DNA of 64,000 nt from Spiribacter salinus M19-40 (GTDB taxonomy: Bacteria; Pseudomonadota; Gammaproteobacteria; Nitrococcales; Nitrococcaceae), in the NCBI RefSeq assembly GCF_000319575.2, contig NC_021291.1, positions 930,001-994,000 of the forward strand. Direction: 5' to 3'. Position numbers and translations under genes: made by a program. Positions 1 to 64,000 of the stretch are shown here, in pieces; position 1 is the first letter of the stretch; the number at the start of each line of letters is the position of its first letter. The notes under the pieces are model-generated. The model was not told the origin of the DNA. It did not search any database and saw nothing but the letters and a program-made list of their open reading frames with translations.

Positions 1-969
1 CGCGACCTCGCAGGGCTTGATCGTGCGACTCACCAGGTTCTCAACCAGGCTCTCGAGCTTCGCCCGCGTCAGCTTCAGGTTCAGATGCTTCGGCCCGGTC
101 TGATCCGCCGTGATATACGGCAGGTTGACCTCGGTCTGCTGGGCGGAGGACAGCTCAATCTTGGCTTTCTCAGCCGCCTCTTTCAGTCGCTGCAGGGCAA
201 GCCGGTCACTCGACAGATCAATGCCCTGGTCTTTCTTGAACTCAGCAACGAGATAATCAATCACTGCGCGGTCAAAGTCCTCACCGCCAAGGAAGGTGTC
301 ACCGTTGGTGGAAAGCACCTCGAACTGATGCTCACCCTCAACCTCGGCAATTTCGATGATCGACACGTCAAACGTGCCGCCACCAAGGTCGTAGACCGCC
401 ACCTTGCGATCACCACCCTTTTTGTCGAGACCATAGGCGAGCGCGGCCGCCGTGGGCTCGTTGATGATGCGGTTGACCTCAAGGCCGGCAATCCGCCCGG
501 CATCCTTGGTCGCCTGACGCTGTGAGTCGTTGAAGTACGCCGGCACCGTGATGACCGCCTCGGTCACCTCTTCACCCAGATAATCCTCGACGGTGCTCTT
601 CATTTTCTGGAGCACGCGGGCCGAGATTTCCGGTGGCGCCATTTTCTTGTCGCGCACCTCCACCCAGGCGTCGCCGTTGTCCGCTTTGACAATGCTGTAC
701 GGCATTTCCTTGACGTCGCGCTGGACCACGTCTTCCTCGAACTTGCGCCCGATCAGCCGTTTGATGGCGTGCAGCGTGTTCTCCGGGTTGGTGACCGCCT
801 GGCGCTTGGCGGCAGCCCCAACGAGCACCTCGCCATCTTCACTGAATGCCACGGTCGATGGCGTGGTCCGATCACCCTCGGCATTTTCGATAACCCGAGA
901 CGACCCCCCTTCCATGACGGCGACGCAGGAATTGGTCGTTCCCAGATCGATTCCGATGATCTTGCCCAT
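1..969 (-). CDS. dnaK: Chaperone DnaK (Hsp70), N-terminal part
   Basis: N-terminal 323 residues of the Hsp70 chaperone; the gene runs off the left edge of the window. Translation of the minus strand from ATG at 969 begins [20 protein letters not shown], the phosphate-1 loop of the actin-like ATPase domain. The phosphate-2 motif [12 protein letters not shown] and [12 protein letters not shown] follow. A GAGGAG ribosome-binding site lies upstream of the ATG. DnaK is the ATP-dependent cytosolic folding chaperone that works with GrpE and DnaJ. It is the third gene after hrcA and grpE, with 64 bp between grpE and dnaK, and should be controlled by the CIRCE element ahead of hrcA. Only the 3' truncation by the window limits the call. 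Confidence 0.98.
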
Positions 970-1033
970 GATTAATCGCTCCTCAAAAACAAATTCAGTT
1001 CATTGCCTGAAGTGTAGGCAGGGGCAGGATTTT

Positions 1034-1630
1034 TCAACCCTCGCCGCCGTTTTCTTCCGGTGCCTTGGCGACAATGACCATGGCTGGACGCAACAGTCGC
1101 TCGCCTAGGCGATAGCCCTTTTGCACAACATTCAGCACGGTATTCGGCTCAGCATCGGCGGCTGGCTGCGCCGCCATCGCCTCGTGACAGGCCGGATCAA
1201 ATCGCTCGCCTTCCGGATTGATTTCCTCAATACGGAATTTCTCGAGGGCCTGGTTGAACATTCGCAGCGTTAGCTCCGAGCCCTCCGCAATCTGGGTGAT
1301 ATCCGCCCCTTCTGAGCGCGCGGTCTGAACACCCATTTCAAGGCTGTCCTTAACCGCGAGCAGCTCACCGGCGAGTTTCTCCAGCGATTGCTGCCGGGCC
1401 TGTGCAACGTCTTTTTCGGCGCGCCGGCGCAGATTCTCCATCTCAGCCCGCGCCCGCAGGAACTGATTCCAGTTCTCTTCGGCGCGCGCCTCGGCCTCGG
1501 CTAGGGCCGTCTCCGTATCCGGCTCGCCCTGCTCAGCCTGCTCGGCCGCTTCTGCCGGCTGCGCTTTAGCCTGCTCTGCGGCTTCTTCCTCGTCGTTCGA
1601 CGAGTCCTTGCGCTTGTCGTCCTCGTTCAT
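1034..1630 (-). CDS. grpE: Nucleotide exchange factor GrpE
   Basis: 198-residue GrpE, the ADP-releasing exchange factor for DnaK. The first ~55 residues are highly acidic and Glu/Ala-rich (low complexity), as usual in GrpE. Then comes a long coiled-coil helix (FLRARAEMENLRRRAEKD, about residues 57-75). The C-terminal beta domain carries the family signature around NTVLNVVQKGYRLGERLLRPAMV. The length is normal. It sits between hrcA and dnaK on the same strand, 52 bp downstream of the hrcA stop, giving the classical hrcA-grpE-dnaK order. Regulation is expected through the CIRCE operator upstream of hrcA. Confidence 0.97.
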   Translation of the reverse strand: MNEDDKRKDSSNDEEEAAEQAKAQPAEAAEQAEQGEPDTETALAEAEARAEENWNQFLRARAEMENLRRRAEKDVAQARQQSLEKLAGELLAVKDSLEMGVQTARSEGADITQIAEGSELTLRMFNQALEKFRIEEINPEGERFDPACHEAMAAQPAADAEPNTVLNVVQKGYRLGERLLRPAMVIVAKAPEENGGEG

Positions 1631-1682
1631 CGTGTTCTCCGAAAATTCAGTGCGTACCCGTCCCTGCCGGGTGATGTGGGGT

Positions 1683-2738
1683 TCAATGTCCGGTTTTCAA
1701 GGCATGCCCCAACAGTCGAGCCGTAACATCCACAATCGGGATCACCCGGTCATATTCCATGCGGGTTGGCCCGATCACGCCGAGGACGCCCAGCACTTCG
1801 TCATCCGTCTGATAGGTCGAAGTCACCAGACTCACGCCATCAAAGGCCCGGTAGCCGGACTCTTGGCCAATAAAGATCTGCACCCCGTCCGCGGAGAGCG
1901 AGCGATCGAGCAGATGCAGGATGTCGCGCTTGCGGCCGAACGCATCGAACAGCTCCTTGAGTTTCTCGACGCTCGAGAGCTCGGCGAAGGTCATCAGGTT
2001 GGTCTCACCCGCCATCACGAAATCGTCACGGGTCTCGTCCTGCTCGCTGAAGACCTCCCGGGCCACGGCAATGGCCGAGGTCATCAGTGTGTTCATGTGC
2101 TGCTGATCAGCTTGCATCGCCTCCAGCAAACCGCGGCGGACATCACCGATGCTCTTACCCGTGAACTCGGCACTCAGATAGTTCGAGACCTGCTGTAACT
2201 CCGCGGCGCTGTAATCGCGATCCGCCTCGATCACGCGGTTTTGCACTTCGTGGTCGTTGAGAACGAGGATCGCGAGAATGCGCCGCTCGCTCAGTGGCAA
2301 GAACTCGATGTGGCGAATCGCCCCGGCATCGCGCTTTGGCAGCATGACCACGCCTGCGAGATGAGTCAGGCCCGAGAGCAGATTCGAGGCGGAATCCACC
2401 AGGGAGTCGGTATCCTGCCCACCATCGAGGCGGATTCGCAGGCTCTCCGCGTCGAGCCCATGAGATGAGCGCACCTTCAGCAACGAATCCACAAAAAAGC
2501 GATAACCCCGATCTGTCGGGATACGGCCGGCCGAGGTGTGCGGTGACTGCACGTAGCCCGCATCCTCAAGATCCGCCATCACGTTGCGGATGGACGCCGC
2601 GCTCAGGTCCAACCCCGCGTCCCGTGTCAGTGCTCGGGATCCCACGGGCTGACCATCGCGGATATAGCGATGGACAAGCGCCCTCAGCAGGTGCTGGGCA
2701 CGCTCGTTCAGCGGCGCCTCGGCCGATCGCTGAGCCAT
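1683..2738 (-). CDS. hrcA: Heat-inducible transcription repressor HrcA
   Basis: 351-residue HrcA, the repressor of class I heat-shock genes. The N-terminal winged-helix HTH (RAQHLLRALVHRYIRDGQPV, then SAASIRNVMADLEDAGY) is followed by the GAF-like inserted-dimerisation body (HLAGVVMLPKRD, ending GVIGPTRMEYDRVIPIVD). I chose the ATG at 2738 because GGAGGTTCAC lies directly upstream and family members begin with a short tail before the HTH. A longer reading to 2813 would run through the CIRCE operator and the promoter, so it is unlikely. First gene of the hrcA-grpE-dnaK operon and predicted to be autoregulated. Confidence 0.97.
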   Translation of the reverse strand: MAQRSAEAPLNERAQHLLRALVHRYIRDGQPVGSRALTRDAGLDLSAASIRNVMADLEDAGYVQSPHTSAGRIPTDRGYRFFVDSLLKVRSSHGLDAESLRIRLDGGQDTDSLVDSASNLLSGLTHLAGVVMLPKRDAGAIRHIEFLPLSERRILAILVLNDHEVQNRVIEADRDYSAAELQQVSNYLSAEFTGKSIGDVRRGLLEAMQADQQHMNTLMTSAIAVAREVFSEQDETRDDFVMAGETNLMTFAELSSVEKLKELFDAFGRKRDILHLLDRSLSADGVQIFIGQESGYRAFDGVSLVTSTYQTDDEVLGVLGVIGPTRMEYDRVIPIVDVTARLLGHALKTGH

Positions 2739-2754
2739 GTGAACCTCCGTGGAT

Positions 2755-2781
2755 TTAGCACTCCCGTGGCTAGAGTGCCAA
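2755..2781 (-). promoter_or_regulatory. CIRCE operator (HrcA binding site)
   Basis: The plus strand reads TTAGCACTC, nine bases, then GAGTGCCAA. The CIRCE consensus is TTAGCACTC-N9-GAGTGCTAA, so 17 of 18 arm positions match. It lies 16 bp upstream of the hrcA start and just downstream of the -10-like hexamer, ideally placed for HrcA to block transcription of hrcA-grpE-dnaK. Confidence 0.96.
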
Positions 2782-2784
2782 ACG

Positions 2785-2813
2785 AAGCTAACAATGCCCT
2801 CCATGGCTGTCAA
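2785..2813 (-). promoter_or_regulatory. Putative sigma70 promoter of hrcA-grpE-dnaK
   Basis: On the minus strand a perfect -35 TTGACA (2808-2813) is separated by 17 bp from a weak -10 TAGCTT (2785-2790). Initiation would fall inside the CIRCE element, a normal CIRCE arrangement. No sigma32-type consensus was recognised by eye. The -10 is poor, so the exact start site is uncertain. Confidence 0.6.
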
Positions 2814-2860
2814 TTTGCGGACAGCATGCTACTTTGGGCGCCATCCTGGAGGGGGGCCGC

Positions 2861-3739
2861 ATGCAGCCGTTCCAACGCATTGCCATCACCGGCAAGCCCA
2901 ATGACACCGCGGTTATCGACACCATCGGCCGGCTGGTTCGGCACCTGGAGTCCCGCGATCGCGCCGTACAGATCGACGCCGGCATGGGCACGCACTTGCC
3001 CGGCGTCCCGGCCCATGCACCGCTCGAGCAGCTGGTTGGCGACATTGACTTGCTCATCGTTGTGGGGGGCGACGGCACCCTTCTGCATGCCGCCCGGCGT
3101 ATCGCGACCAACGACATCCCCGTCCTGGGGATCAACCGTGGCCGACTCGGCTTTCTGGTCGATGTCTCTCCTGACCGATTTGACGAGATCGACGCTGTAC
3201 TCGATGGCAGCGCCATTGTGGACGAGCGCCTGATGCTTGAGGCACGCATCGTCCACGAAGGCGAGATTGTTGCCCGTTCACTCGCCCTCAACGAGGTAGT
3301 ACTTCAGAAGTGGAACACCTCTCGGATGATCGAGTTCGAGACCTGGATTGATGACGAGCCGTGTAACCGCCATCGCTCCGATGGCTTGATCATTGCCACA
3401 CCCACCGGCTCAACCGCCTACGCCATGTCCGGCGGCGGGCCCGTCATGCATCCGGGGATCAACGCCCTCGCCCTTGTCCCCATCTGCCCTCATACACTCA
3501 GCAATCGGCCCTTGGTGGTCAGTGCGGACAGTCGGGTTCAGGTCCGCCTCGAACAGGCGGCGATCGAGCACGTGCATGTGAGCTGCGACAGCCAGGCGGA
3601 TTTGGGCCTGACTGAAAGCGGCTGGGTTGAAATTGCCGCTTCCCCTCACCGTTTGCGACTTGTGCACCCACCCGGACACCGTTATTTCGATATCCTCAGG
3701 GCGAAGCTGCGCTGGGGAGACACCACACCACCATGCTGA
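2861..3739 (+). CDS. nadK: NAD kinase
   Basis: 292-residue ATP-NAD kinase that phosphorylates NAD+ to NADP+. Diagnostic motifs are visible: VVGGDGTLLHAAR (GGDGT, about residue 71), the LNEVVLQK strand, and IATPTGSTAYAMSGGGP with the glycine-rich loop of the second domain. I placed the start at ATG 2861 because GGAGGGG lies 6 nt upstream; an in-frame ATG at 2834 has no ribosome site and would add a poorly conserved tail. Divergent from hrcA. Its last 7 nt overlap the start of recN, as in many gammaproteobacteria where nadK and recN are adjacent. Confidence 0.97.
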   Translation: MQPFQRIAITGKPNDTAVIDTIGRLVRHLESRDRAVQIDAGMGTHLPGVPAHAPLEQLVGDIDLLIVVGGDGTLLHAARRIATNDIPVLGINRGRLGFLVDVSPDRFDEIDAVLDGSAIVDERLMLEARIVHEGEIVARSLALNEVVLQKWNTSRMIEFETWIDDEPCNRHRSDGLIIATPTGSTAYAMSGGGPVMHPGINALALVPICPHTLSNRPLVVSADSRVQVRLEQAAIEHVHVSCDSQADLGLTESGWVEIAASPHRLRLVHPPGHRYFDILRAKLRWGDTTPPC

Positions 3740-5403
3740 ACGAGATCGGGATCCGCGACTTCGCCATCATCGAGCGTCTGGAACTGTCACTGTCCAACGG
3801 CCTGAGCGTGCTCACCGGCGAGACCGGGGCGGGCAAATCCATCCTGCTGGATGCCCTCGGCCTGTGCCTGGGTGACCGGGCTGATACCAACATGGTGCCC
3901 CCGCATGCCGAGCGCAGTGAGATTCATGCCGGCTTTGACGTCAGTGACGCGCCGCGGGCAAGGGACTGGCTAGAAGCTGAGGACCTGGCAGAGGACGGCG
4001 AATGCCTGCTGCGCCGCGTCATTCACAGCAATGGACGCTCTCAGGCCTGGATTAATGGCCGCCCCGCAACCCGGGCACAGCTCGAAGCGCTGGGTCAGCG
4101 GCTGGTGGGTATTCACGGCCAGCATGCCCACCAGGCCCTGGCCCGCGCCGAAGTGCAGCGAAGAACCCTTGATGGCTACGCCGCCCATCCCAGCCTGCTC
4201 GAGCCTGTCGCTACACTGCACGGCCAGTGGCGGGCGATCGTCAGCGAGCGCGCCGAACTGGCGGGGGGCAGCGACGATCACCAGGACCGCATTGCCCTGC
4301 TGCGCTATCAGCTGGAAGAGCTGGACGCCGCGGCGATCAGTGAAGCGGCCTTTGCCGAGCTCGAGCGTGAGCAACGGCGCCTGGCTGGAGCTGAGCAGAT
4401 CCTGGGGGCCTGTCAGCGCAGTCTCGACTGGCTGTATGACGGCGACAACGCCGCGCAAAGCTTGTTAGCCGCTGCCGAGCGCGAGCTCGCCGAGCATCTG
4501 GATACCGATGCCGCCCTTGGTGAGGCGACTGAGCTTTTCGCCACAGCCCAGGTCCAGCTCCAGGAAGGCTGCCAGACCCTGCGGCATTTTGCTGATCATC
4601 TGGAAATGGACCCGGCCCGGCTTGCGGAAGTGGAACACCAGCTCAGCACCCTGCACGACCTGGCCCGCAAGCATCACGTCGAGCCGGAACACCTGGCCGA
4701 ACACGCCGAACAGCTTCGTGGCGAACTCGAACGACTGGAATCTGCAGACCAACGTTTGATCGAGCTTGCCGAGGCGCAAGCACAAACCGAAAAAGCCTAT
4801 CGCGAGGCCGCCGAGCAGTTGACGGCGTCCCGTCAGAGCGCCGCCGACGGGTTAATGGCCGAGGTCAACGCCACCCTTGCCGAACTGGGGATGCCTGGCG
4901 CAGCCTTGCTCATCCGCGTCGAGCCTGACCGCGAGGCCGAACCTGCCCGCCACGGCCAGGACCAAGTCCGCTTTGACGTGCGCACCAACCCCGATCAGCG
5001 CCCTGGGCCCCTGAACCGCATCGCCTCGGGTGGTGAGCTCTCACGCATCGGCCTCGCGCTGGAAGTAGCCACCGCACACACCGCTGAGCTCCCCTGCCTG
5101 ATTTTTGACGAGGCCGATGCCGGTATCGGCGGCGCGGTGGCCGAGGTCGTCGGGCGTAAGCTGCGTGCCCTTTCCGAGCACCATCAAGTGCTCTGCATCA
5201 CGCATCTACCCCAAGTCGCCTCCCAGGGCCGCCATCAATTACAGGTGGAAAAATCGCAAGACGCTGAAGGGCGCACGACCACGCAGGTGCGTCATCTTGC
5301 TGATAGCGAGCGAACCGAGGAGATCGCCCGCATGCTGGGCGGGGTCGAGATCACGGATCAGACCCTCAGCCATGCGCGGGAGATGCTGGAGCGCGCGGGC
5401 TAA
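3733..5403 (+). CDS. recN: DNA repair protein RecN
   Basis: 556-residue SMC-like ATPase of double-strand-break repair. Walker A GETGAGKSIL lies at about residue 30, the middle is a long Glu/Ala/Leu-rich antiparallel coiled coil, and the C-terminal half holds the ABC signature region (RIASGGELSRIGLALEV) and Walker B (LIFDEADAGIGGAVAE). Length matches the family. The start overlaps nadK by 7 nt, so the two are probably co-transcribed. RecN is usually SOS-induced, but I did not identify a LexA box here. It converges on fur with a single base between the stop codons. Confidence 0.97.
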   Translation: MLNEIGIRDFAIIERLELSLSNGLSVLTGETGAGKSILLDALGLCLGDRADTNMVPPHAERSEIHAGFDVSDAPRARDWLEAEDLAEDGECLLRRVIHSNGRSQAWINGRPATRAQLEALGQRLVGIHGQHAHQALARAEVQRRTLDGYAAHPSLLEPVATLHGQWRAIVSERAELAGGSDDHQDRIALLRYQLEELDAAAISEAAFAELEREQRRLAGAEQILGACQRSLDWLYDGDNAAQSLLAAAERELAEHLDTDAALGEATELFATAQVQLQEGCQTLRHFADHLEMDPARLAEVEHQLSTLHDLARKHHVEPEHLAEHAEQLRGELERLESADQRLIELAEAQAQTEKAYREAAEQLTASRQSAADGLMAEVNATLAELGMPGAALLIRVEPDREAEPARHGQDQVRFDVRTNPDQRPGPLNRIASGGELSRIGLALEVATAHTAELPCLIFDEADAGIGGAVAEVVGRKLRALSEHHQVLCITHLPQVASQGRHQLQVEKSQDAEGRTTTQVRHLADSERTEEIARMLGGVEITDQTLSHAREMLERAG

Positions 5404-5404
5404 G

Positions 5405-5899
5405 TCAGCTCGAGGCCTCAGCCAGGCGCTGCTGGCGGGCGGCTTTGGCACATTCCGGGCAACGGCCGTAGAGAATCAGCGAATCACTCATCAACTCATA
5501 ACCCGCCACCGCGGCCACATCGGCCTGGCGCTGCTCGATAATCCGGTCCTTGAACTCCTCTACCCGGCCGCAATCCACGCAGACGAGGTGGTCATGCTGG
5601 ATACCGGAATTCAGCTCGAAAACCGCCCGATCCCCATCGAAGTTGTGGCTGATGACGATGCCGGCCTCTGCGAACTGCGTTAATACCCGATACACCGTCG
5701 CAAGCCCGATATCCTCGCCGGCCTCGTGCAAGCGCTGATACACCTCCTCAGCAGACAGATGCTCCCGCGCCCGGCCCGCCAACATGCGCAGGATACGGAG
5801 GCGCGGCATCGTGACTTTCAGTCCGGCGCGGCGCAGTTCGTCCGACTCCTGACTAATCTCCCAGGGGACGTGCCCAGGTCGCGTTGGCTGAGTTACCAT
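5405..5899 (-). CDS. fur: Ferric uptake regulator Fur
   Basis: 164-residue Fur-family metalloregulator. N-terminal winged helix (LRRAGLKVTMPRLRILRMLA, then the recognition helix region GLATVYRVLTQF), followed by the metal-binding dimerisation domain with HDHLVCVDCG and a C-terminal CPEC pair that would bind structural zinc. The genomic setting (fur divergent from bamE, downstream of recN) is that of the true Fur rather than Zur or PerR. The N-terminus is about 12 residues longer than in E. coli Fur, so an internal start is possible. Confidence 0.95.
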   Translation of the reverse strand: MVTQPTRPGHVPWEISQESDELRRAGLKVTMPRLRILRMLAGRAREHLSAEEVYQRLHEAGEDIGLATVYRVLTQFAEAGIVISHNFDGDRAVFELNSGIQHDHLVCVDCGRVEEFKDRIIEQRQADVAAVAGYELMSDSLILYGRCPECAKAARQQRLAEASS

Positions 5900-5937
5900 G
5901 CATGCTCCTGTAACCGGTTCGAGGCGGCCTGTTTACA

Positions 5938-6318
5938 ATGATTCCAGTATACACCGGCGTGCGCGCAGCAACATTGCTTTTGATCATGGCCAGTCTGGTT
6001 GGCTGTGCGGGCACCATCGATCGCCTGCCGATCGTCTACAAACCTGAGCTGCGTCAGGGCACAGCCATCACCGAAGCTGCTGTCGAGCAACTTGAGGCCG
6101 GCATGTCGCCGCGTCAGGTGAGATTTTTGCTGGGCCCGCCCACGATTGAGGATCCTTTCAGCGAAGGCCGGTGGGATTATCTGTACGAGGTGGAACCACG
6201 CAGCAGCGATCTTGAGCCTGTCTCTCGACGGCTCACCGTTTACTTTGACAACGAGCAGGTAGTCGCTGCCGAGGGCAGCTTCATCGAAGACGGGCATCCG
6301 CTGCACAACAGCCGATAA
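5938..6318 (+). CDS. bamE: Outer-membrane assembly lipoprotein BamE
   Basis: 126-residue small lipoprotein of the beta-barrel assembly machine (SmpA/OmlA family). The signal peptide ends in a lipobox (SLVGC, Cys about residue 23). The mature part contains the family features: the QLEAGMSPRQVRFLLGPP helix-turn and the WDYLYE strand followed by RLTVYFD. Divergent from fur across a 38-bp gap, a syntenic pair in many gammaproteobacteria. It anchors in the inner leaflet of the outer membrane and stabilises BamD/BamA. Confidence 0.94.
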   Translation: MIPVYTGVRAATLLLIMASLVGCAGTIDRLPIVYKPELRQGTAITEAAVEQLEAGMSPRQVRFLLGPPTIEDPFSEGRWDYLYEVEPRSSDLEPVSRRLTVYFDNEQVVAAEGSFIEDGHPLHNSR

Positions 6319-6330
6319 GCCGACCATTTG

Positions 6331-6612
6331 CTAGCGCCTGTCGCGCTGCGCCTTGGCCCGCGCCCGCCGCTGGGCCTTCGGATCAACCTGTAAAGGCCGG
6401 TAAATCTCCACCCGGTCGTTCTCAGCCAAGGGTGTCTCAAGCGGCACGATTCGCGAGAAAACCCCCACCGACTGGCGTGTGAGATCAATCTCTGGACACG
6501 CCTCGAGAAGACCCGAGGCGATGATGGCCGCTTCCACGCTCGTCCCCTCCGCAACCTCGACCGCCACGAGATGCTGGGTATCCGGCCGGGCATAGGCCAC
6601 TTCCACACGCAT
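6331..6612 (-). CDS. rnfH: RnfH family ubiquitin-like protein
   Basis: 93-residue protein of the RnfH/UPF0125 family, a beta-grasp (ubiquitin-like) fold of unclear biochemical role found beside ratA. Motifs: VEVAYARPDTQHLVAVEV at the N-terminus and LAENDRVEIYRPLQVDPK near the end, followed by the basic tail RRARAKAQRDRR. It lies 11 bp downstream of ratA on the same strand, forming the usual ratA-rnfH pair opposite smpB. Confidence 0.93.
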   Translation of the reverse strand: MRVEVAYARPDTQHLVAVEVAEGTSVEAAIIASGLLEACPEIDLTRQSVGVFSRIVPLETPLAENDRVEIYRPLQVDPKAQRRARAKAQRDRR

Positions 6613-6623
6613 GGCGCCGCTGA

Positions 6624-7061
6624 CTACCCGCGGCCGTAGACGGTATTGGCCCGTCGCACAAACGAATCGACCAATGTGCCTGCCACTTGCGTGAAGACCC
6701 GGCCGAACGCGGCGCCAAGCAGCCGGCTCGAGAACTCGAACTCAAGATCCACCGAGACTTTACAACCACCATGACCCAGCGGCTGGAAACGCCAGAACCC
6801 CTCAAGCTGACGAAATGGCCCCTCCACCAGACGGATCTCGATCATCTTGCCGGGCTGGCGGCGGTTGCGCGTCACAAAGGATTTCTCAAAGCCTGCCTTG
6901 GAGAACAACAGCTCGCCACAGACCATGTCCTCGTTGCGCTCGATCTCGCGCGAGCGCTTCACCCACGGCAGGAACTCCTGGTAACTGCGAACATCGTCGA
7001 CCAGGTCAAACATCTCTTCGGCCGAGTGTCGGACCAGGGCTGATCGTGAGACCGTGGTCAT
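6624..7061 (-). CDS. ratA: RatA family polyketide-cyclase/START-like protein
   Basis: 145-residue START-like (Coq10/Pasi) domain protein. RatA in E. coli has been described as a ribosome-association toxin blocking 70S formation; many relatives may instead act in ubiquinone handling like Coq10. Visible motifs are SAEEMFDLVDDVRSYQEFLP and, at the end, FVRRANTVYG. I chose ATG 7061 because it gives the family length; the longer frame back to 7268 would overlap smpB. Divergent from smpB with rnfH following, a conserved arrangement. Confidence 0.92.
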   Translation of the reverse strand: MTTVSRSALVRHSAEEMFDLVDDVRSYQEFLPWVKRSREIERNEDMVCGELLFSKAGFEKSFVTRNRRQPGKMIEIRLVEGPFRQLEGFWRFQPLGHGGCKVSVDLEFEFSSRLLGAAFGRVFTQVAGTLVDSFVRRANTVYGRG

Positions 7062-7148
7062 GTGGCAGTCAGGCTCCATGGCAAAACAATGACAACGGCC
7101 AAGATTACCAGAGAGTTGCCCTGCGCTCATGGCTGTTAGAATGCCGCA

Positions 7149-7637
7149 GTGAGCAAGAAAGCCGGCAAAAAGAAACACACAGGCGATAGCGCGAGCATTG
7201 CGATTAACCGCAAGGCCCGCTTCGAGTTTTTCGTAGAAGAGCGCTTCGAGGCAGGACTCGTCCTGCATGGCTGGGAGGTCAAGAGCCTTCGGGCTGGTCG
7301 GATTAACCTCTCAGAGGCGTACGTCATCTTGCGCAATGGCGAGGCGTACATCATTGGCTGCAGCATTCCACCGTTGCCAACGGCCTCCACACACGTCAAC
7401 CCGGACCCCACCCGCACCCGCAAACTGCTCTTACACCAGAGCGAGCTTGCCAAACTGGTGGGCGCCACCGAGCAGCGTGGCTACACCATCGTGCCGCTTG
7501 ACCTGCACTGGTCACGGGGCAAGGCCAAGCTCAGCATCGGGCTCGCGAAAGGCAAGAAGCAGCACGACAAGCGCGCTGATAAAAAAGAGCGCGACTGGCA
7601 GCGTGAGCGGGCCCGCATCATGAAGCACGAGGTCTAG
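7149..7637 (+). CDS. smpB: SsrA-binding protein SmpB
   Basis: 162-residue OB-fold RNA-binding partner of tmRNA in trans-translation. Motifs: [39 protein letters not shown], and the basic C-terminal tail [20 protein letters not shown] that mimics a codon-anticodon duplex in the decoding centre. The apparent start is GTG at 7149. Its partner ssrA begins only 47 bp after the stop, so protein and RNA of the rescue system are adjacent. Confidence 0.97.
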
Positions 7638-7683
7638 ACTTCTCGCGGATCCTGAACGGGTATATTCTGTCTATTCACGTACT

Positions 7684-8041
7684 GGGGACGACATGGCTTC
7701 GACGCAGGTCGCGAAACTCCAGGTGCATGCCGAGGATGTCACTCAACCTCGTTAATCATGTGACAAAAAAGATAGTTGCCAACGACGACAACTACGCACT
7801 CGCGGCCTAAACACCCGTGAGCTGTCCGCACCTCATCGCCTGTGGTGGGTGTTAGGACAGGCATATTACACAGGCTAGCCCAGCGGGGAGCCCGGACTCG
7901 CTCGGCGAAACATAACGGGATCGTGGTTGCTGCACCCTGGCCGTTGGGTTGGTGACCACTAAAAATAAAAACGGCGCTAAGCATGTAGACCCTGGGGCGG
8001 AGGTCCTTCGGACGCGGGTTCGATTCCCGCCGTCTCCACCA
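7684..8041 (+). ncRNA. ssrA: Transfer-messenger RNA (tmRNA, SsrA)
   Basis: One-piece tmRNA. The 5' end GGGGACGACATGGCTTCGACG pairs with the 3' end, which carries the T-loop GGTTCGATTCCCGCC and encoded CCA at 8039-8041. The tag reading frame at 7778-7810 encodes ANDDNYALAA followed by TAA; with the alanine charged on the RNA the degradation tag is AANDDNYALAA. A -10-like TATATT at 7661-7666 suggests its own promoter between smpB and the RNA. It rescues stalled ribosomes and marks the nascent chain for proteolysis, working with the neighbouring SmpB. Confidence 0.97.
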
Positions 8042-8052
8042 ACACCCCTTAA

Positions 8053-8076
8053 ACCCCGCCCTGGCGGGGTTTTTTT
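8053..8076 (+). terminator. Rho-independent terminator of ssrA
   Basis: Stem ACCCCGCC / GGCGGGGT with a two-base CT loop, followed directly by a run of T residues, 11 bp after the tmRNA 3' end. Confidence 0.92.
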
Positions 8077-8091
8077 ATGTCTGTACTCGGG

Positions 8092-9480
8092 TTACAGCAC
8101 CTCCTCGGAGGTCTGGGCAAGGCGCGAGCGCTCGACAGTGCGGAGCGTGACATGACCCGCATGCGGCCAGAAGAGGAATCGCTCGACCAGATAGGCCAGT
8201 CCGCAGGTCGACGGGGTGAGATACGGTGTATCAATCTGGCCAACATTGCCCATAAAGATCAATTTGGTATTACGCCCAGCCCGCGTTGCCAAGCTCTTGA
8301 CCTGCCGAGGCGTGAGATTCTGCGCCTCATCAATGATTAACAGGGTATCGGTGAACGTCCGCCCGCGCATGAATCCCATCGATCGCATCTGCACGCGGGA
8401 TTCAAGAAAATGCCGAGCGGCGGTTGAGACATTCTCGTCCTGAACGCGCAGCAGTTCGTTGAGGTTATCCTGAAAGGCGCCCATCCATGGGTTCATCTTC
8501 TCCTCTTCCGTGCCAGGCAAAAAACCGATCTCCTCACCCATCGGTGTGGTCTCTCGAGTAATCACCACCCGCTCGAACGCCCGCTCGTCAAAAACCAGCG
8601 ATAAGGCAGCCGCCATCACGATGAACGTCTTCCCCGTGCCAGCGGCACCCGCAAGACTCACCAGATCAATGGTGTCATCCATGAGCAGGTTCATCGCAAA
8701 GTTCTGATGGGCATCCCGTGCATTCACGCCCCAGAGATTGCGGCCGTTTCGGTAGCTCGAGCAGGTCTCAACCTCGGCTTCACGGTCATCATGGCGCCGG
8801 ACAATCGCCTCAAACCCCTCGTCGTCACGAACCAGCATGCCCGGATGCCACTCAGCCACCGCATCGCCTCTTACCGCATAACGCGGACGCCCCGAGGCGC
8901 TCTCACCACCCAACTCATAGGCCTCGAGGTCACCCCAGACCCGACCCGTCCGCCAGACGCCATCGCTCATGGAGTCGCTGTCGCGCAGCACGCTGTCGTG
9001 GCGATAGTCCTCTACACGAAGATCAAGCGCAGCCGCCTTGACCTGCAAGTTGACGTCCTTGCTGATCACAATGGGCGTTGATGAGGAAGGCGCCTGCCCT
9101 GCGGCAATCGCCGCGGCCAGAATGAGATTATCCGGCGTGGCTTGATGGAATGTGTCGCTGTTCGACAGATCCGGTGTCGGCAGGAACCGCAGGGTTCCAC
9201 CCACACCACTGGCCTTGTGGATAGGAATACCGGCATGAACCTCGGCCGGGCTATGCCCCTCGAGTAGCTGGCTCAGGTTTCGGGTGGCCTGCCGCGCCGA
9301 GCGGGCCGTGTCAGACCGACCGGTTTTCAGTCCGTCCAACTCTTCAAGAACGGTCATCGGGATAAGCACTTCGTGCTCGTCAAATTTCAGAACGGCGGCG
9401 GGGTCATGGATGAGGACGTTGGTGTCAAGGATGTAGGAACGTCGGGCACTCGCATTGAGTGGCTGAATCATGGTCGGCAC
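8092..9480 (-). CDS. PhoH family PIN-domain/ATPase protein
   Basis: 462-residue PhoH-like protein of the long (PhoH2, YlaK-type) class: an N-terminal PIN ribonuclease-like domain (YILDTNVLIHDP, about residues 16-27, with further acidic residues) joined to a C-terminal PhoH RNA helicase-like ATPase with Walker A GAAGTGKTFIV and Walker B LLIIDEAQNLTPRQVK. These proteins are proposed RNA-unwinding/cleaving enzymes. An ATG 9 nt inside (9471) is an alternative start. It converges on ssrA across the terminator. Confidence 0.93.
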   Translation of the reverse strand: MPTMIQPLNASARRSYILDTNVLIHDPAAVLKFDEHEVLIPMTVLEELDGLKTGRSDTARSARQATRNLSQLLEGHSPAEVHAGIPIHKASGVGGTLRFLPTPDLSNSDTFHQATPDNLILAAAIAAGQAPSSSTPIVISKDVNLQVKAAALDLRVEDYRHDSVLRDSDSMSDGVWRTGRVWGDLEAYELGGESASGRPRYAVRGDAVAEWHPGMLVRDDEGFEAIVRRHDDREAEVETCSSYRNGRNLWGVNARDAHQNFAMNLLMDDTIDLVSLAGAAGTGKTFIVMAAALSLVFDERAFERVVITRETTPMGEEIGFLPGTEEEKMNPWMGAFQDNLNELLRVQDENVSTAARHFLESRVQMRSMGFMRGRTFTDTLLIIDEAQNLTPRQVKSLATRAGRNTKLIFMGNVGQIDTPYLTPSTCGLAYLVERFLFWPHAGHVTLRTVERSRLAQTSEEVL

Positions 9481-9561
9481 TCCGTTATAAGGGTCCGTTT
9501 CAAAACCATTTCCAGCCTATGGCGGAAATGCGACAGCCTTATTGCGGTATCACCGGGCCCG

Positions 9562-10800
9562 TCAACTTAGACGCGATAGCGCGTCTGCCACATGCACGCC
9601 CGAGAGCAAGGCACTCTCGCAACTGCCCATCCGGGCCGCTGTGCTGATGTAATCACCGCAGAAGGCGACCCGAGCGTCCGGGCAGACCGACAGCGCCGCC
9701 GGCAACGGCTCACCCTCGGGAAACGCGTTACCCCACCGGTGCAGTAACGGCCCGAACGCGCACTGCGATCGCTCAATCGCAGGCAGCCCCGGAATCTCGG
9801 CAAGCGCTGCGAGCATCTCCTCAATGAGCCCATCCTCGCGGGTGGTGTCCGAAGCGGCATCGCCAACCCGCGCGGCACTCGATGACGACCCGTGAACCCC
9901 GGCATTGTCCCGGGCATAGGCGGTTGTCGAGTGCAAAACAATCGCACAACCCGAGTCACCACAGGGCTGTATCGACACCTTTGCGAGCACACTATGGCCC
10001 TCGATGAGGCCATCATTAAAGCCGAGACGCTGCCAGTGCGCGGCGGCCTCGCCCGTGCAGTAGAACAACACGGTCAGTACCGGGGCCGCCGTTTGCTGCC
10101 CGATGCACTCAAGGGCCGCATCCAGGCGGGGATCCTCCAGCGCTGATGTGGCTTGAACCAGCGGCGCTTCACCGCCAAACGTGTCCGACCAGCGCGGGTG
10201 CGCCACACCGCTCCCAGCGACGACCAGCCAGTCCGCCCGTCCCACCTCGTCCTGGCTCTTGTCCGTCAGCACCCACGGCGCCCCCTCATCCTCACCGCGG
10301 GCCAGGCCTCTGACCATCGTTGAATACGCGGACACGATCGGTGAGAGAACGGTGTTATCGCGATCTCGTAGAAGCCTGTCAGCGAACTCCGCCATCTCGC
10401 CATTGCCCCCGGTGATTAACGCTTCGCCGTTACCGGCCTCGCGCGGGCGGAGCTCGCCCGTTTTGCCATCAATCAACACGCGGTCACCGAGATAAGGGGC
10501 AACGGCGTCGCCGAGCGAGGACAATACGGCCAACCCCTCCGGCGTGGAGATGTCCGCATAGGGCGCACCATGATTGATCCGCAGTTCGGGAATCGCGCGT
10601 GTTTTTCGGGTGGAGGCGCGTCCGCCAGGGCCCCGGCCAATCTCATAGAGCGTGACGCGACTCAGTGCCTCTGGCATTGACAATGCCAGCCCTCTCGCCG
10701 CGGAGGCACCGGCAATGCCACTGCCAATGATGGCGACACTGAGGCCATCGCGATTATGGGGGCCGTTCGAGGAAAGCGACATGGACTGGGCTCGCTGCAA
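9562..10800 (-). CDS. FAD-dependent amine oxidase/renalase-like protein
   Basis: 412-residue flavoprotein. The dinucleotide-binding motif VAIIGSGIAGASAARGLAL appears at about residues 22-40 and GRGPGGRASTRK follows, matching the flavin monoamine oxidase/renalase group (NAD(P)-binding Rossmann type). The C-terminal FAD segment is seen in VAFCGDYISTAARMGSCESALLSG, which contacts the flavin ribityl chain in this family. Start could instead be ATG 10782, six codons inside. Substrate cannot be inferred: no operon partner, 53 bp from the carbonic anhydrase gene upstream. Confidence 0.85.
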   Translation of the reverse strand: MQRAQSMSLSSNGPHNRDGLSVAIIGSGIAGASAARGLALSMPEALSRVTLYEIGRGPGGRASTRKTRAIPELRINHGAPYADISTPEGLAVLSSLGDAVAPYLGDRVLIDGKTGELRPREAGNGEALITGGNGEMAEFADRLLRDRDNTVLSPIVSAYSTMVRGLARGEDEGAPWVLTDKSQDEVGRADWLVVAGSGVAHPRWSDTFGGEAPLVQATSALEDPRLDAALECIGQQTAAPVLTVLFYCTGEAAAHWQRLGFNDGLIEGHSVLAKVSIQPCGDSGCAIVLHSTTAYARDNAGVHGSSSSAARVGDAASDTTREDGLIEEMLAALAEIPGLPAIERSQCAFGPLLHRWGNAFPEGEPLPAALSVCPDARVAFCGDYISTAARMGSCESALLSGVHVADALSRLS

Positions 10801-10853
10801 ATCAATCCTGCATGCTAGCTGACCTCGACCGCTAAAACGAAGGCTTCAACTGG

Positions 10854-11351
10854 TCAGTCTGCGGGAACCGCCTCCAACTCGCCTGTACTGACGTTGTACA
10901 CAAAGCCACTGATCGCCTGGCCATTGGGGAGATACGGGACGGCTTTCAATCGGCGGATCGACTGACGGACATCTTCGTAAGGGTCATCAAAGGCATCCAG
11001 CGCGAAGGCCGGCCGATGCCCGGTCTCTTTCTCGACCTCAGCTTTCACGGCATCATCCTTGAACGTGACCATGCCGCAGTCGGTGTGGTGAATCAGGACA
11101 ATCTCGGTGGTGCCGAGCAGCCGCTGAGAGATCAGCAGTGAGCGAACGACGTCGTCCGTGACCACGCCACCTGCATTCCGAATGACATGCGCTTCGCCAA
11201 GCCCGAGGCCAAGCAGACGATAAACATCCAGCCGCGCATCCATGCAGGCGACGATCGCAACCTGACGCCCAGGCGGCATGGGCAGATTACCCTGATCAAA
11301 GTCCCGGGCGTATGCGTGATTCGCTTCAACAAACTCATCGGCTCGACTCAT
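10854..11351 (-). CDS. Beta-class carbonic anhydrase
   Basis: 165-residue beta-carbonic anhydrase interconverting CO2 and bicarbonate. The zinc ligands are visible as C36 in VACMDARLD and H89/C92 in HHTDCG; D38 and R40 form the Asp-Arg dyad of the active site. The short length and lack of N-terminal extension resemble the small cytosolic Rv1284-like subgroup rather than the ~220-residue E. coli Can. Monocistronic by spacing. In this window it could supply bicarbonate or buffer CO2 released by urease, but that link is speculative. Confidence 0.92.
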   Translation of the reverse strand: MSRADEFVEANHAYARDFDQGNLPMPPGRQVAIVACMDARLDVYRLLGLGLGEAHVIRNAGGVVTDDVVRSLLISQRLLGTTEIVLIHHTDCGMVTFKDDAVKAEVEKETGHRPAFALDAFDDPYEDVRQSIRRLKAVPYLPNGQAISGFVYNVSTGELEAVPAD

Positions 11352-11486
11352 GACGGTAAGCTCCTCGCTATCTTGATTGATGCGTGACCGTATCAGTCGG
11401 CGCGCTTTCTGATTAATACCGAGTTTTCATGACGTTAGTCGCAAAGGGCGCAAGCCTGCTAATGCGAGGCGCCGGTCCTGACGGCC

Positions 11487-12218
11487 CTACTGACCTTTCG
11501 TCCGCAGCGCGCCCCGACCGCCATCGACCGGAAATACCTGACCGGTGATCCAGCCCGCGTCAGGGCTCAGCAGAAATGCCGCTAACGCCGCGTGGTCGTC
11601 CGCTGCACCAACCCGCTTCAGCGGATGGGCCGCGGCGAGTGCCTCCGCCATTGGCTCGCTGGACAGGAGCTGACTGGCAATGCCTGTTTCGCTAATGCTC
11701 GGGGCAATGCAGTTGACCCGCACGTCCGGGGCCAGGTCGGTGGCCAGTGACCGCGCCAACGCTTCGACGCCCCCTTTGGCCGCAGAAATCACTGCGTGGT
11801 TACCAAAGCCCTGTTCGGCGGCAACCGTGGAGAACATCACGACACTGCCCTTCGCCTTTTTAAGCGCCGGCGCGGCGGCCTGCACCGCCAGTGCTGCGCC
11901 CACCGTATTCAGCCGGTAGCAATCGATCAGATCCGACGCGTTGATGCTCTTGAGCGGCTTTAACACGATATTCCCGATGCAGTAGGCGAGCCCAGCAAGC
12001 CCCTCCTCCGTCTGCGCCGCGTCGACCGCGGCCTTAATCGAATCGCTATCCATGACATCGCAACTGACCACGGTCCCGCCCGTTTCTTCAGCGAGCGATT
12101 CGATGCTCGATGGCTCGCGTGCCGATAGCGCCAGCGGATAACCCGCGGCCGCCAGGCGCCTCGCCAGCGCCTCACCGATCCCGCCGTGGGCGCCCATGAT
12201 AAAAAACGGTGCAGTCAT
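11487..12218 (-). CDS. SDR-family oxidoreductase lacking the catalytic Tyr
   Basis: 243-residue Rossmann-fold short-chain dehydrogenase/reductase. The cofactor loop reads GAHGGIGEALA (residues 9-19; family TGxxxGIG), CDVMD is the adenine-binding acidic region, and the catalytic Ser is S130 (MFSTVAAEQG). The YxxxK signature is altered to I144xxxK148 (HAVISAAKGG), so the usual proton-donating Tyr is missing although the Lys remains. The C-terminal FPVDGG is typical. Start chosen at ATG 12218, giving a normal SDR length; the longer frame to 12461 overlaps the divergent flavoprotein gene. Function unknown; divergent from a PNPOx-like gene. Confidence 0.86.
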   Translation of the reverse strand: MTAPFFIMGAHGGIGEALARRLAAAGYPLALSAREPSSIESLAEETGGTVVSCDVMDSDSIKAAVDAAQTEEGLAGLAYCIGNIVLKPLKSINASDLIDCYRLNTVGAALAVQAAAPALKKAKGSVVMFSTVAAEQGFGNHAVISAAKGGVEALARSLATDLAPDVRVNCIAPSISETGIASQLLSSEPMAEALAAAHPLKRVGAADDHAALAAFLLSPDAGWITGQVFPVDGGRGALRTKGQ

Positions 12219-12310
12219 TACCTTGCTTCCTATTCGCGGATGTACCGGATCGGACACCGATAGCCCAGCGGAATTCACGCCAACGCAGGGCGATTCGATA
12301 GAATGGCGGG

Positions 12311-12880
12311 ATGACTGAAGAACTGCACGAGTGGGCCCGATCCCTCGATACGCTGCTTGATCAGACCTGGAAGCGCCTGGCGCGCGGTGTCGCCGATCGG
12401 CGCGCCCCGGCTCGGCACCCGACGCTCGCCACGGTTGATCACGCCGGCCTGCCCCAGGCACGCACGGTCGTGCTGCGCAGCGCCGACCCGGACACCGGGC
12501 AACTCCGCATTTACACGGACCGCCATGCCGACAAGGTCGATGACGTGCAGGCTCACCCGTTTGCTGCCGTGCATGTCTGGGACAATGTCGCCCACCTGCA
12601 GATGCGCCTTGGCGCCGAGGTGGAGATCCTCACCGGCGAGACGCTAGCACCCGTGTGGACACAGCTCACCGACCACGCACGCAGCTGTTATGGCTTCCAC
12701 CCGGCCTCAGGCGGCGCCATCGCTGATGGACTGGCTTACGAGAAATGGCCCGATCTCACCGCCTTCGCCGTGCTCGAGCTCACCATTAAGCACATGGACA
12801 TCCTGCACCTGGGCTATCAGCACCGCCGTGCGCGCTACCACCGCGGCGATGGGTGGGCCGGGCAGTGGGTCGTGCCCTAG
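12311..12880 (+). CDS. Pyridoxamine 5'-phosphate oxidase-like flavoprotein
   Basis: 189-residue FMN-binding split-barrel protein (PNPOx-like, Alr4036-type). Recognisable strands: HPTLATVDHAGLPQARTVVL and DTGQLRIYTDRHADKVDDV, the latter with the FMN-phosphate contacts of the family, then FAAVHVWDNVAHLQMRLG. It is shorter than true PdxH (~215 residues) and I do not see the PdxH C-terminal signature, so it is more likely a related FMN protein than the vitamin B6 enzyme. Divergent from the SDR gene with 92 bp between. Confidence 0.82.
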   Translation: MTEELHEWARSLDTLLDQTWKRLARGVADRRAPARHPTLATVDHAGLPQARTVVLRSADPDTGQLRIYTDRHADKVDDVQAHPFAAVHVWDNVAHLQMRLGAEVEILTGETLAPVWTQLTDHARSCYGFHPASGGAIADGLAYEKWPDLTAFAVLELTIKHMDILHLGYQHRRARYHRGDGWAGQWVVP

Positions 12881-13035
12881 CGCGCTCGGCCTACTCAGCC
12901 GGCATCAGCGGCTGACTCTAATTTACATCGAAGCAGTGGGAACTCTCGGTAACTGCCCCGGTCGGGAGAAAAGTCACGTAGGATCAACGCTTGCGGGTTA
13001 CACCCCTTTTTCACACACTGCATAGAGCGTTTTAT

Positions 13036-14094
13036 ATGTCTGAAGCCCAAGCCTTTGCCGCCCACTCCGAACAATCCGGCCTCGCACCGTTCACCCTGGA
13101 GCGCCGCGCGCTCCGCCCCGATGATGTCGCCATCGACATCGACTACTGCGGGGTTTGCCACACCGATATCCACTTCGCGCAGAACGACTGGGGCATGACG
13201 CAGTACCCTGTTGTTCCTGGCCATGAGATCGTGGGGCGAGTGTCAGCGGTCGGCGACGCGGTGACCGGCTTTAGGCCTGGCGATGTGGTCGGCGTGGGCT
13301 GCATGGTCGATGCCTGCCGGCAGTGCGAGCCCTGCCAGGAGGGCCTCGAGCAGTACTGCATCGAGGGCCCTACCCTCACCTACAACGGCCAGGATCGCCA
13401 CGACCATTCCATCACCTTCGGCGGTTACTCCGAGGCCATCGTGGTGAGCGACCGGTTTGTGGTGAATATCCCCGAGCAGCTGGACCCGGCCGCCGCGGCA
13501 CCCCTGCTTTGCGCCGGGATCACCACCTACTCGCCGTTGCGGCACTACGGTGTCAAGGCGGGCGACAAGGTTGGCGTGATCGGCATGGGTGGCCTTGGCC
13601 ACATGGGCATCAAGTTCGCCAAGGCGCTGGGGGCGGAGGTGACCGTGTTCACCCGCTCCGAGAACAAGGTGGATGAGGCGAAGTCGCAGGGTGCTGAGCA
13701 CGTCATCGTGTCTACCGACGAGGCCCAGATGGAAGCCGCGGCTGGCTCGTTTGACTTCATGCTCGACACCGTTCCGGTGCAGCACGACCTCAACCCCTAC
13801 CTCGCGCTACTGCGCCATGATGGCACGCATATTCTGGTGGGGCTGGTGGAGCCCATCGAGCCCGCCCTGCACGCCGGCAGCCTGATCTTTGGCCGTCGCG
13901 TTCTGGCCGGGTCGCTTATTGGTGGCATGCCCGAGACGCAGGAAGTGCTGGATTTCTGCGCCAAGCACGACATCACCTGCGATGTGGAAATGCTCGATAT
14001 TCACAACATCAATGCCGCCTACGAGCGCGTTAAGCAGGGTGATGTGAAATATCGGTTTGTCATCGATATGGCCACGCTGAAGGGCAATGGCTAA
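13036..14094 (+). CDS. Zinc-dependent alcohol dehydrogenase (CAD/YahK type)
   Basis: 352-residue medium-chain dehydrogenase, probably NADP-linked alcohol/aldehyde interconversion. Catalytic zinc ligands are in YCGVCHTDIH and GHEIVG; the structural zinc uses the four-Cys lobe CRQCEPCQEGLEQYC; the Rossmann loop is GMGGLGHMGIKFAK. The overall pattern is of the cinnamyl-alcohol-dehydrogenase/YahK branch. Start placed at ATG 13036; an upstream in-frame start at 12991 adds 15 unlikely residues. Its last 8 nt overlap the zinc-finger gene that follows, so the two are likely translated together. Confidence 0.92.
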   Translation: MSEAQAFAAHSEQSGLAPFTLERRALRPDDVAIDIDYCGVCHTDIHFAQNDWGMTQYPVVPGHEIVGRVSAVGDAVTGFRPGDVVGVGCMVDACRQCEPCQEGLEQYCIEGPTLTYNGQDRHDHSITFGGYSEAIVVSDRFVVNIPEQLDPAAAAPLLCAGITTYSPLRHYGVKAGDKVGVIGMGGLGHMGIKFAKALGAEVTVFTRSENKVDEAKSQGAEHVIVSTDEAQMEAAAGSFDFMLDTVPVQHDLNPYLALLRHDGTHILVGLVEPIEPALHAGSLIFGRRVLAGSLIGGMPETQEVLDFCAKHDITCDVEMLDIHNINAAYERVKQGDVKYRFVIDMATLKGNG

Positions 14095-14353
14095 GGGATT
14101 TGGCAGTGAGGATGCGGCGCAGGACGAAATCGAAAGCGCCGTGAACGACGCCGTGCGGCGGGCGCAGAGCGCCCTGCCGCAGGGCGTCAGCCTGACTCAC
14201 TGCGAAGCCTGTGACGCCCCGATCCCTGAAGGCCGGCAACAGGCCATGCCAGGTGTACGCCTATGCGTTGCCTGCCAGGAGGCTGAAGACCAGGCTCAGG
14301 CCCACACCAGCGGTTACAACCGCCGCGGCAGCAAGGACAGTCAGCTGCGCTAG
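14087..14353 (+). CDS. DksA/TraR family C4 zinc-finger protein
   Basis: 88-residue small protein with a C4 zinc finger: CEAC (about residues 43-46) and CVAC (about 64-67) separated by the conserved APIPEGRQQAMPG. This is the TraR/DksA zinc-finger family (YbiI-like), which binds the RNA polymerase secondary channel in characterised members. The short form lacks DksA's long coiled coil, keeping only one short acidic N-terminal helix. Overlaps the alcohol dehydrogenase by 8 nt. Confidence 0.88.
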   Translation: MAKGFGSEDAAQDEIESAVNDAVRRAQSALPQGVSLTHCEACDAPIPEGRQQAMPGVRLCVACQEAEDQAQAHTSGYNRRGSKDSQLR

Positions 14354-14357
14354 CGGC

Positions 14358-15239
14358 TCAGGCCGGCTGCGGCTCCCGCCCGGCACCCCGCGCCTCGGCA
14401 ATGAACTCCACCACCATATGCGGCACCGTCAGCGCCGCCAGGCCCACAAAGATCACCCGCAGCAGCACGGCATCCGCCGGCAGGCCAACCAGAAAGGGAA
14501 TGGCCGCAATCGCCAGGGCGTACGTGGCCAACGTGGTTGGCGCAACCGCACGCAGCTTCTCTCCCCAGCTCTCAAGACCCAGGTCCCGAGACGCCACCTC
14601 AAGATGCCGCGGGCTGTGCAAAAAGCACCAGTAGGCGATGAAATACGCCAGCGGATGCAGGAGCCAGGCGCCAAGCACCAGCAGCAGAGGATCGCGCCAG
14701 TCGCTGAGCTGCCGAGTGGAATGCGTCACAAGCCCGGTTAACAACAACGCACCCCCGAGCGCCAGCGACCACGGCGCCGCCTGAACGATGAACCCCGGCT
14801 GCGTGCTGCCAAGCATTTCAAACAGCGGCACGACCACCTCGGGCTGAAACACCACCGGCAGCGAGACAATCCACAGCCCATAACCCGAGCCGCCGATTCG
14901 CCCGATGCGGGCCGCGACGTCATCACCGAAATGCACGGCTGAGTACAGTAAAAAGACGACCAGCGCGGCATCCGGCGCCTGCCACCACACCGCCAGCACC
15001 ACAGCACTGAGCGCCATGTACGCTGCAAAAAAACCGCCAAGGCGCAGCGGGCTTTGCAGTGGCAGATACCGCTTCGCCACCGCCGTATCGAGACTGCCAT
15101 GCGGCAGGCCCAGAAAAGCGGTTGCGACCCCGAGGACGGTATACAAAGGCCACTGCCCCGGCAGCAGAGAGACCCCCACGGCCAGCAACAGCCCGATCGG
15201 AAACAGCCAAAAGGCCGGCGGACGCTCAACGGTTTCCAT
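14358..15239 (-). CDS. blh: Brp/Blh-family beta-carotene 15,15'-dioxygenase
   Basis: 293-residue polytopic membrane protein of the Brp/Blh family, which cleaves beta-carotene to two molecules of retinal. Four family histidine motifs are present: GLPHGSLD (about residue 45), SAVHFGDD (about 102), CFLHSPRHLE (about 208) and VPHMVVEF (about 276); these bind the catalytic iron. Eight or so hydrophobic helices. Retinal production implies a microbial rhodopsin elsewhere in the genome, since none is in this window. It converges on the zinc-finger gene and is divergent from the TRAP operon. Confidence 0.9.
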   Translation of the reverse strand: METVERPPAFWLFPIGLLLAVGVSLLPGQWPLYTVLGVATAFLGLPHGSLDTAVAKRYLPLQSPLRLGGFFAAYMALSAVVLAVWWQAPDAALVVFLLYSAVHFGDDVAARIGRIGGSGYGLWIVSLPVVFQPEVVVPLFEMLGSTQPGFIVQAAPWSLALGGALLLTGLVTHSTRQLSDWRDPLLLVLGAWLLHPLAYFIAYWCFLHSPRHLEVASRDLGLESWGEKLRAVAPTTLATYALAIAAIPFLVGLPADAVLLRVIFVGLAALTVPHMVVEFIAEARGAGREPQPA

Positions 15240-15329
15240 GACGCATTCTCCCCAGGCAGTGAGTCACGATTGCATTGGCGCCAACATAGCAGGGGGTTGG
15301 GGGTTACGCCGCTCAAACCCGCGGCTTGC

Positions 15330-15343
15330 TTGATCCGGATCAG
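15330..15343. promoter_or_regulatory. CRP/FNR-family (FNR/Anr-like) box upstream of TRAP genes
   Basis: TTGAT-CCGG-ATCAG matches the FNR/Anr/Dnr consensus TTGAT-N4-ATCAA at 9 of 10 positions and includes a perfect 12-bp palindrome at 15331-15342. It lies 90 bp upstream of dctP and 91 bp upstream of the divergent blh, so it could act on either. Which regulator binds is not known from the sequence. Confidence 0.55.
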
Positions 15344-15432
15344 GTCTTGCGATCTGTGGCTCAGCGCATGGTGCAGAAAAGCGCAAGTCAGGATAGGATC
15401 GCGTGAATAATTTCAATAACGAGGAGGACACC

Positions 15433-16440
15433 ATGAAAAAAACCACCCTTCTGGCGCTGATCAGTGCCGCACTCATGGCACTGACATCCGCCCAGGCGTT
15501 TGCGCAGTACAAGGATGAATACACGGTCTCGACCGTGCTCCCAACGCCCTTCCCCTGGGGTGAGGCCGCCGAGCGCTGGGCCGATCTGGTCGCCGAGCGC
15601 AGTGACGGCGAGATCAACTTCAAGGTCTACCCCAACGCCGAGTTGGTCAGCGGCAATCAGACCCGGGAATTCCCGGCGCTGCGCAGTGGCGTGATCGACT
15701 TTGCCATTGGCTCGACCATCAACTGGTCACCCCAGGTGCCGGAGCTTAATCTGTTCTCGCTGCCCTTCCTGATGCCCGACTACGAGGCCATTGATGCACT
15801 CACACAGGGCGAGGCCGGTGAGATGGTGTTCGAGGCCGTCCGCGGCAAGGGCGTGGTGCCGCTGGCCTGGGGTGAGAACGGCTTTCGCGAGCTCTCCAAC
15901 TCCAAGGGTGTGATCACCGAGCCCTCGGATCTTGAGGGCATGAAGATCCGTGTCGTGGGCTCACCGCTGTTTGAGGACACATTCAACGCCCTGGGCGCCA
16001 ACCCGACACAGATGAGCTGGGCGGATGCCAAACCCGCGCTCTCCACCGGTGCCGTTGACGGCCAGGAAAACCCGCTTTCTGTCTTTGATATCGCGAACAT
16101 CCACGAAGTGGGCCAGACCTACCTGACGCGCTGGCACTACATGGCCGACCCGCTGATCTTTGCGGCCAACCGCAACATTTGGGCGAGCTTCAGCCCCGAG
16201 GATCAGGCGATGATCGAGCAGGCCGCGATCGATGCAGGCCTCTGGGAGATCGAGGGGTCGCGCTCGGCGGTGCCCTCACTGCGAGAGAGCATTGAGGGCC
16301 ACGGCGTCACCGTCACCGAGCTCACCGATGCGCAGCGCACGGCCTTCCGTGAGGCCACCGCCAGCGTCTACGAAGAGTGGACACCGGTGATCGGTGAAGA
16401 CCTGGTGAACACAGCCCGCGAGGCGATCGCTGATCGTTAA
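15433..16440 (+). CDS. dctP: TRAP transporter periplasmic solute-binding protein
   Basis: 335-residue DctP-type extracytoplasmic binding protein. Signal peptide MKKTTLLALISAALMALTSA followed by an AFA cleavage region; the mature protein has the family landmarks GEINFKVYPNAEL and the substrate-carboxylate Arg region LEGMKIRVVGSPLFEDTF. The start at 15433 is set by GAGGAGGACACC directly upstream. First gene of dctPQM; ligand unknown, though the family mostly imports dicarboxylates, sugar acids or other organic acids using a sodium gradient, a fitting energy source in a salty habitat. Confidence 0.94.
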   Translation: MKKTTLLALISAALMALTSAQAFAQYKDEYTVSTVLPTPFPWGEAAERWADLVAERSDGEINFKVYPNAELVSGNQTREFPALRSGVIDFAIGSTINWSPQVPELNLFSLPFLMPDYEAIDALTQGEAGEMVFEAVRGKGVVPLAWGENGFRELSNSKGVITEPSDLEGMKIRVVGSPLFEDTFNALGANPTQMSWADAKPALSTGAVDGQENPLSVFDIANIHEVGQTYLTRWHYMADPLIFAANRNIWASFSPEDQAMIEQAAIDAGLWEIEGSRSAVPSLRESIEGHGVTVTELTDAQRTAFREATASVYEEWTPVIGEDLVNTAREAIADR

Positions 16441-16460
16441 CCCACGCTGATCATCTTTTC

Positions 16461-16961
16461 ATGAAACGAGAAATCGACCAGCGGCACGCGTCACCCCGCG
16501 TGCCGCTGGCCATTGAGAAAGCCATTATCGCCGGCGCGCTGGCACTGATCTGTCTGATCAGCTTTGCCAACGTGCTGGTGCGCTACTTCACGGATTTCTC
16601 CTTTGCCTTTACCGAGGAGATTTCCGTTTTCATGCTGGTCATCCTGGCCTTTTTCGGCTCGGCCGTTGCCTTTGCCCGCGACGAGCAGATCCGCATCAGC
16701 TTCTTTCTTGAGCGCATGCCAACGCGTGTGCGCTGGGCGGCAACGCTCACCACGCTCATCGCCAACCTGACGATCTTCGCGCTGGTGGTCTGGTTTGGCG
16801 GGCGCTTCGCCTACGAGGAGTGGCTTTTCGATGCCACAACACCGGGGCTGGGCATTCCCGCCTGGTGGTATTCCATCTGGCTGCCCATCGCCGCGCTGGT
16901 CATCATTGCCCGGCTGATCGGCCGATTTCAGCGCCAGGTCCGGCAACAGGTGCCGGACTGA
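16461..16961 (+). CDS. dctQ: TRAP transporter small permease
   Basis: 166-residue four-helix membrane subunit of a TRAP transporter (DctQ). Hydrophobic segments at about residues 20-42, 52-72, 90-113 and 132-154; the motif FTEEISVFMLVILAFFGSA is typical of the family. It lies 20 bp downstream of dctP, and its TGA overlaps the dctM ATG by one base, so small and large permeases are translationally coupled. Confidence 0.92.
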   Translation: MKREIDQRHASPRVPLAIEKAIIAGALALICLISFANVLVRYFTDFSFAFTEEISVFMLVILAFFGSAVAFARDEQIRISFFLERMPTRVRWAATLTTLIANLTIFALVVWFGGRFAYEEWLFDATTPGLGIPAWWYSIWLPIAALVIIARLIGRFQRQVRQQVPD

Positions 16962-18256
16962 TGGCCCCGGAATTGCTGATCTTTGTGGTGATGGCCACCG
17001 CCATCGTGATCGGCACGCCCATCGCGACCGCGCTCGGTATCGCTGGGGTGGCGGGCATTGTGGTGGGACTGCCCCCCGCCATGCTGGCCACGCTGGGCAC
17101 CAACACCTTCAACGCCATCGCCAAATACCCGCTGGTCGCCATTCCGCTGTTTGTGCTGACAGGCATTATCTTTGAGCGATCCGGCGTGGCCGCCAGCCTG
17201 GTCGAATTTGCGCGCGCGATTGTGGGCGTGCGCCGGGGCGGGCTTGCCACGGTGGCCGTGGTGGTCTGCATGATCATGGGCGGCATGTCCGGCTCGGGCC
17301 CGGCCGACGCCGCCGCCGTGGCCACGGTGATGATCCCGAGCATGATGCGCGCGGGTTACCCCAAGGCCTTCTCCTCGGCGGTGATCGCGGCCTCCGCCTC
17401 AACCGCCATTCTGATCCCGCCCTCCGTGGCGCTCATCATCTACTCCATCCTGGTGCCGTCGGTGGATATTCGTGCCCTCTTCGCGGCCGGCCTCCTCCCG
17501 GGGTTCGTGGCCGGCGGCGCGGTTTTGCTACCGGCCCTCTGGCTCTCGCGGCGACATCATTTCGAATCCGGGGAGTCGGAGGCACGACCGGATCTTAAAA
17601 AGGCGTTTGTACGCGCCCTACCCGCCCTGTTCGCGCCCGTGCTGATTCTTGGCGGGCTGCGCAGTGGGCTTTTCACCCCCACCGAAGCCGCTGTCGTTGC
17701 CGTGGCCTATGGGCTGTTCATCGGCCTGGTGGTCTATCGCAATCTCAGTGCCCGGGCCATTTATTCAGCCCTTGTCGATGCCGCGATGATGTCCGGCATC
17801 ATACTGCTCATCATCTCGATGGCCGGTATCTTCGCCTGGGCAGGCAGTACGCTGGGGGCTTTCGATCAGGCGGCCGAGGCGGTCCTGTCCGTGTCTGATC
17901 ATCCGGCTGTCGTGCTCTTTTTGGTGCTCGTTTTCCTGATCCTGATCGGCATGGTGCTGGACGGGGTATCCATCTATATCATTCTGATCCCGATTCTGAT
18001 GCCCATCGTGAGCGCCTTCCAATGGAACCCGGTGTGGTTCGGCATCGTAATGGCGATGACCATCGCGATTGGTCAGTTCACGCCACCGGTGGCGGTTAAT
18101 CTGCTGGTCACTTCACGCATCGCCGGCGTCAGCATCGAATCCACCCTCGGTTGGACGCTGTGGTTCGTGTTGAGCATGATCGTGGCGCTCGCCCTGATCG
18201 TGCTGTTCCCCGCCATTGCCCTGTGGCTGCCCGAGGTGCTGGGTTACCGGGTCTAG
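16961..18256 (+). CDS. dctM: TRAP transporter large permease
   Basis: 431-residue polytopic large permease (DctM) carrying sodium-coupled substrate translocation. Motifs MIMGGMSGSGPADAAAVATV and ASASTAILIPPSVALIIYS are the family re-entrant hairpin signatures; a second repeat holds GQFTPPVAVNLLV. Start at ATG 16961 overlaps dctQ's stop (ctgATGg); a longer frame beginning at 16820 lies entirely within dctQ. Its last 4 nt overlap the convergent WYL regulator. Confidence 0.94.
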   Translation: MAPELLIFVVMATAIVIGTPIATALGIAGVAGIVVGLPPAMLATLGTNTFNAIAKYPLVAIPLFVLTGIIFERSGVAASLVEFARAIVGVRRGGLATVAVVVCMIMGGMSGSGPADAAAVATVMIPSMMRAGYPKAFSSAVIAASASTAILIPPSVALIIYSILVPSVDIRALFAAGLLPGFVAGGAVLLPALWLSRRHHFESGESEARPDLKKAFVRALPALFAPVLILGGLRSGLFTPTEAAVVAVAYGLFIGLVVYRNLSARAIYSALVDAAMMSGIILLIISMAGIFAWAGSTLGAFDQAAEAVLSVSDHPAVVLFLVLVFLILIGMVLDGVSIYIILIPILMPIVSAFQWNPVWFGIVMAMTIAIGQFTPPVAVNLLVTSRIAGVSIESTLGWTLWFVLSMIVALALIVLFPAIALWLPEVLGYRV

Positions 18257-19248
18257 CGGTATTGCGCGAGCGCCTGGTTCAAGCGCTCGACGAGCTCTTC
18301 ACGCAAAGCCTGGGGGGCGGTGACCTCGACCTGATCCCCCATGCCCAGGAGCCACCAGCGAAGCTGGGCGGTGTCGGGGACGGTGGCGGTAATCCGTCGC
18401 CGCCCGTCCTGGGCATTCGTTATGCGCTGATCGGTGCTGAGCGGCGTTTCCTCGAGGTGCACGGCCGTCTCGGCGGTGACCTGTAATTCAATGGCGAGGG
18501 GCTCATCACTGAGCTTGAAGTTGAGCCCGCCGTGGTTCACGTAAGCGGATAGATCGAAATCCGCGGGGCGATGCACGGGTTGATCGAGACCCTTGGCCTC
18601 CAGGAACCGGTGCATGGCCAGATGCACCACGTCGTCCCGGCCATTGCGCTGGCAGACGAGATACACCACCCCGTCGCGGAAAACGATACCCAGCGGGCTG
18701 ATCACATAGTCACGCGTTTCCCCGTCATAGCGGCGGTGATAGCGCGCGCGGAACTGGCGGTCATTAAATAGCCCGTCATAGACCGTGTGCAGGATCTCGG
18801 GGTCGATCGCCGGCGGGATAAGGCTTTGGCCGCGGGTGATGGACTGGATCTTTTCCGGCCAGGCGCTGACCGGGCTGGGCGTCTCAGCGAGCACCTGCTC
18901 GGCCTGCCGGAAATAAGGCTCAAGCGTGCTGCGGGTAGACGGTGCCATGAGTCGGCCCGAAAAATGTTCAGCCAGCTTAAAGGCCAGCGCCGTTTGCGGC
19001 TCCATGCCGGGGATGTCCATTTGACCTGCATCCCGGTCCCAGCACCAGCCGTGGGGCCGAGAGCGGTCATCCTGCATCAAGCCGAAGATCTGGCCAGACA
19101 GGCGCATCAAGTCCCGCTGAACGGTCCGCTCAGTGGTCGGATAACCCTGATCCTTCAGGTAAGCCAGCAGCTCACGGACAGTAATCTTTCTCGGATGCCG
19201 CGGAATACGCCGCAACATAACCCAATGGCGCAACAGCGTGTCGGTCAT
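18253..19248 (-). CDS. WYL-domain transcriptional regulator (YafY/PafC-like)
   Basis: 331-residue regulator: an N-terminal DeoR-like winged HTH (KITVRELLAYLKDQGYPTTE then RTVQRDLMRLS, residues 21-51) and a central WYL domain (ISPLGIVFRDGVVYLVCQRN, about 190-209, where the W-Y-L motif reads V-Y-L) with a C-terminal extension. WYL proteins sense ligands or nucleic acids and control defence or stress genes. It faces dctM tail to tail with 4 nt overlap, and its start is 52 bp from the end of urtE, on the same strand. The first 70 codons are duplicated at 30640-30849. Confidence 0.9.
   Translation of the reverse strand: MTDTLLRHWVMLRRIPRHPRKITVRELLAYLKDQGYPTTERTVQRDLMRLSGQIFGLMQDDRSRPHGWCWDRDAGQMDIPGMEPQTALAFKLAEHFSGRLMAPSTRSTLEPYFRQAEQVLAETPSPVSAWPEKIQSITRGQSLIPPAIDPEILHTVYDGLFNDRQFRARYHRRYDGETRDYVISPLGIVFRDGVVYLVCQRNGRDDVVHLAMHRFLEAKGLDQPVHRPADFDLSAYVNHGGLNFKLSDEPLAIELQVTAETAVHLEETPLSTDQRITNAQDGRRRITATVPDTAQLRWWLLGMGDQVEVTAPQALREELVERLNQALAQYR
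19039..19248 (-). repeat. Direct repeat, copy 1 (5' end of WYL gene)
   Basis: The first 210 bp of the WYL gene, repeated in the same orientation at 30640-30849. By eye 21 of 210 positions differ; 19115-19224 is identical to 30715-30824 over 110 bp. The two copies bracket the whole urt-ure block. Confidence 0.95.
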
Positions 19249-19300
19249 CGCGATTCCATCCGTGAATCGGTTTCTACCCGCCTACTCTAACGCCAATCGG

Positions 19301-19990
19301 CTACACCGTCAGGTAGCGCCGGACAAGATCGTCCCCCAGCTCGTCCATACGGCCGTCCGCCACCGAACGACCGCGGTCGAGGATGACGAATTGATCCGCG
19401 GTGCGACGGGCGAAGGGCAGCTTCTGCTCAACCAACAGCACGGTCATCGCCTGATCGCGGTTCAATCGCTGAATCACTTCACCGATCTCGCGGACGATAT
19501 TGGGCTGAATGCCCTCGGTGGGTTCATCGAGGATCAGCAGCCGGGGCTCCAGACACAATGCCCGCCCAATCGCCAGCTGCTGCTGTTGGCCGCCGGAAAG
19601 ATCACCACCCCGGCGGTGGCGCATATCATGGAGCACCGGAAACAGCTCATGGACGAGCGTCGGGATGTCACGGCGCCCTACCGACGTCCGGGCGACCCGC
19701 AGGTTCTCTTCCACGCTGAGCAGGGGGAAGATCTCGCGGCCCTGGGGGACATAACCGATGCCCCCACGGGCGCGCTGCTCGGCAGGTCGCGACTCGATGC
19801 GGCGACCATCGAACTCGATCTCCCCCGACGCTGCCGGCAGCAGGCCCATCACCGTCTTAAGCACCGTAGTCTTGCCGACGCCGTTCCGGCCCATCAGGCA
19901 GGTACAGCCCTGGGCCGGGACCTCGCAGTCCACATCCCAGAGGGTATGGCTCTCGCCGTAGTACTGATTCAGCTTGCGTATCGACAGCAT
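19301..19990 (-). CDS. urtE: Urea ABC transporter ATP-binding protein UrtE
   Basis: 229-residue ABC ATPase of the LivF type. Walker A GRNGVGKTTVLKTVMGL, signature LSGGQQQQLAIGRAL, Walker B LLILDEPTEGIQPNIV. The EGIQPNIV stretch is typical for UrtE among branched-chain-type ATPases. Last gene of urtABCDE, 3 bp after urtD; pairs with UrtD to power urea import through UrtB/UrtC. Confidence 0.95.
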   Translation of the reverse strand: MLSIRKLNQYYGESHTLWDVDCEVPAQGCTCLMGRNGVGKTTVLKTVMGLLPAASGEIEFDGRRIESRPAEQRARGGIGYVPQGREIFPLLSVEENLRVARTSVGRRDIPTLVHELFPVLHDMRHRRGGDLSGGQQQQLAIGRALCLEPRLLILDEPTEGIQPNIVREIGEVIQRLNRDQAMTVLLVEQKLPFARRTADQFVILDRGRSVADGRMDELGDDLVRRYLTV

Positions 19991-19993
19991 GCG

Positions 19994-20830
19994 CTAGTCT
20001 CCGAGATACACCTCGACCACGCGGGGGTCGGCCTGGACGGTATCCATGGACCCCTCGGCAAGGACCGAGCCCTGGTGAAGGACGGTAACCGTGCGAGCGA
20101 TGGAGCGCACAAAGTCCATGTCATGCTCAACCACCACCACCGAGTGGCGACCCGCAAGACGCTGCAGCAGCTCGCCGGTGCGGTCCATTTCCTGATGCGT
20201 CATGCCGGCGACCGGCTCATCGACCAGCAGCACCTGGGGGTTCTGCATGAGCAGCATGCCGATCTCCAGCCATTGCTTCTGGCCGTGGGAGAGCTGCCCG
20301 GCACGCGAATGCCCCGCCGACTGCAGCCCGATCTCGGTGAGCACCGAATCGATACGATCCCGCGATTCACCGTCGAGATGTTGGCGCAGCGTGGACCAGA
20401 CACCGCGCGGGCCCGCCATGGCCAGTTCCAGGTTCTCGACCACCCGATGCTCAGGGAATACCGTCGGTTTCTGGAATTTCCGGCCGATGCCGGCACGACT
20501 AATGTCTGTCTCCTGCATGCGCAGCAGATCCAGGCGCTGGCCCAGCCAAGCCTGCCCCTGATCGGGCTGGATGCGGCCGGTGATGACGTCCATCATGGTG
20601 CTCTTGCCGGCGCCATTGGGCCCAATGATGCAGCGCAGCTCGCCGACATCGATGTACAGGGTCAGGGCATCCAGCGCCCTGAACCCGTCGAAGCTGACGG
20701 TGATGTCCTCGAGGTAGAGGATCGGGCCGTGGCGGGTATCCACGCGCCCCGCCTCGAGGGGGTCCGGCATCATGAAGTCAAATACCCGATCCCGGCGCAT
20801 GACCTCGCGCGGTCTGTCCAGCAGGCTCAT
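19994..20830 (-). CDS. urtD: Urea ABC transporter ATP-binding protein UrtD
   Basis: 278-residue LivG-type ABC ATPase. Walker A GPNGAGKSTMMDVITG, signature LSHGQKQWLEIGMLL, Walker B VLLVDEPVAGMT. An N-terminal extension of ~40 residues precedes the ABC domain, as is usual for UrtD. It overlaps urtC by 4 nt (ATGA coupling). Confidence 0.95.
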   Translation of the reverse strand: MSLLDRPREVMRRDRVFDFMMPDPLEAGRVDTRHGPILYLEDITVSFDGFRALDALTLYIDVGELRCIIGPNGAGKSTMMDVITGRIQPDQGQAWLGQRLDLLRMQETDISRAGIGRKFQKPTVFPEHRVVENLELAMAGPRGVWSTLRQHLDGESRDRIDSVLTEIGLQSAGHSRAGQLSHGQKQWLEIGMLLMQNPQVLLVDEPVAGMTHQEMDRTGELLQRLAGRHSVVVVEHDMDFVRSIARTVTVLHQGSVLAEGSMDTVQADPRVVEVYLGD

Positions 20831-21957
20831 GAGCGATCCTCCCGGCGCCTTAAAAGCCCCACCAGTCCACGCGGGAAAAACATGGTGACCGCGACAAACA
20901 GCCCACCCAGGGCGAACAGCCAGAGCTCGGCGATCATCGCCGTCAACAGCGTCTGGGCATAATTGACCAGCGCGCCCCCCAGTGCCGCGCCGTAAAGCGT
21001 GCCGCGACCGCCCACCGCCACCCAGACCACGATCTCAATCGAGTTGAGCGGTGAGAATTCGCTCGGATTGATGATCCCCACCTGGGGGACATAAAGCGCC
21101 CCGGCCACTCCGGCCAGCATCGCCGAGAGGGTCCAGATCCAGAGTTTGTAGTGATCGGTGCGATAGCCCAGCGAGCGTGTGCGTGGCTCGGCATCGCGCA
21201 CGGCACGGACGACACGGCCGGCCCGCGAGCGGACCACCATGCGACAGAGCAGATAGGCCAGTCCAAGCGCGAGCGCTGAGGCCACGAACAGCGCCAGGCG
21301 TGTCTGGGGATCGGAGAGACTGAACCCCAGGATATCCTTGAAGTCGGTCAGGCCGTTGTTGCCGCCGAATCCCATCTCATTACGGAAAAACGCCAGCATG
21401 AAGGCATAGGTCATCGCCTGGCTGATGATGGACAGATACACCCCGGTGACCCGCGAACGGAACGCGAGCCAGCCAAAGATGAAGCCGAACACACCGGGCA
21501 CCAGCAGAGCCATCAGTGCGGCAAACCAGAACTGATCAAAGCCGTACCAGAACCACGGCAACTGCTCCCAGCCCAGAAAGACCATGAAATCCGGCAGCAC
21601 CGGATCGCCATAGACACCGCGGTCGCCGATCTGGCGCATCAGGTACATGCCCATGGCATACCCACCCAGGGCAAAGAACGCGCCATGCCCCAGGCTGAGA
21701 ATGCCCGCATAGCCCCACACCAAATCGAGGGCCAGCGCCAGCAGGGCGAAGCACAGATAGCGGCCGAGCAGATTGACCGTGTAGTCGCTCACATGAAACG
21801 GCGACGACGGCGATACCCCCTGGTTGAGGATCGGTATCACGACAATCAGTACCGCGAGCGCACCCAGCAGTATCCGGCCACCCATGTCGCCATGCAGCAG
21901 CCGCCGCCAGGGGCGCTCGGGAATCAGCCGGGTGGCCGAGGATTGCGGGGTCGCCAT
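20827..21957 (-). CDS. urtC: Urea ABC transporter permease UrtC
   Basis: 376-residue LivM-type permease with about ten hydrophobic segments. Family motifs: LVWGYAGILSLGHGAFFALG and AMLAGVAGALYVPQVGIINP. The acidic/Gly loop GFGGNNGLTDFKDILG is characteristic of UrtC. Begins 3 bp after urtB and overlaps urtD by 4 nt. Confidence 0.95.
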   Translation of the reverse strand: MATPQSSATRLIPERPWRRLLHGDMGGRILLGALAVLIVVIPILNQGVSPSSPFHVSDYTVNLLGRYLCFALLALALDLVWGYAGILSLGHGAFFALGGYAMGMYLMRQIGDRGVYGDPVLPDFMVFLGWEQLPWFWYGFDQFWFAALMALLVPGVFGFIFGWLAFRSRVTGVYLSIISQAMTYAFMLAFFRNEMGFGGNNGLTDFKDILGFSLSDPQTRLALFVASALALGLAYLLCRMVVRSRAGRVVRAVRDAEPRTRSLGYRTDHYKLWIWTLSAMLAGVAGALYVPQVGIINPSEFSPLNSIEIVVWVAVGGRGTLYGAALGGALVNYAQTLLTAMIAELWLFALGGLFVAVTMFFPRGLVGLLRRREDRS

Positions 21958-21960
21958 GCC

Positions 21961-23577
21961 TCAGCCCTCCGATGCCGCGCGACCACGCTGGGGGAACAGT
22001 CCCTGCGGGCGGCGTTGGATGAACAGGATCACGAACACCAGAACCAGCACCTTGGCGAGAACGGCGCCGGTTTCGGGCTCGAGGAACTTATTGAGCACGC
22101 CCAGCGACAGCCCGCCGACCAGCGTGCCCCAGAGACTGCCGGCGCCCCCGAACACCACCACCAGGAATGAGTCGATGATGTAGGCCTGACCCATATTGGG
22201 GCCGACATTGGTGATCTGCGACAGCGCGACACCGGCAAGGCCGGCGACCCCCGCCCCCAGGCCGAAGGTCAGTGCATCAATGCGCGATGAACTGACCCCC
22301 ACGGCCCGCGCCATGGCGCGGTTCTGTGACACCGCCCGCACCTTGAGGCCCAGCGTGGTGCGCTTGAACAGCAACAGCAGCAACCCGAACACCAGAAACG
22401 CGAACGCAATCACATAGAGCCGGTTGAGCGTCAGGCTGAGGGCCGCATTGACCTCGATGGCGCCGCTCATCCAATCTGGCGTACTCACCTGGCGGTTGAG
22501 TGGCGAGAACACCGTCCGCACCAGCTGCTGGAGGATCAGGCTGATACCGAAGGTGGCGAGCAGCGTCTCGAGCGGCCGCCCGTACAGAAACCGGATGACT
22601 CCGCGTTCGATGGCCACGCCAAACACCCCGGTGACCAGGAAGGCCGCCGGAATCGCGACGAACAGCGAATAATCGATTGCATTGGGCATCAGCAGCTGGA
22701 CCACATAGGTGGTGTAGGCGCCGAGCATGATCAGTTCGCCGTGCGCCATGTTGATGACGCCCATCACCCCGAAGGTGATGGCCAGCCCGAAAGCGGCGAG
22801 CATGAGGACCGATCCCGCCGACAGACCAAAGAATATCTGCTCGCCCAGTCCCCAGAGATCCCGCCGCTCCTCTATGCCGGTGAGGATCTCAGCGGCACGG
22901 GCCTGGACGGCCGGATCGGGGTCGTTTTCCGCCAGCCGGCGCACCTCATTGCGCACCCGATTGCGCAGCGAGCCATCCAGTGTCTCCAGCGCTTCCAGCC
23001 GGATCGCCGCCTCAGGGGCATCAAGACGCGCCAGCCCAATCGCCAACGACATATCCCGGCGAATCGCATCGACGGGCTCTTCCGCGACGAGGCCCTCCAT
23101 GCGCTCGGCAATCGCCGGGTCGGAGGATTCCAGCAGACGCTCGACCGCCTCGCTGCGCGCCTGGCGATCGGGGCTGGAGAGTCCCGCCAGCGCCAGCATC
23201 TTGCGCGCTTCGGTGCGAACCGCGTTGTTGATGCTCACCCGGCGGATTTCGTACTGCGAGGCCTCGCCGACCCGATCGCCACTGAGCGGATCGGTCACCG
23301 CAAACCCCGAATCAAGGCTGTCGGCGATGACGATCTCACCACCCCCGATCCGAAAGTACAGCCGGCTGTCGAGAAGGGCCTGCAGCACGGGCACTGCCCG
23401 CGGGTGGCCACTCTCAGCAATCGTGCGGACCGCCGCTGCCTTGTCATCAAAACTTCCCTCATTGAGCTGGCGCAGACTCGAGACCAACGCCTCGTCATCC
23501 GCCGCCCCGGCGGGCGACGCCGTCAGACCCAGGGCCATGAGCAGACTGACCAGCATGCATCGGGCAAAGCGTTTCAT
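21961..23577 (-). CDS. urtB: Urea ABC transporter permease UrtB
   Basis: 538-residue UrtB. A signal-peptide-like N-terminus (MKRFARCMLVSLLMALGLTA) and a ~210-residue periplasmic HEAT-like alpha-helical region (residues ~25-230) precede the LivH-type permease (FGLAITFGVMGVINMAHGEL and the C-terminal FIQRRPQGLFPQRGR). The long extension is normal for proteobacterial UrtB. Start ATG 23577 follows GAGGGATCATTC; a longer frame to 23799 runs into the end of urtA and lacks a ribosome site. Confidence 0.94.
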   Translation of the reverse strand: MKRFARCMLVSLLMALGLTASPAGAADDEALVSSLRQLNEGSFDDKAAAVRTIAESGHPRAVPVLQALLDSRLYFRIGGGEIVIADSLDSGFAVTDPLSGDRVGEASQYEIRRVSINNAVRTEARKMLALAGLSSPDRQARSEAVERLLESSDPAIAERMEGLVAEEPVDAIRRDMSLAIGLARLDAPEAAIRLEALETLDGSLRNRVRNEVRRLAENDPDPAVQARAAEILTGIEERRDLWGLGEQIFFGLSAGSVLMLAAFGLAITFGVMGVINMAHGELIMLGAYTTYVVQLLMPNAIDYSLFVAIPAAFLVTGVFGVAIERGVIRFLYGRPLETLLATFGISLILQQLVRTVFSPLNRQVSTPDWMSGAIEVNAALSLTLNRLYVIAFAFLVFGLLLLLFKRTTLGLKVRAVSQNRAMARAVGVSSSRIDALTFGLGAGVAGLAGVALSQITNVGPNMGQAYIIDSFLVVVFGGAGSLWGTLVGGLSLGVLNKFLEPETGAVLAKVLVLVFVILFIQRRPQGLFPQRGRAASEG

Positions 23578-23629
23578 GAATGATCCCTCAAGGCGCTGCC
23601 CCACCGGCGGCGGGGCAGCGTCACCATGG

Positions 23630-24946
23630 TCAGTCGCCGTAGTCCTGACCTGAACACACGCCGGTCTCGACGTTGTAGTTGCCGCAGAGCAACGGTGCCC
23701 GCCAGCTGGCGATGATGTCGCTGCTCTCGGGGAGATAGTCTGACCAGGCATCACCGGCCACTTCGCCGTTGGTTTCCCAGACCACCGAGAACTGCCCATC
23801 AGGCTGGATCTCGCCGATCATCACCGGCTTGGTGATGTGGTGGTTGGGCATCATGGTGGCGTAGCCGCCGGTGAGATTGGGGACGGTCACGCCGATGATC
23901 GCGTCCTGCACCGCTTCAACGTCGGTTGTACCGGCCCGGCGCACGGCCTCGACCCACATGTTGAAGCCGATGTAATGGGCCTCCATCGGATCGTTGGTGA
24001 CCGTCGAGGTATCGTCCTTGAACTCATGCCACGCCTGGATGAACTCGACGTTCTCCGTGGTCGGCGCGCTCATGAAGTAGTTCCACGCCGACATGTGACC
24101 GACCAGCGGTTCGGTATCGATTCCGGCAAGCTCCTGCTCACCCACCGAAAAGGCCACGACCGGAATATCCGAGGCGGAGACGCCCTGGTTGGCCAGCTCG
24201 GTGTAGAACGGCACGTTGGCGTCACCATTGATGGTCGAGACGATGGCGGTCTTCTCACCCTGGCCACCAAAGTCGCGCACATCCGAGACGATGCTCTGCC
24301 AGTCGGAATGCCCGAACGGCGTGTAGTTGATCATGATGTCTTCCTCGGCCACCCCGTTATCCATGAGGTACTGCTCGAGGATCTTGTTGGTGGTGCGGGG
24401 ATAGACATAGTCGGTCCCCAGCAGCGCGAAGCGCTCCACGTCAAGCTCATCCATCAGGTAATCAACCGCGGGAATGGCCTGCTGGTTGGGCGATGCGCCC
24501 AGATAGAAGACGTTCTCGGAGGATTCCTCGCCCTCATACTGCACCGGATAGAAGAGCAACCCATTGAGCTCTTCGAACACCGGCAGGACGGACTTTCGCG
24601 AAACCGATGTCCAGGTGCCGAAAACCACATCAACCTCATCGTCCGCCAGCAGCTGCCTTGCCTGCTCGGCGAATCGCGGCCAGTCCGAGGCCGGGTCCAC
24701 GACCACCGGTTCAATTTCGCGTCCAAGCAGGCCGCCGTTCTCGTTCTGCTGCTCGATGAGCATCTCGACGGTTTCCTTGAGGGCCGTCTCACTGATCGCC
24801 ATCGTGCCGGAGAGTGAATGCAGGATGCCGACCTTGATCGGATCCTCCTCCTGGGCCAGTGCGCTGTTGCCTCCCAGCCCAAGCGCCAGAACGCCAGCGG
24901 CAAGCGTACTTGCCACGCCGTTATGCAGTCGCTTCTTTGCGTACAT
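23630..24946 (-). CDS. urtA: Urea ABC transporter substrate-binding protein UrtA
   Basis: 438-residue periplasmic urea-binding protein of the Leu/Ile/Val-binding fold. Signal peptide MYAKKRLHNGVASTLAAGVL ending ALA-QEED; family signatures IKVGILHSLSGTMAISET, GLLFYPVQYEG and NHHITKPVMIGEIQPDGQF. The latter with the C-terminal cysteine pair (CGNYN...GVCSG) is diagnostic of UrtA/FmdD-type proteins. Start ATG 24946 is supported by AAAGGAGT upstream. First urt gene, 163 bp below ureG. Whether urea, or a short amide, is the ligand rests on the urease neighbourhood and family similarity. Confidence 0.94.
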   Translation of the reverse strand: MYAKKRLHNGVASTLAAGVLALGLGGNSALAQEEDPIKVGILHSLSGTMAISETALKETVEMLIEQQNENGGLLGREIEPVVVDPASDWPRFAEQARQLLADDEVDVVFGTWTSVSRKSVLPVFEELNGLLFYPVQYEGEESSENVFYLGASPNQQAIPAVDYLMDELDVERFALLGTDYVYPRTTNKILEQYLMDNGVAEEDIMINYTPFGHSDWQSIVSDVRDFGGQGEKTAIVSTINGDANVPFYTELANQGVSASDIPVVAFSVGEQELAGIDTEPLVGHMSAWNYFMSAPTTENVEFIQAWHEFKDDTSTVTNDPMEAHYIGFNMWVEAVRRAGTTDVEAVQDAIIGVTVPNLTGGYATMMPNHHITKPVMIGEIQPDGQFSVVWETNGEVAGDAWSDYLPESSDIIASWRAPLLCGNYNVETGVCSGQDYGD

Positions 24947-24973
24947 GCGTGAACTCCTTTGAAGTGAATCATC

Positions 24974-24990
24974 AGGCCGACCATCGGCCT
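24974..24990 (-). other. Hairpin in the urtA leader
   Basis: AGGCCGA-CCA-TCGGCCT is a perfect 7-bp stem with a 3-nt loop, 28 nt upstream of the urtA start. There is no following U-tract, so it is not a standard intrinsic terminator. It may stabilise the urtA message, which encodes the most abundant component, or mark partial termination after ureG. Confidence 0.5.
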
Positions 24991-25109
24991 GTTCACTGGA
25001 TAGCAATTAACGTGCCAGCTGTTCGGGGCACCGCCCGGCAGGCGTCAACCGGTGTCGCATGCGCCACACTGGTGCGGCCGCGACCGGCGATTCCCGCTCG
25101 TAGTGCAGG

Positions 25110-25736
25110 CTAGGCCACCGAGCGGGCCAGCATGCCCTCCCGCAGTATGAATTCGATGATGCCCTCAACGCCCTCTCCGGCGGCGATGCTCGCAAGCTGG
25201 AACGGGGCCTCGCCGCGCATCATGCGGCTGTCACGGGCCATCACGTCGAGCGACGCCCCCACCTGCGGCGCGAGGTCGGTCTTATTGATGACCAGCAGGT
25301 CAGAGCGTGTGATACCGGGGCCGCCCTTGCGCGGGATCTTGTCGCCGGCCGATACATCGATGACGTACAGGGTCAGATCGGAGAGTTCCGGCGAGAACGT
25401 GGCCGAGAGGTTGTCGCCACCACTTTCAATGAACACCACATCGAGATCACCAAAGCGCGCCTGCAGATCGGCGACCGCGGTGAGGTTCATTGACGCATCC
25501 TCGCGGATGGCGGTATGCGGACACCCACCCGTTTCAACGCCGACGATGCGCCCGCTGGGCAATGCCTCGTGGCGCGAGAGAAACTCGGCATCCTCGCGGG
25601 TGTAGATATCATTGGTGACCACGGCAAGCGACAGGCGCTCGCGAAGCGCCCGGCACAGCGCCAGCGTAAGGGCGGTCTTGCCGGATCCGACCGGTCCACC
25701 GATACCGACGCGCAGCGGAGTGGGATTATCTGTCAT
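25110..25736 (-). CDS. ureG: Urease accessory GTPase UreG
   Basis: 208-residue SIMIBI GTPase that delivers nickel to urease. P-loop [17 protein letters not shown] (residues ~11-27), Switch region [16 protein letters not shown] with the CPH metal-binding motif, Walker [20 protein letters not shown] and base-recognition VINKTDLAP. All catalytic elements are intact. Lies 29 bp after ureF on the same strand. Confidence 0.97.
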
Positions 25737-25765
25737 GACGGGTCATCCTCCGGAATTATGATCGT

Positions 25766-26446
25766 TCAGCTGCGGAACAGCCGTGAGTACTGGACCTCGT
25801 GCCAGCCGCTGGCCAGGCTGACGCCTGGGGTGGTGGCACCAATGGATTCATCATCGAGGGCAGCGGCGTTGTCGACGGCCCCGGGGATGGCGTCCGCGAT
25901 ACGAAGCAGCGCACGCTGACCGGCGCTCTGCCCCAGGGGGACGAGCTTGACCGCCGCCGCCACCTGATTCTCGGACCAGGCCCAGGCATAGCCGAGAGCC
26001 GCCTGATCCATGCCGATGGACCAGCGCGCGGTGGCCAGTGCGAAGGCGGTGGCCCAGGTGACATTGCGGTCACGGTCGAAAGTGAGCGCCTCGCTGATCC
26101 CGAACTCGCCGAGCAGCCGCATCAGTGCCCGGCCGATGTGAATATCCTCGGCGCGCAGCTCAGCGGTTTCCCGGGCCGCGAGCAGACGAGCGGTCCAGAC
26201 CTCGACCGCCGGGCGGTCGTCGCGCTGCCAGGCGGCCTGCAGACGCGCCAGTACGGGCAGATCAAGCGCCCCGATCCCGCTCTGCAACTGGCCGCCAACC
26301 CAATCAACCAGCGACGGCTCATCGCCGACCCAGCCCTGCTCAATGGCGGTTTCCAGGCCCGCCGAATAAGCGTAGGCGCCCACCGGCAGTGTCGGGCTCA
26401 GCAGCTGCCAAAGCCGCAGCGTTCGGGCATCAACGCCCTCAACCAT
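25766..26446 (-). CDS. ureF: Urease accessory protein UreF
   Basis: 226-residue all-helical UreF, the GTPase-activity regulator in the UreD-UreF-UreG complex. Motifs LWQLLSPTLPVGAYAYSAGLE at the start and PLGQSAGQRALLRIADAIP near the end (the conserved QR-containing helix). Start ATG 26446, overlapping ureE by 8 nt; the longer frame to 26752 lies within ureE. Length is normal. Confidence 0.94.
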   Translation of the reverse strand: MVEGVDARTLRLWQLLSPTLPVGAYAYSAGLETAIEQGWVGDEPSLVDWVGGQLQSGIGALDLPVLARLQAAWQRDDRPAVEVWTARLLAARETAELRAEDIHIGRALMRLLGEFGISEALTFDRDRNVTWATAFALATARWSIGMDQAALGYAWAWSENQVAAAVKLVPLGQSAGQRALLRIADAIPGAVDNAAALDDESIGATTPGVSLASGWHEVQYSRLFRS

Positions 26447-26891
26447 GATGGTGACCACCGCCGGCGTAGGCCCCGGACTCGGGTTGGAAAGGGGCGGTTT
26501 CATGAGTGGGCTCAGCGCCGAGCCCGCGCACCATTTCATTGAGCACATGGTCATGGCGGTAGCGCAGGTAGCCCTTGGCCACTTCCAATGGCGTATGCCG
26601 ATTACCCAGGTGATAGGCGGCCCGCAGCAGCACCAGCGGGTCGTCCGAGCGCACCGTGCTGACCGGCTCGGGCGCGGCCTCGACGCGGTAGATCCGGCCG
26701 GTGTCGTCAGCCAGTCCATCACCCGCGCGCAGGGCCGCCCCCCCGCGCTCAAGGATCACGCCGATGACCTCGCCATTATCCAGCGTGGCCCGAAACCGCG
26801 AGCGCTCACGTTGCTCGATGGTCAGGACCAGCGTGCCGACCACATCCTGATCCGCCGCGAGGGCCCCGAGCCGTTGTGTCAGTGTCTCCAT
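26439..26891 (-). CDS. ureE: Urease accessory nickel chaperone UreE
   Basis: 150-residue UreE that carries nickel to UreG. The N-terminal peptide-binding-like domain contains LTIEQRERSRFRATLDNGEV; the metal-binding domain includes AAYHLGNRHTPLEVAKGYLR with the conserved His of the dimer interface. The C-terminus ends in a short GGGHHHG cluster, a reduced form of the His-rich nickel tail. Overlaps ureF by 8 nt and starts 9 bp after ureC. Confidence 0.94.
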   Translation of the reverse strand: METLTQRLGALAADQDVVGTLVLTIEQRERSRFRATLDNGEVIGVILERGGAALRAGDGLADDTGRIYRVEAAPEPVSTVRSDDPLVLLRAAYHLGNRHTPLEVAKGYLRYRHDHVLNEMVRGLGAEPTHETAPFQPESGAYAGGGHHHG

Positions 26892-26900
26892 GACAGCCCC

Positions 26901-28604
26901 TCAGAAAAGGAAATAGCGCTGTGCAAGCGGTAGCTCCACCGCCGCTTCGCAGGTCAGCAGCTCGCCATCGGCGCGGACCTCGTAGGTCTGCGGGTCGACA
27001 CTGACCTCGGGCTGCCAGTCATTGAGCTTCATATCGGCCTTCCCCACGTCGCGGCAGTCCTTGACCGCCACCAGGCGCTTGTCGAGGTCCAGTCGCCCGC
27101 CGATGCCCGCTTCGATCGCGGCCTGGGAACAGAAAGTCACCGCGGTCTCGGCCACCGCCGCACCATGGGCGCCGAACATGCCCCGGTAATGCACCGGCTG
27201 CGGCGTGGGGATCGACCCGTTGGGATCCCCCATCGGCGCGGCGGCGATCATGCCGCCCTTGACGATCGTGCCCGGCTTGGCGCCGAAGAAAGCGGGCTTC
27301 CAGAGCACCAGATCAGCCAGCTTGCCCACCTCCAGCGATCCCACCTCGTGGGCGATACCGTGTGCGATCGCCGGATTGATGGTGTATTTGGCGACGTAGC
27401 GCCGGGCCCGCAGGTTGTCATGCCGATCGTTGTCCTCAGCGAGTGGCCCGAACTGCACCTTCATCTTGTGGGCGGTCTGCCAGGTGCGGGTGATCACCTC
27501 GCCGACCCGACCCATGGCCTGCGAGTCGGACGCGATCATCGAGAACGCACCGCGGTCGTGGAAGATGTCCTCGGCGGCGATAGTCTCGCGCCGGATCCGC
27601 GATTCCGCAAAGGCGACATCCTCGGGGATGGCCGGGTCGAGATGGTGGCAGACCATGAGCATGTCCAGATGCTCATCGATGGTGTTGCGGGTGTACGGGC
27701 GCGTCGGATTAGTGGACGACGGCAGAACGTTGGACTGCCCGCAGGCGCGGATGATGTCGGGGGCGTGGCCGCCGCCCGCGCCTTCCGTATGATAGGTGTG
27801 AATGGTCCGTCCTTTGAAAGCCGCAAGGGTGTCCTCGACGAACCCGGACTCGTTCAGGGTATCGGTATGAATGGCCACCTGGACGTCGTACTGCTCCGCG
27901 ATGTCGAGCGCGTTATCGATCGCCGCCGGCGTCGTCCCCCAGTCCTCATGCAGCTTGAGCCCCATCGCCCCGGCCTGCATCTGCTCATGCAACGCCTCGG
28001 GCAGGCTCGCGTTGCCCTTGCCCATGAAACCGAGATTCATCGGGAAGGCCTCGGCGGCCTGCAGCATCCGGTGGATATTCCACGCGCCCGGCGTGCAGGT
28101 GGTGGCATTGGTACCAGTCGCCGGACCGGTGCCGCCGCCCAGCATGGTGGTCACGCCCGACATCAGCGCCTCTTCAATCTGCTGTGGGCAGACGAAGTGG
28201 ATATGCGCATCAATGCCCCCGGCCGTCACGATGCTGCCCTCGGCGGCGAGCACCTCAGTGCCGGGGCCGATCACGATGTCGACGTGGGGCTGGGTATCGG
28301 GGTTGCCGGCCTTGCCGATGCCCGCAATCCGGCCGTCACGGACCCCGATGTCAGCTTTATAGACACCGGTGTAGTCAATGATCAGGGCGTTGGTGATGAT
28401 CAGATCGACGGCGGTTTCATTATCACGTTGACTCTGGCCCATGCCGTCGCGGATGACCTTACCGCCCCCGAACTTCACTTCATCGCCGTAGCAGGTCAGA
28501 TCCCGCTCGACTTCGACGAACAGATCGGTATCCCCCAGCCGGACGCGATCGCCGGTGGTCGGGCCATACATCTCGGCATAGGCCGATCGCTCAATCGAGG
28601 TCAT
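26901..28604 (-). CDS. ureC: Urease alpha subunit UreC
   Basis: 567-residue catalytic subunit hydrolysing urea to ammonia and carbamate. The whole active site is visible and follows Klebsiella numbering: H134 and H136 (IDAHIHF), carbamylated K217 (GLKLHEDW), H246, H272, flap C319/H320 (MVCHHLD) and D360 (ASDSQAMG). Overlaps ureB by 4 nt. With UreA and UreB it forms the cytoplasmic nickel enzyme. Confidence 0.99.
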
Positions 28605-28909
28605 TCCAACTCCCCCATGACTGCGGCGCGAAAGCCATAGATCGCGCGATCACCGGCGTAGGCCACCAGCTCGACCTCGCGGGACTGCCCCGGCTCAAAC
28701 CGCACGGCGGTGCCGGCCGGGATGTTGAGCCGGTGGCCGAGCGCGGCGTCGCGATCAAACTCCAGCGCCGGATTGACTTCGTGGAAATGGTAGTGGGATC
28801 CGACCTGAATCGGCCGGTCACCGGCGTTCGCCACTCGGACGGTCAGGGTCTCCCGCCCCGCGTTGAGCGCGATCTCGCCGGCCGCCGTGATCACCTCGCC
28901 GGGAATCAT
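28601..28909 (-). CDS. ureB: Urease beta subunit UreB
   Basis: 102-residue UreB with the family opening [20 protein letters not shown] and core [19 protein letters not shown] followed by [10 protein letters not shown]. Separate from ureA as in most proteobacteria (fused in Helicobacter). Overlaps both ureA and ureC by 4 nt, so all three subunits are translationally coupled in equimolar ratio. Confidence 0.98.
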
Positions 28910-29241
28910 GATGACACCGCGTGGCCGTCATCGGCCGCTTCAGCAATGGGGTCGTGAATCGTCACCAGCTTGGTCCCGTCGGGGAAAGTCGCCTCGACCT
29001 GGACCTCGCTGAGCATTTCCGGGATGCCGGGCATGACCTGCTCGCGGCTCAGCAGCTGCGTCCCCTCGCTCATCAGTTCGGCCACGCTGCGGCCATCGCG
29101 CGCGCCCTCGACGATGGCGTTGGCGATGTAGGCCATCGATTCCGGGTAGTTCAGTCGAACCCCCCGATGCAGGCGCCGCTCGGCGACCATCGCGGCGGTG
29201 GCGAGCATCAGCTTGTCCTTTTCTCTCGGCGTGAGTTGCAT
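28906..29241 (-). CDS. ureA: Urease gamma subunit UreA
   Basis: 111-residue Ure[41 protein letters not shown] and [20 protein letters not shown] are family signatures. It is about ten residues longer than the usual 100, by the acidic tail [11 protein letters not shown]. Lies 9 bp after ureD. Confidence 0.97.
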
Positions 29242-29250
29242 GCGTCCTCC

Positions 29251-30090
29251 TCAGGTATTCCAGATTCGGGGCCGACACATCGGCCGCCCCATCAACAAGG
29301 GGCGCAACGCCGCCCAGAGGCGCTCGCGCAGGGCATATCCCTCAAGCGCGCCCGCCCCCCGCCAGCGTACGACCAGCAGATCCTCCAGTCGGGTCGCCGA
29401 GGCCTCGCCCGGCATTGCGGCCAACACCCCACGCGCCGCCGTCAGTGCATCGGCATCCGCCGGGCCGGCCACCAGGGTGGCGAAGGCCGGCTGGCCGTTA
29501 AGGCCCCAAGGCGCGTCCACCGCGCGGCGACCGCCCTCGATACGGGCATGTTCCAGCAGCACCGGCCGTCCCTCGCGCCAGACCTCGAGACGCTGGCGGA
29601 GCGATCCCGACTCGAACGGCAGCCCGCCGGCCGGACGGCCCAGGCAGTTCAGCTCCCAGGCAAAGCAGCGGCTGTCAGCACCCAGATCAATACGGGTCAA
29701 TGCCTCGACGATCGCCCCCGAGAACACGATCTGCTCCTGGGGCAGCCACTCCAGTGTCGCCCCGGGGGCGACGCGCAGGTTCTGGCGCAGCGTCGCCGTG
29801 CGGCCCAGACTGCGGTAGAACTTGGTGGCACCGGGCGTCGTCAACAGGGCCCATGCCCCCTCCCGGACATCGGCGTCGAGGCTGATCCGATCACCCCCCA
29901 CCACACCACCGGGGGGATGCAGGACATAGCTATGGCAGGGGGCGCCCTCAGGGTGAAAGCTTCGCTGCACCCGCAACGGCCCTTCATGGCGCCGCCGCGC
30001 CAGCACGGTGCGGGCGGGGGTGGGCACGAAGGCGAGATCGAGCCGCGCCCGCCATCCTGGATCGGGGGCTGCCGGTGCCACCGCCGCCAT
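29251..30090 (-). CDS. ureD: Urease accessory protein UreD/UreH
   Basis: 279-residue UreD, the scaffold that binds apo-urease and channels nickel from UreG/UreF. Motifs HPEGAPCHSYVLHPPGGVVG (with the GG-GD turn that follows), LTTPGATKFYRS and LEWLPQEQIVFSGA are family hallmarks. Its start overlaps the preceding membrane gene's stop region (adjacent bases), heading the ureDABCEFG order. Confidence 0.95.
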   Translation of the reverse strand: MAAVAPAAPDPGWRARLDLAFVPTPARTVLARRRHEGPLRVQRSFHPEGAPCHSYVLHPPGGVVGGDRISLDADVREGAWALLTTPGATKFYRSLGRTATLRQNLRVAPGATLEWLPQEQIVFSGAIVEALTRIDLGADSRCFAWELNCLGRPAGGLPFESGSLRQRLEVWREGRPVLLEHARIEGGRRAVDAPWGLNGQPAFATLVAGPADADALTAARGVLAAMPGEASATRLEDLLVVRWRGAGALEGYALRERLWAALRPLLMGRPMCRPRIWNT

Positions 30091-30396
30091 TTAAACGGCG
30101 CCTGCGATCAGCCCGGTGCCAATCAAAGCGAACGCCGCCGCGGTACCGGCCAGCGACAACGCCGCCGGCGCACGACGGGCGTGCCGGAACCGGGCACTGC
30201 CCACCACTGCAACGATGGCCAGCAGCAACGCGCCCACTCCGAGCATGGCCGGGGACATGCCCAGCACGTGGCCGGTGTCGGCGATGTGCCAGTGGAAGAA
30301 CATCAGGCCGTGGCCGGTCTGCTCAGCGCTGTGGGCCCACGTCGCCGAGCTGGCGAGCAGCCCGGCAAGGAAGACGACGAGTGGATTCCGATGCAT
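30091..30396 (-). CDS. Small membrane protein heading the urease operon
   Basis: 101-residue protein starting at ATG 30396: signal-like or membrane segment MHRNPLVVFLAGLLASSATW, a His-rich loop (HSAEQTGHGLMFFHWHIADT with another His after), then two hydrophobic helices (about residues 49-69 and 79-99) separated by a basic loop RFRHARRAP. It abuts ureD exactly, so it belongs to the operon. HupE/UreJ nickel permeases occupy this position in other operons, but this protein is half the length and lacks their HPxxGxDH signature. A role in nickel handling is only a guess from position and histidines. Confidence 0.7.
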   Translation of the reverse strand: MHRNPLVVFLAGLLASSATWAHSAEQTGHGLMFFHWHIADTGHVLGMSPAMLGVGALLLAIVAVVGSARFRHARRAPAALSLAGTAAAFALIGTGLIAGAV

Positions 30397-30496
30397 GCTT
30401 GACTCCCTGATCGTGGTGATTGAGTAACGCCTCGCAATATGCAATTCGCTTGCCAAGCATCAGATCGGGGCAGAAACTCGCACAGCAATCACCACC

Positions 30497-30538
30497 GGTG
30501 CAGTTTTTTGCACCAAACCGGCTCATTTGGCACCAAAT
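30497..30538. promoter_or_regulatory. Inverted and direct repeats upstream of the urease operon
   Basis: Two dyads about 100 bp upstream of the operon: GGTGCA-N6-TGCACC (30497-30514) and ATTTGG-CA-CCAAAT (30525-30538). Read on the minus strand both contain TTTGGTGC, repeated about 21 bp apart, roughly two helical turns. This spacing suggests an operator for a dimeric regulator of urea/nitrogen or nickel genes. I see no good sigma54 (GG-N10-GC) promoter with full consensus here. Confidence 0.45.
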
Positions 30539-30591
30539 TGATGCAAATCGACTGACTCAAGGAGCGGCCTGCCCCACGATCCATCTGTTGA

Positions 30592-30849
30592 CTACCGGCT
30601 GCACCATGACGACGTCCTCAATCGCCCGTCGCAAGCACGCCAGCACCAGCCATGCGGCCGGGAACGATCGTCCTGCATCAACCCGAAGAGTTGACCGGAC
30701 AACCGGGTGAGATCGCGCTGAACGGTCCGCTCAGTGGTCGGATAACCCTGATCCTTCAGGTAAGCCAGCAGCTCACGGACAGTAATCTTTCTCGGATGCC
30801 GCGGAATACGCCGCAACATAACCCAGTGACGCAACAGCGTGTCGGTCAT
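30592..30849 (-). pseudogene. Truncated second copy of the WYL regulator
   Basis: Encodes residues 1-70 of the WYL regulator (68 of 70 identical to the copy at 18253-19248; differences T48 and L54) and then 15 unrelated residues before a stop. Only the HTH survives; the WYL domain is missing. Its ATG overlaps the Fic stop codon (ATGA), so a short HTH-only protein might still be made. The break is exactly where similarity to the first copy ends (30640). Confidence 0.85.
30640..30849 (-). repeat. Direct repeat, copy 2
   Basis: Partner of 19039-19248 in the same orientation, with a 110-bp perfect core at 30715-30824. Separation of the copies is 11,601 bp and encloses urtEDCBA and ureGFECBAD plus the small membrane gene. 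Confidence 0.95.
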
Positions 30850-31928
30850 TCCTTTGCCTCCTCGAGCGCTGGCAGGTTAAATAACAGCGATACCAAATCT
30901 CGGTTCACGTAATAGTTCTGTCGGCCAAGCCGATGCTTCTCGAGGATGCCGTCCGAGGCCAACGCATCCAGATACCGAGTGGCTGTTGCCCGCGACACCC
31001 CTAAATCCTGCTCGAGAAACGCGACCTTCGTGTAGGGATGTCGAAAGATGTTGTTGATCAAATCCTGGCTATAGAAGCGATGCCGCTGTCGAATAATGTG
31101 CTTATGTGAATGCAGCAAGTCCCCAGTCGCCTCCACCAGTCGGGTTGTATGGCTCGCCGTTACTGCGACGCCCTCTAGCAGGTAAACCAGCCAACGTTCC
31201 CAGTCACCCGTGTTACTCACATGCTGCAACTCCGTGTAGTACCGCACCTTGGTTTGGTTGATATAACGGCTAAGGTAGAGGATTGGAGAGTCCAGCAACC
31301 CTTCACGAACCAGTGCCAGAACATTAACGATGCGTCCGGTCCGGCCATTACCATCGTAAAACGGGTGAATGCGCTCGAACTGATGGTGGGCGACCGCCAT
31401 CCGGATCAACGGATCGGAAGGTGCCTCATCATGGAGATAGCTCTCAAGCTGAGACATCAGCTCAGGAACCCGCTCTGGCGATGGTGGCTGATAAACCACC
31501 TCGCCGGTCTGCTCGTTCCTAAGCACAGTGCCCGGTGTTCTTCGAAAGCCCGCGGTGTTCCCCTCGAGGACAGCCTGAATGTCGATGATCGTGTTGACGG
31601 TTAACAGGCCTGTCCGGCGTACCGCCTGCAGACCGACCAGCAAGCCATCGACATAACGCGCCACCTCCTTGGTCGCTGGGTCCGCTTGTGACGGCTGGAC
31701 TTGCTGGCGATAGAGCGCATCCTGAGTCGTAATAATGTTCTCAATCGCGGAGCTGCTCTGCGCCTCCTGAAGAGAGAGCGTTGAGACAAGCAGACCTTCG
31801 TTGGGAATCGTCTTGGCCACCCCTTTCAACTCTGCGAGGCTTCGATGGGCCGCCACAAGCGCGCGCATGACCGGCAATGTCTCGAGTGACTGTCGGGGCG
31901 GAAAGTATTCATCGATCGCTAAAGCCAT
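30846..31928 (-). CDS. Fic-domain AMP-transferase (class II, self-inhibited)
   Basis: 360-residue Fic enzyme that would AMPylate target hydroxyls. The catalytic motif HPFYDGNGRTGR spans residues 188-199, a perfect HxFx(D/E)GNGRxxR. The inhibitory helix motif SSAIEN (residues 59-64, consensus S/TxxxE) is N-terminal, marking class II. A C-terminal winged helix (VSRATATRYLDALASDGILE, about 316-335) resembles the SoFic/BtFic group. Start at ATG 31928 gives the family N-terminus. Its TGA overlaps the ATG of the truncated WYL copy. Confidence 0.92.
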   Translation of the reverse strand: MALAIDEYFPPRQSLETLPVMRALVAAHRSLAELKGVAKTIPNEGLLVSTLSLQEAQSSSAIENIITTQDALYRQQVQPSQADPATKEVARYVDGLLVGLQAVRRTGLLTVNTIIDIQAVLEGNTAGFRRTPGTVLRNEQTGEVVYQPPSPERVPELMSQLESYLHDEAPSDPLIRMAVAHHQFERIHPFYDGNGRTGRIVNVLALVREGLLDSPILYLSRYINQTKVRYYTELQHVSNTGDWERWLVYLLEGVAVTASHTTRLVEATGDLLHSHKHIIRQRHRFYSQDLINNIFRHPYTKVAFLEQDLGVSRATATRYLDALASDGILEKHRLGRQNYYVNRDLVSLLFNLPALEEAKE

Positions 31929-32051
31929 CACCCGCTCCCTTAGTCTGCAAAAACTGCTCAAAAAACGGATTATTTGATCAGGATAAGGCTTAACTTCTCA
32001 CAAACCGTTGAAATTGAACAGCCCAGCCTGGGCGGTAGGATCAAAACCTAC

Positions 32052-32957
32052 TCAGGGGCTGCTCAGCGGGGGCAACTGTAATTCGATCGCCTCGCGCATG
32101 CTCTCATGCGCCTCAGTAAGCTTGAGTGCCTCGCCGAGCGACTCGGCAGGCTCGTCGACGGTAAAGCCCGGATCATCGGTGGCAATCTCAAAGAGCATCC
32201 CACCGGGTTCCCGGAAATACACCGAGCGGAAATAGAACCGGTCCACCTCGCCCGAGCACGGCATCCGCGTGGCCTGCACGCGCTCGACCATCTCGAGCAG
32301 CGCCGGGCGATCCGGCACCCGAAAGGCCACATGATGGACCGTGCCGTATCCCGGCTGCCCTGGCGCAACGTCATGAAGCAGGTGGAGTTGATCGCCCGGG
32401 CCACCGTCCGCGCTGTGAAAGACGCGTCCCTCGTCGTCAGCTTGTGCCTCGGTATACCCAAGCAGCTCGGTGAGCACGCGGGCCGTCGCCTCCGGGCGAT
32501 GACTCGAGAGCGTCATCCCAGCGAAGCCCCGAATGGCCATGCCCGGCTCGATGCCCGCCTCTGATTGGCCCATCAGCGCCAGCGGCAGGCCATCCGGGTC
32601 GCGAAACCGCACCATTGGCGCGCCGGTTGCGGCCGATGCCTGCTCCACAGCGACCCCGGCCGACGCCAGTCGCGCACGCCAGTCATCCAGCGCCGCCACC
32701 GGCACCGCAAACCGCGTCTCAAGCGGCTGGCCACGCCCGGGCTGCCCCGCGGGCACACCGGGGAAGGGGAAAAACGTCATCGCCGTGCCCGGGCGGCCTA
32801 GGGCATCCCCGTAATACAGGTGATAGGTAAACGGATCGTCCTGATTGACGGTCTTTTTCACCAGACGCAGTCCGAGCACGCCGGCATAGAAATCAAGATT
32901 GCGCTGTGGATCGGCAGCAACCGCAGTGATGTGGTGAAGGCCGTTGACTGGGTTCAT
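32052..32957 (-). CDS. Glyoxalase-fold ring-cleaving dioxygenase (MhqO-like)
   Basis: 301-residue protein with two vicinal-oxygen-chelate modules. Begins MNPVNGLHHITAVAADPQRN and contains FYAGVLGLRLVKKTVNQDD, the signature of the MhqO/MhqA hydroquinone-dioxygenase family; the second module starts near GFAGMTLSSHRPEATARVL. Probable iron ligands are H9, H222-region (GTVHHVAFR) and a C-terminal Glu (GGMLFEIATD). In Bacillus, relatives detoxify quinones. Stands alone. Confidence 0.86.
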   Translation of the reverse strand: MNPVNGLHHITAVAADPQRNLDFYAGVLGLRLVKKTVNQDDPFTYHLYYGDALGRPGTAMTFFPFPGVPAGQPGRGQPLETRFAVPVAALDDWRARLASAGVAVEQASAATGAPMVRFRDPDGLPLALMGQSEAGIEPGMAIRGFAGMTLSSHRPEATARVLTELLGYTEAQADDEGRVFHSADGGPGDQLHLLHDVAPGQPGYGTVHHVAFRVPDRPALLEMVERVQATRMPCSGEVDRFYFRSVYFREPGGMLFEIATDDPGFTVDEPAESLGEALKLTEAHESMREAIELQLPPLSSP

Positions 32958-32997
32958 TCGGCCAGCCTAACAAACTGGCGCCAAATGGCGCCCAAGC

Positions 32998-33648
32998 TCA
33001 CTGCGCCTCGGCAATCAATTCGGCGTCGTCGTTCGCCGGCTTATTCACCCGCGTATCCACGGGCCAGGCCGTGAGCGCACTGGGGTCTAGGGCGCGAGTC
33101 ACCGCCCTCACCTCATCGCGCGTTTTACGAGCGGGGTCCAGCCAATGCCGCAGGCAGGCCTGATCCAGCACCACCGGCATACGCGGGTGGATATGCCGAA
33201 TTGAGGGCGCGGCGGGCTGGGTGATGATGGCAAAGGACCCTCCGCTATCCTCCCGCGGCGGGTCATAGAGACCGGCGAAGAACAGCAGCGGGGCCGCGGT
33301 GGTTACGTAATACGGTGTCTTCGCGCCCTCCGCCTTTTGCCACTCGTACCACCCCGAAGCGGGCACCACGCAGCGATACCGGGCAAACGCATCCCGGAAA
33401 AACGGTGACACCGCCGCCTTTTCGGCCCGGGCGTTGATGGGCTGTGGTGCGTCATCCCCCGCCCAGACTGGCCGATATCCCCACGCCAGCTGATCCAACG
33501 CCACATCGCCCTCGCCGTCCGCATGCGCGACCCACTGCCGAGTACCGGGTGGGATATTAAAGGACGGCGTCACATCGGGCGCCTCGGATGTGCCGAGGGC
33601 TTGGGCGATGTCCGCGCCCTTGGCGTTTAGAACGTAGCGGCCGCACAT
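32998..33648 (-). CDS. yedK: SOS-response-associated peptidase (HMCES/YedK)
   Basis: 216-residue SRAP-domain protein that covalently caps abasic sites in single-stranded DNA through Cys2. The start at 33648 is fixed by biology: removing Met exposes C2 in MCGRYVLN. Other catalytic parts are NARAEKAA, VVPASGWYEWQKAEG and the His in IHPRMPVVLDQ. The longer frame to 33762 would bury C2 and is rejected. Divergent from the lipoprotein gene. Confidence 0.94.
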   Translation of the reverse strand: MCGRYVLNAKGADIAQALGTSEAPDVTPSFNIPPGTRQWVAHADGEGDVALDQLAWGYRPVWAGDDAPQPINARAEKAAVSPFFRDAFARYRCVVPASGWYEWQKAEGAKTPYYVTTAAPLLFFAGLYDPPREDSGGSFAIITQPAAPSIRHIHPRMPVVLDQACLRHWLDPARKTRDEVRAVTRALDPSALTAWPVDTRVNKPANDDAELIAEAQ

Positions 33649-33724
33649 TGGTCTGACAGTCTGCACCGGTGAATATCTTGCGCTTATCTTATGACACCGC
33701 CCCTGCGCATTACACGGAGATGCG

Positions 33725-34540
33725 ATGACCCGCACACTCACCGCCCTGCTGCTTACGCTCACCCTCGCGGCCTGTTCGCGGGTGGAGCTTGCCTATGAGA
33801 ACGCCGACTGGCTCGGCGCCTGGCGGGTGGGGAGCTATCTTGAGCTGGATCGCGAACAACGCGGCCGGCTGCGTGAGGGCATGGCTGCCTACCAGGCCTT
33901 TCACCGGAATCACCGACTGCCCACGCTGAATGGGCAACTCGATACCGTGGAAGCCCTCATCGCAGACCCCGATCCTGCGCGAGCGGACGTCGAGCAGGTG
34001 TTTGTCGACAGTGAGCAGATCCTTCGGACCACGGTCAGCGACATGATTCCGCTAGCCGCGGAAATCCTGCGGGATCTGGATGCCGCCCAAATCGATGCCC
34101 TGGAGGGCACCCTCGCCGAGGGCCGGGAAGACTATCTCGATCGCATGGCCAACGGGCGCGAGGCGCAGGTCATCGAGCGCACCGAATCCTGGGTGGGCAC
34201 GCTCACCGAGGCGCAGACGCAAACGCTCGAGGGCTGTGTGGCCGACATGCCGGATGTCGCCAACGAGTGGTCGGCCTGGCGTCAGCAAACCGAGGAGGAC
34301 TTCCTCGCTCTGCTGCGCGACGACGCCCCTCAGGAGAAGGTCGAAGATTTCCTTCAGGCCTGGCTGCTTGAGGACGAGGCGCGCTCCCCCGCCCTACAGG
34401 ATTATCGGGCCACCAGCCGAGCGCTCTGGGGGCGCTGCACCCATACCCTGATCACCAGCCTGACCCCAGATCAGCGCAACAGCGCCCGCGAGCGCCTTGC
34501 CGGGTACCGCGGCGATCTAGAGACGGTGGCCGCGCGGTAG
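33725..34540 (+). CDS. DUF6279 family lipoprotein
   Basis: 271-residue predicted outer-membrane lipoprotein. Signal peptide MTRTLTALLLTLTLAAC ends in the lipobox LAAC (Cys17), followed by the family pattern YENADWL...SYLELDREQRGRL. The rest is predicted helical and acidic; many paired helices as in periplasmic chaperone-like proteins. No function has been assigned to the family. Its end overlaps the convergent rlmKL by 24 nt. Confidence 0.85.
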   Translation: MTRTLTALLLTLTLAACSRVELAYENADWLGAWRVGSYLELDREQRGRLREGMAAYQAFHRNHRLPTLNGQLDTVEALIADPDPARADVEQVFVDSEQILRTTVSDMIPLAAEILRDLDAAQIDALEGTLAEGREDYLDRMANGREAQVIERTESWVGTLTEAQTQTLEGCVADMPDVANEWSAWRQQTEEDFLALLRDDAPQEKVEDFLQAWLLEDEARSPALQDYRATSRALWGRCTHTLITSLTPDQRNSARERLAGYRGDLETVAAR

Positions 34541-36634
34541 ACGAATAAACCAACACCCATGCACCCAGGTGCGGCGCTGAAAGTCTTTCGGAATGGACCA
34601 CGCCGTGCGGTCTTCGATGCTGAACTGCTCGTGCAGCGCCGGGTCGAGCTTGAAGCCTTTGCGGTTGATCGAAAAAATCAGCAAGCCGTCCTCACTTAGG
34701 CACGCAGCCGCCGCCTGAATCAGCGCCACATGATCGCGCTGAATATCCAACTGACCGGCCATGCGCTTTGATCTGGAAAAACTCGGTGGGTCTAAAAAGA
34801 TCAGGTCATACCGCTGATCACAGTGCTGCAGCCAGCCCATCACATCCGCTTGAACCAGCGCATGCACGGGGCTGTTGAGTTGATTGCGATTGAGGTTTTG
34901 CTGCAACCAGGCGAGATAAGTCTTTGATAAATCGACACTGGTGGTGCTGGCCGCGCCACCCAGCCCCGCATGCACCGTGGCGGCGCCCGTGTAGGCGTAC
35001 AGGTTCAGAAAATGCTGATCTTTGGCCTGCTCACCAATCCACTGCCGGACCGGCCGATGATCCAGAAACAAGCCCGTGTCCAGGTGATCAGTAAGGTTGA
35101 CGAGCAGGCGGCAGGGCCCTTCCTGCACCTCCAGATACTGGCCTTGTTCGGCCAGGCGCTGAACCTGCTGCCCGCCGCGCTGGCGCTGACGGACTTTATA
35201 AACGAGCTTTGACGTTGACGTGTCGAGTGCGCCAGGCAACACGCTCAACGCGGCGCGCAAGCGGGCCTGCGCCTTGCCGGTATCCACCGTGGCGGGGGCG
35301 GCATACTCCTGGACATGCAGCCATCGGCCGTCCTCGCTGTTGTACACATCCACGGCCAGGGCGTACTCCGGGATGTCCGCATCGTAGACCCGATAGGCAT
35401 ACACATCCTCACGCGCCAGCCATTTCTTCAATTGCCGCTGGTTTTTATGCAGGCGGTTGACCAGGTCCTGCGCGGGTGTCGCGTCCCCGCCTCCGGCTTG
35501 CAACTCAAAGCGCTCGAGGCGGCACTCAATGGGACCATTAAACACCTGCCAACTGCGCTCGGGTTTCAAGCCAAGCGCACAGCCCGAGCCGTTGAGCACC
35601 ATCGCGCGCCAGCCCGCAAACCGCATCTTCAGGGTCTGGCCGAGGCTCAGGTACAACGGCACCAACTCATGCTGCTCGGCCAGGCGCTGGCCATAAGGTG
35701 GGTTGGTGATAACCAGACCGCTTGGCCGATCGGCCGGTCGTTGCAGTTGGCCTACCTCGGCGCACTCCACTTCTACCCCATCGGCCAAACCCGCTCGACG
35801 CAGGTGATCGCGGCTGGCAGCGACCGCCTCCTTATCCTGATCAAACCCGAGGATGGTCGGGAGGTTTTCGGCACCGCGCTCCTGGCGCTCCAGCGCTTCG
35901 TCGATCAGGGGTTTCCACAGGGCATCATCGTGGCCACGCCAGTGATGAAAACCAAAGCGTGTACGCAACAGACCCGGCGCGGTGTCGGTCGCCATCCACG
36001 CCGCCTCGATCAACAGCGTGCCCGAGCCACACATGGGATCAATCAACGCCCCGCCTTGGCCGGCCAGTGCAGGCCAGTCGCCCCGCAGCAGCATCGCGGC
36101 CGCCACGTTCTCTTTTAGCGGTGCGCCGCGGCCCTGGCGCCGATAGCCACGCTGATGCAGGCTCTCGCCCGATAAATCAATCGCCACCGTCACCGCCGCG
36201 TCCATCATGTGGGCGTTCACCCTCACATCGGGCTGATCGGTGTCCACGGTCGGGCGCGCGCCACTGGCATCCCGCAGCTGATCGACGATGGCATCCTTAA
36301 CGCGCTGCTGGGCAAATCGGCTGTGGGCGATGCCCGCCCGCACGCCGGTGAAGTCCACCGCCAGCGTGTTCTCCACCCCCAGGTGTGCTGACCAGTCGAT
36401 GCCCTGCACGCCGGTATACAAGGCCTGTTCGTCTGACGCCTCAAAGCGTGCGATGGGCAGGAGGATGCGGTTGGCGAGCCGTGACCACAAACATGCGCGG
36501 TAGGCACCCGCCAGCGATTCGGTGAAAGCGACCCCGCCGCGCTGCACCCGCGCGCTCACCAGGCCGAGTTCGCGCAACTCAGCGGCCAGCAGCTCTTCGA
36601 ATCCGCGCGGGGCGGTGGCGAAAAAGTCAGTCAT
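34517..36634 (-). CDS. rlmKL: 23S rRNA methyltransferase RlmKL
   Basis: 705-residue fused enzyme that makes m2G2445 (RlmL half) and m7G2069 (RlmK half) in 23S rRNA. THUMP domain at about residues 40-155; RlmL with DPMCGSGTLLIEAAW (~199) and catalytic NPPYGQRL (~311); RlmK with YAYTGAATVHAGLGG and LDPPSFSRSKRM near the C-terminus. Start placed at ATG 36634 (MTDFFATAPRGFEELL), the family N-terminus. Core gene; marks the left edge of the accessory island. Confidence 0.96.
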   Translation of the reverse strand: MTDFFATAPRGFEELLAAELRELGLVSARVQRGGVAFTESLAGAYRACLWSRLANRILLPIARFEASDEQALYTGVQGIDWSAHLGVENTLAVDFTGVRAGIAHSRFAQQRVKDAIVDQLRDASGARPTVDTDQPDVRVNAHMMDAAVTVAIDLSGESLHQRGYRRQGRGAPLKENVAAAMLLRGDWPALAGQGGALIDPMCGSGTLLIEAAWMATDTAPGLLRTRFGFHHWRGHDDALWKPLIDEALERQERGAENLPTILGFDQDKEAVAASRDHLRRAGLADGVEVECAEVGQLQRPADRPSGLVITNPPYGQRLAEQHELVPLYLSLGQTLKMRFAGWRAMVLNGSGCALGLKPERSWQVFNGPIECRLERFELQAGGGDATPAQDLVNRLHKNQRQLKKWLAREDVYAYRVYDADIPEYALAVDVYNSEDGRWLHVQEYAAPATVDTGKAQARLRAALSVLPGALDTSTSKLVYKVRQRQRGGQQVQRLAEQGQYLEVQEGPCRLLVNLTDHLDTGLFLDHRPVRQWIGEQAKDQHFLNLYAYTGAATVHAGLGGAASTTSVDLSKTYLAWLQQNLNRNQLNSPVHALVQADVMGWLQHCDQRYDLIFLDPPSFSRSKRMAGQLDIQRDHVALIQAAAACLSEDGLLIFSINRKGFKLDPALHEQFSIEDRTAWSIPKDFQRRTWVHGCWFIRLPRGHRL

Positions 36635-36731
36635 TGGGCGTGTGGCTCGGTTGCGCCGGGGCAAGCAGGTGCATGACCAGCCGCACTTCTACCTGCTGGG
36701 CATCGTCTTCGAAGATGATTAGATCGCTCAT
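36627..36731 (-). pseudogene. RhuM-like 5' stub, 34 codons
   Basis: Small reading frame from ATG 36731, whose ATG overlaps the higA TGA (ATGA), encoding MSDLIIFEDDAQQVEVRLV and then 15 unrelated residues. The first ~18 residues resemble the N-terminus of RhuM-family proteins (typically ...Y-x-S-E/D-D-G-x-x-x-x-V-R-L before a WLSQ motif), which is missing. Its stop lies in the first codons of rlmKL. Most likely a deletion joined the stub to rlmKL. Confidence 0.5.
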
Positions 36732-37072
36732 CGTGCAGCCTCTGGGCCGGTCTGAGATGCACCCTCTTCCGCGCTGCCAATCTCCTCAATGAGTTCCACT
36801 TTATGGACCTTATCCAGTTTTATGGTCTTACCCGCATGCCAGAGATCATAAGCATCCTGCATGGCCAGCCAACTCTGGGCGGTACGGCCGAGTGCCTTGG
36901 AGAGCCTTAACGCCATCTCCGGGCTAATGCCGCTTTGCTGTTTCAAGATCCGATTCAAGGTGGACGGGGACACGTCCAATCGCTCGGCCAGATAACGGCA
37001 GCTCAGTCCGTGAGGCTCCATGTACGTCGCCCGAATGAACTCGCCGGGATGTGGAGGGTTATGCATAGCCAT
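36728..37072 (-). CDS. higA: HigA-family antitoxin, orphan
   Basis: 114-residue XRE-family antitoxin. The start is the ATG at 37072 (MAMHNPPHPGEFIRATYM, the HigA/VapI N-terminal signature); an upstream TTG at 37123 could add 17 residues. HTH is YLAERLDVSPSTLNRILKQQ, followed by SPEMALRLSKALGRTAQSWL. No HigB toxin gene is found upstream or downstream, where instead a RhuM stub follows. An antitoxin without its toxin may act as an anti-addiction repressor or be a relic. Confidence 0.85.
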   Translation of the reverse strand: MAMHNPPHPGEFIRATYMEPHGLSCRYLAERLDVSPSTLNRILKQQSGISPEMALRLSKALGRTAQSWLAMQDAYDLWHAGKTIKLDKVHKVELIEEIGSAEEGASQTGPEAAR

Positions 37073-37133
37073 CAGTGGTAACGGCGTAATCCTTTGTGCT
37101 TGGGTGACAGGATCATCATTCAAAGTGTCGCGT

Positions 37134-37158
37134 GTTGCGCAACGTTAACCAACTTAAC
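37134..37158. promoter_or_regulatory. Candidate HigA operator (paired dyads)
   Basis: GTTGCGCAAC (37134-37143), a perfect 10-bp palindrome, followed at once by GTTAA-N5-TTAAC (37144-37158). Located just upstream of the HigA-like gene and 80 bp upstream of the divergent Phd-like antitoxin gene, so it may regulate both. Confidence 0.5.
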
Positions 37159-37238
37159 ACCAAGAGTGGAAAACACAAGGATTACCGCTGAATTTGAACC
37201 ATTTCATCGTCTAAGATAAGGATGCAATCAAAGGAAGT

Positions 37239-37496
37239 ATGCAACTCACCATCACCGATGCCAAAGAAAGACTGACTGATCTCGTCCGCAGGGCCGAGGC
37301 CGGCGAAGACATTGTGTTGACCCGGCACGGGCATGCCGTTGCGCGACTGGTTGCAATACGTCCTCGCACCTCGGTCAAGGACAGAGCCGCACAGATCGCC
37401 GCTATCCGCGCTCGGGCGGCGGAAAAAGTCCTCCCGGGGCCAAGCGCAAGCCGAAGCCAAGACTTCCTGTACGATAAAGGTGGGCAGCCGGAATGA
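37239..37496 (+). CDS. Phd/VapB-type antitoxin
   Basis: 85-residue antitoxin of the Phd/YefM fold: MQLTITDAKERLTDLVRRAE then GEDIVLTRHGHAVARLVAI, the standard DNA-binding domain, followed by a charged tail. The tail should bind the VapC toxin encoded immediately downstream. The stop overlaps the toxin ATG (ATGA), a normal VapBC arrangement. Confidence 0.88.
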   Translation: MQLTITDAKERLTDLVRRAEAGEDIVLTRHGHAVARLVAIRPRTSVKDRAAQIAAIRARAAEKVLPGPSASRSQDFLYDKGGQPE

Positions 37497-37753
37497 TCGT
37501 CCTGGTCACCTTCGTTCTGGTGGCGCTACTGCTCAACAAATCCGAAAGCGATGGGTTCGCAGGAGTTGGCGTGCTGGACGCCGCCAAAGCAGTGGCCGCC
37601 GCTGATGCCTACGCGAGATGGGGAAAAGGCGCCCATCCAGCGGGGCTTAACTTCGGTGATTGCTTCGCCTACGTCTCTGCCAAGGCCAACAATCTGCCGC
37701 TGCTCTTCATTGGCGACGATTTTGCCAGGACCGATGTGCTGTCAGTGCTTTGA
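37493..37753 (+). pseudogene. VapC-like PIN toxin with internal deletion
   Basis: 86 residues where VapC toxins have ~130. N-terminal MIVLVTFVLVALLLNKSESD aligns with the family start MIVLDTSAL-type but the catalytic Asp5 is Val. It then jumps, at about residue 38, to the C-terminal motif region GKGAHPAGLNFGDCFAYVSA and ending LPLLFIGDDFARTD. About 45 residues with the catalytic Glu/Asp in the middle are missing. The frame stays open, so an inactive protein may be made. The antitoxin gene upstream is intact. Confidence 0.85.
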
Positions 37754-37762
37754 AACGATCAA

Positions 37763-38011
37763 CTACGCGTCATCATCCGAGGAACGATTCAGTAGTCGGT
37801 CCACGGACTCGTTATGGCGCCTGACGGTGTGGTCGCCCCAGATGATCGCCGCGAGCCAGCACAGGATTGGGCCAATGATCGTTCCCGCGCTCGCAATCGC
37901 GACCAGGATCAACACGATGGCCCCCGCCGCGCTCGAGTAGAACACCCCAAGCGGACCAAACAACAACGTCAGGATCGCGGAGGTGGTGCGGGATTTTTGG
38001 CGCAGGTTCAT
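37763..38011 (-). CDS. Small two-helix membrane protein
   Basis: 82-residue protein from ATG 38011: MNLRQKSRTTSAILTLLFGP with hydrophobic helices at about residues 11-28 and 33-58, GIG-type turns (SAGTIIGPILCWL), and a charged acidic tail NRSSDDDA. It looks like the TM2 / YqaE-like domain class but lacks a clear signature. No partner gene is apparent; near the toxin-antitoxin remnants and convergent with them. Confidence 0.6.
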   Translation of the reverse strand: MNLRQKSRTTSAILTLLFGPLGVFYSSAAGAIVLILVAIASAGTIIGPILCWLAAIIWGDHTVRRHNESVDRLLNRSSDDDA

Positions 38012-38057
38012 GGGGGCTCCGGGGGTTATGCGTATCCGAGAATGACCGAGTGCCTCT

Positions 38058-38979
38058 TCAAGAAACTTTCCTAAAGACCTCAAATCGCCGAGCTAACCGC
38101 TCCTGGTCCGGATAATCCCGTTTGCGGTGCGGCAGGTGTAGCAGTTGGCCATCACTCTGCTTAAGGGCCTCGAGAGTGGGACCATCGTTCTGCGCCATCA
38201 GAGCATCCGAAACATGCAAGCGATAATCCGGGTCGATACCAATCAAATGACCATCAAAGGCGGCATGGTGAACTTTGGAAAGCGGTAACCCGTTGACCAC
38301 CTCTGGTTGTCCCAGACGCTCATGGCCATCTGCGATGATGTGTGCGGCATCGAGCAGGCGCCCCTCTGGCAGGTTGGAAATCGCGCAGCGGCAGTCATAG
38401 GCTGAGAGCACCGCTTCGCGGAATTGCGATTGGTGCAGGCGCTGCTTGACCTGGCGAAGGATGTAACGCCGCTCGATCGCATCACTGGGTTGCGACGAGG
38501 TGACATTTGGCTCCTCGCCGAAAGTTACCGAAACGGACAGAGATTTCGGGTCCCAGTCCGCAATAAATGCGGGCATCACCGCCTGAAATCGTCCGGGCGC
38601 GACACCGAGGAAATAGATGAACGGGATACCGGATTCCCACGCCTCGCGTAGCCAAATGTTGTTCCGGGCGTCGGGATTTTCACCCATAAAGGCATAATCG
38701 ACGCACTCGTCACCGGCGTAAATCTGGTCATGAACCTGCCGCCGGTCGTCATACCAGACCTTCGCGCCCTTTCGGGGAATCACGGTGCGGATCGACAGCA
38801 GATAGCGCATCTGCCGGGGCTTGAAAAAGGCCCTGCTGCGGATTGACCAGCGGGATGCGCTGCCCCTGGAACTGAAAGCCGTTCGCGATGATGCGGGAGC
38901 TCAGGACACCGTGCTGTGCCGTGAGCGCGGCGACATGGGCGAAGCCGGCGGCGCGGAAGTCTTCGTCTGCGGGGGCCAT
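38058..38979 (-). pseudogene. HNH endonuclease, frameshifted
   Basis: Two frames together encode one ~306-residue HNH_2-type nuclease. N-terminal part: ATG 38979 (GGAGGGG upstream) reading MAPADEDFRAAGFAHVAAL to about residue 51 (NPQQGLF). The rest starts in another frame near MRYLLSIRTVIPRKG, with the HNH core CAISNLPEGRLLDAAHI and HHAAFDGHLIGIDPDYRL. Removing one T from the run at 38824-38828 restores a seamless LFKPRQMRYLL junction. The N-terminal domain is not recognised and may sense modified DNA. It follows the DUF262 gene by 17 bp, so both belong to one defence operon. A sequencing error or phase variation could also explain the shift. Confidence 0.85.
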
Positions 38980-38996
38980 AACTATCCCCTCCTTCG

Positions 38997-40787
38997 TCAC
39001 AATGCTTCGTAATACTGCCTGATTATGTCCGCCATCAACCGCCGCCGCTCTCGGAGGAGGTCTTCATAGTTTTCTGCGGTCACTTCACGGATGAACGCAG
39101 GGATCGCGTTCTCCGTTAGGTTCTCGGCAAGGTCCTCAGGGTCATTGATCTCTCCAAGGCGCAGCTCACCGGTTTGGACCTGCTCATCGACCCATTGCAT
39201 GTATTCACAGGGTGGGTAGTCCTTGATGCCGATGTTAATCGGTGTCTCTGTGAGGACGAAGTTCGCGACCTGATTGTAATCGCCGGCTTTGGGGAAGCCG
39301 TTCTTGATGAGGTGATTCTTCGGGACTATGTGATGGATATCGCCATGGCCCTCGATCATGTGCGCGACCCCGATAGACTTGGACAGAAAACCGCGCCCAC
39401 CGCTGTGAACACGCGCGGCAAGATAGGTCTGAAAGGCGGGACTGCGGCGACTTGGGGTCATCAGCAGTTGCGGCAAGGCGCCGGTCCAAAAGCCCTCACC
39501 CAGCTCAGACTGCTCGAGCATCGATAGGTACTGAGGCGCACCGTGCTCCTCAATGCGGCGCAGATCCGTCTCCCAGATCGACTCAAAGCTGCCCACCGCC
39601 CGGCCCGTCAGCAAACTCATCACGAACCAACGCTTGACCAGACGGGACCGCTCACCCTCGGTCATTGCCTCGTTCTGACGGGTGCGCAGATAGAGCGCGT
39701 AGGCGAAGTTCAGCGCATTTTTGGAGCCGATCATGCTGGCATCGATGAACCCCGCTGATTTGATCATCATCACAAACCGCTCGACGTGGGTCTGCCGGAC
39801 CATCTCGTTTAGTGTTTCGCTAAGGCGGGCATAAGCTCCTGGAATGCGGGACTCATCGACTTTGCGAGTCTCTGGATCAAGGCCAGAGAGTTCACTCACG
39901 ATCGCACCGGCCTTGCCCCGAGAGAAACCAACCAGTCCCGCCACGCGAATGATGTCCGTGTACTCAGGCTGGAAAAGTTCATCCGATTGGTTCTTCAACC
40001 AACTGATTTTCTTAAGATGATCGGTGACGGCGAACTCTTGGTCGTTCGCGGAGATATCTTCGAAGGCGTGCCCCGCCACCGCAAGATGGCAGAAGTAGTC
40101 GATGAGCTTGCGCAGGTTTCGCCCTTCCTCGCCGTAGGTGGCAATCTTGCTCATCACGAAATCGGCACTGGAGAGCGGTACGCCCTTGGCGTTGATGCGC
40201 ACAAAGATCTCCGCCACCGTCTCGACATCGAGGTCATCGGCCAGTGAGATCACCCCCACCTGGGCGTGTTCGATGGCGGCGAGCTTGCCGATGGCGATCT
40301 CCACCGTGTCCTCATCCACGCCAGGGTTCTTTTCGAAATAGTGCCGCAGAAAGGTGAGCTGTCGAGTCCCGGAGAAGAACTCTGCAATATCATGAATCCA
40401 CTGACTACTCCGGTCGATGGCGGGTGTTCGGGTTGCGAACACCTCAGTGACCGGATTAAACGATATGGCGATGCGCTTTCGCTGATAGTTCCGGCCCACC
40501 ACCGGTTGACCGGCGATCGCGGCTCGAAGCGCCGTCACCCGTTGCTGCCCATCAATGAGAATCTGCTGGTGGGCAGCGACCTCCCCGCCCTTGAGCTTGG
40601 CCCCCACCGATTGCCAGGTGATGAGGTAGCCCACCGGGTAGCCGTGATACAGTGAATCCACCAGATCCCGGACTTGGGGTGTCTTCCATACGAACGGGCG
40701 CTGGAGCTCCGGGATCGCGATCTTATCGCTCCGCACATCAGCGAGGACCTGACTCACTGCGGTCTGTTTGACTTCGTACTTGGCCAT
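38997..40787 (-). CDS. DUF262/GmrSD-like type IV restriction enzyme (BrxU-like)
   Basis: 596-residue GmrSD/BrxU-type protein. N-terminal DUF262 NTPase domain: IPELQRPFVW (residues 25-34) and the catalytic ILIDGQQRVTALR (DGQQR at 79-83), with DFVMSKIATYG following. The C-terminal DUF1524-like HNH nuclease has DIHHIVPKNHL (H485/H486) and a later N in NQVANFVLTE. These enzymes cut DNA carrying glucosylated or hydroxymethylated cytosine. Start ATG 40787 is supported by GGGAGGGCC. Placed 185 bp after brxL on the same strand, where BREX loci often carry brxU, it would cover modified phages that escape BREX. Confidence 0.88.
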   Translation of the reverse strand: MAKYEVKQTAVSQVLADVRSDKIAIPELQRPFVWKTPQVRDLVDSLYHGYPVGYLITWQSVGAKLKGGEVAAHQQILIDGQQRVTALRAAIAGQPVVGRNYQRKRIAISFNPVTEVFATRTPAIDRSSQWIHDIAEFFSGTRQLTFLRHYFEKNPGVDEDTVEIAIGKLAAIEHAQVGVISLADDLDVETVAEIFVRINAKGVPLSSADFVMSKIATYGEEGRNLRKLIDYFCHLAVAGHAFEDISANDQEFAVTDHLKKISWLKNQSDELFQPEYTDIIRVAGLVGFSRGKAGAIVSELSGLDPETRKVDESRIPGAYARLSETLNEMVRQTHVERFVMMIKSAGFIDASMIGSKNALNFAYALYLRTRQNEAMTEGERSRLVKRWFVMSLLTGRAVGSFESIWETDLRRIEEHGAPQYLSMLEQSELGEGFWTGALPQLLMTPSRRSPAFQTYLAARVHSGGRGFLSKSIGVAHMIEGHGDIHHIVPKNHLIKNGFPKAGDYNQVANFVLTETPINIGIKDYPPCEYMQWVDEQVQTGELRLGEINDPEDLAENLTENAIPAFIREVTAENYEDLLRERRRLMADIIRQYYEAL

Positions 40788-40972
40788 CAATGGCCCTCCC
40801 AAGCCGCTCAGCTCGCCCAAAAACTGGGACGCTGAAGGGATGTCATCCGTTACACGGGCACTCGGGTCACCTTAACTGTGATGGCCAAGCCTGCAACCCA
40901 ATACAACTGATTTCTCCCAGAGTGTCGCACGGCAACGCACCCAGCCCCCTCTCAGACCCGGGTTTTCGTGGA

Positions 40973-43021
40973 CTAATCCGCGACAGCCTTCAAAAGCGCA
41001 TCCCGGGCATCAGAAAAGAACTGAATATCCACCTTAGTCGCCATGTCATCTGACAAATCGAGTAGCTGCTTTCGGCAGGTCACGGGCATCAAGACCACGC
41101 TAGCTCCCTTCTCAACACCTATCTCCACCAAATTGACAGCGTCGTGAATTGGCTCAATCGAGCCACCCAGATTGAGTTCCCCGACGACAACAAGGCCGCC
41201 CTTAACGCTGCGTTTTAGCAGAGCGGTTGAGAGCGCGATTACTGATGCAACGCCGACCTTGGCGCCCGCTTTAGCAGCGTCGAAGCCCCGTATCTGCGCT
41301 GTAAACTCGTGTTGACGCGGATCCTTATCACCAACGAACTGGTGGGAGCGTGCGTAGAGGTTTTGCTCAGCGAAGCCCATGCTTTCTATAAATGAGGGCG
41401 GCACAGGCTTGTTCAAGATCTTAACGCCCGACCCCGGCCCCTCGTTGACCTCTATGCGGAACAGACCAGGATGTTCGTCCTCGGCACCTGGGCTGATCGC
41501 CCATACCTGACCGGGCTCCAGAGGGTCATCGCCGATGCCGCCTCCACTCTGCAACTCGGGCGTGGACACGAACTTTTCGACGCCGTCCGCGCCGAGTGTG
41601 TAGCTGAAGTGGGTATTCCGGAACTCGGCTGCACCGATGCGCTTCTGCTGTTCCTTTACCCGACGCCGAGCTTCGAGGGCAATGCGCACAGCCCATTCCA
41701 AGTCTTCGTCGGAAATCTCCCCACCGGTCGGATACAGCAACTTAAGCAAGCCGCCGACAGTCTTATTGACGGCATTCGTATCACGCCCAGACAAAGCTCC
41801 GCCGTAATGCACGCGATCCTGAATCGTCGCGAGCCGGCTTTGGGCGCGCAGTTGACTCCAGCACTCGGAGAGAAAGTCACTCACCAATCCGAAGTGATCA
41901 GTGAGTATTTCACTACTCACCTTGGGCACATCCCACCCTGGCAGAAAGGCGTGGATGCGATCCATGAAGGCTGTGTCGTCTTTCATCTCTGGCGGCATCG
42001 GTCCGAAGAGGTGACCAATGCGCTGTTGATGCTCGACATCCACTTCGAAGTTACCAACCAGGACGATGCTGCCATCAGCGCGGATGCTCTCCTTCCCGCG
42101 ACTGAATTCCCCAGACTCCATGTAGCCCTTCATGATGTTCACACCATCTTTCTGGTCAAAGGAGATGCCGGAGACCTCGTCAAAGCAGACAACGTCGTAT
42201 TGACAGACCAATCCACGCTGGCCATTGGCATTATTGACGAACATCTTGGCGACCGTGGCCTTGCCGCCAGAAATCAGGTGTGCGTAGGGCGAGACTTGCT
42301 GGAACAGGTGGCTCTTACCAGTACCTCGGGGGCCGAGCTCCACAAGGTTATAGTTGCGCTCCACGAAGGGAGCCATACGTAACATGAGCGCATCCTTTTC
42401 ACGCTCGCTCAGTGCCTCGGGCTCGATACCGGTAGAGCGCAGCAGGAAATCCTTCCACTGAGCGGTACTGAACTGCTTACGGGCCTCGCCGAATTTTTCA
42501 AGGACCTCGCGGCTGGAGAGCTGGATCTCGCGCAGGTTGACTACGGCGAAGGGCCGGCCGTTTTGTTCCACGGCAATGGCAGCGTCATAGCTCAAAGTGA
42601 TCTCAGCATAGAAGCCGCCAGTGAACATACGCTCGTGTGCATTCGCTAAATCAGCGGAAATCCGAGCATCCTTGATCCGCAGGCTTGGTAGGGATGCAAT
42701 GTAGGTATCCGTCTTGGTGTCGAGTCGGGCGGTGATCATGTCGATCAGTTTGATCTCGCCCTGCTCACGCGCTCGAGATTTAAATAACTCCTCATCACCC
42801 GCCTTAACTGTTCGGGACTGCAACTGCCGCTGAACAATCTCCAGGCCCTCATTGATCTCATCCGGGTCCGCACTTGCGCAGTAGCGCCCCAAAAGGAACT
42901 CCACGACATAGGTCGGCACCGGGAACTGGCGACTAAAGGTCCGCACGAGGTCCTTGCGCACCAGATAGCCATCCAGTGCACCGACAGCCACGTTATCGAT
43001 CGCATCAAGTTCTATGCTCAT
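40973..43021 (-). CDS. brxL: BREX protein BrxL
   Basis: 682-residue BrxL. The AAA+ core has Walker A ELGPRGTGKSHLFQQ (residues 230-237) and Walker B DVVCFDEVSG; the C-terminus is a Lon-like fold (VGELNLGGSIEPIHDAV, then GASVVLMPVTCRKQL). The Lon catalytic Ser position reads Lys (DAAKAGAKVGVAS) and the Lys of the dyad is not seen, so it is unlikely to be a protease, in line with reports that BrxL is a DNA-binding multimer. Last of the six BREX genes; overlaps pglZ by 4 nt. Confidence 0.94.
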   Translation of the reverse strand: MSIELDAIDNVAVGALDGYLVRKDLVRTFSRQFPVPTYVVEFLLGRYCASADPDEINEGLEIVQRQLQSRTVKAGDEELFKSRAREQGEIKLIDMITARLDTKTDTYIASLPSLRIKDARISADLANAHERMFTGGFYAEITLSYDAAIAVEQNGRPFAVVNLREIQLSSREVLEKFGEARKQFSTAQWKDFLLRSTGIEPEALSEREKDALMLRMAPFVERNYNLVELGPRGTGKSHLFQQVSPYAHLISGGKATVAKMFVNNANGQRGLVCQYDVVCFDEVSGISFDQKDGVNIMKGYMESGEFSRGKESIRADGSIVLVGNFEVDVEHQQRIGHLFGPMPPEMKDDTAFMDRIHAFLPGWDVPKVSSEILTDHFGLVSDFLSECWSQLRAQSRLATIQDRVHYGGALSGRDTNAVNKTVGGLLKLLYPTGGEISDEDLEWAVRIALEARRRVKEQQKRIGAAEFRNTHFSYTLGADGVEKFVSTPELQSGGGIGDDPLEPGQVWAISPGAEDEHPGLFRIEVNEGPGSGVKILNKPVPPSFIESMGFAEQNLYARSHQFVGDKDPRQHEFTAQIRGFDAAKAGAKVGVASVIALSTALLKRSVKGGLVVVGELNLGGSIEPIHDAVNLVEIGVEKGASVVLMPVTCRKQLLDLSDDMATKVDIQFFSDARDALLKAVAD

Positions 43022-45387
43022 GAGTCCCCGCCTATCCGTACCTCGCGCTGCTGAATCAAATGGCCCGTACCATCCAAAAGCACCAGAATCGCTGCCTTGC
43101 CCTGCAAGCCTTCGTCTTCGACTACCAGCGAGCAGGTACCGTTATCCTTGAGAACGCGCGGCGCCGTGACGATACTGCTCTCCGGATCACCAGCACGCTC
43201 ACGCAGATCCGCTGTCGCCTCGACGCCCTCCTGCTCCAGCGCCACGTTGCAACGTAGCCCGCGCCACGTAACGTCAGCGATTTCCATGTGTGCAGTCGCA
43301 CCGGCCGCAGTCCCCTTCACGACCAAATGGAGCGTGAGGCATTCCTGCAGACTCAAGCCGCCGTGGGCGTAATCCTCACCGTGTTTATAGCAACTGATGC
43401 CGTCCGCCAGGGCAAACTCCTGATGGGGATTCCAGTACCAAGGGAAAAGCCGCTCCTGCGTTCGGGCGCCCTCCTTCATGGCCGCGCAACGCCCCCACTT
43501 TGATTCCGCCAACGCGCGGGGCAATTCTATCTTCGGCAGCCCACCGGGCAGCAGCAACCAACCGTGATCGGTGACCACGCGCACTTCCTCCCAGCCCGCC
43601 GCGAGCAACTCTTCCACTCGAACCTGCACCTCACTCAGGAGGGTGTCGAGGTGCTGAGCCAACTTCCAGCCACGAGAATGACCTTCATGATCGATGTCGC
43701 CAAACTCGCACCATGCCTGTCCCTCGCCCCGGCCGAGCTCGTCACCACGCAGGCATTGCCAACCTGCATCCTTCAGCAATTTCTTGAGCTGATACCCACT
43801 CAGTGCTGTTCCTGTCGCCGCAACGCTCGGTTCGAAATCCGTACTGCCTGCTTCTCCCGCGATCTTGTCTGCGACCGGCGTGACCGCGGCCTTGCCGGTC
43901 GCTGTCACGCTAGGCAATGCAGCCCATGTCGGTACCTCTTCAATGGTCAGCCCGATTCCTTCCAGGCGCGCGGCGAGACGCTTACCTGTATCGAAACGCA
44001 GCCCATCTACGAACAACACGCATTGGTCGTGACGAATGTAGTGAGGCGGGCTCTCACTGCGAACGCCACCGGGGGGTGGCGACTGTTGAGCGGCGATTGT
44101 CTGCAGGTGGCGTGCCGAATCTTCGCACCATGGCAGATACATCGCCCGAATTGCGGCCGTGACAGCATCTAGGTCCTGTTGCGCGCGCAGGTAAGCCAGT
44201 GCTGCCAAAACAGCATCATCCGCTTTCCAGCCGAATGTGGTGTAGGCGGCCTTAATCTCCGCAATGCCGCCAGCCGCAAGCGAATTACTCGTCACCTCTG
44301 CTAGAGTACTCAGCGGTTTCAGTGCGCAAGCCAGCGGCGATTCCCCAAGTTCCGCCCAAACAAGCTCACGCCGAGCGGCATGTTCCTTGTTGAGCTTATG
44401 GATCCGCTCCCTCGCCTGATGGGCTGGCGTATCAGCCAGCGCAGTTAGCTGATGGCGCAATGTGCTCTCTCGGCTATCGTTCCACTGTGGCCAGCCGCCA
44501 ACGTCCACGGCATCAGAAAACAGACCGAAATCCGGCGCCTTGCTGCGCCGAATCTGCGCTGGGATGTGCGGGTATCGGTGCGCAGACTCACTGTAGCGCT
44601 GCCACACGAGTGCCCACGGCCCATTGCGATCCGCCAGCTTAGCAGCCCCGGCAATCGGTCCGTCGTTCGGATCAAACGCGAATTGGGCTCGACAGACTTC
44701 ACGAAAGGCCGCCCATTGCTGTTTGTCGCGCTCTCCGCTGAAAACCTCAGCGTCGTTCAACCACTGCAGCAAATCTCGCGTTGGATCGCCCCCTGCCAGC
44801 AGGGTATTAAAGTAGGTGGCGTCCAACCGCTTACCACGCAGTAACGCCACGTCCTCATCGACCAAACTATCTAGCGCTAGGAGCATCGCCCGCTTGGTAT
44901 CATCGTCCCGCGGCACATCTAGACCTAGGCCACCCTGGTCGGACTTCAAAAATGCCGTCACGGTCCAATCCTTACCGTTGACCTGTGACCAAGTCACACC
45001 GCGATATTGCAGTTCTGCCAGTGGCTTCAGGAACTGCGGGCAGCTCTCCACCGCGCGAAGATCCTGGCGCCCTACGCCCGGCAAATAGAGCACGGGCGTC
45101 GCATCCGATGACAGGTAGACCTCGTCGAGCACTCGGGCGATCGCACAGCGCAGCCAAATCGCCGGGCCACTCCGTCTTTCAGGATCGTAACCCCCCAACA
45201 CCAAAAGCTCAGGCATGTCGCCCTGCAATTGCGGAATGACGCTCTGCCACTGCTGATCGCGATCAGTCCACAAAATGCAATGCGGCGCGCTCTCGGTGTC
45301 GGTGTTATGCCGTGCCGCGCGTCGCACGGCAGCAATGAGCGCTTGCGCCACAGTCAGTGGCTGCTCAATCGGCGGCTGAATGCTCAT
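43018..45387 (-). CDS. pglZ: BREX alkaline-phosphatase-superfamily protein PglZ
   Basis: 789-residue PglZ. The PglZ domain contains CVLFVDGLRFDTGKRLAARL (about residues 455-474) and VRVVTDHGWLLLPGG (about 618-632), where the metal-binding Asp/His residues of the alkaline phosphatase superfamily sit. Full length for type 1. Role in BREX: with PglX and BrxC it forms the complex that modifies host DNA and excludes phage. Preceded by a 113-bp gap after pglX and overlapping brxL by ATGA. Confidence 0.94.
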   Translation of the reverse strand: MSIQPPIEQPLTVAQALIAAVRRAARHNTDTESAPHCILWTDRDQQWQSVIPQLQGDMPELLVLGGYDPERRSGPAIWLRCAIARVLDEVYLSSDATPVLYLPGVGRQDLRAVESCPQFLKPLAELQYRGVTWSQVNGKDWTVTAFLKSDQGGLGLDVPRDDDTKRAMLLALDSLVDEDVALLRGKRLDATYFNTLLAGGDPTRDLLQWLNDAEVFSGERDKQQWAAFREVCRAQFAFDPNDGPIAGAAKLADRNGPWALVWQRYSESAHRYPHIPAQIRRSKAPDFGLFSDAVDVGGWPQWNDSRESTLRHQLTALADTPAHQARERIHKLNKEHAARRELVWAELGESPLACALKPLSTLAEVTSNSLAAGGIAEIKAAYTTFGWKADDAVLAALAYLRAQQDLDAVTAAIRAMYLPWCEDSARHLQTIAAQQSPPPGGVRSESPPHYIRHDQCVLFVDGLRFDTGKRLAARLEGIGLTIEEVPTWAALPSVTATGKAAVTPVADKIAGEAGSTDFEPSVAATGTALSGYQLKKLLKDAGWQCLRGDELGRGEGQAWCEFGDIDHEGHSRGWKLAQHLDTLLSEVQVRVEELLAAGWEEVRVVTDHGWLLLPGGLPKIELPRALAESKWGRCAAMKEGARTQERLFPWYWNPHQEFALADGISCYKHGEDYAHGGLSLQECLTLHLVVKGTAAGATAHMEIADVTWRGLRCNVALEQEGVEATADLRERAGDPESSIVTAPRVLKDNGTCSLVVEDEGLQGKAAILVLLDGTGHLIQQREVRIGGDS

Positions 45388-45500
45388 TCGTGGACTCCGA
45401 AGACACAGGCCGACAGAGGATGGATTTGAACACCCCTCTCATCGACAGTGCCGTTGAGCTGTGCAGGAAATATGCCTTGATAATCCACTATGGCCCCAAC

Positions 45501-48500
45501 TCAGCCGCCATGACCGCGTGCTTCAAGCTTTTCGACCAGGCTGAGGTGGTGATCGTTGATCCGCTCGCCACCGAAGACGTGATACCAGGGCGCGGACTCG
45601 ACATCCTTGCCACGATCCTTGGCCCATTTGATGTTGGGCTTGTCGTGCAGCACCCCCGCCCCACTCTTCTTGATATCCGGCACGGTCATAAAGGGGCGGA
45701 TGTTCAGGCGCACACCATCGTTGAGGTCTGGGTTCCAGCCGATGGGCTGCTCGGCAAGCGGTTTCCAGCGTACGAAGATGTCGTACGGGGTCTCTCCTCC
45801 CAGAATCAGCTCCAGGCGCTGTTTCAGAGTCTCGGCGGCCGCGAGCTTTTCACGGGCGCCATCGACGCCATTGTCGATGTCCCGCTTCTGGCGGCTAATC
45901 CAGTCGCCGAGGTAGGTATAGACCAGCGTCTCCAGGTTCTTGTGGTCCAGCTTGTGATAGTTCACCAATGCTGAAAACCCGTCGCGCAGGCCGTCCCAGA
46001 CGTGCCAGATGAAGGGGCGGTGCTGGAACAGCTTGCAGTGCTGCGCGAAGAACTTGTCGCGCAGCCAGCTTTCGAGCGTTTTGCCGGCGTGGCCGGAGCT
46101 ACTCAGCAGCTTGGCCTGCACCTCGTTGGACCATTGCTCACCATAGGCAACGGCTAGCAGACTCAACAGCCGATCGGCGGCAGCGGCCTCGCCACGGACT
46201 GGCGGGATACAGACGATTCCGTCGTCGTCGGCATGGGGCAGCAGGGCCTCGCAGTGATCTACCCACTCGCGCTGCTCGGCGGCCAGTTCCATTTCAGAAT
46301 CCAGCTCCGCAGGCCAGCGGTACCCGAGCAGACGAGCAACCGCCACCTGCAGCACCGTCTCGTCCGTGCGCAGCGGGCCATGGGCCGTCCATCTGCTGTC
46401 CTCGTCCCAGATTACCGAGCCGCAGGGGTCGCCGTGGAAGATCCACTGGGTGGGGTCGTTGGTATAAGGCTGCGGGAGGCCGTGCGGATACAGCCTTGCC
46501 CCCTCGGACCTCCAATGCGAAATGTCAAATTCGAGCTTCTCAAAATAACCATTGTCGATGCTCAATGATTGGTTCGAGGCTCGCGCCACCTCTCGAAAGT
46601 GACTTGACATACCGAAAGCAACAATTGCTAATAAGTCGCCGTCATGCTTAGGGATGAGCACTGGCACAAGACTGTGAAAATAATCTCCGGAATACAGCGC
46701 TGGAGAAAGCGACGCCACACGGTCAATCGCCACACCGCGCTTTTCCCATGCGTCGCGCCCTCGGAGCGCGCCAAAGCGAAGCTCTCCACTGCAGACTCTT
46801 GAATCAAAGATAGCCTCGCGCCCCGCGAACACACCCTTCAGTTGGCTTGGGCCTTGCAATCGCTTCCAGCAGCTCCCTCGTCCGGGCTCCCAAAAAAACC
46901 GTTTCAAGCGCGGATCATCACCGGTAGTGAGGCCTTGAAAACAATCTGCGTAATCGCATACTAGGCCAACGCCCGACGATTCTTCAGTCTTGATTGCGGC
47001 ATCCGGATTCCCCAACTGCCCCGCTTGGTCCACGCTCTTGACCTCGGAACTAAGCAAAGCCGCAGCCTTATCAACAGCCGTCTTGGGCTCGGAGACATCC
47101 AGACCGCGCAGCCGATGGGTGTCGCCATGGGTATCGAAAAGCGCTCCGTGTGCCCGGCTGGCTTGGCCACGGGTCAGGGTGATTAACTGCACATTGAAGT
47201 CCCACATAGGAGTTTGAAACCCCTTTGGGCCCAAGCGCGCAATCAGGTTCCAGGTTTCCTGCTTCAGAAGCTTCTCACGGAACTTCTTATAGCTGCTGAG
47301 GAACAGCCAGTTCTGCGGCAGCACGACGCTGCTGCTGCCACCCTCAGCGCATAGCTCCAGGCAGCGATCGAGAAATACGGTGGCCAAGTCATTCTTGGCG
47401 GCCGGATAGTGCTTCTCGCAAAAATCGCGCAGGCGCTCGCTCTGCTTGCCACGCGTCAAGTACGGCACGTTAGTGACCACCCAGTGGTACTGCCCAGCCA
47501 GCAGCGTAGCGGCCTTGGCCAGGCCTTGGGCCACCACGGCGACCTCGTGCTGCTGGTCCGTGCTTTCCTGCTGCAGGGCCTCGTCCAGCACGGTGGACAG
47601 CTCGTCCCATTGCACGACCTTGGCGGCCTCGGTCTTAGCCGGATTCAGCAGACTGCCCAGCACCGGAGCGTCCCGGAAAGCGTCGTGCATCCAATCAAGG
47701 GCAATGGTGAGATTCTTGCGGCCTAGTCCGAGCTGTTTCCATTCCTCCTTAGCCACGCTCACGGACAGGCCGGAACAGGCCACCTGAATTTCCGGCAGCT
47801 TGCGGTAACCGCCCGCGCCCGGATAGCGCCATGCCGTCAGTGCAAGGGCAAAAGCGGCCAGCTCCACACAACGCTGATCGATCTCCAGGCCATGCAGGTT
47901 GTCGCGCAGCACGGCGTTCACTGCCTGGCGGGCGTCCAGACCTTCCATCTCCATACGCATGGGCACCAGCATCAGCAGCAGGGACACCAGGAAATGGCCG
48001 GAGCCGCAGCAGGGGTCCAGCGTCCTCAGGTCGCCGAGATCCTCTGGCCAGCCGGGGAAGCTACCGGCGGCAGGGTACCAGCACGTATCACCCTGCTCGT
48101 CGGTTTCCTTCACAAAGCGCAGATACTCCAACGGCACGCCGGGGATTGCGGCCTTACGGCGCAGGGTTTCCTCATCCGGTGCGGTGCGCAGATCCTCGTC
48201 ACTGAGCCGTCGCGCCGCCCACCAAGCCCCCAGGGCGTTATCCAGCAAGAAGCTGACCATGTAGGGCTCGGTGAAGAGCTGTGTCACGGCGGGCAGCTCG
48301 CGCGCACCAATCTTCACCTCGGACTTGTTGATCCGTTCCTTATTGTTGGTCTGCCAGAACTGGTAGACCCAGCCGAGCGCATCGGAGGCGGTGAAAACCT
48401 CTTTGGGCAAGTCTGCCAGCAGGCGTTCCAGCGGGCGCTGGAAGTTTGTGGGCAGCTTCAGCTCGAAGACCGGCGAGTCCACGCGGAAGATTTGGGGCAA

Positions 48501-48926
48501 CATCTTTGCCGCGTAGCGTGCGGCCAGCTCCCAGCCGTTAGTGCCCCCCTCATCGGCGGCGAGGTCTTCGCAGTCCTGAAGCGTCACTGGCACCGGCCCG
48601 TCCGGATCCGGGTACATGAGCAATGCGTTCTCGGCTAAGAATCGCGCAAACAGCATGCGGTGCCAGTGCTCGTAGGCGACCTCTTCTACAAGGCGGTCTA
48701 TGCCTTGGGCTTTGCCACCATTGAGAGGATCACCAAGCTGACGTCCGTGCAGGCGCAGCCGCCGACGCAGCTCGCGCTGGGCTGCACTTTGCTCCGGGAA
48801 AGGACTCGCTTCTTCCACACCTAGCTCTTCGAGCGCGGCCCGGGCGGCCCTCTCTGCCAGCTCACGGGCCTCGACGACGATGTTTTCGAGCTGGTTGCGC
48901 AGGCGTTTGTCGAGAGGTTGCATCAT
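45501..48926 (-). CDS. pglX: BREX adenine-specific methyltransferase PglX (BrxX)
   Basis: 1141-residue N6-adenine methyltransferase that marks host BREX sites and triggers exclusion. SAM motif I RTLDPCCGSGHFLVSLL (304-310 core). Motif IV reads VVTNVPYL (486-489) where N-P-P-Y is the usual form, so the first proline is Val; family members with this variant exist to my recollection, but it should be checked. The C-terminal target-recognition half is intact. Gene starts 85 bp after brxC and is followed by pglZ. Confidence 0.94.
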   Translation of the reverse strand: MMQPLDKRLRNQLENIVVEARELAERAARAALEELGVEEASPFPEQSAAQRELRRRLRLHGRQLGDPLNGGKAQGIDRLVEEVAYEHWHRMLFARFLAENALLMYPDPDGPVPVTLQDCEDLAADEGGTNGWELAARYAAKMLPQIFRVDSPVFELKLPTNFQRPLERLLADLPKEVFTASDALGWVYQFWQTNNKERINKSEVKIGARELPAVTQLFTEPYMVSFLLDNALGAWWAARRLSDEDLRTAPDEETLRRKAAIPGVPLEYLRFVKETDEQGDTCWYPAAGSFPGWPEDLGDLRTLDPCCGSGHFLVSLLLMLVPMRMEMEGLDARQAVNAVLRDNLHGLEIDQRCVELAAFALALTAWRYPGAGGYRKLPEIQVACSGLSVSVAKEEWKQLGLGRKNLTIALDWMHDAFRDAPVLGSLLNPAKTEAAKVVQWDELSTVLDEALQQESTDQQHEVAVVAQGLAKAATLLAGQYHWVVTNVPYLTRGKQSERLRDFCEKHYPAAKNDLATVFLDRCLELCAEGGSSSVVLPQNWLFLSSYKKFREKLLKQETWNLIARLGPKGFQTPMWDFNVQLITLTRGQASRAHGALFDTHGDTHRLRGLDVSEPKTAVDKAAALLSSEVKSVDQAGQLGNPDAAIKTEESSGVGLVCDYADCFQGLTTGDDPRLKRFFWEPGRGSCWKRLQGPSQLKGVFAGREAIFDSRVCSGELRFGALRGRDAWEKRGVAIDRVASLSPALYSGDYFHSLVPVLIPKHDGDLLAIVAFGMSSHFREVARASNQSLSIDNGYFEKLEFDISHWRSEGARLYPHGLPQPYTNDPTQWIFHGDPCGSVIWDEDSRWTAHGPLRTDETVLQVAVARLLGYRWPAELDSEMELAAEQREWVDHCEALLPHADDDGIVCIPPVRGEAAAADRLLSLLAVAYGEQWSNEVQAKLLSSSGHAGKTLESWLRDKFFAQHCKLFQHRPFIWHVWDGLRDGFSALVNYHKLDHKNLETLVYTYLGDWISRQKRDIDNGVDGAREKLAAAETLKQRLELILGGETPYDIFVRWKPLAEQPIGWNPDLNDGVRLNIRPFMTVPDIKKSGAGVLHDKPNIKWAKDRGKDVESAPWYHVFGGERINDHHLSLVEKLEARGHGG

Positions 48927-49010
48927 TACGGATTCTTTTTGTGTTGATCAGCCATTCAGAAACATCTCCGCGGTAGCAATGCGTGACGTGCTGCGATTAT
49001 CCGTGGTGAC

Positions 49011-52000
49011 CTATCGCGGCATCACCGGACCTTTGCTCAGTCCCGCCTTGAGCTGCTTCTTGGCCTGCTCCGCCCATTCATCGACATCGGCTTCGGACTG
49101 CAGCGTAGGACGGGACAAGTCAATGAACTGGACCTTCGGCTCGCAAAGCTGCGCAGCCTCTTCCAAGACCTGATTGAAGCGACTTGGCATTGCGGCCACA
49201 CGATCGGCCAGAGTCGTCAAACCCGTCCGATTCAAGGTGGCCAACACATCATTCGTGGTCTGTACCTTGATGTCCGGCGCATCACCGGTGGTTAGTCGCT
49301 GGGCAGCGCGCAAGGTGTTGCGCTGCTCCGGCTCCAAGGCCTGCCAGTTGGCATCCAGCTCAAGGCGCTCCATGCCGGTTTCATGCTCGGCGTTGTATCT
49401 GGCATCGAGCCTATTTAGTTCCTCACGCAGCGCTTGGGCCAGGTTATTGGCCAACTCGGTACAGGGCTCCGGTTCAGCCAGGAGCTTGCGGTGCTCCTCG
49501 ATGCTCTCAACCTGCTTGCGCAGCGCCTCGGTGTCCTTTAGCGACTCGGCGTGCTGAGCAAGCTGCTTCACGATTCGCCATCGCGGCAAGCGCTCTTTGA
49601 GTTTGTCGCGAACAACCTTCCACTGTTCAATGTTGTCGCTTATTGTTTTGCCCTGATTGTAAAGCGTGAGTAACTGGTCGTTGCCGGCACATTGGCGCAG
49701 CTCATCGATGAAAGTGATATCCGGCGGCTCCGGCTGTGGGGCTTCGCCGCCAGCAGCCTCAGCCAGTTCGCGTAGGACATTGAGGAATTGAGGAGCGGAT
49801 CGCAGTTCTTCATGCGACCTCGCCTGAATACCGAGCTTCTGCATGAGCTTGCGGATCTGGATGCGCTGGGCGGTGGTGATGGTCGCTGACTCGACACGAA
49901 AGTGTGTTTTGCCAATAGCGCTGCGATTTAAGTTTCCCGGCTCGACGGGGTTGCCGCGCTCATCCTGGGCCCGGACCTGGCCAGAAACCATCAGGATATG
50001 CAGCGACCCATCCACCGCGTCGCCGGACCAACCGTAGGGTGGCCCTTCGAAGCGATCACGAATCTCAGCACCGCTCTTGCCGCCAGCGATGAAGCCCAGA
50101 ATGGCCTTGCAGACGGGATTGTTGCCTGGCTCGCCTTCGTCCCCAACAGCCTTCAGCGCATCCGGCGCGCCCTGCTTGGCCTTCTCCAGCACCTTGCCCC
50201 AGCCCGTGTGATCGGCGGCATCGAACTGTGGATAGAGCCGGATCTGCGCAGCCTCCGCCGCCTCCTGCAACATATCGAGCAGATTGTTGCCACTGACCTC
50301 ATTACCGCCACCCTGGAACACTCGAGCGTCGGCAAAGCACTCCTGGAGCAGGCCCTCTATGCGGCCTTCGGCGCGCCGCATTGTGGTTTCCATGGCTTCA
50401 CGCGCCTCGCTACCGTCTGGGGTGCTGGGGGAACCACGCTCGTCTAAGGTGTATTTGGCGGCCTTGTACTCCATGAGTTGCTCACGGAGCTCGTCGCCGT
50501 GGCGCTTCGGTAGAAAGACAAAGACCGTGGGCGATTCACTGCCAGCCTGACGAGCATCGACACGCACGGAGTTTTCGTCTGATGACCAGCCTTCCCGCAG
50601 CCAGAGGTAAATGCGGCTACCCGCGTCTTTGGGCAGCTCCGCGTCAAAACATGTCGCCGTATCACGGCTGACACGAGACTTGCCCTGTTGCAGCGTCAGG
50701 CGCCGGGCTATCTCGCCGAACAACTTGCGGATTCGGCTATCGCGCTCATCCTCGACCACATGCTGCTGGTTCGCGATGTTGGCTTGATGGTTGCGAAAAG
50801 CGTCGTTCCACGCGGTGCTTTCCTCCGTCTGGATGCGATACTCGTCGCCTACCTTCATGAGGAGCTGGCAATCCTCTAGCAGGCCCGGCAGCTTGCTGCG
50901 CAGGCTGGCAGAGCCGGTGGGGAGATCCTCGACCAGCAAATCTGCGAGGGTATCAACGGTTGGCTCAATCCCTATATTCGGCTGGCCGCTAACAGCTTTG
51001 TTAATCAAGAAGATCAGTGCGCAGGCACGTGCGAGCAGTTGTTGGTCCTCGCTGCCACGCGACCAGGTCTGGATGGCCTCGTAGAGTTTTTTCGGCAGCA
51101 CCCTGGCCTGCAACAGCTTTTCGGCGCCGTCGAAATAAATGTAATCGGCGCGCACGACGTGGCCCAACCCTTCGTCGAGATTACTCTGGATCGCCTTGTG
51201 AACCATTGAGAGCTGGTTACGGAGCTGGCTGTCGGTGCCGGTTTGATCCAGGACACGCAGCGCTGTCTCCCAGAAGCGCCTCCGAACTGGCAGTATCGGA
51301 TAGTCCTGCACGAAATAGGCGCGATCGTCCTGCCGGTGCGCGAGGCTACTACCACTAAGGTGACGAGAAATCTCACCCAGGTTGGTTGTCATGACTTGGT
51401 CGATAGCGTCGGTTGCTTCCGGTTTCTTCGCGAGGATGACCTTCCGAATAACGGTATCCACATCAGCATCGGAGAGTTGCACTCGCACGGTAAACCGTCC
51501 CTGCAGCCGCGCAAGATTCGCCGTGCCGGTAATCGCCGTCTGCCCTGTGCCCACAAAGAGCAACTTCGCGCCGAGGTACTTGCAGCAGGCTTCGATCACT
51601 TCCTGCACGTCTTGGGAGCGCTGCGCGTCAGGGCCAATGTATTGCTGAACTTCATCGAGAACGACAAGCGTGAGCGGGAGCTTTTCATCCCGCATCAGCG
51701 CTTGCTTGATGGCATCCAGCATCTCGTCGTTGGAGACGTCCTTCACGTTGGGAAACATGTTGTTTAGCGTTTCCACGCAGGCACTCTGCGAGGCAAATCG
51801 CTTGGGCATTAGCTCCGTGAGCGCCTCAGCAAGACCGTCTGCAACATAGAAGTTGTCCAGCTCCTCCCGCCAGTCGTACCCCTTTCTTTCTACCCCCTCT
51901 CGAACCGATTCGAGAACGCCCTCTTCACGCAGCCACATGACAAACCGCGCCAGCGGGTACTGCTGCGGTAGCCCGGCCGACTTGAAAATGATGCGAAGAA

Positions 52001-52466
52001 GCGCCAAGCGCACGCTACCGCTGGCGCCCGCCCCTAGAGTTCCGGACGCAGCATGTAGGCCGCCGTGCCGCTTCCCCTGGCTGTTCAGCTCAGCGAGATG
52101 CTCCTGCACTGATGATGGCAGGTGCGCAATGCCACGAGGCGTAGCACCGTCAGAGAAGGGCTTATCAAGCCACAGTGCACGGAGCATCTTGGCGAGGTGG
52201 GATTTACCGGAGCCATAGAACCCGCTGATCCAGACTGCCGGCTGCTCCTCTTTCCCCAGATTCTTCAGGTAGGTATCCAAGATGTGGGCGACACCGCGCT
52301 CATACTCACCGTCGCAGACGAAGGTCTCCAACTCATAGCGCAGGACATCCAAAGCTGGGGTCGAGGTGTCGTCGTTGACATTGGCAACCCCGTTGTTCGC
52401 CAGATTCCGAGTTGCCGGATCCTTCTGGTAGACGTCGCGATTCCTCATTGCCGTGCTTGAACTCAT
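49011..52466 (-). CDS. brxC: BREX ATPase BrxC
   Basis: 1151-residue large AAA-type ATPase. Begins MSSSTAMRNRDVYQKDP, and the Walker A WISGFYGSGKSHLAKML (82-89 core) is preceded by the family VLRYELETFVCDGEYERG. Walker B-like LPLTLVVLDEVQQYIGPD. Long coiled-coil and helical C-terminus. BrxC is essential for defence. It lies directly after brxB (no gap) and is followed, after 84 bp, by pglX. Confidence 0.95.
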   Translation of the reverse strand: MSSSTAMRNRDVYQKDPATRNLANNGVANVNDDTSTPALDVLRYELETFVCDGEYERGVAHILDTYLKNLGKEEQPAVWISGFYGSGKSHLAKMLRALWLDKPFSDGATPRGIAHLPSSVQEHLAELNSQGKRHGGLHAASGTLGAGASGSVRLALLRIIFKSAGLPQQYPLARFVMWLREEGVLESVREGVERKGYDWREELDNFYVADGLAEALTELMPKRFASQSACVETLNNMFPNVKDVSNDEMLDAIKQALMRDEKLPLTLVVLDEVQQYIGPDAQRSQDVQEVIEACCKYLGAKLLFVGTGQTAITGTANLARLQGRFTVRVQLSDADVDTVIRKVILAKKPEATDAIDQVMTTNLGEISRHLSGSSLAHRQDDRAYFVQDYPILPVRRRFWETALRVLDQTGTDSQLRNQLSMVHKAIQSNLDEGLGHVVRADYIYFDGAEKLLQARVLPKKLYEAIQTWSRGSEDQQLLARACALIFLINKAVSGQPNIGIEPTVDTLADLLVEDLPTGSASLRSKLPGLLEDCQLLMKVGDEYRIQTEESTAWNDAFRNHQANIANQQHVVEDERDSRIRKLFGEIARRLTLQQGKSRVSRDTATCFDAELPKDAGSRIYLWLREGWSSDENSVRVDARQAGSESPTVFVFLPKRHGDELREQLMEYKAAKYTLDERGSPSTPDGSEAREAMETTMRRAEGRIEGLLQECFADARVFQGGGNEVSGNNLLDMLQEAAEAAQIRLYPQFDAADHTGWGKVLEKAKQGAPDALKAVGDEGEPGNNPVCKAILGFIAGGKSGAEIRDRFEGPPYGWSGDAVDGSLHILMVSGQVRAQDERGNPVEPGNLNRSAIGKTHFRVESATITTAQRIQIRKLMQKLGIQARSHEELRSAPQFLNVLRELAEAAGGEAPQPEPPDITFIDELRQCAGNDQLLTLYNQGKTISDNIEQWKVVRDKLKERLPRWRIVKQLAQHAESLKDTEALRKQVESIEEHRKLLAEPEPCTELANNLAQALREELNRLDARYNAEHETGMERLELDANWQALEPEQRNTLRAAQRLTTGDAPDIKVQTTNDVLATLNRTGLTTLADRVAAMPSRFNQVLEEAAQLCEPKVQFIDLSRPTLQSEADVDEWAEQAKKQLKAGLSKGPVMPR

Positions 52467-53018
52467 CTAAATCTCTTTATCTGCGGTGATTGGGACAGCG
52501 AGGTAGTTCCAGCCATCGTACCCATCAAGGAGGCGATAGTTGTTGTTCTCGAAGCTCCCGGGGAAAAACACAAGAAGGCGCCCGGATACCTGCGGCGCAA
52601 ACTCGTCCACGACGTTGCGCACCTTGAGTAGACCGAATAGCGAACCGACACCCGAAACTGCCACGACGCTGTCAGCATCCGGGCATTCGACCTCGATGAA
52701 CTCACCGAATCTCTTGGTCAGATGGTCCTGGTATTTGGGTAACAGATTGTCGATTAATTCGGGCGCTTGAAAGTACTTCCTCGCGTAACGCTCACCGGCC
52801 AGCCACTCCGCAAACGTATCGCTCAGATCGAAACGGAACCATGAATGGCCGGCCCGTGTCGTTTCCAGCTCGAACTCGTCGATGCGCGCACGCAGGGCGC
52901 GCTCGTGTTGTTCGTTATAGACACAGAAAATAACCCGCTGCGCTGGCGCGGCGTCTGTGCGCCAGGGAATCGCGATATGCTTGGAGTAGTTGCGCAGGAG
53001 CTGCTTAATTTTGCTCAC
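52467..53018 (-). CDS. brxB: BREX protein BrxB (DUF1788)
   Basis: 183-residue DUF1788 protein. Family stretches: RVIFCVYNEQHERALRARID, GHSWFRFDLSDTFAEWLAG and LLVFFPGSFENNNYRLLDGY. Its role is as a structural part of the BREX complex; no catalytic site is known. Overlaps brxA by 14 nt and ends at the base next to brxC, so the three are strongly coupled. Confidence 0.93.
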   Translation of the reverse strand: MSKIKQLLRNYSKHIAIPWRTDAAPAQRVIFCVYNEQHERALRARIDEFELETTRAGHSWFRFDLSDTFAEWLAGERYARKYFQAPELIDNLLPKYQDHLTKRFGEFIEVECPDADSVVAVSGVGSLFGLLKVRNVVDEFAPQVSGRLLVFFPGSFENNNYRLLDGYDGWNYLAVPITADKEI

Positions 53019-53826
53019 GAATACGCTCCAAATCCGCGCGACTGATGATATCCGGGAAGGCGACCTCCATCACATCACCAACCCGATTGAAACGCATCAG
53101 ACCGCGACGGCTAGCGGCCTCGGCCATAGCCATGGCTTCTTCACGGCTACAGTCCAGGGATTTCGTATAGACAGTCTCGAACAGGGCCGGCCCTCGTGCA
53201 CCAGAGGCGTAGCTGATTAGGAGAGCGAAGGCTGCGTTCGTTGGAGTCGGCTTTGCACGGATACGATGTTTTGTGCTGCGGCCTTTCAAATGCCCTGATT
53301 GTGTGAAGGTGCTATTGATGTTCTGTGCGAGCGATTTCCGGGTAGCGTCGCTCAATCGCTCTGGAGCAACCCGCTCGATCTGATCTTCAACCGTGCTCCG
53401 GCTCACCGATGTGCCTACTTTCAAATTGAGGATGTAATCAGCGAGTCTGGCGAGCCAACCATCACGCGCCAACGCGGCACACAGCGCCAATATCGGGCCA
53501 GATTCAGGGTCTCGTTGCCAGAAGTGCATCAGGGATACGAACACAAGTTGCGTGTCCTCAAGGCCATACAGATCAACAAGATAACGAAAGGTTAGACTGC
53601 GCGACTTCGCCGATCGCTTCGCTAGGCAGTTAGCATCAACGATTGCGAGGCGGTATGCATCCCGCGGCTGAGGCGTAGTACCGCAGTACCGAACAAGGGC
53701 ATCAAGCTCCCGAAACATCAGAGTCCGCGCTGCATGCGCTCCCCCCAGGCGATCTCTAATCCCCATGCTGTCAATTGCCGGATTTCCGACCCGCGTGCGT
53801 GGATCCATTGGCTGTGCGACGGTCAT
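53005..53826 (-). CDS. brxA: BREX protein BrxA (DUF1819)
   Basis: 273-residue DUF1819 protein, first gene of the type 1 BREX operon. It has the family winged-helix-like DNA-binding architecture, with KSRSLTFRYLVDLYGLED and LLISYASGARGPALFETVYT visible. BrxA binds DNA in studied systems. The start at 53826 (ATGACCGTC) lies downstream of a 200-bp gap that should contain the operon promoter. The ribosome site is weak. Confidence 0.92.
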   Translation of the reverse strand: MTVAQPMDPRTRVGNPAIDSMGIRDRLGGAHAARTLMFRELDALVRYCGTTPQPRDAYRLAIVDANCLAKRSAKSRSLTFRYLVDLYGLEDTQLVFVSLMHFWQRDPESGPILALCAALARDGWLARLADYILNLKVGTSVSRSTVEDQIERVAPERLSDATRKSLAQNINSTFTQSGHLKGRSTKHRIRAKPTPTNAAFALLISYASGARGPALFETVYTKSLDCSREEAMAMAEAASRRGLMRFNRVGDVMEVAFPDIISRADLERIREQN

Positions 53827-53848
53827 ACGTATTCTCTTACTGTTCGTA

Positions 53849-53858
53849 GTGTCGACAC
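53849..53858. promoter_or_regulatory. Palindrome upstream of brxA
   Basis: GTGTCGACAC, a perfect 10-bp palindrome 22 bp upstream of the brxA start. It is a candidate operator for a BREX regulator; the tandem RHH protein encoded at 54026-54559 would be a natural candidate. No -35/-10 pair of good quality was found beside it. Confidence 0.4.
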
Positions 53859-54025
53859 ATAATTTGCCGGTCTCCGCATGCAGATGACATTGAGGGCGGG
53901 CGGCGCCATGGTACCTACTTTAATACGACGCCGACCTTTCGCAGTGGGATGATAAATGTCAGCGTCGGCAGGCTTAGCCAACCTAGACGACTCCGAGCGA
54001 AAGCTTGCCAGGCAATTGAGCCAGG

Positions 54026-54559
54026 TCACTCCACCGCCTCCAACGCCTGCATCCAACGCTGGTAGAGCGCCTCACCGAGTATCTGCCGCACCAACACGCC
54101 GCGGATGTACTCCGAGACCGCCTGATCAGCGGCTTCTGCCAGTTGAACCAGTTCATTTCGCAACCGGGTGGGAAGCTCAAGTTTGAAATCATGCTCTGCC
54201 TTGCCGATCAGCCCGGCCGTCGCGGCACGGGCGGTATCGTAGGTGTCCGGTTCGCGCAGCATGAAGCGAACATCGGGCAATCGCGCCGTAAGCTTGCTCT
54301 GGCGTCGGCGCTCACGGATCTCCAGATGAACGAGTTCGGCTCGGCCGTAGACATGCTCGAAGAGAATGGCACGGAGAACATCAGGGCGGCCGGCATGATG
54401 ACGCTGGCCGATGATGTCGACCCCGGCGAGGATCTTACCCGGCAGCCAGAGCTTGATCGTCGCCTTGTTGTCCTTGAAGTCCCGCGGTTTGATGTCACTG
54501 GGGAAATGCTCATCGGCATCCCCATCGAAGCGACTCCCTCGCTTGGCAAATGGCCACAT
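54026..54559 (-). CDS. Protein with two ribbon-helix-helix-like segments
   Basis: 177-residue protein, start ATG 54559 with GGAGGATT upstream. Two segments resemble RHH DNA-binding domains: [20 protein letters not shown] plus the helix PDVLRAILFEHVYGRAE (about residues 33-75), and DFKLELPTRLRNELVQLAEA plus QAVSEYIRGVLVRQIL (about residues 125-165). Each begins with the beta-strand x-K-L-x-L-P and continues as two helices. A single chain with both halves could form an intramolecular RHH pair. It lies 200 bp upstream of brxA on the same strand. Family not recognised; a regulator of BREX is plausible but unproven. Confidence 0.7.
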   Translation of the reverse strand: MWPFAKRGSRFDGDADEHFPSDIKPRDFKDNKATIKLWLPGKILAGVDIIGQRHHAGRPDVLRAILFEHVYGRAELVHLEIRERRRQSKLTARLPDVRFMLREPDTYDTARAATAGLIGKAEHDFKLELPTRLRNELVQLAEAADQAVSEYIRGVLVRQILGEALYQRWMQALEAVE

Positions 54560-54803
54560 ACCAATCCTCCATGCTGGTGCTGCCAACCTATCGGCGCCAC
54601 TAGGCCATGTCCACACCCGTAGTGGAAAGGCCAAGGCATACCGCAAAGGATTTTTCCGCCCAGCAAACCTATGCGCTGAGAGCATACTCCGTCGGCGTTG
54701 GCGTCGGAGCGTTCAGGCTGGGCAATACTTGAGGCCATACGGAACAGTCTCAATACAAATCGGCCGGTATGCCTTTCGCCAGCAACCGATTCCTCAACCG
54801 CTG

Positions 54804-54947
54804 CTAGATAAGGGGCAGGTTATCTAGATCTACCTGGATGGCCTCGTTAGCAAGGATGACCCTATATATTGTACTGAGATGCTCTACATACCTTTCTGTT
54901 GCCCCCAGCATCACGGACGAAGGGATTCCGGGCCGACGCCAAATCAT
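54804..54947 (-). CDS. Unassigned short reading frame in an AT-richer patch
   Basis: The minus strand is open from about 55000 to the stop at 54804; from ATG 54947 it gives 47 residues (MIWRRPGIPSSVMLGATERY and onward to NLPLI). Codons AGA, AGG, ATA and CTA are common here but rare in neighbouring genes, pointing to foreign or decayed DNA. There is no proper ribosome site. It follows the DUF2493 remnant and may be a displaced C-terminus. 54560-54803 holds no gene I can support. Confidence 0.35.
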   Translation of the reverse strand: MIWRRPGIPSSVMLGATERYVEHLSTIYRVILANEAIQVDLDNLPLI

Positions 54948-54997
54948 CTCCTCGAAGATGGCCCTTCTATTCTCTCTGGCAAAGCTCCAGCCACCTA

Positions 54998-55255
54998 GTC
55001 CGCATGCGCTAGCGCCGAGCGCGTGCCTCGGGACTTACCATCCCAGAACGCAATAACGAGATCCGCCTACTCGACGATCTGTTTATTCCGGATCGGGCCG
55101 GCCCCACGACCGTAGCGTTGGCAGTCCGCCGGGATGACATCGATGGTCAGCCCACCCTCCTCGGCCAGGCGCTCAGCGAACGCATCGACGCCCTGGGCGC
55201 CGCTGGAGACGATCACCGCGACGGGCGGCTCGAACGGCTCGACGACGTCGGGTAT
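54998..55255 (-). pseudogene. Decayed DUF2493 (SLOG-family) gene
   Basis: Reading the minus strand from 55255 gives SIPDVVEPFEPPVAVIVSSG, then AQGVDAFAERLAEEGGLTID, VIPADCQRYGRGAGPIRNKQ, IVE, a TAG stop (55067-55069), then ADLVIAFWDGKSRGTRSALA. This matches the DUF2493/YAcAr-like SLOG pattern: the SGGARGVD-like Gly loop, ADW.x.G..AGP.RN and ADLVIAFWDGxSxGT. The stop replaces a Gln codon (CAG to TAG), the N-terminal strand is missing and the frame breaks again after HA at about 54998. SLOG proteins sense nucleotide ligands and often sit in defence islands. Confidence 0.78.
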
Positions 55256-55378
55256 TGACCTTCAATGTCACACATCATCCCGCCTTTTCCGACAGGTCTT
55301 GTCGTATCTCCGCCTTACACTGCACTTGCAATGGGCGGTCACCGTCCATCCTTCCCCAGCCACAACGGAGGCTCACCC

Positions 55379-55780
55379 ATGCCTGGTATGCCATCCGCGG
55401 GGCGCCACGAGTTCAACGTCGATGGGTTCGAGTACGTCCTCGTCCTGTCAGAGGCCGGCAACCTGGCATTGGCGCTCACCGGCGGCCATCTCCCCAACCG
55501 CGGTTCACTGACAGCGCTATACCGCGAACACGACCCTTTTGAGAAATGGGAGGACTATGAGCCCGGCGTCGAGCTCCTCGATGACATCGATATCGGCATT
55601 AACGCCTTCCGGCTGATGCGCGAGGTGCGCGGGCGCATCAACGGCTGGATCAATCGGACGCGGCCAAGCTACTTCATCATCTCTCCAGACACCCAGCGCA
55701 AAGCGGCTATTTACGCCCGAGTCAGCGCCCTGCTCGCCCGACGCATCCGCGGTTATCACTGTCAGCAGATTGGCCAGTAG
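55379..55780 (+). CDS. Unrecognised small protein, coupled to HTH gene
   Basis: 133-residue protein, start ATG 55379 after GGAGG. Begins MPGMPSAGRHEFNVDGFEYV; contains EYVLVLSEAGNLALALTGGH and PGVELLDDIDIGINAFRLMR, and ends with a basic helix IYARVSALLARRIRGYHCQQ. I do not recognise the family; the ELLDDIDIGINAFRLM segment resembles neither a known toxin nor an antitoxin motif. Its TAG overlaps the next start (TAGTG), so they form a two-gene unit. Confidence 0.65.
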   Translation: MPGMPSAGRHEFNVDGFEYVLVLSEAGNLALALTGGHLPNRGSLTALYREHDPFEKWEDYEPGVELLDDIDIGINAFRLMREVRGRINGWINRTRPSYFIISPDTQRKAAIYARVSALLARRIRGYHCQQIGQ

Positions 55781-56400
55781 TGGTGAAGGGACGCTCACCG
55801 GCCAAGACGCCACCACGGTGGACACCAATGCCTGAGGCGACCGCGCTTGAGCGCCTGCTGCAGGAACGTATGGCCGCTCTGGGTCTGTCACGCGGCGGTG
55901 TCGGCCAGCGCCTGAGCCCGGCCAACCCAAGCAAGGCGCTCCGACGTCTCGACGACTTTACTTCCCACGGCGTGCGCCCGAGTGACGATCTGCCTGATCG
56001 CCTCGCCGCTGTGCTGGAGGTGTCCGAGGCTGAGCTGGTGACCGCGGCACGGGCAACCCGGGAGGCCATAGAAGCCAGAGCCGACGCAGACTATCGCGCG
56101 CGGTTCCAACCCCACGCAGTCTGGACCACCGTTCGCAGTCAGCCGAGTTCGACGGCCATGGCCGGGTTCATCAACGCCCCGGCGCGGCTCGTGCTGTTAT
56201 TTCCCCCGGATTTGTCCACTCAAGACTTTATCGCCTATTGCCAGGCGCAGGCCCCAAAGGGTGTCCCGCTCTATGGCCCGGTCACCGGGTTCATCATCAA
56301 CTACACGCCTGACGAGGCCGTGCGCTATGACCTGAATGGGCAAACGCTGGAGACGCGGGATGCCGCGGTGAGGGTTAGCGGCGCTTTTGCACGGCTTTGA
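55780..56400 (+). CDS. XRE-like HTH protein
   Basis: 206-residue protein starting at GTG 55780 inside the preceding stop. Residues ~20-80 have a helix-turn-helix plan: ALERLLQERMAALGLSRGGV, then SKALRRLDDF and PSDDLPDRLAAVLEVSEAEL, resembling XRE/Cro domains. The C-terminal half (AMAGFINAPARLVLLFPPDL, DFIAYCQAQAPKGVPLYGPV) is a mixed alpha/beta domain of unknown function. Likely regulates or pairs with the gene upstream. Its last 26 nt overlap a decayed minus-strand frame. Confidence 0.6.
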   Translation: MVKGRSPAKTPPRWTPMPEATALERLLQERMAALGLSRGGVGQRLSPANPSKALRRLDDFTSHGVRPSDDLPDRLAAVLEVSEAELVTAARATREAIEARADADYRARFQPHAVWTTVRSQPSSTAMAGFINAPARLVLLFPPDLSTQDFIAYCQAQAPKGVPLYGPVTGFIINYTPDEAVRYDLNGQTLETRDAAVRVSGAFARL

Positions 56401-56597
56401 TCGAGACGATTTGATCTTGCCCAATAACAGTGGATTGATAGACGAATCGGTGCTCGTCGATGGTGCGGGTCATGATCAGGCGGCTATCCCAGTCCACTTT
56501 CTTAAGCCAGGCAGCATTTGTCGATCTATCACTTTGACGCGCCAACGTTTGGATGCCTGCCCCCCGATATGCCCCGTGAATTGGCCCGGCGAATCAC
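56375..56597 (-). pseudogene. Decayed minus-strand frames, possible toxin remnant
   Basis: Two minus-strand frames look protein-like but are out of register: the upstream one carries FTGHIGGQASKRWRVKVIDR, while another reads KVDWDSRLIMTRTIDEHRFV then YQSTVIGQDQIVSIKAVQKR to TAA at 56375. The EHRFVYQ strand recalls the RelE/YoeB end EHRIVYKV. Joining needs at least one frameshift. Only the C-terminal ~45 residues are convincing, and the family is not certain. Confidence 0.3.
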
Positions 56598-56636
56598 GCT
56601 AGGGTAGGTGAGACCGCGGTGATAAGCAGGGGCAGT

Positions 56637-57279
56637 ATGAGCGAGCGGAAGATTACCGAGACGGAAATCCTCAACCAGGTTTATAACGCCACGGATCACG
56701 AGGCCCTGATGCGAGCTTATCGTGACTGGGCCGACCGCTATGACAGCGACTTGCTGAAACGGTTTGGCTATGTCGCCCACATCGCCACCGCCAAAGCCCT
56801 CCACGAGGCCCTGCAGGGCGCTACCCAGGCGCGTGTTCTGGATGCCGGATGCGGGACCGGGCTGGTGGGGGACGAGCTCACCAAGCTCGGCTATCGCCAC
56901 ATCGACGCCCTCGACTATTCCCCGGATATGCTGGCTCAGGCAGAACGCAAGCAAATCTATGGGACGATGACTCAAGCCGACATGAAGCGGCGTCTGCCCA
57001 CTGATGACGATGCCTATGACGCAGTGGTGCACGGGCACCTTCACCTACGGCCATGCCACCGGCGATGCCTTCAATGAGCTGGTGCGTATTACCCGCTCCG
57101 GCGGAATGATCGTGTTCACCATTCGTGAGGGGGCGTACGAGGAGTATGGCTACCGTCGTCGCATGCTCGAGCTGGAGACGGCCGATGCCTGGGAGCTGGT
57201 GAGCTTCTATGACACGCCTTATCAGCTTGAGGAAGGCAACACGTGCAAGATGTGCACCTACCGCGTGTTATCCCAGTGA
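56637..57279 (+). pseudogene. Class I SAM methyltransferase with frameshift
   Basis: MSERKITETEILNQVYNATD begins at ATG 56637, with Rossmann motif VLDAGCGTGLVGDELTKLGY and ALDYSPDMLAQAERK, like the WBSCR27-type small-molecule methyltransferases. At about 57027-57037 the frame shifts by one: reading through gives HGHLHLRP, while the next frame restores CTGTFTYGHATGDAFNELVR and ends CKMCTYRVLSQ. A missing TG in GTGGTG(TG)CACG would explain it, so this looks like loss of one dinucleotide from a TG repeat. The enzyme would be split and inactive unless frameshifting occurs. Confidence 0.85.
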
Positions 57280-57396
57280 GGCCCGGAGAGAGCGGTGGCC
57301 GGATGCAACGAGGAACAGGATCAGCCCAGCCGTTTTCACGACGGGGGCGATGGAACCCCTACTAGTGCGGTGCGCATCATTTCGCCCACCGGCCAC

Positions 57397-57683
57397 TCAA
57401 TCTTCCTCAGACCGCCCCATGAACTCCGGGCCGGCCGCCGAGCGCATCATGGCCTCAGCCAGCTCGCGTCTCTCCCTGGCCTCTTCGCTGCCGGCTGCCT
57501 CTTCGGCGGCGAAGCGTGCTTCCATCGCGTCGAGATTCGCCTGAACGAGGGCATGAAATGGGGTCTCGCGCAGATAAGCATTGATCTCATCCAGCGAGTA
57601 TCCGAGCCGGATTAGCCGGTCCGAGGCAAGGATGTAGTGTAGTGGAGCGGGTTGCGTTTGCCCTGCCGCTGGGTGTCGCTCAT
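57397..57683 (-). pseudogene. Small gene broken by a 5-bp tandem duplication
   Basis: From ATG 57683 (CAGGAGGGGGTC upstream, a strong ribosome site) the frame reads MSDTQRQGKRNPLHY; a second frame continues with ILASDRLIRLGYSLDEINAY, LRETPFHALVQANLDAMEAR and an acidic helical tail to 57397. They join if one copy of TAGTG, tandemly repeated at 57635-57644, is removed. Without the extra 5 bp the product is ~93 residues. I do not recognise the family; it is helical, with a charged C-terminus. No partner gene is obvious. Confidence 0.8.
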
Positions 57684-57887
57684 GACCCCCTCCTGCAATT
57701 GCCCTGGTGATTGGATGCTGTATGCCGGCCGTCCCTGGCCGAATCCGGTATTTCGCACCGGCACAGTCCATGCCGCCCCCACGTTATTGGTTCAGGCCGT
57801 CAAATTGTGTCGGAGGGAGAGTGCTGTTCTAGAAGGCGATTCATGCGTAACTTGCCAGGTCGATCCGGTTATTTATTGGCAGTCCCT

Positions 57888-59585
57888 ATGACCTCGAAGC
57901 CCATTGCCTTCTGGCATCTCCTTGTTCTCTTTTGGAGCTTACTGCTCGTCTTGGCAACTGCCCGGGCGGACGAGACTCCGCAGCCCGGCATGGTGGCCGC
58001 AGCCCATCCGCTGGCCACTGAAGCGGGTGTCGAAATGCTCGAGAGCGGTGGTAGTGCCATTGATGCAGCGATTGCCATACAGGCCGTCCTGACCTTGGTA
58101 GAGCCGCAGTCGAGCGGCATTGGGGGCGGGGCTTTTCTGCTGCATTACGCCAACCAGCCAGCCCGAGTTCAGGCCTATGACGGCCGGGAAACAGCCCCCT
58201 CGGCGATCAAGCCCGATCACTTTCTCACCGAATCCGGCACACCGATGGACTTTCTGGACGCTGTCCCCGGCGGTCAGGCCGTCGGCGTGCCCGGCACGCT
58301 GCGGATGCTGGAGCTGGCACACGAGGAACACGGCGCCCTACCCTGGGAAGCCCTTTTCCAGCCAGCGATCCGCCTGGCTGAGCAGGGTTTTGAGGTCACA
58401 CCCCGCCTCGCCGACATGCTGCGGATTGACCTGCCACTGGATGCCTTCGAGCCGATGGCGGGGTATTTCTTCCCCGCGGGTGAACCGATTAGCGCCGGGG
58501 TGACACTGACCAACCCCGACCTCGCCGACACCCTTACCCGGATTGCCAACCGAGGCGCGGAGGCCTTTTATGAGGGCCCCATCGCGGAATCCATCGTTGC
58601 AACGGTTCAGGGCAACGGGGGTAAGCTCACGCGCGAGGACATGGCGGGCTACCAGGCGCTCGAGCGGGAGCCGGTCTGCCGATCCATTGCCGACCATTCG
58701 ATCTGCGGCATGCCCTTGCCGAGCAGCGGTGGCATGACCGTTTTGCAGATTCTCAGCCTGCTGGAAATGGCGAGCGCCGAGGTTGAAGCCACCACACGCC
58801 TGACCCGGCGGCATTTACTGCTCGAGGCCTCACGCCTGGGCTTTGCCGATCGCAACGAATACCTCGGTGATGCGGACTTTGTCGATGTGCCCGTCGAGAC
58901 CCTGCTCAGCAACGACTACCTGGCCGAGCGCGCGGCGCTGATCTCACCGACGCAATCGCTCGGCACGGCCTCGCCGGGCCTAGCTAATCCGGAAAGTGCC
59001 ATGAGCAGCGCCAAGCGCATCAATCACTCCACCAGCCATTTCAGCGTGCTCGATGCAAGGGGCAATGCGGTCTCCATGACCAGCTCCATTGAGATGCCTT
59101 TCGGCTCCCGCCTCATGGTGGGCGGCTTTATGCTGAACAACCAGCTCACGGATTTTCGATTTGATCCCGAAGCAGCGGACGGCCGCCCTCACCCCAACCG
59201 CGTTCAGCCCGGCAAGCGGCCCCTGTCGTCCATGTCGCCGGTGATTGCGCTGGATACCGATGATCAGCCCCGTCTAATCATTGGCTCGCCTGGAGGTACG
59301 CGGATCATCGGCTATGTGGCCCAGCGCGTCGCTGATGTCCTGATGGCGGGCGAGGAACTCCAGACCGCCATCGAGGCCGGGAGTGTCATTAACCGCAATG
59401 GGGTGACCGAGCTGGAGGCCGAGACGCCGGCCGAGGCGTTGCGCGCCGGCCTTGAAGCACTGGGCCATGAGATCGAGGTGGGCCCTTTAACGAGCGGACT
59501 GCATGGCGTTGAGCGCTTGCCCGATGGCGTTATCCACGGAGGCGCCGATCCGCGCCGAGAAGGGACAGCCGTCAAAGTTCGGTAG
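57888..59585 (+). CDS. ggt: Gamma-glutamyltransferase
   Basis: 565-residue periplasmic enzyme that cleaves gamma-glutamyl bonds of glutathione; made as a proenzyme that cuts itself. Signal peptide MTSKPIAFWHLLVLFWSLLL ending ATARA. Autoprocessing/catalytic Thr is T382 in NHSTSHFSVLD (usual TTHYSV), with DGRETAPSAI, PSSGGMTVLQILS, and a late SPGGTRII loop. I chose ATG 57888, giving a clean signal peptide; a longer frame to 57711 is less likely. Flanks the right end of the defence island. Confidence 0.93.
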   Translation: MTSKPIAFWHLLVLFWSLLLVLATARADETPQPGMVAAAHPLATEAGVEMLESGGSAIDAAIAIQAVLTLVEPQSSGIGGGAFLLHYANQPARVQAYDGRETAPSAIKPDHFLTESGTPMDFLDAVPGGQAVGVPGTLRMLELAHEEHGALPWEALFQPAIRLAEQGFEVTPRLADMLRIDLPLDAFEPMAGYFFPAGEPISAGVTLTNPDLADTLTRIANRGAEAFYEGPIAESIVATVQGNGGKLTREDMAGYQALEREPVCRSIADHSICGMPLPSSGGMTVLQILSLLEMASAEVEATTRLTRRHLLLEASRLGFADRNEYLGDADFVDVPVETLLSNDYLAERAALISPTQSLGTASPGLANPESAMSSAKRINHSTSHFSVLDARGNAVSMTSSIEMPFGSRLMVGGFMLNNQLTDFRFDPEAADGRPHPNRVQPGKRPLSSMSPVIALDTDDQPRLIIGSPGGTRIIGYVAQRVADVLMAGEELQTAIEAGSVINRNGVTELEAETPAEALRAGLEALGHEIEVGPLTSGLHGVERLPDGVIHGGADPRREGTAVKVR

Positions 59586-59598
59586 ACCAGGGGCTGCT

Positions 59599-59853
59599 TT
59601 AGTAGTGATAACGCAGCTGAGCAATGAGCAAGGCATTGTCGGTGACCTTGTACACGATTCGGTGCTCATCGTTGATGCGTCGGGACCAGTATCCGGCAAG
59701 GCTGTGCTTAAGGGGTTCGGGCCTACCAATCCCATCGAAGGGGTCACGCTGGGTCTCTTTGATCAGCTTGTTGATTCGTCGCAGGATTTTTTGATCGGTT
59801 CTCTGCCAGTGCAGATAGTCTTCCCAAGCGTTCTCGGCAAAGACTAACTTCAT
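59599..59853 (-). CDS. yoeB: YoeB-type mRNA interferase toxin
   Basis: 84-residue Txe/YoeB toxin that cuts mRNA in the ribosome. KLVFAENAWEDYLHWQRTDQ, the PLKHSLAGYWSRRINDEHRI stretch with the catalytic Glu/Arg/His, and the C-terminal RYHY (catalytic His83/Tyr84) are all present. Overlaps yefM by 4 nt. Intact and probably active. Confidence 0.96.
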   Translation of the reverse strand: MKLVFAENAWEDYLHWQRTDQKILRRINKLIKETQRDPFDGIGRPEPLKHSLAGYWSRRINDEHRIVYKVTDNALLIAQLRYHY

Positions 59854-60101
59854 TCAATCAGCGCCTTCTCTTGCCCATCGCCCTGCTCCAGCTCGGCAAC
59901 GGCTTCCAGCAAACGCTGAGCGTTCTTCGGCGCCCGCAGGAGGTAGGCCGTTTCTTGTAGCGCTTCGTAGTCAGCCAGAGACATCATGACCACGGATTCG
60001 GCCTTGCTGCGGGTAATGATCACCGGCGAGTGGTCTTCACACACCTGCTCCATGGTCTTTGCGAGATTCGATCGAGCCGCCGTGTAGCTGATGGCGTCCA
60101 T
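59850..60101 (-). CDS. yefM: YefM-type antitoxin
   Basis: 83-residue Phd/YefM antitoxin: MDAISYTAARSNLAKTMEQV, VIITRSKAESVVMMSLADYE and a tail that binds YoeB. ATGA overlap couples translation to yoeB. Autorepression through the operator just upstream is expected. Confidence 0.96.
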   Translation of the reverse strand: MDAISYTAARSNLAKTMEQVCEDHSPVIITRSKAESVVMMSLADYEALQETAYLLRAPKNAQRLLEAVAELEQGDGQEKALIE

Positions 60102-60111
60102 AAGTGACTCC

Positions 60112-60147
60112 TGTACGAGATAACGAACAGGTACATAATACCGTACA
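60112..60147 (-). promoter_or_regulatory. YefM operator and promoter
   Basis: TGTACG and CGTACA dyads (outer) frame GGTA-N5-TACC (60130-60142); YefM sites in E. coli contain TGTACA, a close match. On the minus strand TTGCCT-N16-TATTAT forms a sigma70-like promoter whose -10 lies inside the dyad, a normal autoregulation layout. Confidence 0.7.
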
Positions 60148-60183
60148 GCTGACCAAAGGCAACACCGCTGAAAGCGTTGCCTC

Positions 60184-60444
60184 TCAGCGTCGGCAGACCT
60201 GCCTCCGATGCCCGGCTTTGACGACTGTCACAATCAAAGCAGCGTCAGCAATTTCATAAACGATCCGATAGACGCCCTGCCGGATCCGATACCGATCCTC
60301 GCCAGTGAGCTTCTCACTCCCTGGTGGTCGGGGCTCATTGCTTAGCGCGCTAATGCGCTCAAGGATTCTTGCAACGTCGGGCTTGGGAATTCCCCGCAGA
60401 TCCTTTGCGACTGAGCGCTTGAACTGCAGCTCATATTTTTCCAT
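60184..60444 (-). CDS. RelE/ParE-superfamily toxin
   Basis: 86-residue toxin: MEKYELQFKRSVAKDLRGIP, GSEKLTGEDRYRIRQGVYRI and VYEIADAALIVTVVKAGHRR. The GDYRIR-type strand and basic C-terminus fit the RelE branch that cuts mRNA; ParE-type gyrase poisons share the fold, so the target is uncertain. The 14-nt overlap with its antitoxin gene couples them. Confidence 0.9.
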   Translation of the reverse strand: MEKYELQFKRSVAKDLRGIPKPDVARILERISALSNEPRPPGSEKLTGEDRYRIRQGVYRIVYEIADAALIVTVVKAGHRRQVCRR

Positions 60445-60664
60445 GCGCCCTCAAGTCATCCAGCAGGGCTTCATAGGACATCGTCGGTTCCGCGACTCGG
60501 TCCTGAAAAGCGGCGAGGTCCTCCTGATCTTCCGCCAGAGACGATCGCACGGCCTCGTTAACAATTTCTGAGACGGTTCGATGGGTATGAGCCGCCTTGA
60601 TGCGCAGGGCAGCGTGCAGCTGTGGATCGAAGTAAATGGTTGAGCGCCGCGCGGAGTCCGTCAT
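60431..60664 (-). CDS. CopG-like ribbon-helix-helix antitoxin
   Basis: 77-residue antitoxin. The RHH domain is RRSTIYFDPQLHAALRIKAA followed by HTHRTVSEIVNEAVRSSLAE, then an acidic tail that ends SYEALLDDLRAHGKI. It overlaps its toxin by 14 nt. The triple ACGTC repeat 44 bp upstream is its likely binding site. Confidence 0.9.
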   Translation of the reverse strand: MTDSARRSTIYFDPQLHAALRIKAAHTHRTVSEIVNEAVRSSLAEDQEDLAAFQDRVAEPTMSYEALLDDLRAHGKI

Positions 60665-60707
60665 GACTCACCTCCTAATTGGCGATAGGCGTTAGCGTAG
60701 CATTAAA

Positions 60708-60731
60708 ACGTCTTGACGTCTCGACGTCCAA
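60708..60731. repeat. Triple 8-bp ACGTC repeat, candidate RHH operator
   Basis: ACGTCTTG ACGTCTCG ACGTCCAA: three ACGTC units at exactly 8-bp spacing, and GACGTC palindromes at two of them. It lies just upstream of the RHH antitoxin gene and 9 bp past the end of the hydrolase gene. RHH repressors often bind tandem half-sites with such spacing. Confidence 0.6.
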
Positions 60732-60739
60732 TCGACCGT

Positions 60740-61702
60740 TTATTGCCGAACCCCGGCCCGCTCGGCCGTGCGGCGGATGGTCTCGGCGACAAGTTCAGGA
60801 TCCGCGTGGTGGGGCATATGACCCATCCCTTCAACGCGGGTGAGGTTGGCGCTGTCCACCTCGGCCTCGAGGCGCTCGGCGTGGTACGGCAGGCCAACGG
60901 TGCGATCCGCCTCCCCATGCACGATCTCAATCGGCAGCGTCAAGGTCGGGTAGTCAGGCACCATGCCTTTTAGATAACCCTCAAGGCTGCCGATCTGCCG
61001 GGCGTTGATTTGCAGCTGGCGGGTGCGCATCGTCAGGTCAAAGCCAAGATGATCAAGATACCCATCGGGCACCGGGTCGGGCTGGAACACGCGCTCGAGC
61101 GTGCCCTCAACCAGGACGCGGGGAGCAAACTGGGCAACCATGGGCAGGACCACATGCTGCCCCACCGCCGATGCGGAGAGCTGATACCAGAACCCAAGCC
61201 CACCCGGCCACGGGTGCGAGGCCGGCGCCAACAGCGTCAGGCCCGCGACGTCCTCATCCGCACTAAGCGCCCACGCCAAAGCCACCGCCCCACCGTAGGA
61301 ATGGCCCAGCACGATCGGGTTGTCGACATCGAGCGCCCGCGCCGCAGCTTGCAGGCGCTCGGCCTGCTCCATCGGGCTCAGCGGCGAGCCGAGGCGGTCT
61401 GAATACCCAAAGCCCGGCCGATCAAAGGCGATCACCCGGAATTCATCGGCCATCCGGTCAATCAGATCAAAGCTGAAGTCCCGGGCGTTGCTGTTGGCCC
61501 CGTGGATCATCACCAGATCCGGGCCCTCGCCCTTTACGATGGCATGGACCTGCCCCTGTGGCAGCGTGACGAACTGGCCCTCCGGACCGGTGTTGGCCTG
61601 TGCCATGGGGTCCTCCATACCGACTGTGCACGCCGTGATGACGATCACGCCCAGCAGTGCAGCCGCGAATCGCGTGATCGGTTTGAGCTTAATCCAGCGC
61701 AT
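60740..61702 (-). CDS. Alpha/beta-hydrolase lipoprotein
   Basis: 320-residue membrane-anchored hydrolase. Lipobox VITAC near residue 25 after a hydrophobic segment; oxyanion loop MIHGANSNARDF; nucleophile elbow LGHSYGGAVALAW (Ser ~137); acid/base candidates in VHGEADRTVGLPYH and MGHMPHH. Similar to haloperoxidase/epoxide-hydrolase-like lipases. Substrate unknown; stands alone. Confidence 0.88.
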   Translation of the reverse strand: MRWIKLKPITRFAAALLGVIVITACTVGMEDPMAQANTGPEGQFVTLPQGQVHAIVKGEGPDLVMIHGANSNARDFSFDLIDRMADEFRVIAFDRPGFGYSDRLGSPLSPMEQAERLQAAARALDVDNPIVLGHSYGGAVALAWALSADEDVAGLTLLAPASHPWPGGLGFWYQLSASAVGQHVVLPMVAQFAPRVLVEGTLERVFQPDPVPDGYLDHLGFDLTMRTRQLQINARQIGSLEGYLKGMVPDYPTLTLPIEIVHGEADRTVGLPYHAERLEAEVDSANLTRVEGMGHMPHHADPELVAETIRRTAERAGVRQ

Positions 61703-61884
61703 GGGCTTCAGGGTGGTTGAACATCGTGTCCTCGGATGGTGAGCGACGGTACCCGCCAGTCGTCGTCTCTATTGTATCGGGCCTCGTTCCCGGTGCATTA
61801 ACCGACTTCCGTCACAGACTGTCGCGTTGCATCTCCACCATCATCCCGGCGTTCACCCAAACCAATGCAAAAGGAGATGCAGGT

Positions 61885-62424
61885 ATGCGCATTGCAAAGA
61901 TTGCCCCGCTTTCACTCATCCTTGCCGGACTGGCCACCCCCGCCCTTGCCATGGAGCAGGGCGACACCTACCTTGGTGGCGGATTCAGCATGGTTAACTA
62001 TGATGCGGACGGCGCCGAGGAGGCAGAACCCACCGCAATTCTTGGCCGGCTGGGCTATTTCTTCGCCGATAACTTCGCGATCGAAAGCCGACTCGGATTC
62101 GGCATGAGCGACGATGATATCCAGCTACTGGGTACCCGGGTCGATGTGGACGTTGATCAGCTTGCCGGGGTCTACGGCGTCGCCCATCTGCCCCTGGCAG
62201 AAACATTTTCGCTGTATGGCCTGGCAGGATTCACTTATGGCGAGCTGTCAGCATCCGTCGATGGCTTCAGTCTCGATGACGATGACACCGACTTCTCCTA
62301 TGGCGTTGGCGGTCAATTTGATGTCTCGGATAACGTCGCCGCTTTCGTCGAATGGGCACAGTACTTTGATGAGTCGGACTACGAGATCACCGGGGTAACG
62401 GTTGGAGCAAACTTCAACTTTTAG
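61885..62424 (+). CDS. Outer-membrane beta-barrel protein (OmpA-like)
   Basis: 179-residue barrel protein. Signal peptide MRIAKIAPLSLILAGLATPA ending ALA-MEQ; mature part has alternating strands (YLGGGFSMVNYDADG, AILGRLGYFFADNFAIESRL, ending GVTVGANFNF with terminal Phe). The loops are very acidic (SLDDDDTDF), as in halophile exported proteins. Start supported by AAGGAGAT; resembles the OmpW/Ail-sized eight-stranded class. Confidence 0.85.
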   Translation: MRIAKIAPLSLILAGLATPALAMEQGDTYLGGGFSMVNYDADGAEEAEPTAILGRLGYFFADNFAIESRLGFGMSDDDIQLLGTRVDVDVDQLAGVYGVAHLPLAETFSLYGLAGFTYGELSASVDGFSLDDDDTDFSYGVGGQFDVSDNVAAFVEWAQYFDESDYEITGVTVGANFNF

Positions 62425-62437
62425 CCGGCAACCCAAC

Positions 62438-62476
62438 CTGCAGGCCTGCCATGGAAGGCGGGCTTGCAGGCCCTTT
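62438..62476 (+). terminator. Terminator after the barrel gene
   Basis: CTGCAGGCCTGCC - ATGGAA - GGCGGGCTTGCAG forms a 13-bp stem with two G-U pairs, followed by GCCCTTTT. Fits an intrinsic terminator. Confidence 0.75.
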
Positions 62477-62535
62477 TACCGCGGCCTGGTAAGCTCGGAT
62501 CAGCCAGATGTTCCGTCAGCAAACCGGGAAGGTGA

Positions 62536-63087
62536 ATGAAACGGGTTTCGATAATCCTTGGCCTGATCCTGATCACCGCGAGCGCCCTCGCCCAGAACGA
62601 TCCGGTCACGGCCCTACGCGATGACGGCCATGTGCTGATGCTGCGGCATGCCATTGCCCCGGGCTTTGGCGACCCGGCTGAGTTCGATATCAACGACTGC
62701 ACAACGCAACGCAACCTCTCCGAGGAAGGCCGGGCACAAGCGAGGTCGATTGGCGAGCGCCTGCGCGGCGCGGGCTTGAGTGACGTAGCGGTTTACACCA
62801 GCGCGTGGTGCCGCTGCCGGGAGACCGCGGCCGAGATGGATCTGACCGAAGCTGAGCCCCACCCAGGGCTCAATAGCTTTTTCCAGGACCGCGAGCGGCG
62901 CGATGAGATCGTTGCGGAATTACGGGATCTGCTCGCCGAACTCGCCGATGGCCCACCCGCGGTGCTTGTCACCCACCAGGTGAATATCCGCGCGATCACC
63001 GGCCAGGGTGTGCGATCCGGCGAAGGCCTGATCGTAAAGCTTGATGACGAGGGCTCAGTCCGCGTCGTCGGATCGCTCCAGCCGTGA
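62536..63087 (+). CDS. SixA/histidine-phosphatase family protein
   Basis: 183-residue exported phosphatase. Signal peptide MKRVSIILGLILITASALAQ; the catalytic motif is LMLRHAIAPG (R-H, residue 36), the second His region is in TSAWCRCRETAAEMD and VTHQVNIRAITG. Like the RHG superfamily small phosphatases; substrate unknown. A GTGA overlap couples it to the next gene. Confidence 0.85.
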   Translation: MKRVSIILGLILITASALAQNDPVTALRDDGHVLMLRHAIAPGFGDPAEFDINDCTTQRNLSEEGRAQARSIGERLRGAGLSDVAVYTSAWCRCRETAAEMDLTEAEPHPGLNSFFQDRERRDEIVAELRDLLAELADGPPAVLVTHQVNIRAITGQGVRSGEGLIVKLDDEGSVRVVGSLQP

Positions 63088-63536
63088 ATACCCGGCTGCC
63101 ACCCCCCATTATCCTGCTGCTCGCCGCCGGTGCCGTCTGGGGGATCGACTGGCTGGTGCCGGCGGCGCGGGTTAACGCACCGTGGCTAAGCACGAGCGCT
63201 CTGGCGCTGGCCGCCGCGGCTGGCACTGTGGTGCTAGTGGCAGCGGTGTGGTTTGCCCGGCAAAAGACCACGATCAATCCCCTGCACCCGGAGCGCGCCA
63301 GCCACCTGCTCACCACCGGGCCGTATGCGATCAGCCGTAACCCGATCTACCTCGCTGATGCGGCTCTGCTTCTTGCCTGGGCGCTGTGGCTCGGCAACGG
63401 CGCCGGAGTGCTCATGGTGCCGGTGTTTATGCGCACGCTCACCCGATTGCAGATCCGCCCCGAGGAGCAGGCCCTGGCGCTGAAGTTCGGTGAGGCCTAT
63501 CGCGACTACTGCCGCCGGGTCCGGCGATGGCTATAG
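63084..63536 (+). CDS. ICMT/PEMT-like membrane methyltransferase
   Basis: 150-residue protein with several membrane segments and the C-terminal ICMT-family motif: SHLLTTGPYAISRNPIYLAD, then RPEEQALALKFGEAYRDYCR with the E-x-x-x-x-F/Y-G pattern. Such proteins methylate isoprenoid-like or lipid substrates, but bacterial members are often uncharacterised. Starts at GTG within the preceding TGA overlap; overlaps the transporter gene by 10 nt. Confidence 0.85.
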   Translation: MNTRLPPPIILLLAAGAVWGIDWLVPAARVNAPWLSTSALALAAAAGTVVLVAAVWFARQKTTINPLHPERASHLLTTGPYAISRNPIYLADAALLLAWALWLGNGAGVLMVPVFMRTLTRLQIRPEEQALALKFGEAYRDYCRRVRRWL

Positions 63537-64000
63537 CCGCAAAAGACACGGGCCTGCGGCCGGACCGGGTCACGCTGGGCATCGCGCTGATGGTGGGGTT
63601 CACCATCTGCGCGCCGATGATCGACACCTTCGCAAAACTGAGCTCAGCCTACGTCGTGGTCGCGCAAATCGTCGCGGCGCGCTTTGTGATTCAGGCCACC
63701 CTGCTAATGCCCATGAGCGGGGTGTTTGGCTGGGCGCACCGCCCCGCCGGCCGTGAGGTGGCGCTGCAGTTCGCCCGCGCGGCGCTGATCCTGATTGCTA
63801 CGGGGTTTTTCGTGGCCGCCCTGGCGGTAATGCCGCTGGCTGATGCGGTGGCCATTTTCTTTGTCGAGCCGTTCATCCTGATCCTGCTCGGTGCGGCGTT
63901 TCTGCGCGAGCCGGTGGGCTGGCAGCGCCTGGTGCTGTGCCTGATCGGCCTGGGTGGTGCACTACTGGTTATCCAGCCGAACTTCGCCGCCCTGGGTCCA
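63527..64000 (+). CDS. EamA/DMT-family transporter, partial
   Basis: N-terminal 158 residues: MAIAAKDTGLRPDRVTLGIA, then hydrophobic helices at about residues 17-35, 45-60, 80-98 and 100-128 including VEPFILILLGAAFLREPVGW, the classical EamA helix pair. The ATG at 63527 overlaps the previous gene's end. Truncated by the window's right edge; a metabolite exporter whose substrate is unknown. Confidence 0.88.
   Translation, partial: MAIAAKDTGLRPDRVTLGIALMVGFTICAPMIDTFAKLSSAYVVVAQIVAARFVIQATLLMPMSGVFGWAHRPAGREVALQFARAALILIATGFFVAALAVMPLADAVAIFFVEPFILILLGAAFLREPVGWQRLVLCLIGLGGALLVIQPNFAALGP

Follow-up and report, generated by a model that had tools for sequence, protein, structure and literature searches.

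RESULTS

The urea module lies between two copies of a WYL gene start

The window analysed here is a 64,000-nucleotide stretch of the Spiribacter salinus M19-40 genome (NC_021291.1, positions 930,001–994,000; the genome is hereafter referred to as G000). It contains a cluster of urea transporter (urt) and urease (ure) genes, bordered on both sides by the beginning of a gene for a WYL regulator (Table 1). A previous interpretation of the letters and reading frames (hereafter, the sequence-only reading) had placed urtABCDE and ureDABCEFG entirely between the two WYL copies, and the family assignments bear this out: UreA, UreB, UreC, UreD, UreE and UreF were assigned by Pfam, and UreG, UrtA, UrtD and UrtE by NCBIfam. 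UrtB and UrtC match only the general permease family BPD_transp_2 (Pfam), and their names rest on cluster position. The 121-aa ORF next to the urease genes has no Pfam or NCBIfam match. No integrase or transposase was found among the assigned genes between the repeats, which are all of the genes there except the 121-aa ORF, and the only tRNA or tmRNA gene found in the window is a single tmRNA gene (7684–8041).

Table 1. Features at the urea locus (window coordinates)
Feature	Position	Strand	Basis or remark
Full-length WYL regulator gene, WYL + WCX domains, 331 aa	18253..19248	-	coding part G014-like
Repeat copy 1, WYL nt 1–210	19039..19248	-	direct repeat comparison
110-nt run identical between copies, WYL nt 25–134	19115..19224	-	copy alignment
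J2: donor-type WYL promoter and start codon (-25 to +20), then recipient-type WYL coding sequence	19229..19273	-	42/45 nt as G012
urtEDCBA, urea ABC transporter genes	19301..24946	-	UrtE, UrtD, UrtA NCBIfam; UrtB, UrtC permease family
ureDABCEFG, urease genes	25110..30090	-	Pfam, NCBIfam
121-aa ORF	30091..30456	-	counterparts in G012 and G020
Stub of donor asparaginase gene, first 32 nt, start ATG now ACG	30576..30607	+	sequence comparison with G012
32-nt filler at proposed illegitimate junction J1	30608..30639	.	no convincing match
Repeat copy 2, truncated WYL nt 1–210, ATG overlaps Fic stop	30640..30849	-	direct repeat comparison
Fic protein gene, SoFic-like, HPFYDGNGRTGR motif	30846..31961	-	locally low GC
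Glyoxalase-family gene	32052..32957	-	83% aa to G014 gene

The two copies, each of 210 nt, lie in the same orientation, as the sequence-only reading had described; they are 90% identical (21 mismatches), at a spacing of 11601 nt. Copy 1 is the beginning of the intact WYL gene, and copy 2 forms the beginning of a truncated ORF of 85 aa (30592–30849). The copies share an identical run of 110 nt; when 21 mismatches were placed randomly in 210 positions, such a run arose in none of 200000 trials. For this core, the length and the first position had been given correctly, but the second (30715–30824) was one base off, as the spacing of 11601 puts it at 30716–30825. Over their outer 76 nt, the copies differ by 25%, for the most part synonymously. 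Two further mismatches, at WYL nt 21 and 24, lie on the J2 side of the core, and neither is G012-type; over the whole repeat, 17 of the 19 differing codons are synonymous. The outer part of the truncated copy (30640–30714) matches the WYL gene of genome G012 at 54/76 positions, the full gene at 57/76 and that of G014 at 63/76. Searching G000 itself (one contig, 1739487 bases) with 18900–19400 recovered exactly two loci, the repeat copies. Ten of the 14 genus genomes contain a match to the WYL start, and only G000 contains it twice.

The module is shared with related genomes that have no repeat

In G012 and G020, the urt-ure cluster has a single intact WYL gene on one side and an asparaginase gene on the other, and no direct repeat was found around it (blastn on the plus strand of 15 kb per genome, E up to 1e-3). 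In G009, WYL and asparaginase are neighbours in facing orientation and the cluster is missing, so that the module is present or absent at the same neighbour genes, as in a flexible genomic island: the site is empty in G009 and filled in G012 and G020. The ureC gene was found in 6 of the 14 genus genomes.

The module of the window (19249–30606) is identical to that of G012 at 11047 of 11358 nt (97.3%, no gaps) and 85.8% identical to that of G020. The housekeeping genes of G000 and G012 are only 80% (gyrB) and 86% (rpoB) identical; the rpoB comparison of G000 with G010 (50.6% over 3418 columns) was left out as an evident alignment failure. The contrast between 97.3% for the module and 80% for gyrB points to a recent interspecies transfer. 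Between G012 and G020, the identities of the module (86%), gyrB (90%), WYL (86%, nucleotides) and asparaginase (87%, amino acids) agree with one another, as expected for descent together. Judged from these identities, the urt-ure cluster came recently from a related species of the G012 lineage. The 121-aa ORF, whose counterparts are 96% (G012) and 64% (G020) identical in amino acid sequence, belongs to the transferred module. Carriage on a plasmid or a phage was considered and rejected: 123 plasmid records matched, none covering 80% of the query, and the best eight of them were 72.7–75.7% identical over 16–18% of it; in viral contigs, no relative of WYL was confirmed.

The coding part of the WYL gene has a different affinity. 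The full-length protein is 86% identical to that of G014 and 67% to that of G012, and we therefore rejected the idea that this part came with the module. In G014, a genome without ureC, a glyoxalase-family gene is located upstream of WYL on the same strand; by this shared gene order, the glyoxalase-family gene of the window identifies the surroundings in which WYL is native. What separates the two in G014 is a TRAP transporter and not Fic. Fic is present in two of the 14 genus genomes, and in the other one (G021) it does not adjoin WYL; the pre-insertion Fic-WYL arrangement was found in none of the 14. A scan of genome contigs for WYL, from which near genomes were possibly omitted, recovered one distant relative (Massilia, 41%).

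The two junctions appear to differ in kind

At J2, the donor WYL promoter runs through the start codon into host-type WYL sequence, which provides a homologous anchor at this end. Downstream of J2, from WYL +21, the match to G012 drops to 27/40. The promoter segment from -25 to -1 shares 24 of its 25 nt with G012, and the module-less G009 is nearly as close, indicating that this segment is part of WYL and not of the module. In its present position, 52 nt behind urtE, WYL has the donor's promoter; scans of 19150–19450 for promoters and terminators found nothing.

At the other end, homology to G012 ceases at 30607, 32 nt into the asparaginase gene, and no asparaginase match was found elsewhere in G000 (E up to 1e-15). 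The stub is joined at J1 to WYL nt 210. The heptamer CCAGCAC occurs 2 nt past the donor break, with the filler, which gave chance-level alignments only, intervening. J1 was seen in no other genome. On this comparison, the module terminates at either end in a fragment of a gene that flanks it in the donor, with the WYL promoter to start codon on one side and 32 nt of asparaginase on the other.

DISCUSSION

The urease cluster of S. salinus M19-40 has already been published as part of genomic island GI2, absent from UAH-SP71 and variable in metagenomes (PMC3832224). GI2 holds the same cluster as described here, and the passages of that report on the island do not name a donor lineage, place the boundaries of the insertion or mention the WYL duplication. 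The locus is available in its empty (G009), donor (G012 and G020) and recipient (the window) forms, and the event is an ordinary horizontal transfer, unusually well resolved. The locus shows at base resolution how a complete nitrogen-acquisition trait passes between species of a streamlined halophile with no integrase or transposon in evidence. What was transferred is a chromosomal segment that ends within the first codons of the genes next to the module in the donor. It is anchored in a shared regulator gene, which the transfer also rewires by placing it behind urtE and the donor's promoter.

We consider it probable that the WYL repeat is the scar of the module's arrival by integration of the homology-facilitated illegitimate recombination (HFIR) type, with a later exchange within WYL. 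The donor segment would have been chromosomal DNA of the G012 lineage carrying the cluster plus the 5′ ends of WYL and asparaginase. At the WYL end, the sequence indicates that the incoming DNA paired with the host WYL, with the crossover at the start codon or immediately after it, leaving the host coding sequence behind the donor promoter and urtE. At the other end, a point about ten codons into asparaginase would have been joined to host WYL at about nt 210 without real homology, possibly via the 7-nt CCAGCAC. Having been made beyond the anchor, this join would account for the two copies of WYL nt 1–210, one truncated behind Fic and one at the start of the intact gene. The 25% difference in the outer 76 nt, mostly synonymous, suggests that the WYL sequence from about nt 135 onwards was later replaced through exchange with another strain, and the 110-nt identical block may be the remnant of the original duplication. 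A single event with a G012-like donor does not suffice: the outer truncated copy is neither G012-like nor identical to the full gene, which calls for either a further event or a third lineage. Simple target-site duplication with subsequent drift was rejected as the sole cause, as the outer 76 nt differ by 25%, with nearly all of the differing codons in the repeat synonymous, and the module by only 2.7% from G012. The sequence-only reading had named such a scar as its alternative, and this is supported by the recent transfer from the G012 lineage and by the extra WYL piece, found only in G000 among 14 genomes searched. Its suggestion that urea use is a transferable trait likewise gains support from the sequences, with the transfer being independent of the repeats, which do not flank the module in G012 and G020.

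HFIR has been described in Streptococcus pneumoniae, Acinetobacter baylyi and Pseudomonas stutzeri, and related target duplications in E. coli; in the E. coli experiments with linear DNA, part of the target was reportedly duplicated in 56 of 60 clones, over 109 to 950 bp in the 14 that were sequenced, and the illegitimate junctions in such recombination had 3–10 bp of microhomology (PMC3240628). As in these cases, one end of the present insertion was joined by homology and the other probably without it, and the target was partially duplicated (210 nt). The present case differs in having occurred in nature, in the size of the insert (11.4 kb), in the 32-nt filler and in the change of WYL allele, whether later or concurrent. 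For module displacement in the Vibrio cholerae T6SS clusters, too, the authors of that study propose a mechanism resembling HFIR (PMC5361080). Those clusters resemble the present locus in having a transferred module, a conserved stretch as the anchor and orphaned remnants of the old locus; the V. cholerae remnants, however, are immunity genes with a possible selective role (PMC5361080), whereas the truncated regulator start of the window has no evident role.

In a rather unlikely alternative, a linear donor fragment with its ends in WYL (at about nt 210) and in asparaginase was ligated into a circle, which then integrated by a single crossover within the WYL start. In that case, the truncated copy would begin as host-type and end as donor-type sequence, the full copy the reverse, and the identical core would be the crossover tract. 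One step would thus account for the differing outer alleles and for the donor promoter before the full copy, and most of the linear-DNA events in the E. coli account were of the same type (PMC3240628). However, the presumed donor part (30640–30714) is closer to G014 than to G012 (63/76 against 54/76), which would require an unseen donor lineage in which the G012 module and promoter were already joined to a G014-like WYL.

It is improbable that the host had two tandem WYL paralogues behind Fic, with the module replacing the stretch from nt 210 of the first to the start of the second and gene conversion making the core identical. The mostly synonymous 25% difference outside the core is what two long-lived functional genes would show, but no other genus genome with a match (nine besides G000) has two WYL starts. 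An assembly artefact at 30.6 kb is barely credible: J1 was seen in no other genome, but the published genome is a single contig, the module-WYL adjacency is common to two other species, and a decayed stub with filler is atypical of a misjoin.

The sequence-only reading had proposed that recombination between the repeats would release the module as a circle and leave one WYL copy, so that urea use could be reversible or transferable. That the repeats are native ends of a mobile element is contradicted by G012 and G020, where the same module stands repeat-free beside a single WYL gene; the module predates the WYL duplication, which that reading had itself set down as counting against its proposal. 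A reversible excision unit, in which the direct repeats serve as functional ends and the 11.6-kb module leaves as a circle and reinserts, turning urea use on and off, is very unlikely. It would fit the 110 identical nt in direct orientation, but it is at odds with the repeat-free relatives, with the lack of an integrase or transposase among the assigned genes between the repeats (the 121-aa ORF excepted), and with the nature of the sequences involved, the repeat being ordinary regulator coding sequence and the junctions fragments of donor neighbours. An integrative element with att repeats would further be expected to have a tRNA or other att target, but the tmRNA gene at 7684–8041 is the sole tRNA or tmRNA gene of the window.

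Excision of a circle as such is physically plausible from the sequence, as joining nt 1–134 of one WYL copy to nt 135–996 of the other gives an open frame of 331 aa. The repeats could let RecA delete the module and restore an intact WYL gene behind Fic. There is a slender chance that the scar is also a live switch, in which RecA recombination in the 110-nt block would excise the urea module in a fraction of the cells and join an intact WYL to Fic. Cells would then switch back and forth: with the module in place, they would use urea and have WYL 52 nt behind urtE; with it excised, they would be urea-minus, and translation of WYL would be coupled to that of Fic.

A truncated WYL copy repeats the start of the intact gene

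The sequence-only reading had proposed that direct repeats of a WYL regulator frame the urt-ure module (urea import and urease genes), either as an excision unit or as a scar of its arrival. The direct repeat was borne out: 19039–19248 and 30640–30849, spaced by 11601 nt and differing at 21 positions when aligned, each contain nt 1–210 of the WYL gene on the minus strand. The 110-nt identical core lies at 19115–19224 in the first copy, as had been read, and at 30716–30825 rather than 30715–30824 in the second. None of 200000 random mismatch placements gave such a run, and a whole-genome search found no third match to the repeat. The second copy, whose frame enters unrelated sequence past 70 codons, is a remnant, and its start codon (ATG) shares bases with the stop codon of a SoFic-like Fic gene.

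Features in and around the module (window coordinates)
Feature	Position	Strand	Details
Full WYL gene	18253–19248	minus	331 aa, WYL + WCX domains
Fic gene	30846–31961		motif HPFYDGNGRTGR, internal SSAIEN
HNH nuclease gene and GmrSD-like gene	38061–40820		preceding the BREX-like genes
BREX-like defence genes brxL, pglZ, pglX, brxC, brxB	40976–53018	minus
tmRNA gene	7684–8041		tag ANDDNYALAA; sole tRNA/tmRNA gene in the window

Among 14 genus genomes, 11 had a WYL match (partial in G017) and ten matched the 70-aa WYL start; in both searches only G000, the genome holding the window, matched twice. ureC was present in six (G000, G010, G011, G012, G020 and, in two pieces, G018), Fic in two, and asparaginase in four, G000 not among them. 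The urease cluster is already known as an island, because passages of PMC3832224 place it within genomic island GI2, absent from UAH-SP71, and describe little high-identity recruitment, with many hits below 97%.

The module was probably transferred from the G012 lineage

We compared eleven loci around WYL. G012 and G020 share one gene order, namely WYL, urtEDCBA, ureGFECBAD, a 121-aa ORF and asparaginase (identified via Pfam and NCBIfam), and no direct repeat flanking the cluster was found in either genome. In G009, which has the same WYL neighbourhood, WYL and asparaginase point towards each other across an empty gap of about 120 nt. A more distant cluster with this gene order occurs in G010, where it is sited away from WYL, and in G011, for which the search gave no WYL match.

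Window positions 19249–30606 are 97.3% identical to G012 without gaps (11047/11358) and 85.8% identical to G020, G012 and G020 being 86.2% identical over the same stretch. For gyrB the identities are 80% (G000–G012) and 90% (G012–G020), and for rpoB 86.0% (G000–G012). These values indicate that the cluster shared the history of its genome in G012 and G020, whereas G000 acquired it by transfer. WYL shows the opposite pattern, G000 being 79% identical in nucleotides to G014 and 68% to G012. We are highly confident that the G012 lineage was the source and that the incoming DNA was joined within WYL and asparaginase, but far less so about the order in which the steps took place.

At the junction with the full WYL start, agreement with G012 was 24/25 nt at −25 to −1, 18/20 at +1 to +20 and 27/40 at +21 to +60. 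The WYL promoter stretch can be recognised in G009 too; since that genome lacks the cluster, the stretch belongs to WYL. At the other junction, G012 homology covers the asparaginase start and ends at 30607, leaving a 32-nt stub with ACG in place of the ATG start codon, followed by a 32-nt filler and the truncated WYL starting with CCAGCAC, a heptamer also found in the donor asparaginase gene 2 nt beyond the break. No other genome matched positions 30560–31000 as a whole; the separate partial matches were to the stub in G012, to WYL in seven genomes and to Fic in G021. The transferred slice thus brought along the 5′ end of each gene that flanks the cluster in the donor, and this establishes the direction of transfer.

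G014 has no ureC; there, a single strand carries in one row WYL, TRAP-transporter genes and a glyoxalase gene. The window has WYL, module, truncated WYL, Fic and glyoxalase. The truncated copy therefore lies on the side of the native glyoxalase neighbour, the module having been inserted at the WYL start. Across loci L016–L024, WYL neighbours vary between species on both sides: G014 has TRAP genes there, three species have the urea module, and several share neighbours with what we take to be a recBCD-like region. Separately, an rlmKL-labelled gene (34517–36664) has 91% nucleotide identity to G014, versus 78% for gyrB of the same pair, which hints that these species have exchanged DNA locally.

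Origin of the repeat

Outside the core, at nt 135–210, the copies agree at 57/76 positions. Their distances from G014 are nearly the same (63 and 62 of 76 positions agree), and they match G012 at 54 and 59. Over the whole repeat, 17 of the 19 differing codons are synonymous. By these comparisons the copies appear to be two alleles of a G014-like WYL, diverged as working genes and joined to the identical block. In our preferred order, insertion with duplication of the WYL start would have come first, and another allele would then have replaced WYL from nt 135 onward. The main rival is a circle integrated through one crossover, a type of integration that PMC3240628 describes as the usual outcome in E. 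coli, where the duplications measured 109–950 bp.

Function, excision and the Fic gene

Because the module's reading frames are uninterrupted and the stretch from the 121-aa ORF to asparaginase was transferred along with them, the cluster probably retained a promoter of its own. In each of the three genomes with this arrangement, 52 nt separate urtE from the WYL gene behind it, and a scan of 19150–19450 gave no terminator-like match; read-through from urtE into WYL is thus possible. The varied WYL neighbours lend no support to WYL as regulator of the urea genes. A crossover in the core would produce a WYL gene with an open frame of 331 aa directly behind Fic, and such ordinary homologous recombination is a possible route of module loss.

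Fic is situated in a local dip of GC content, 0.551 at 31000–31999 versus 0.60–0.70 in the kilobase bins of 19000–30999, and may be an earlier arrival. Its SSAIEN resembles the inhibitory motif of self-inhibited Fic proteins.
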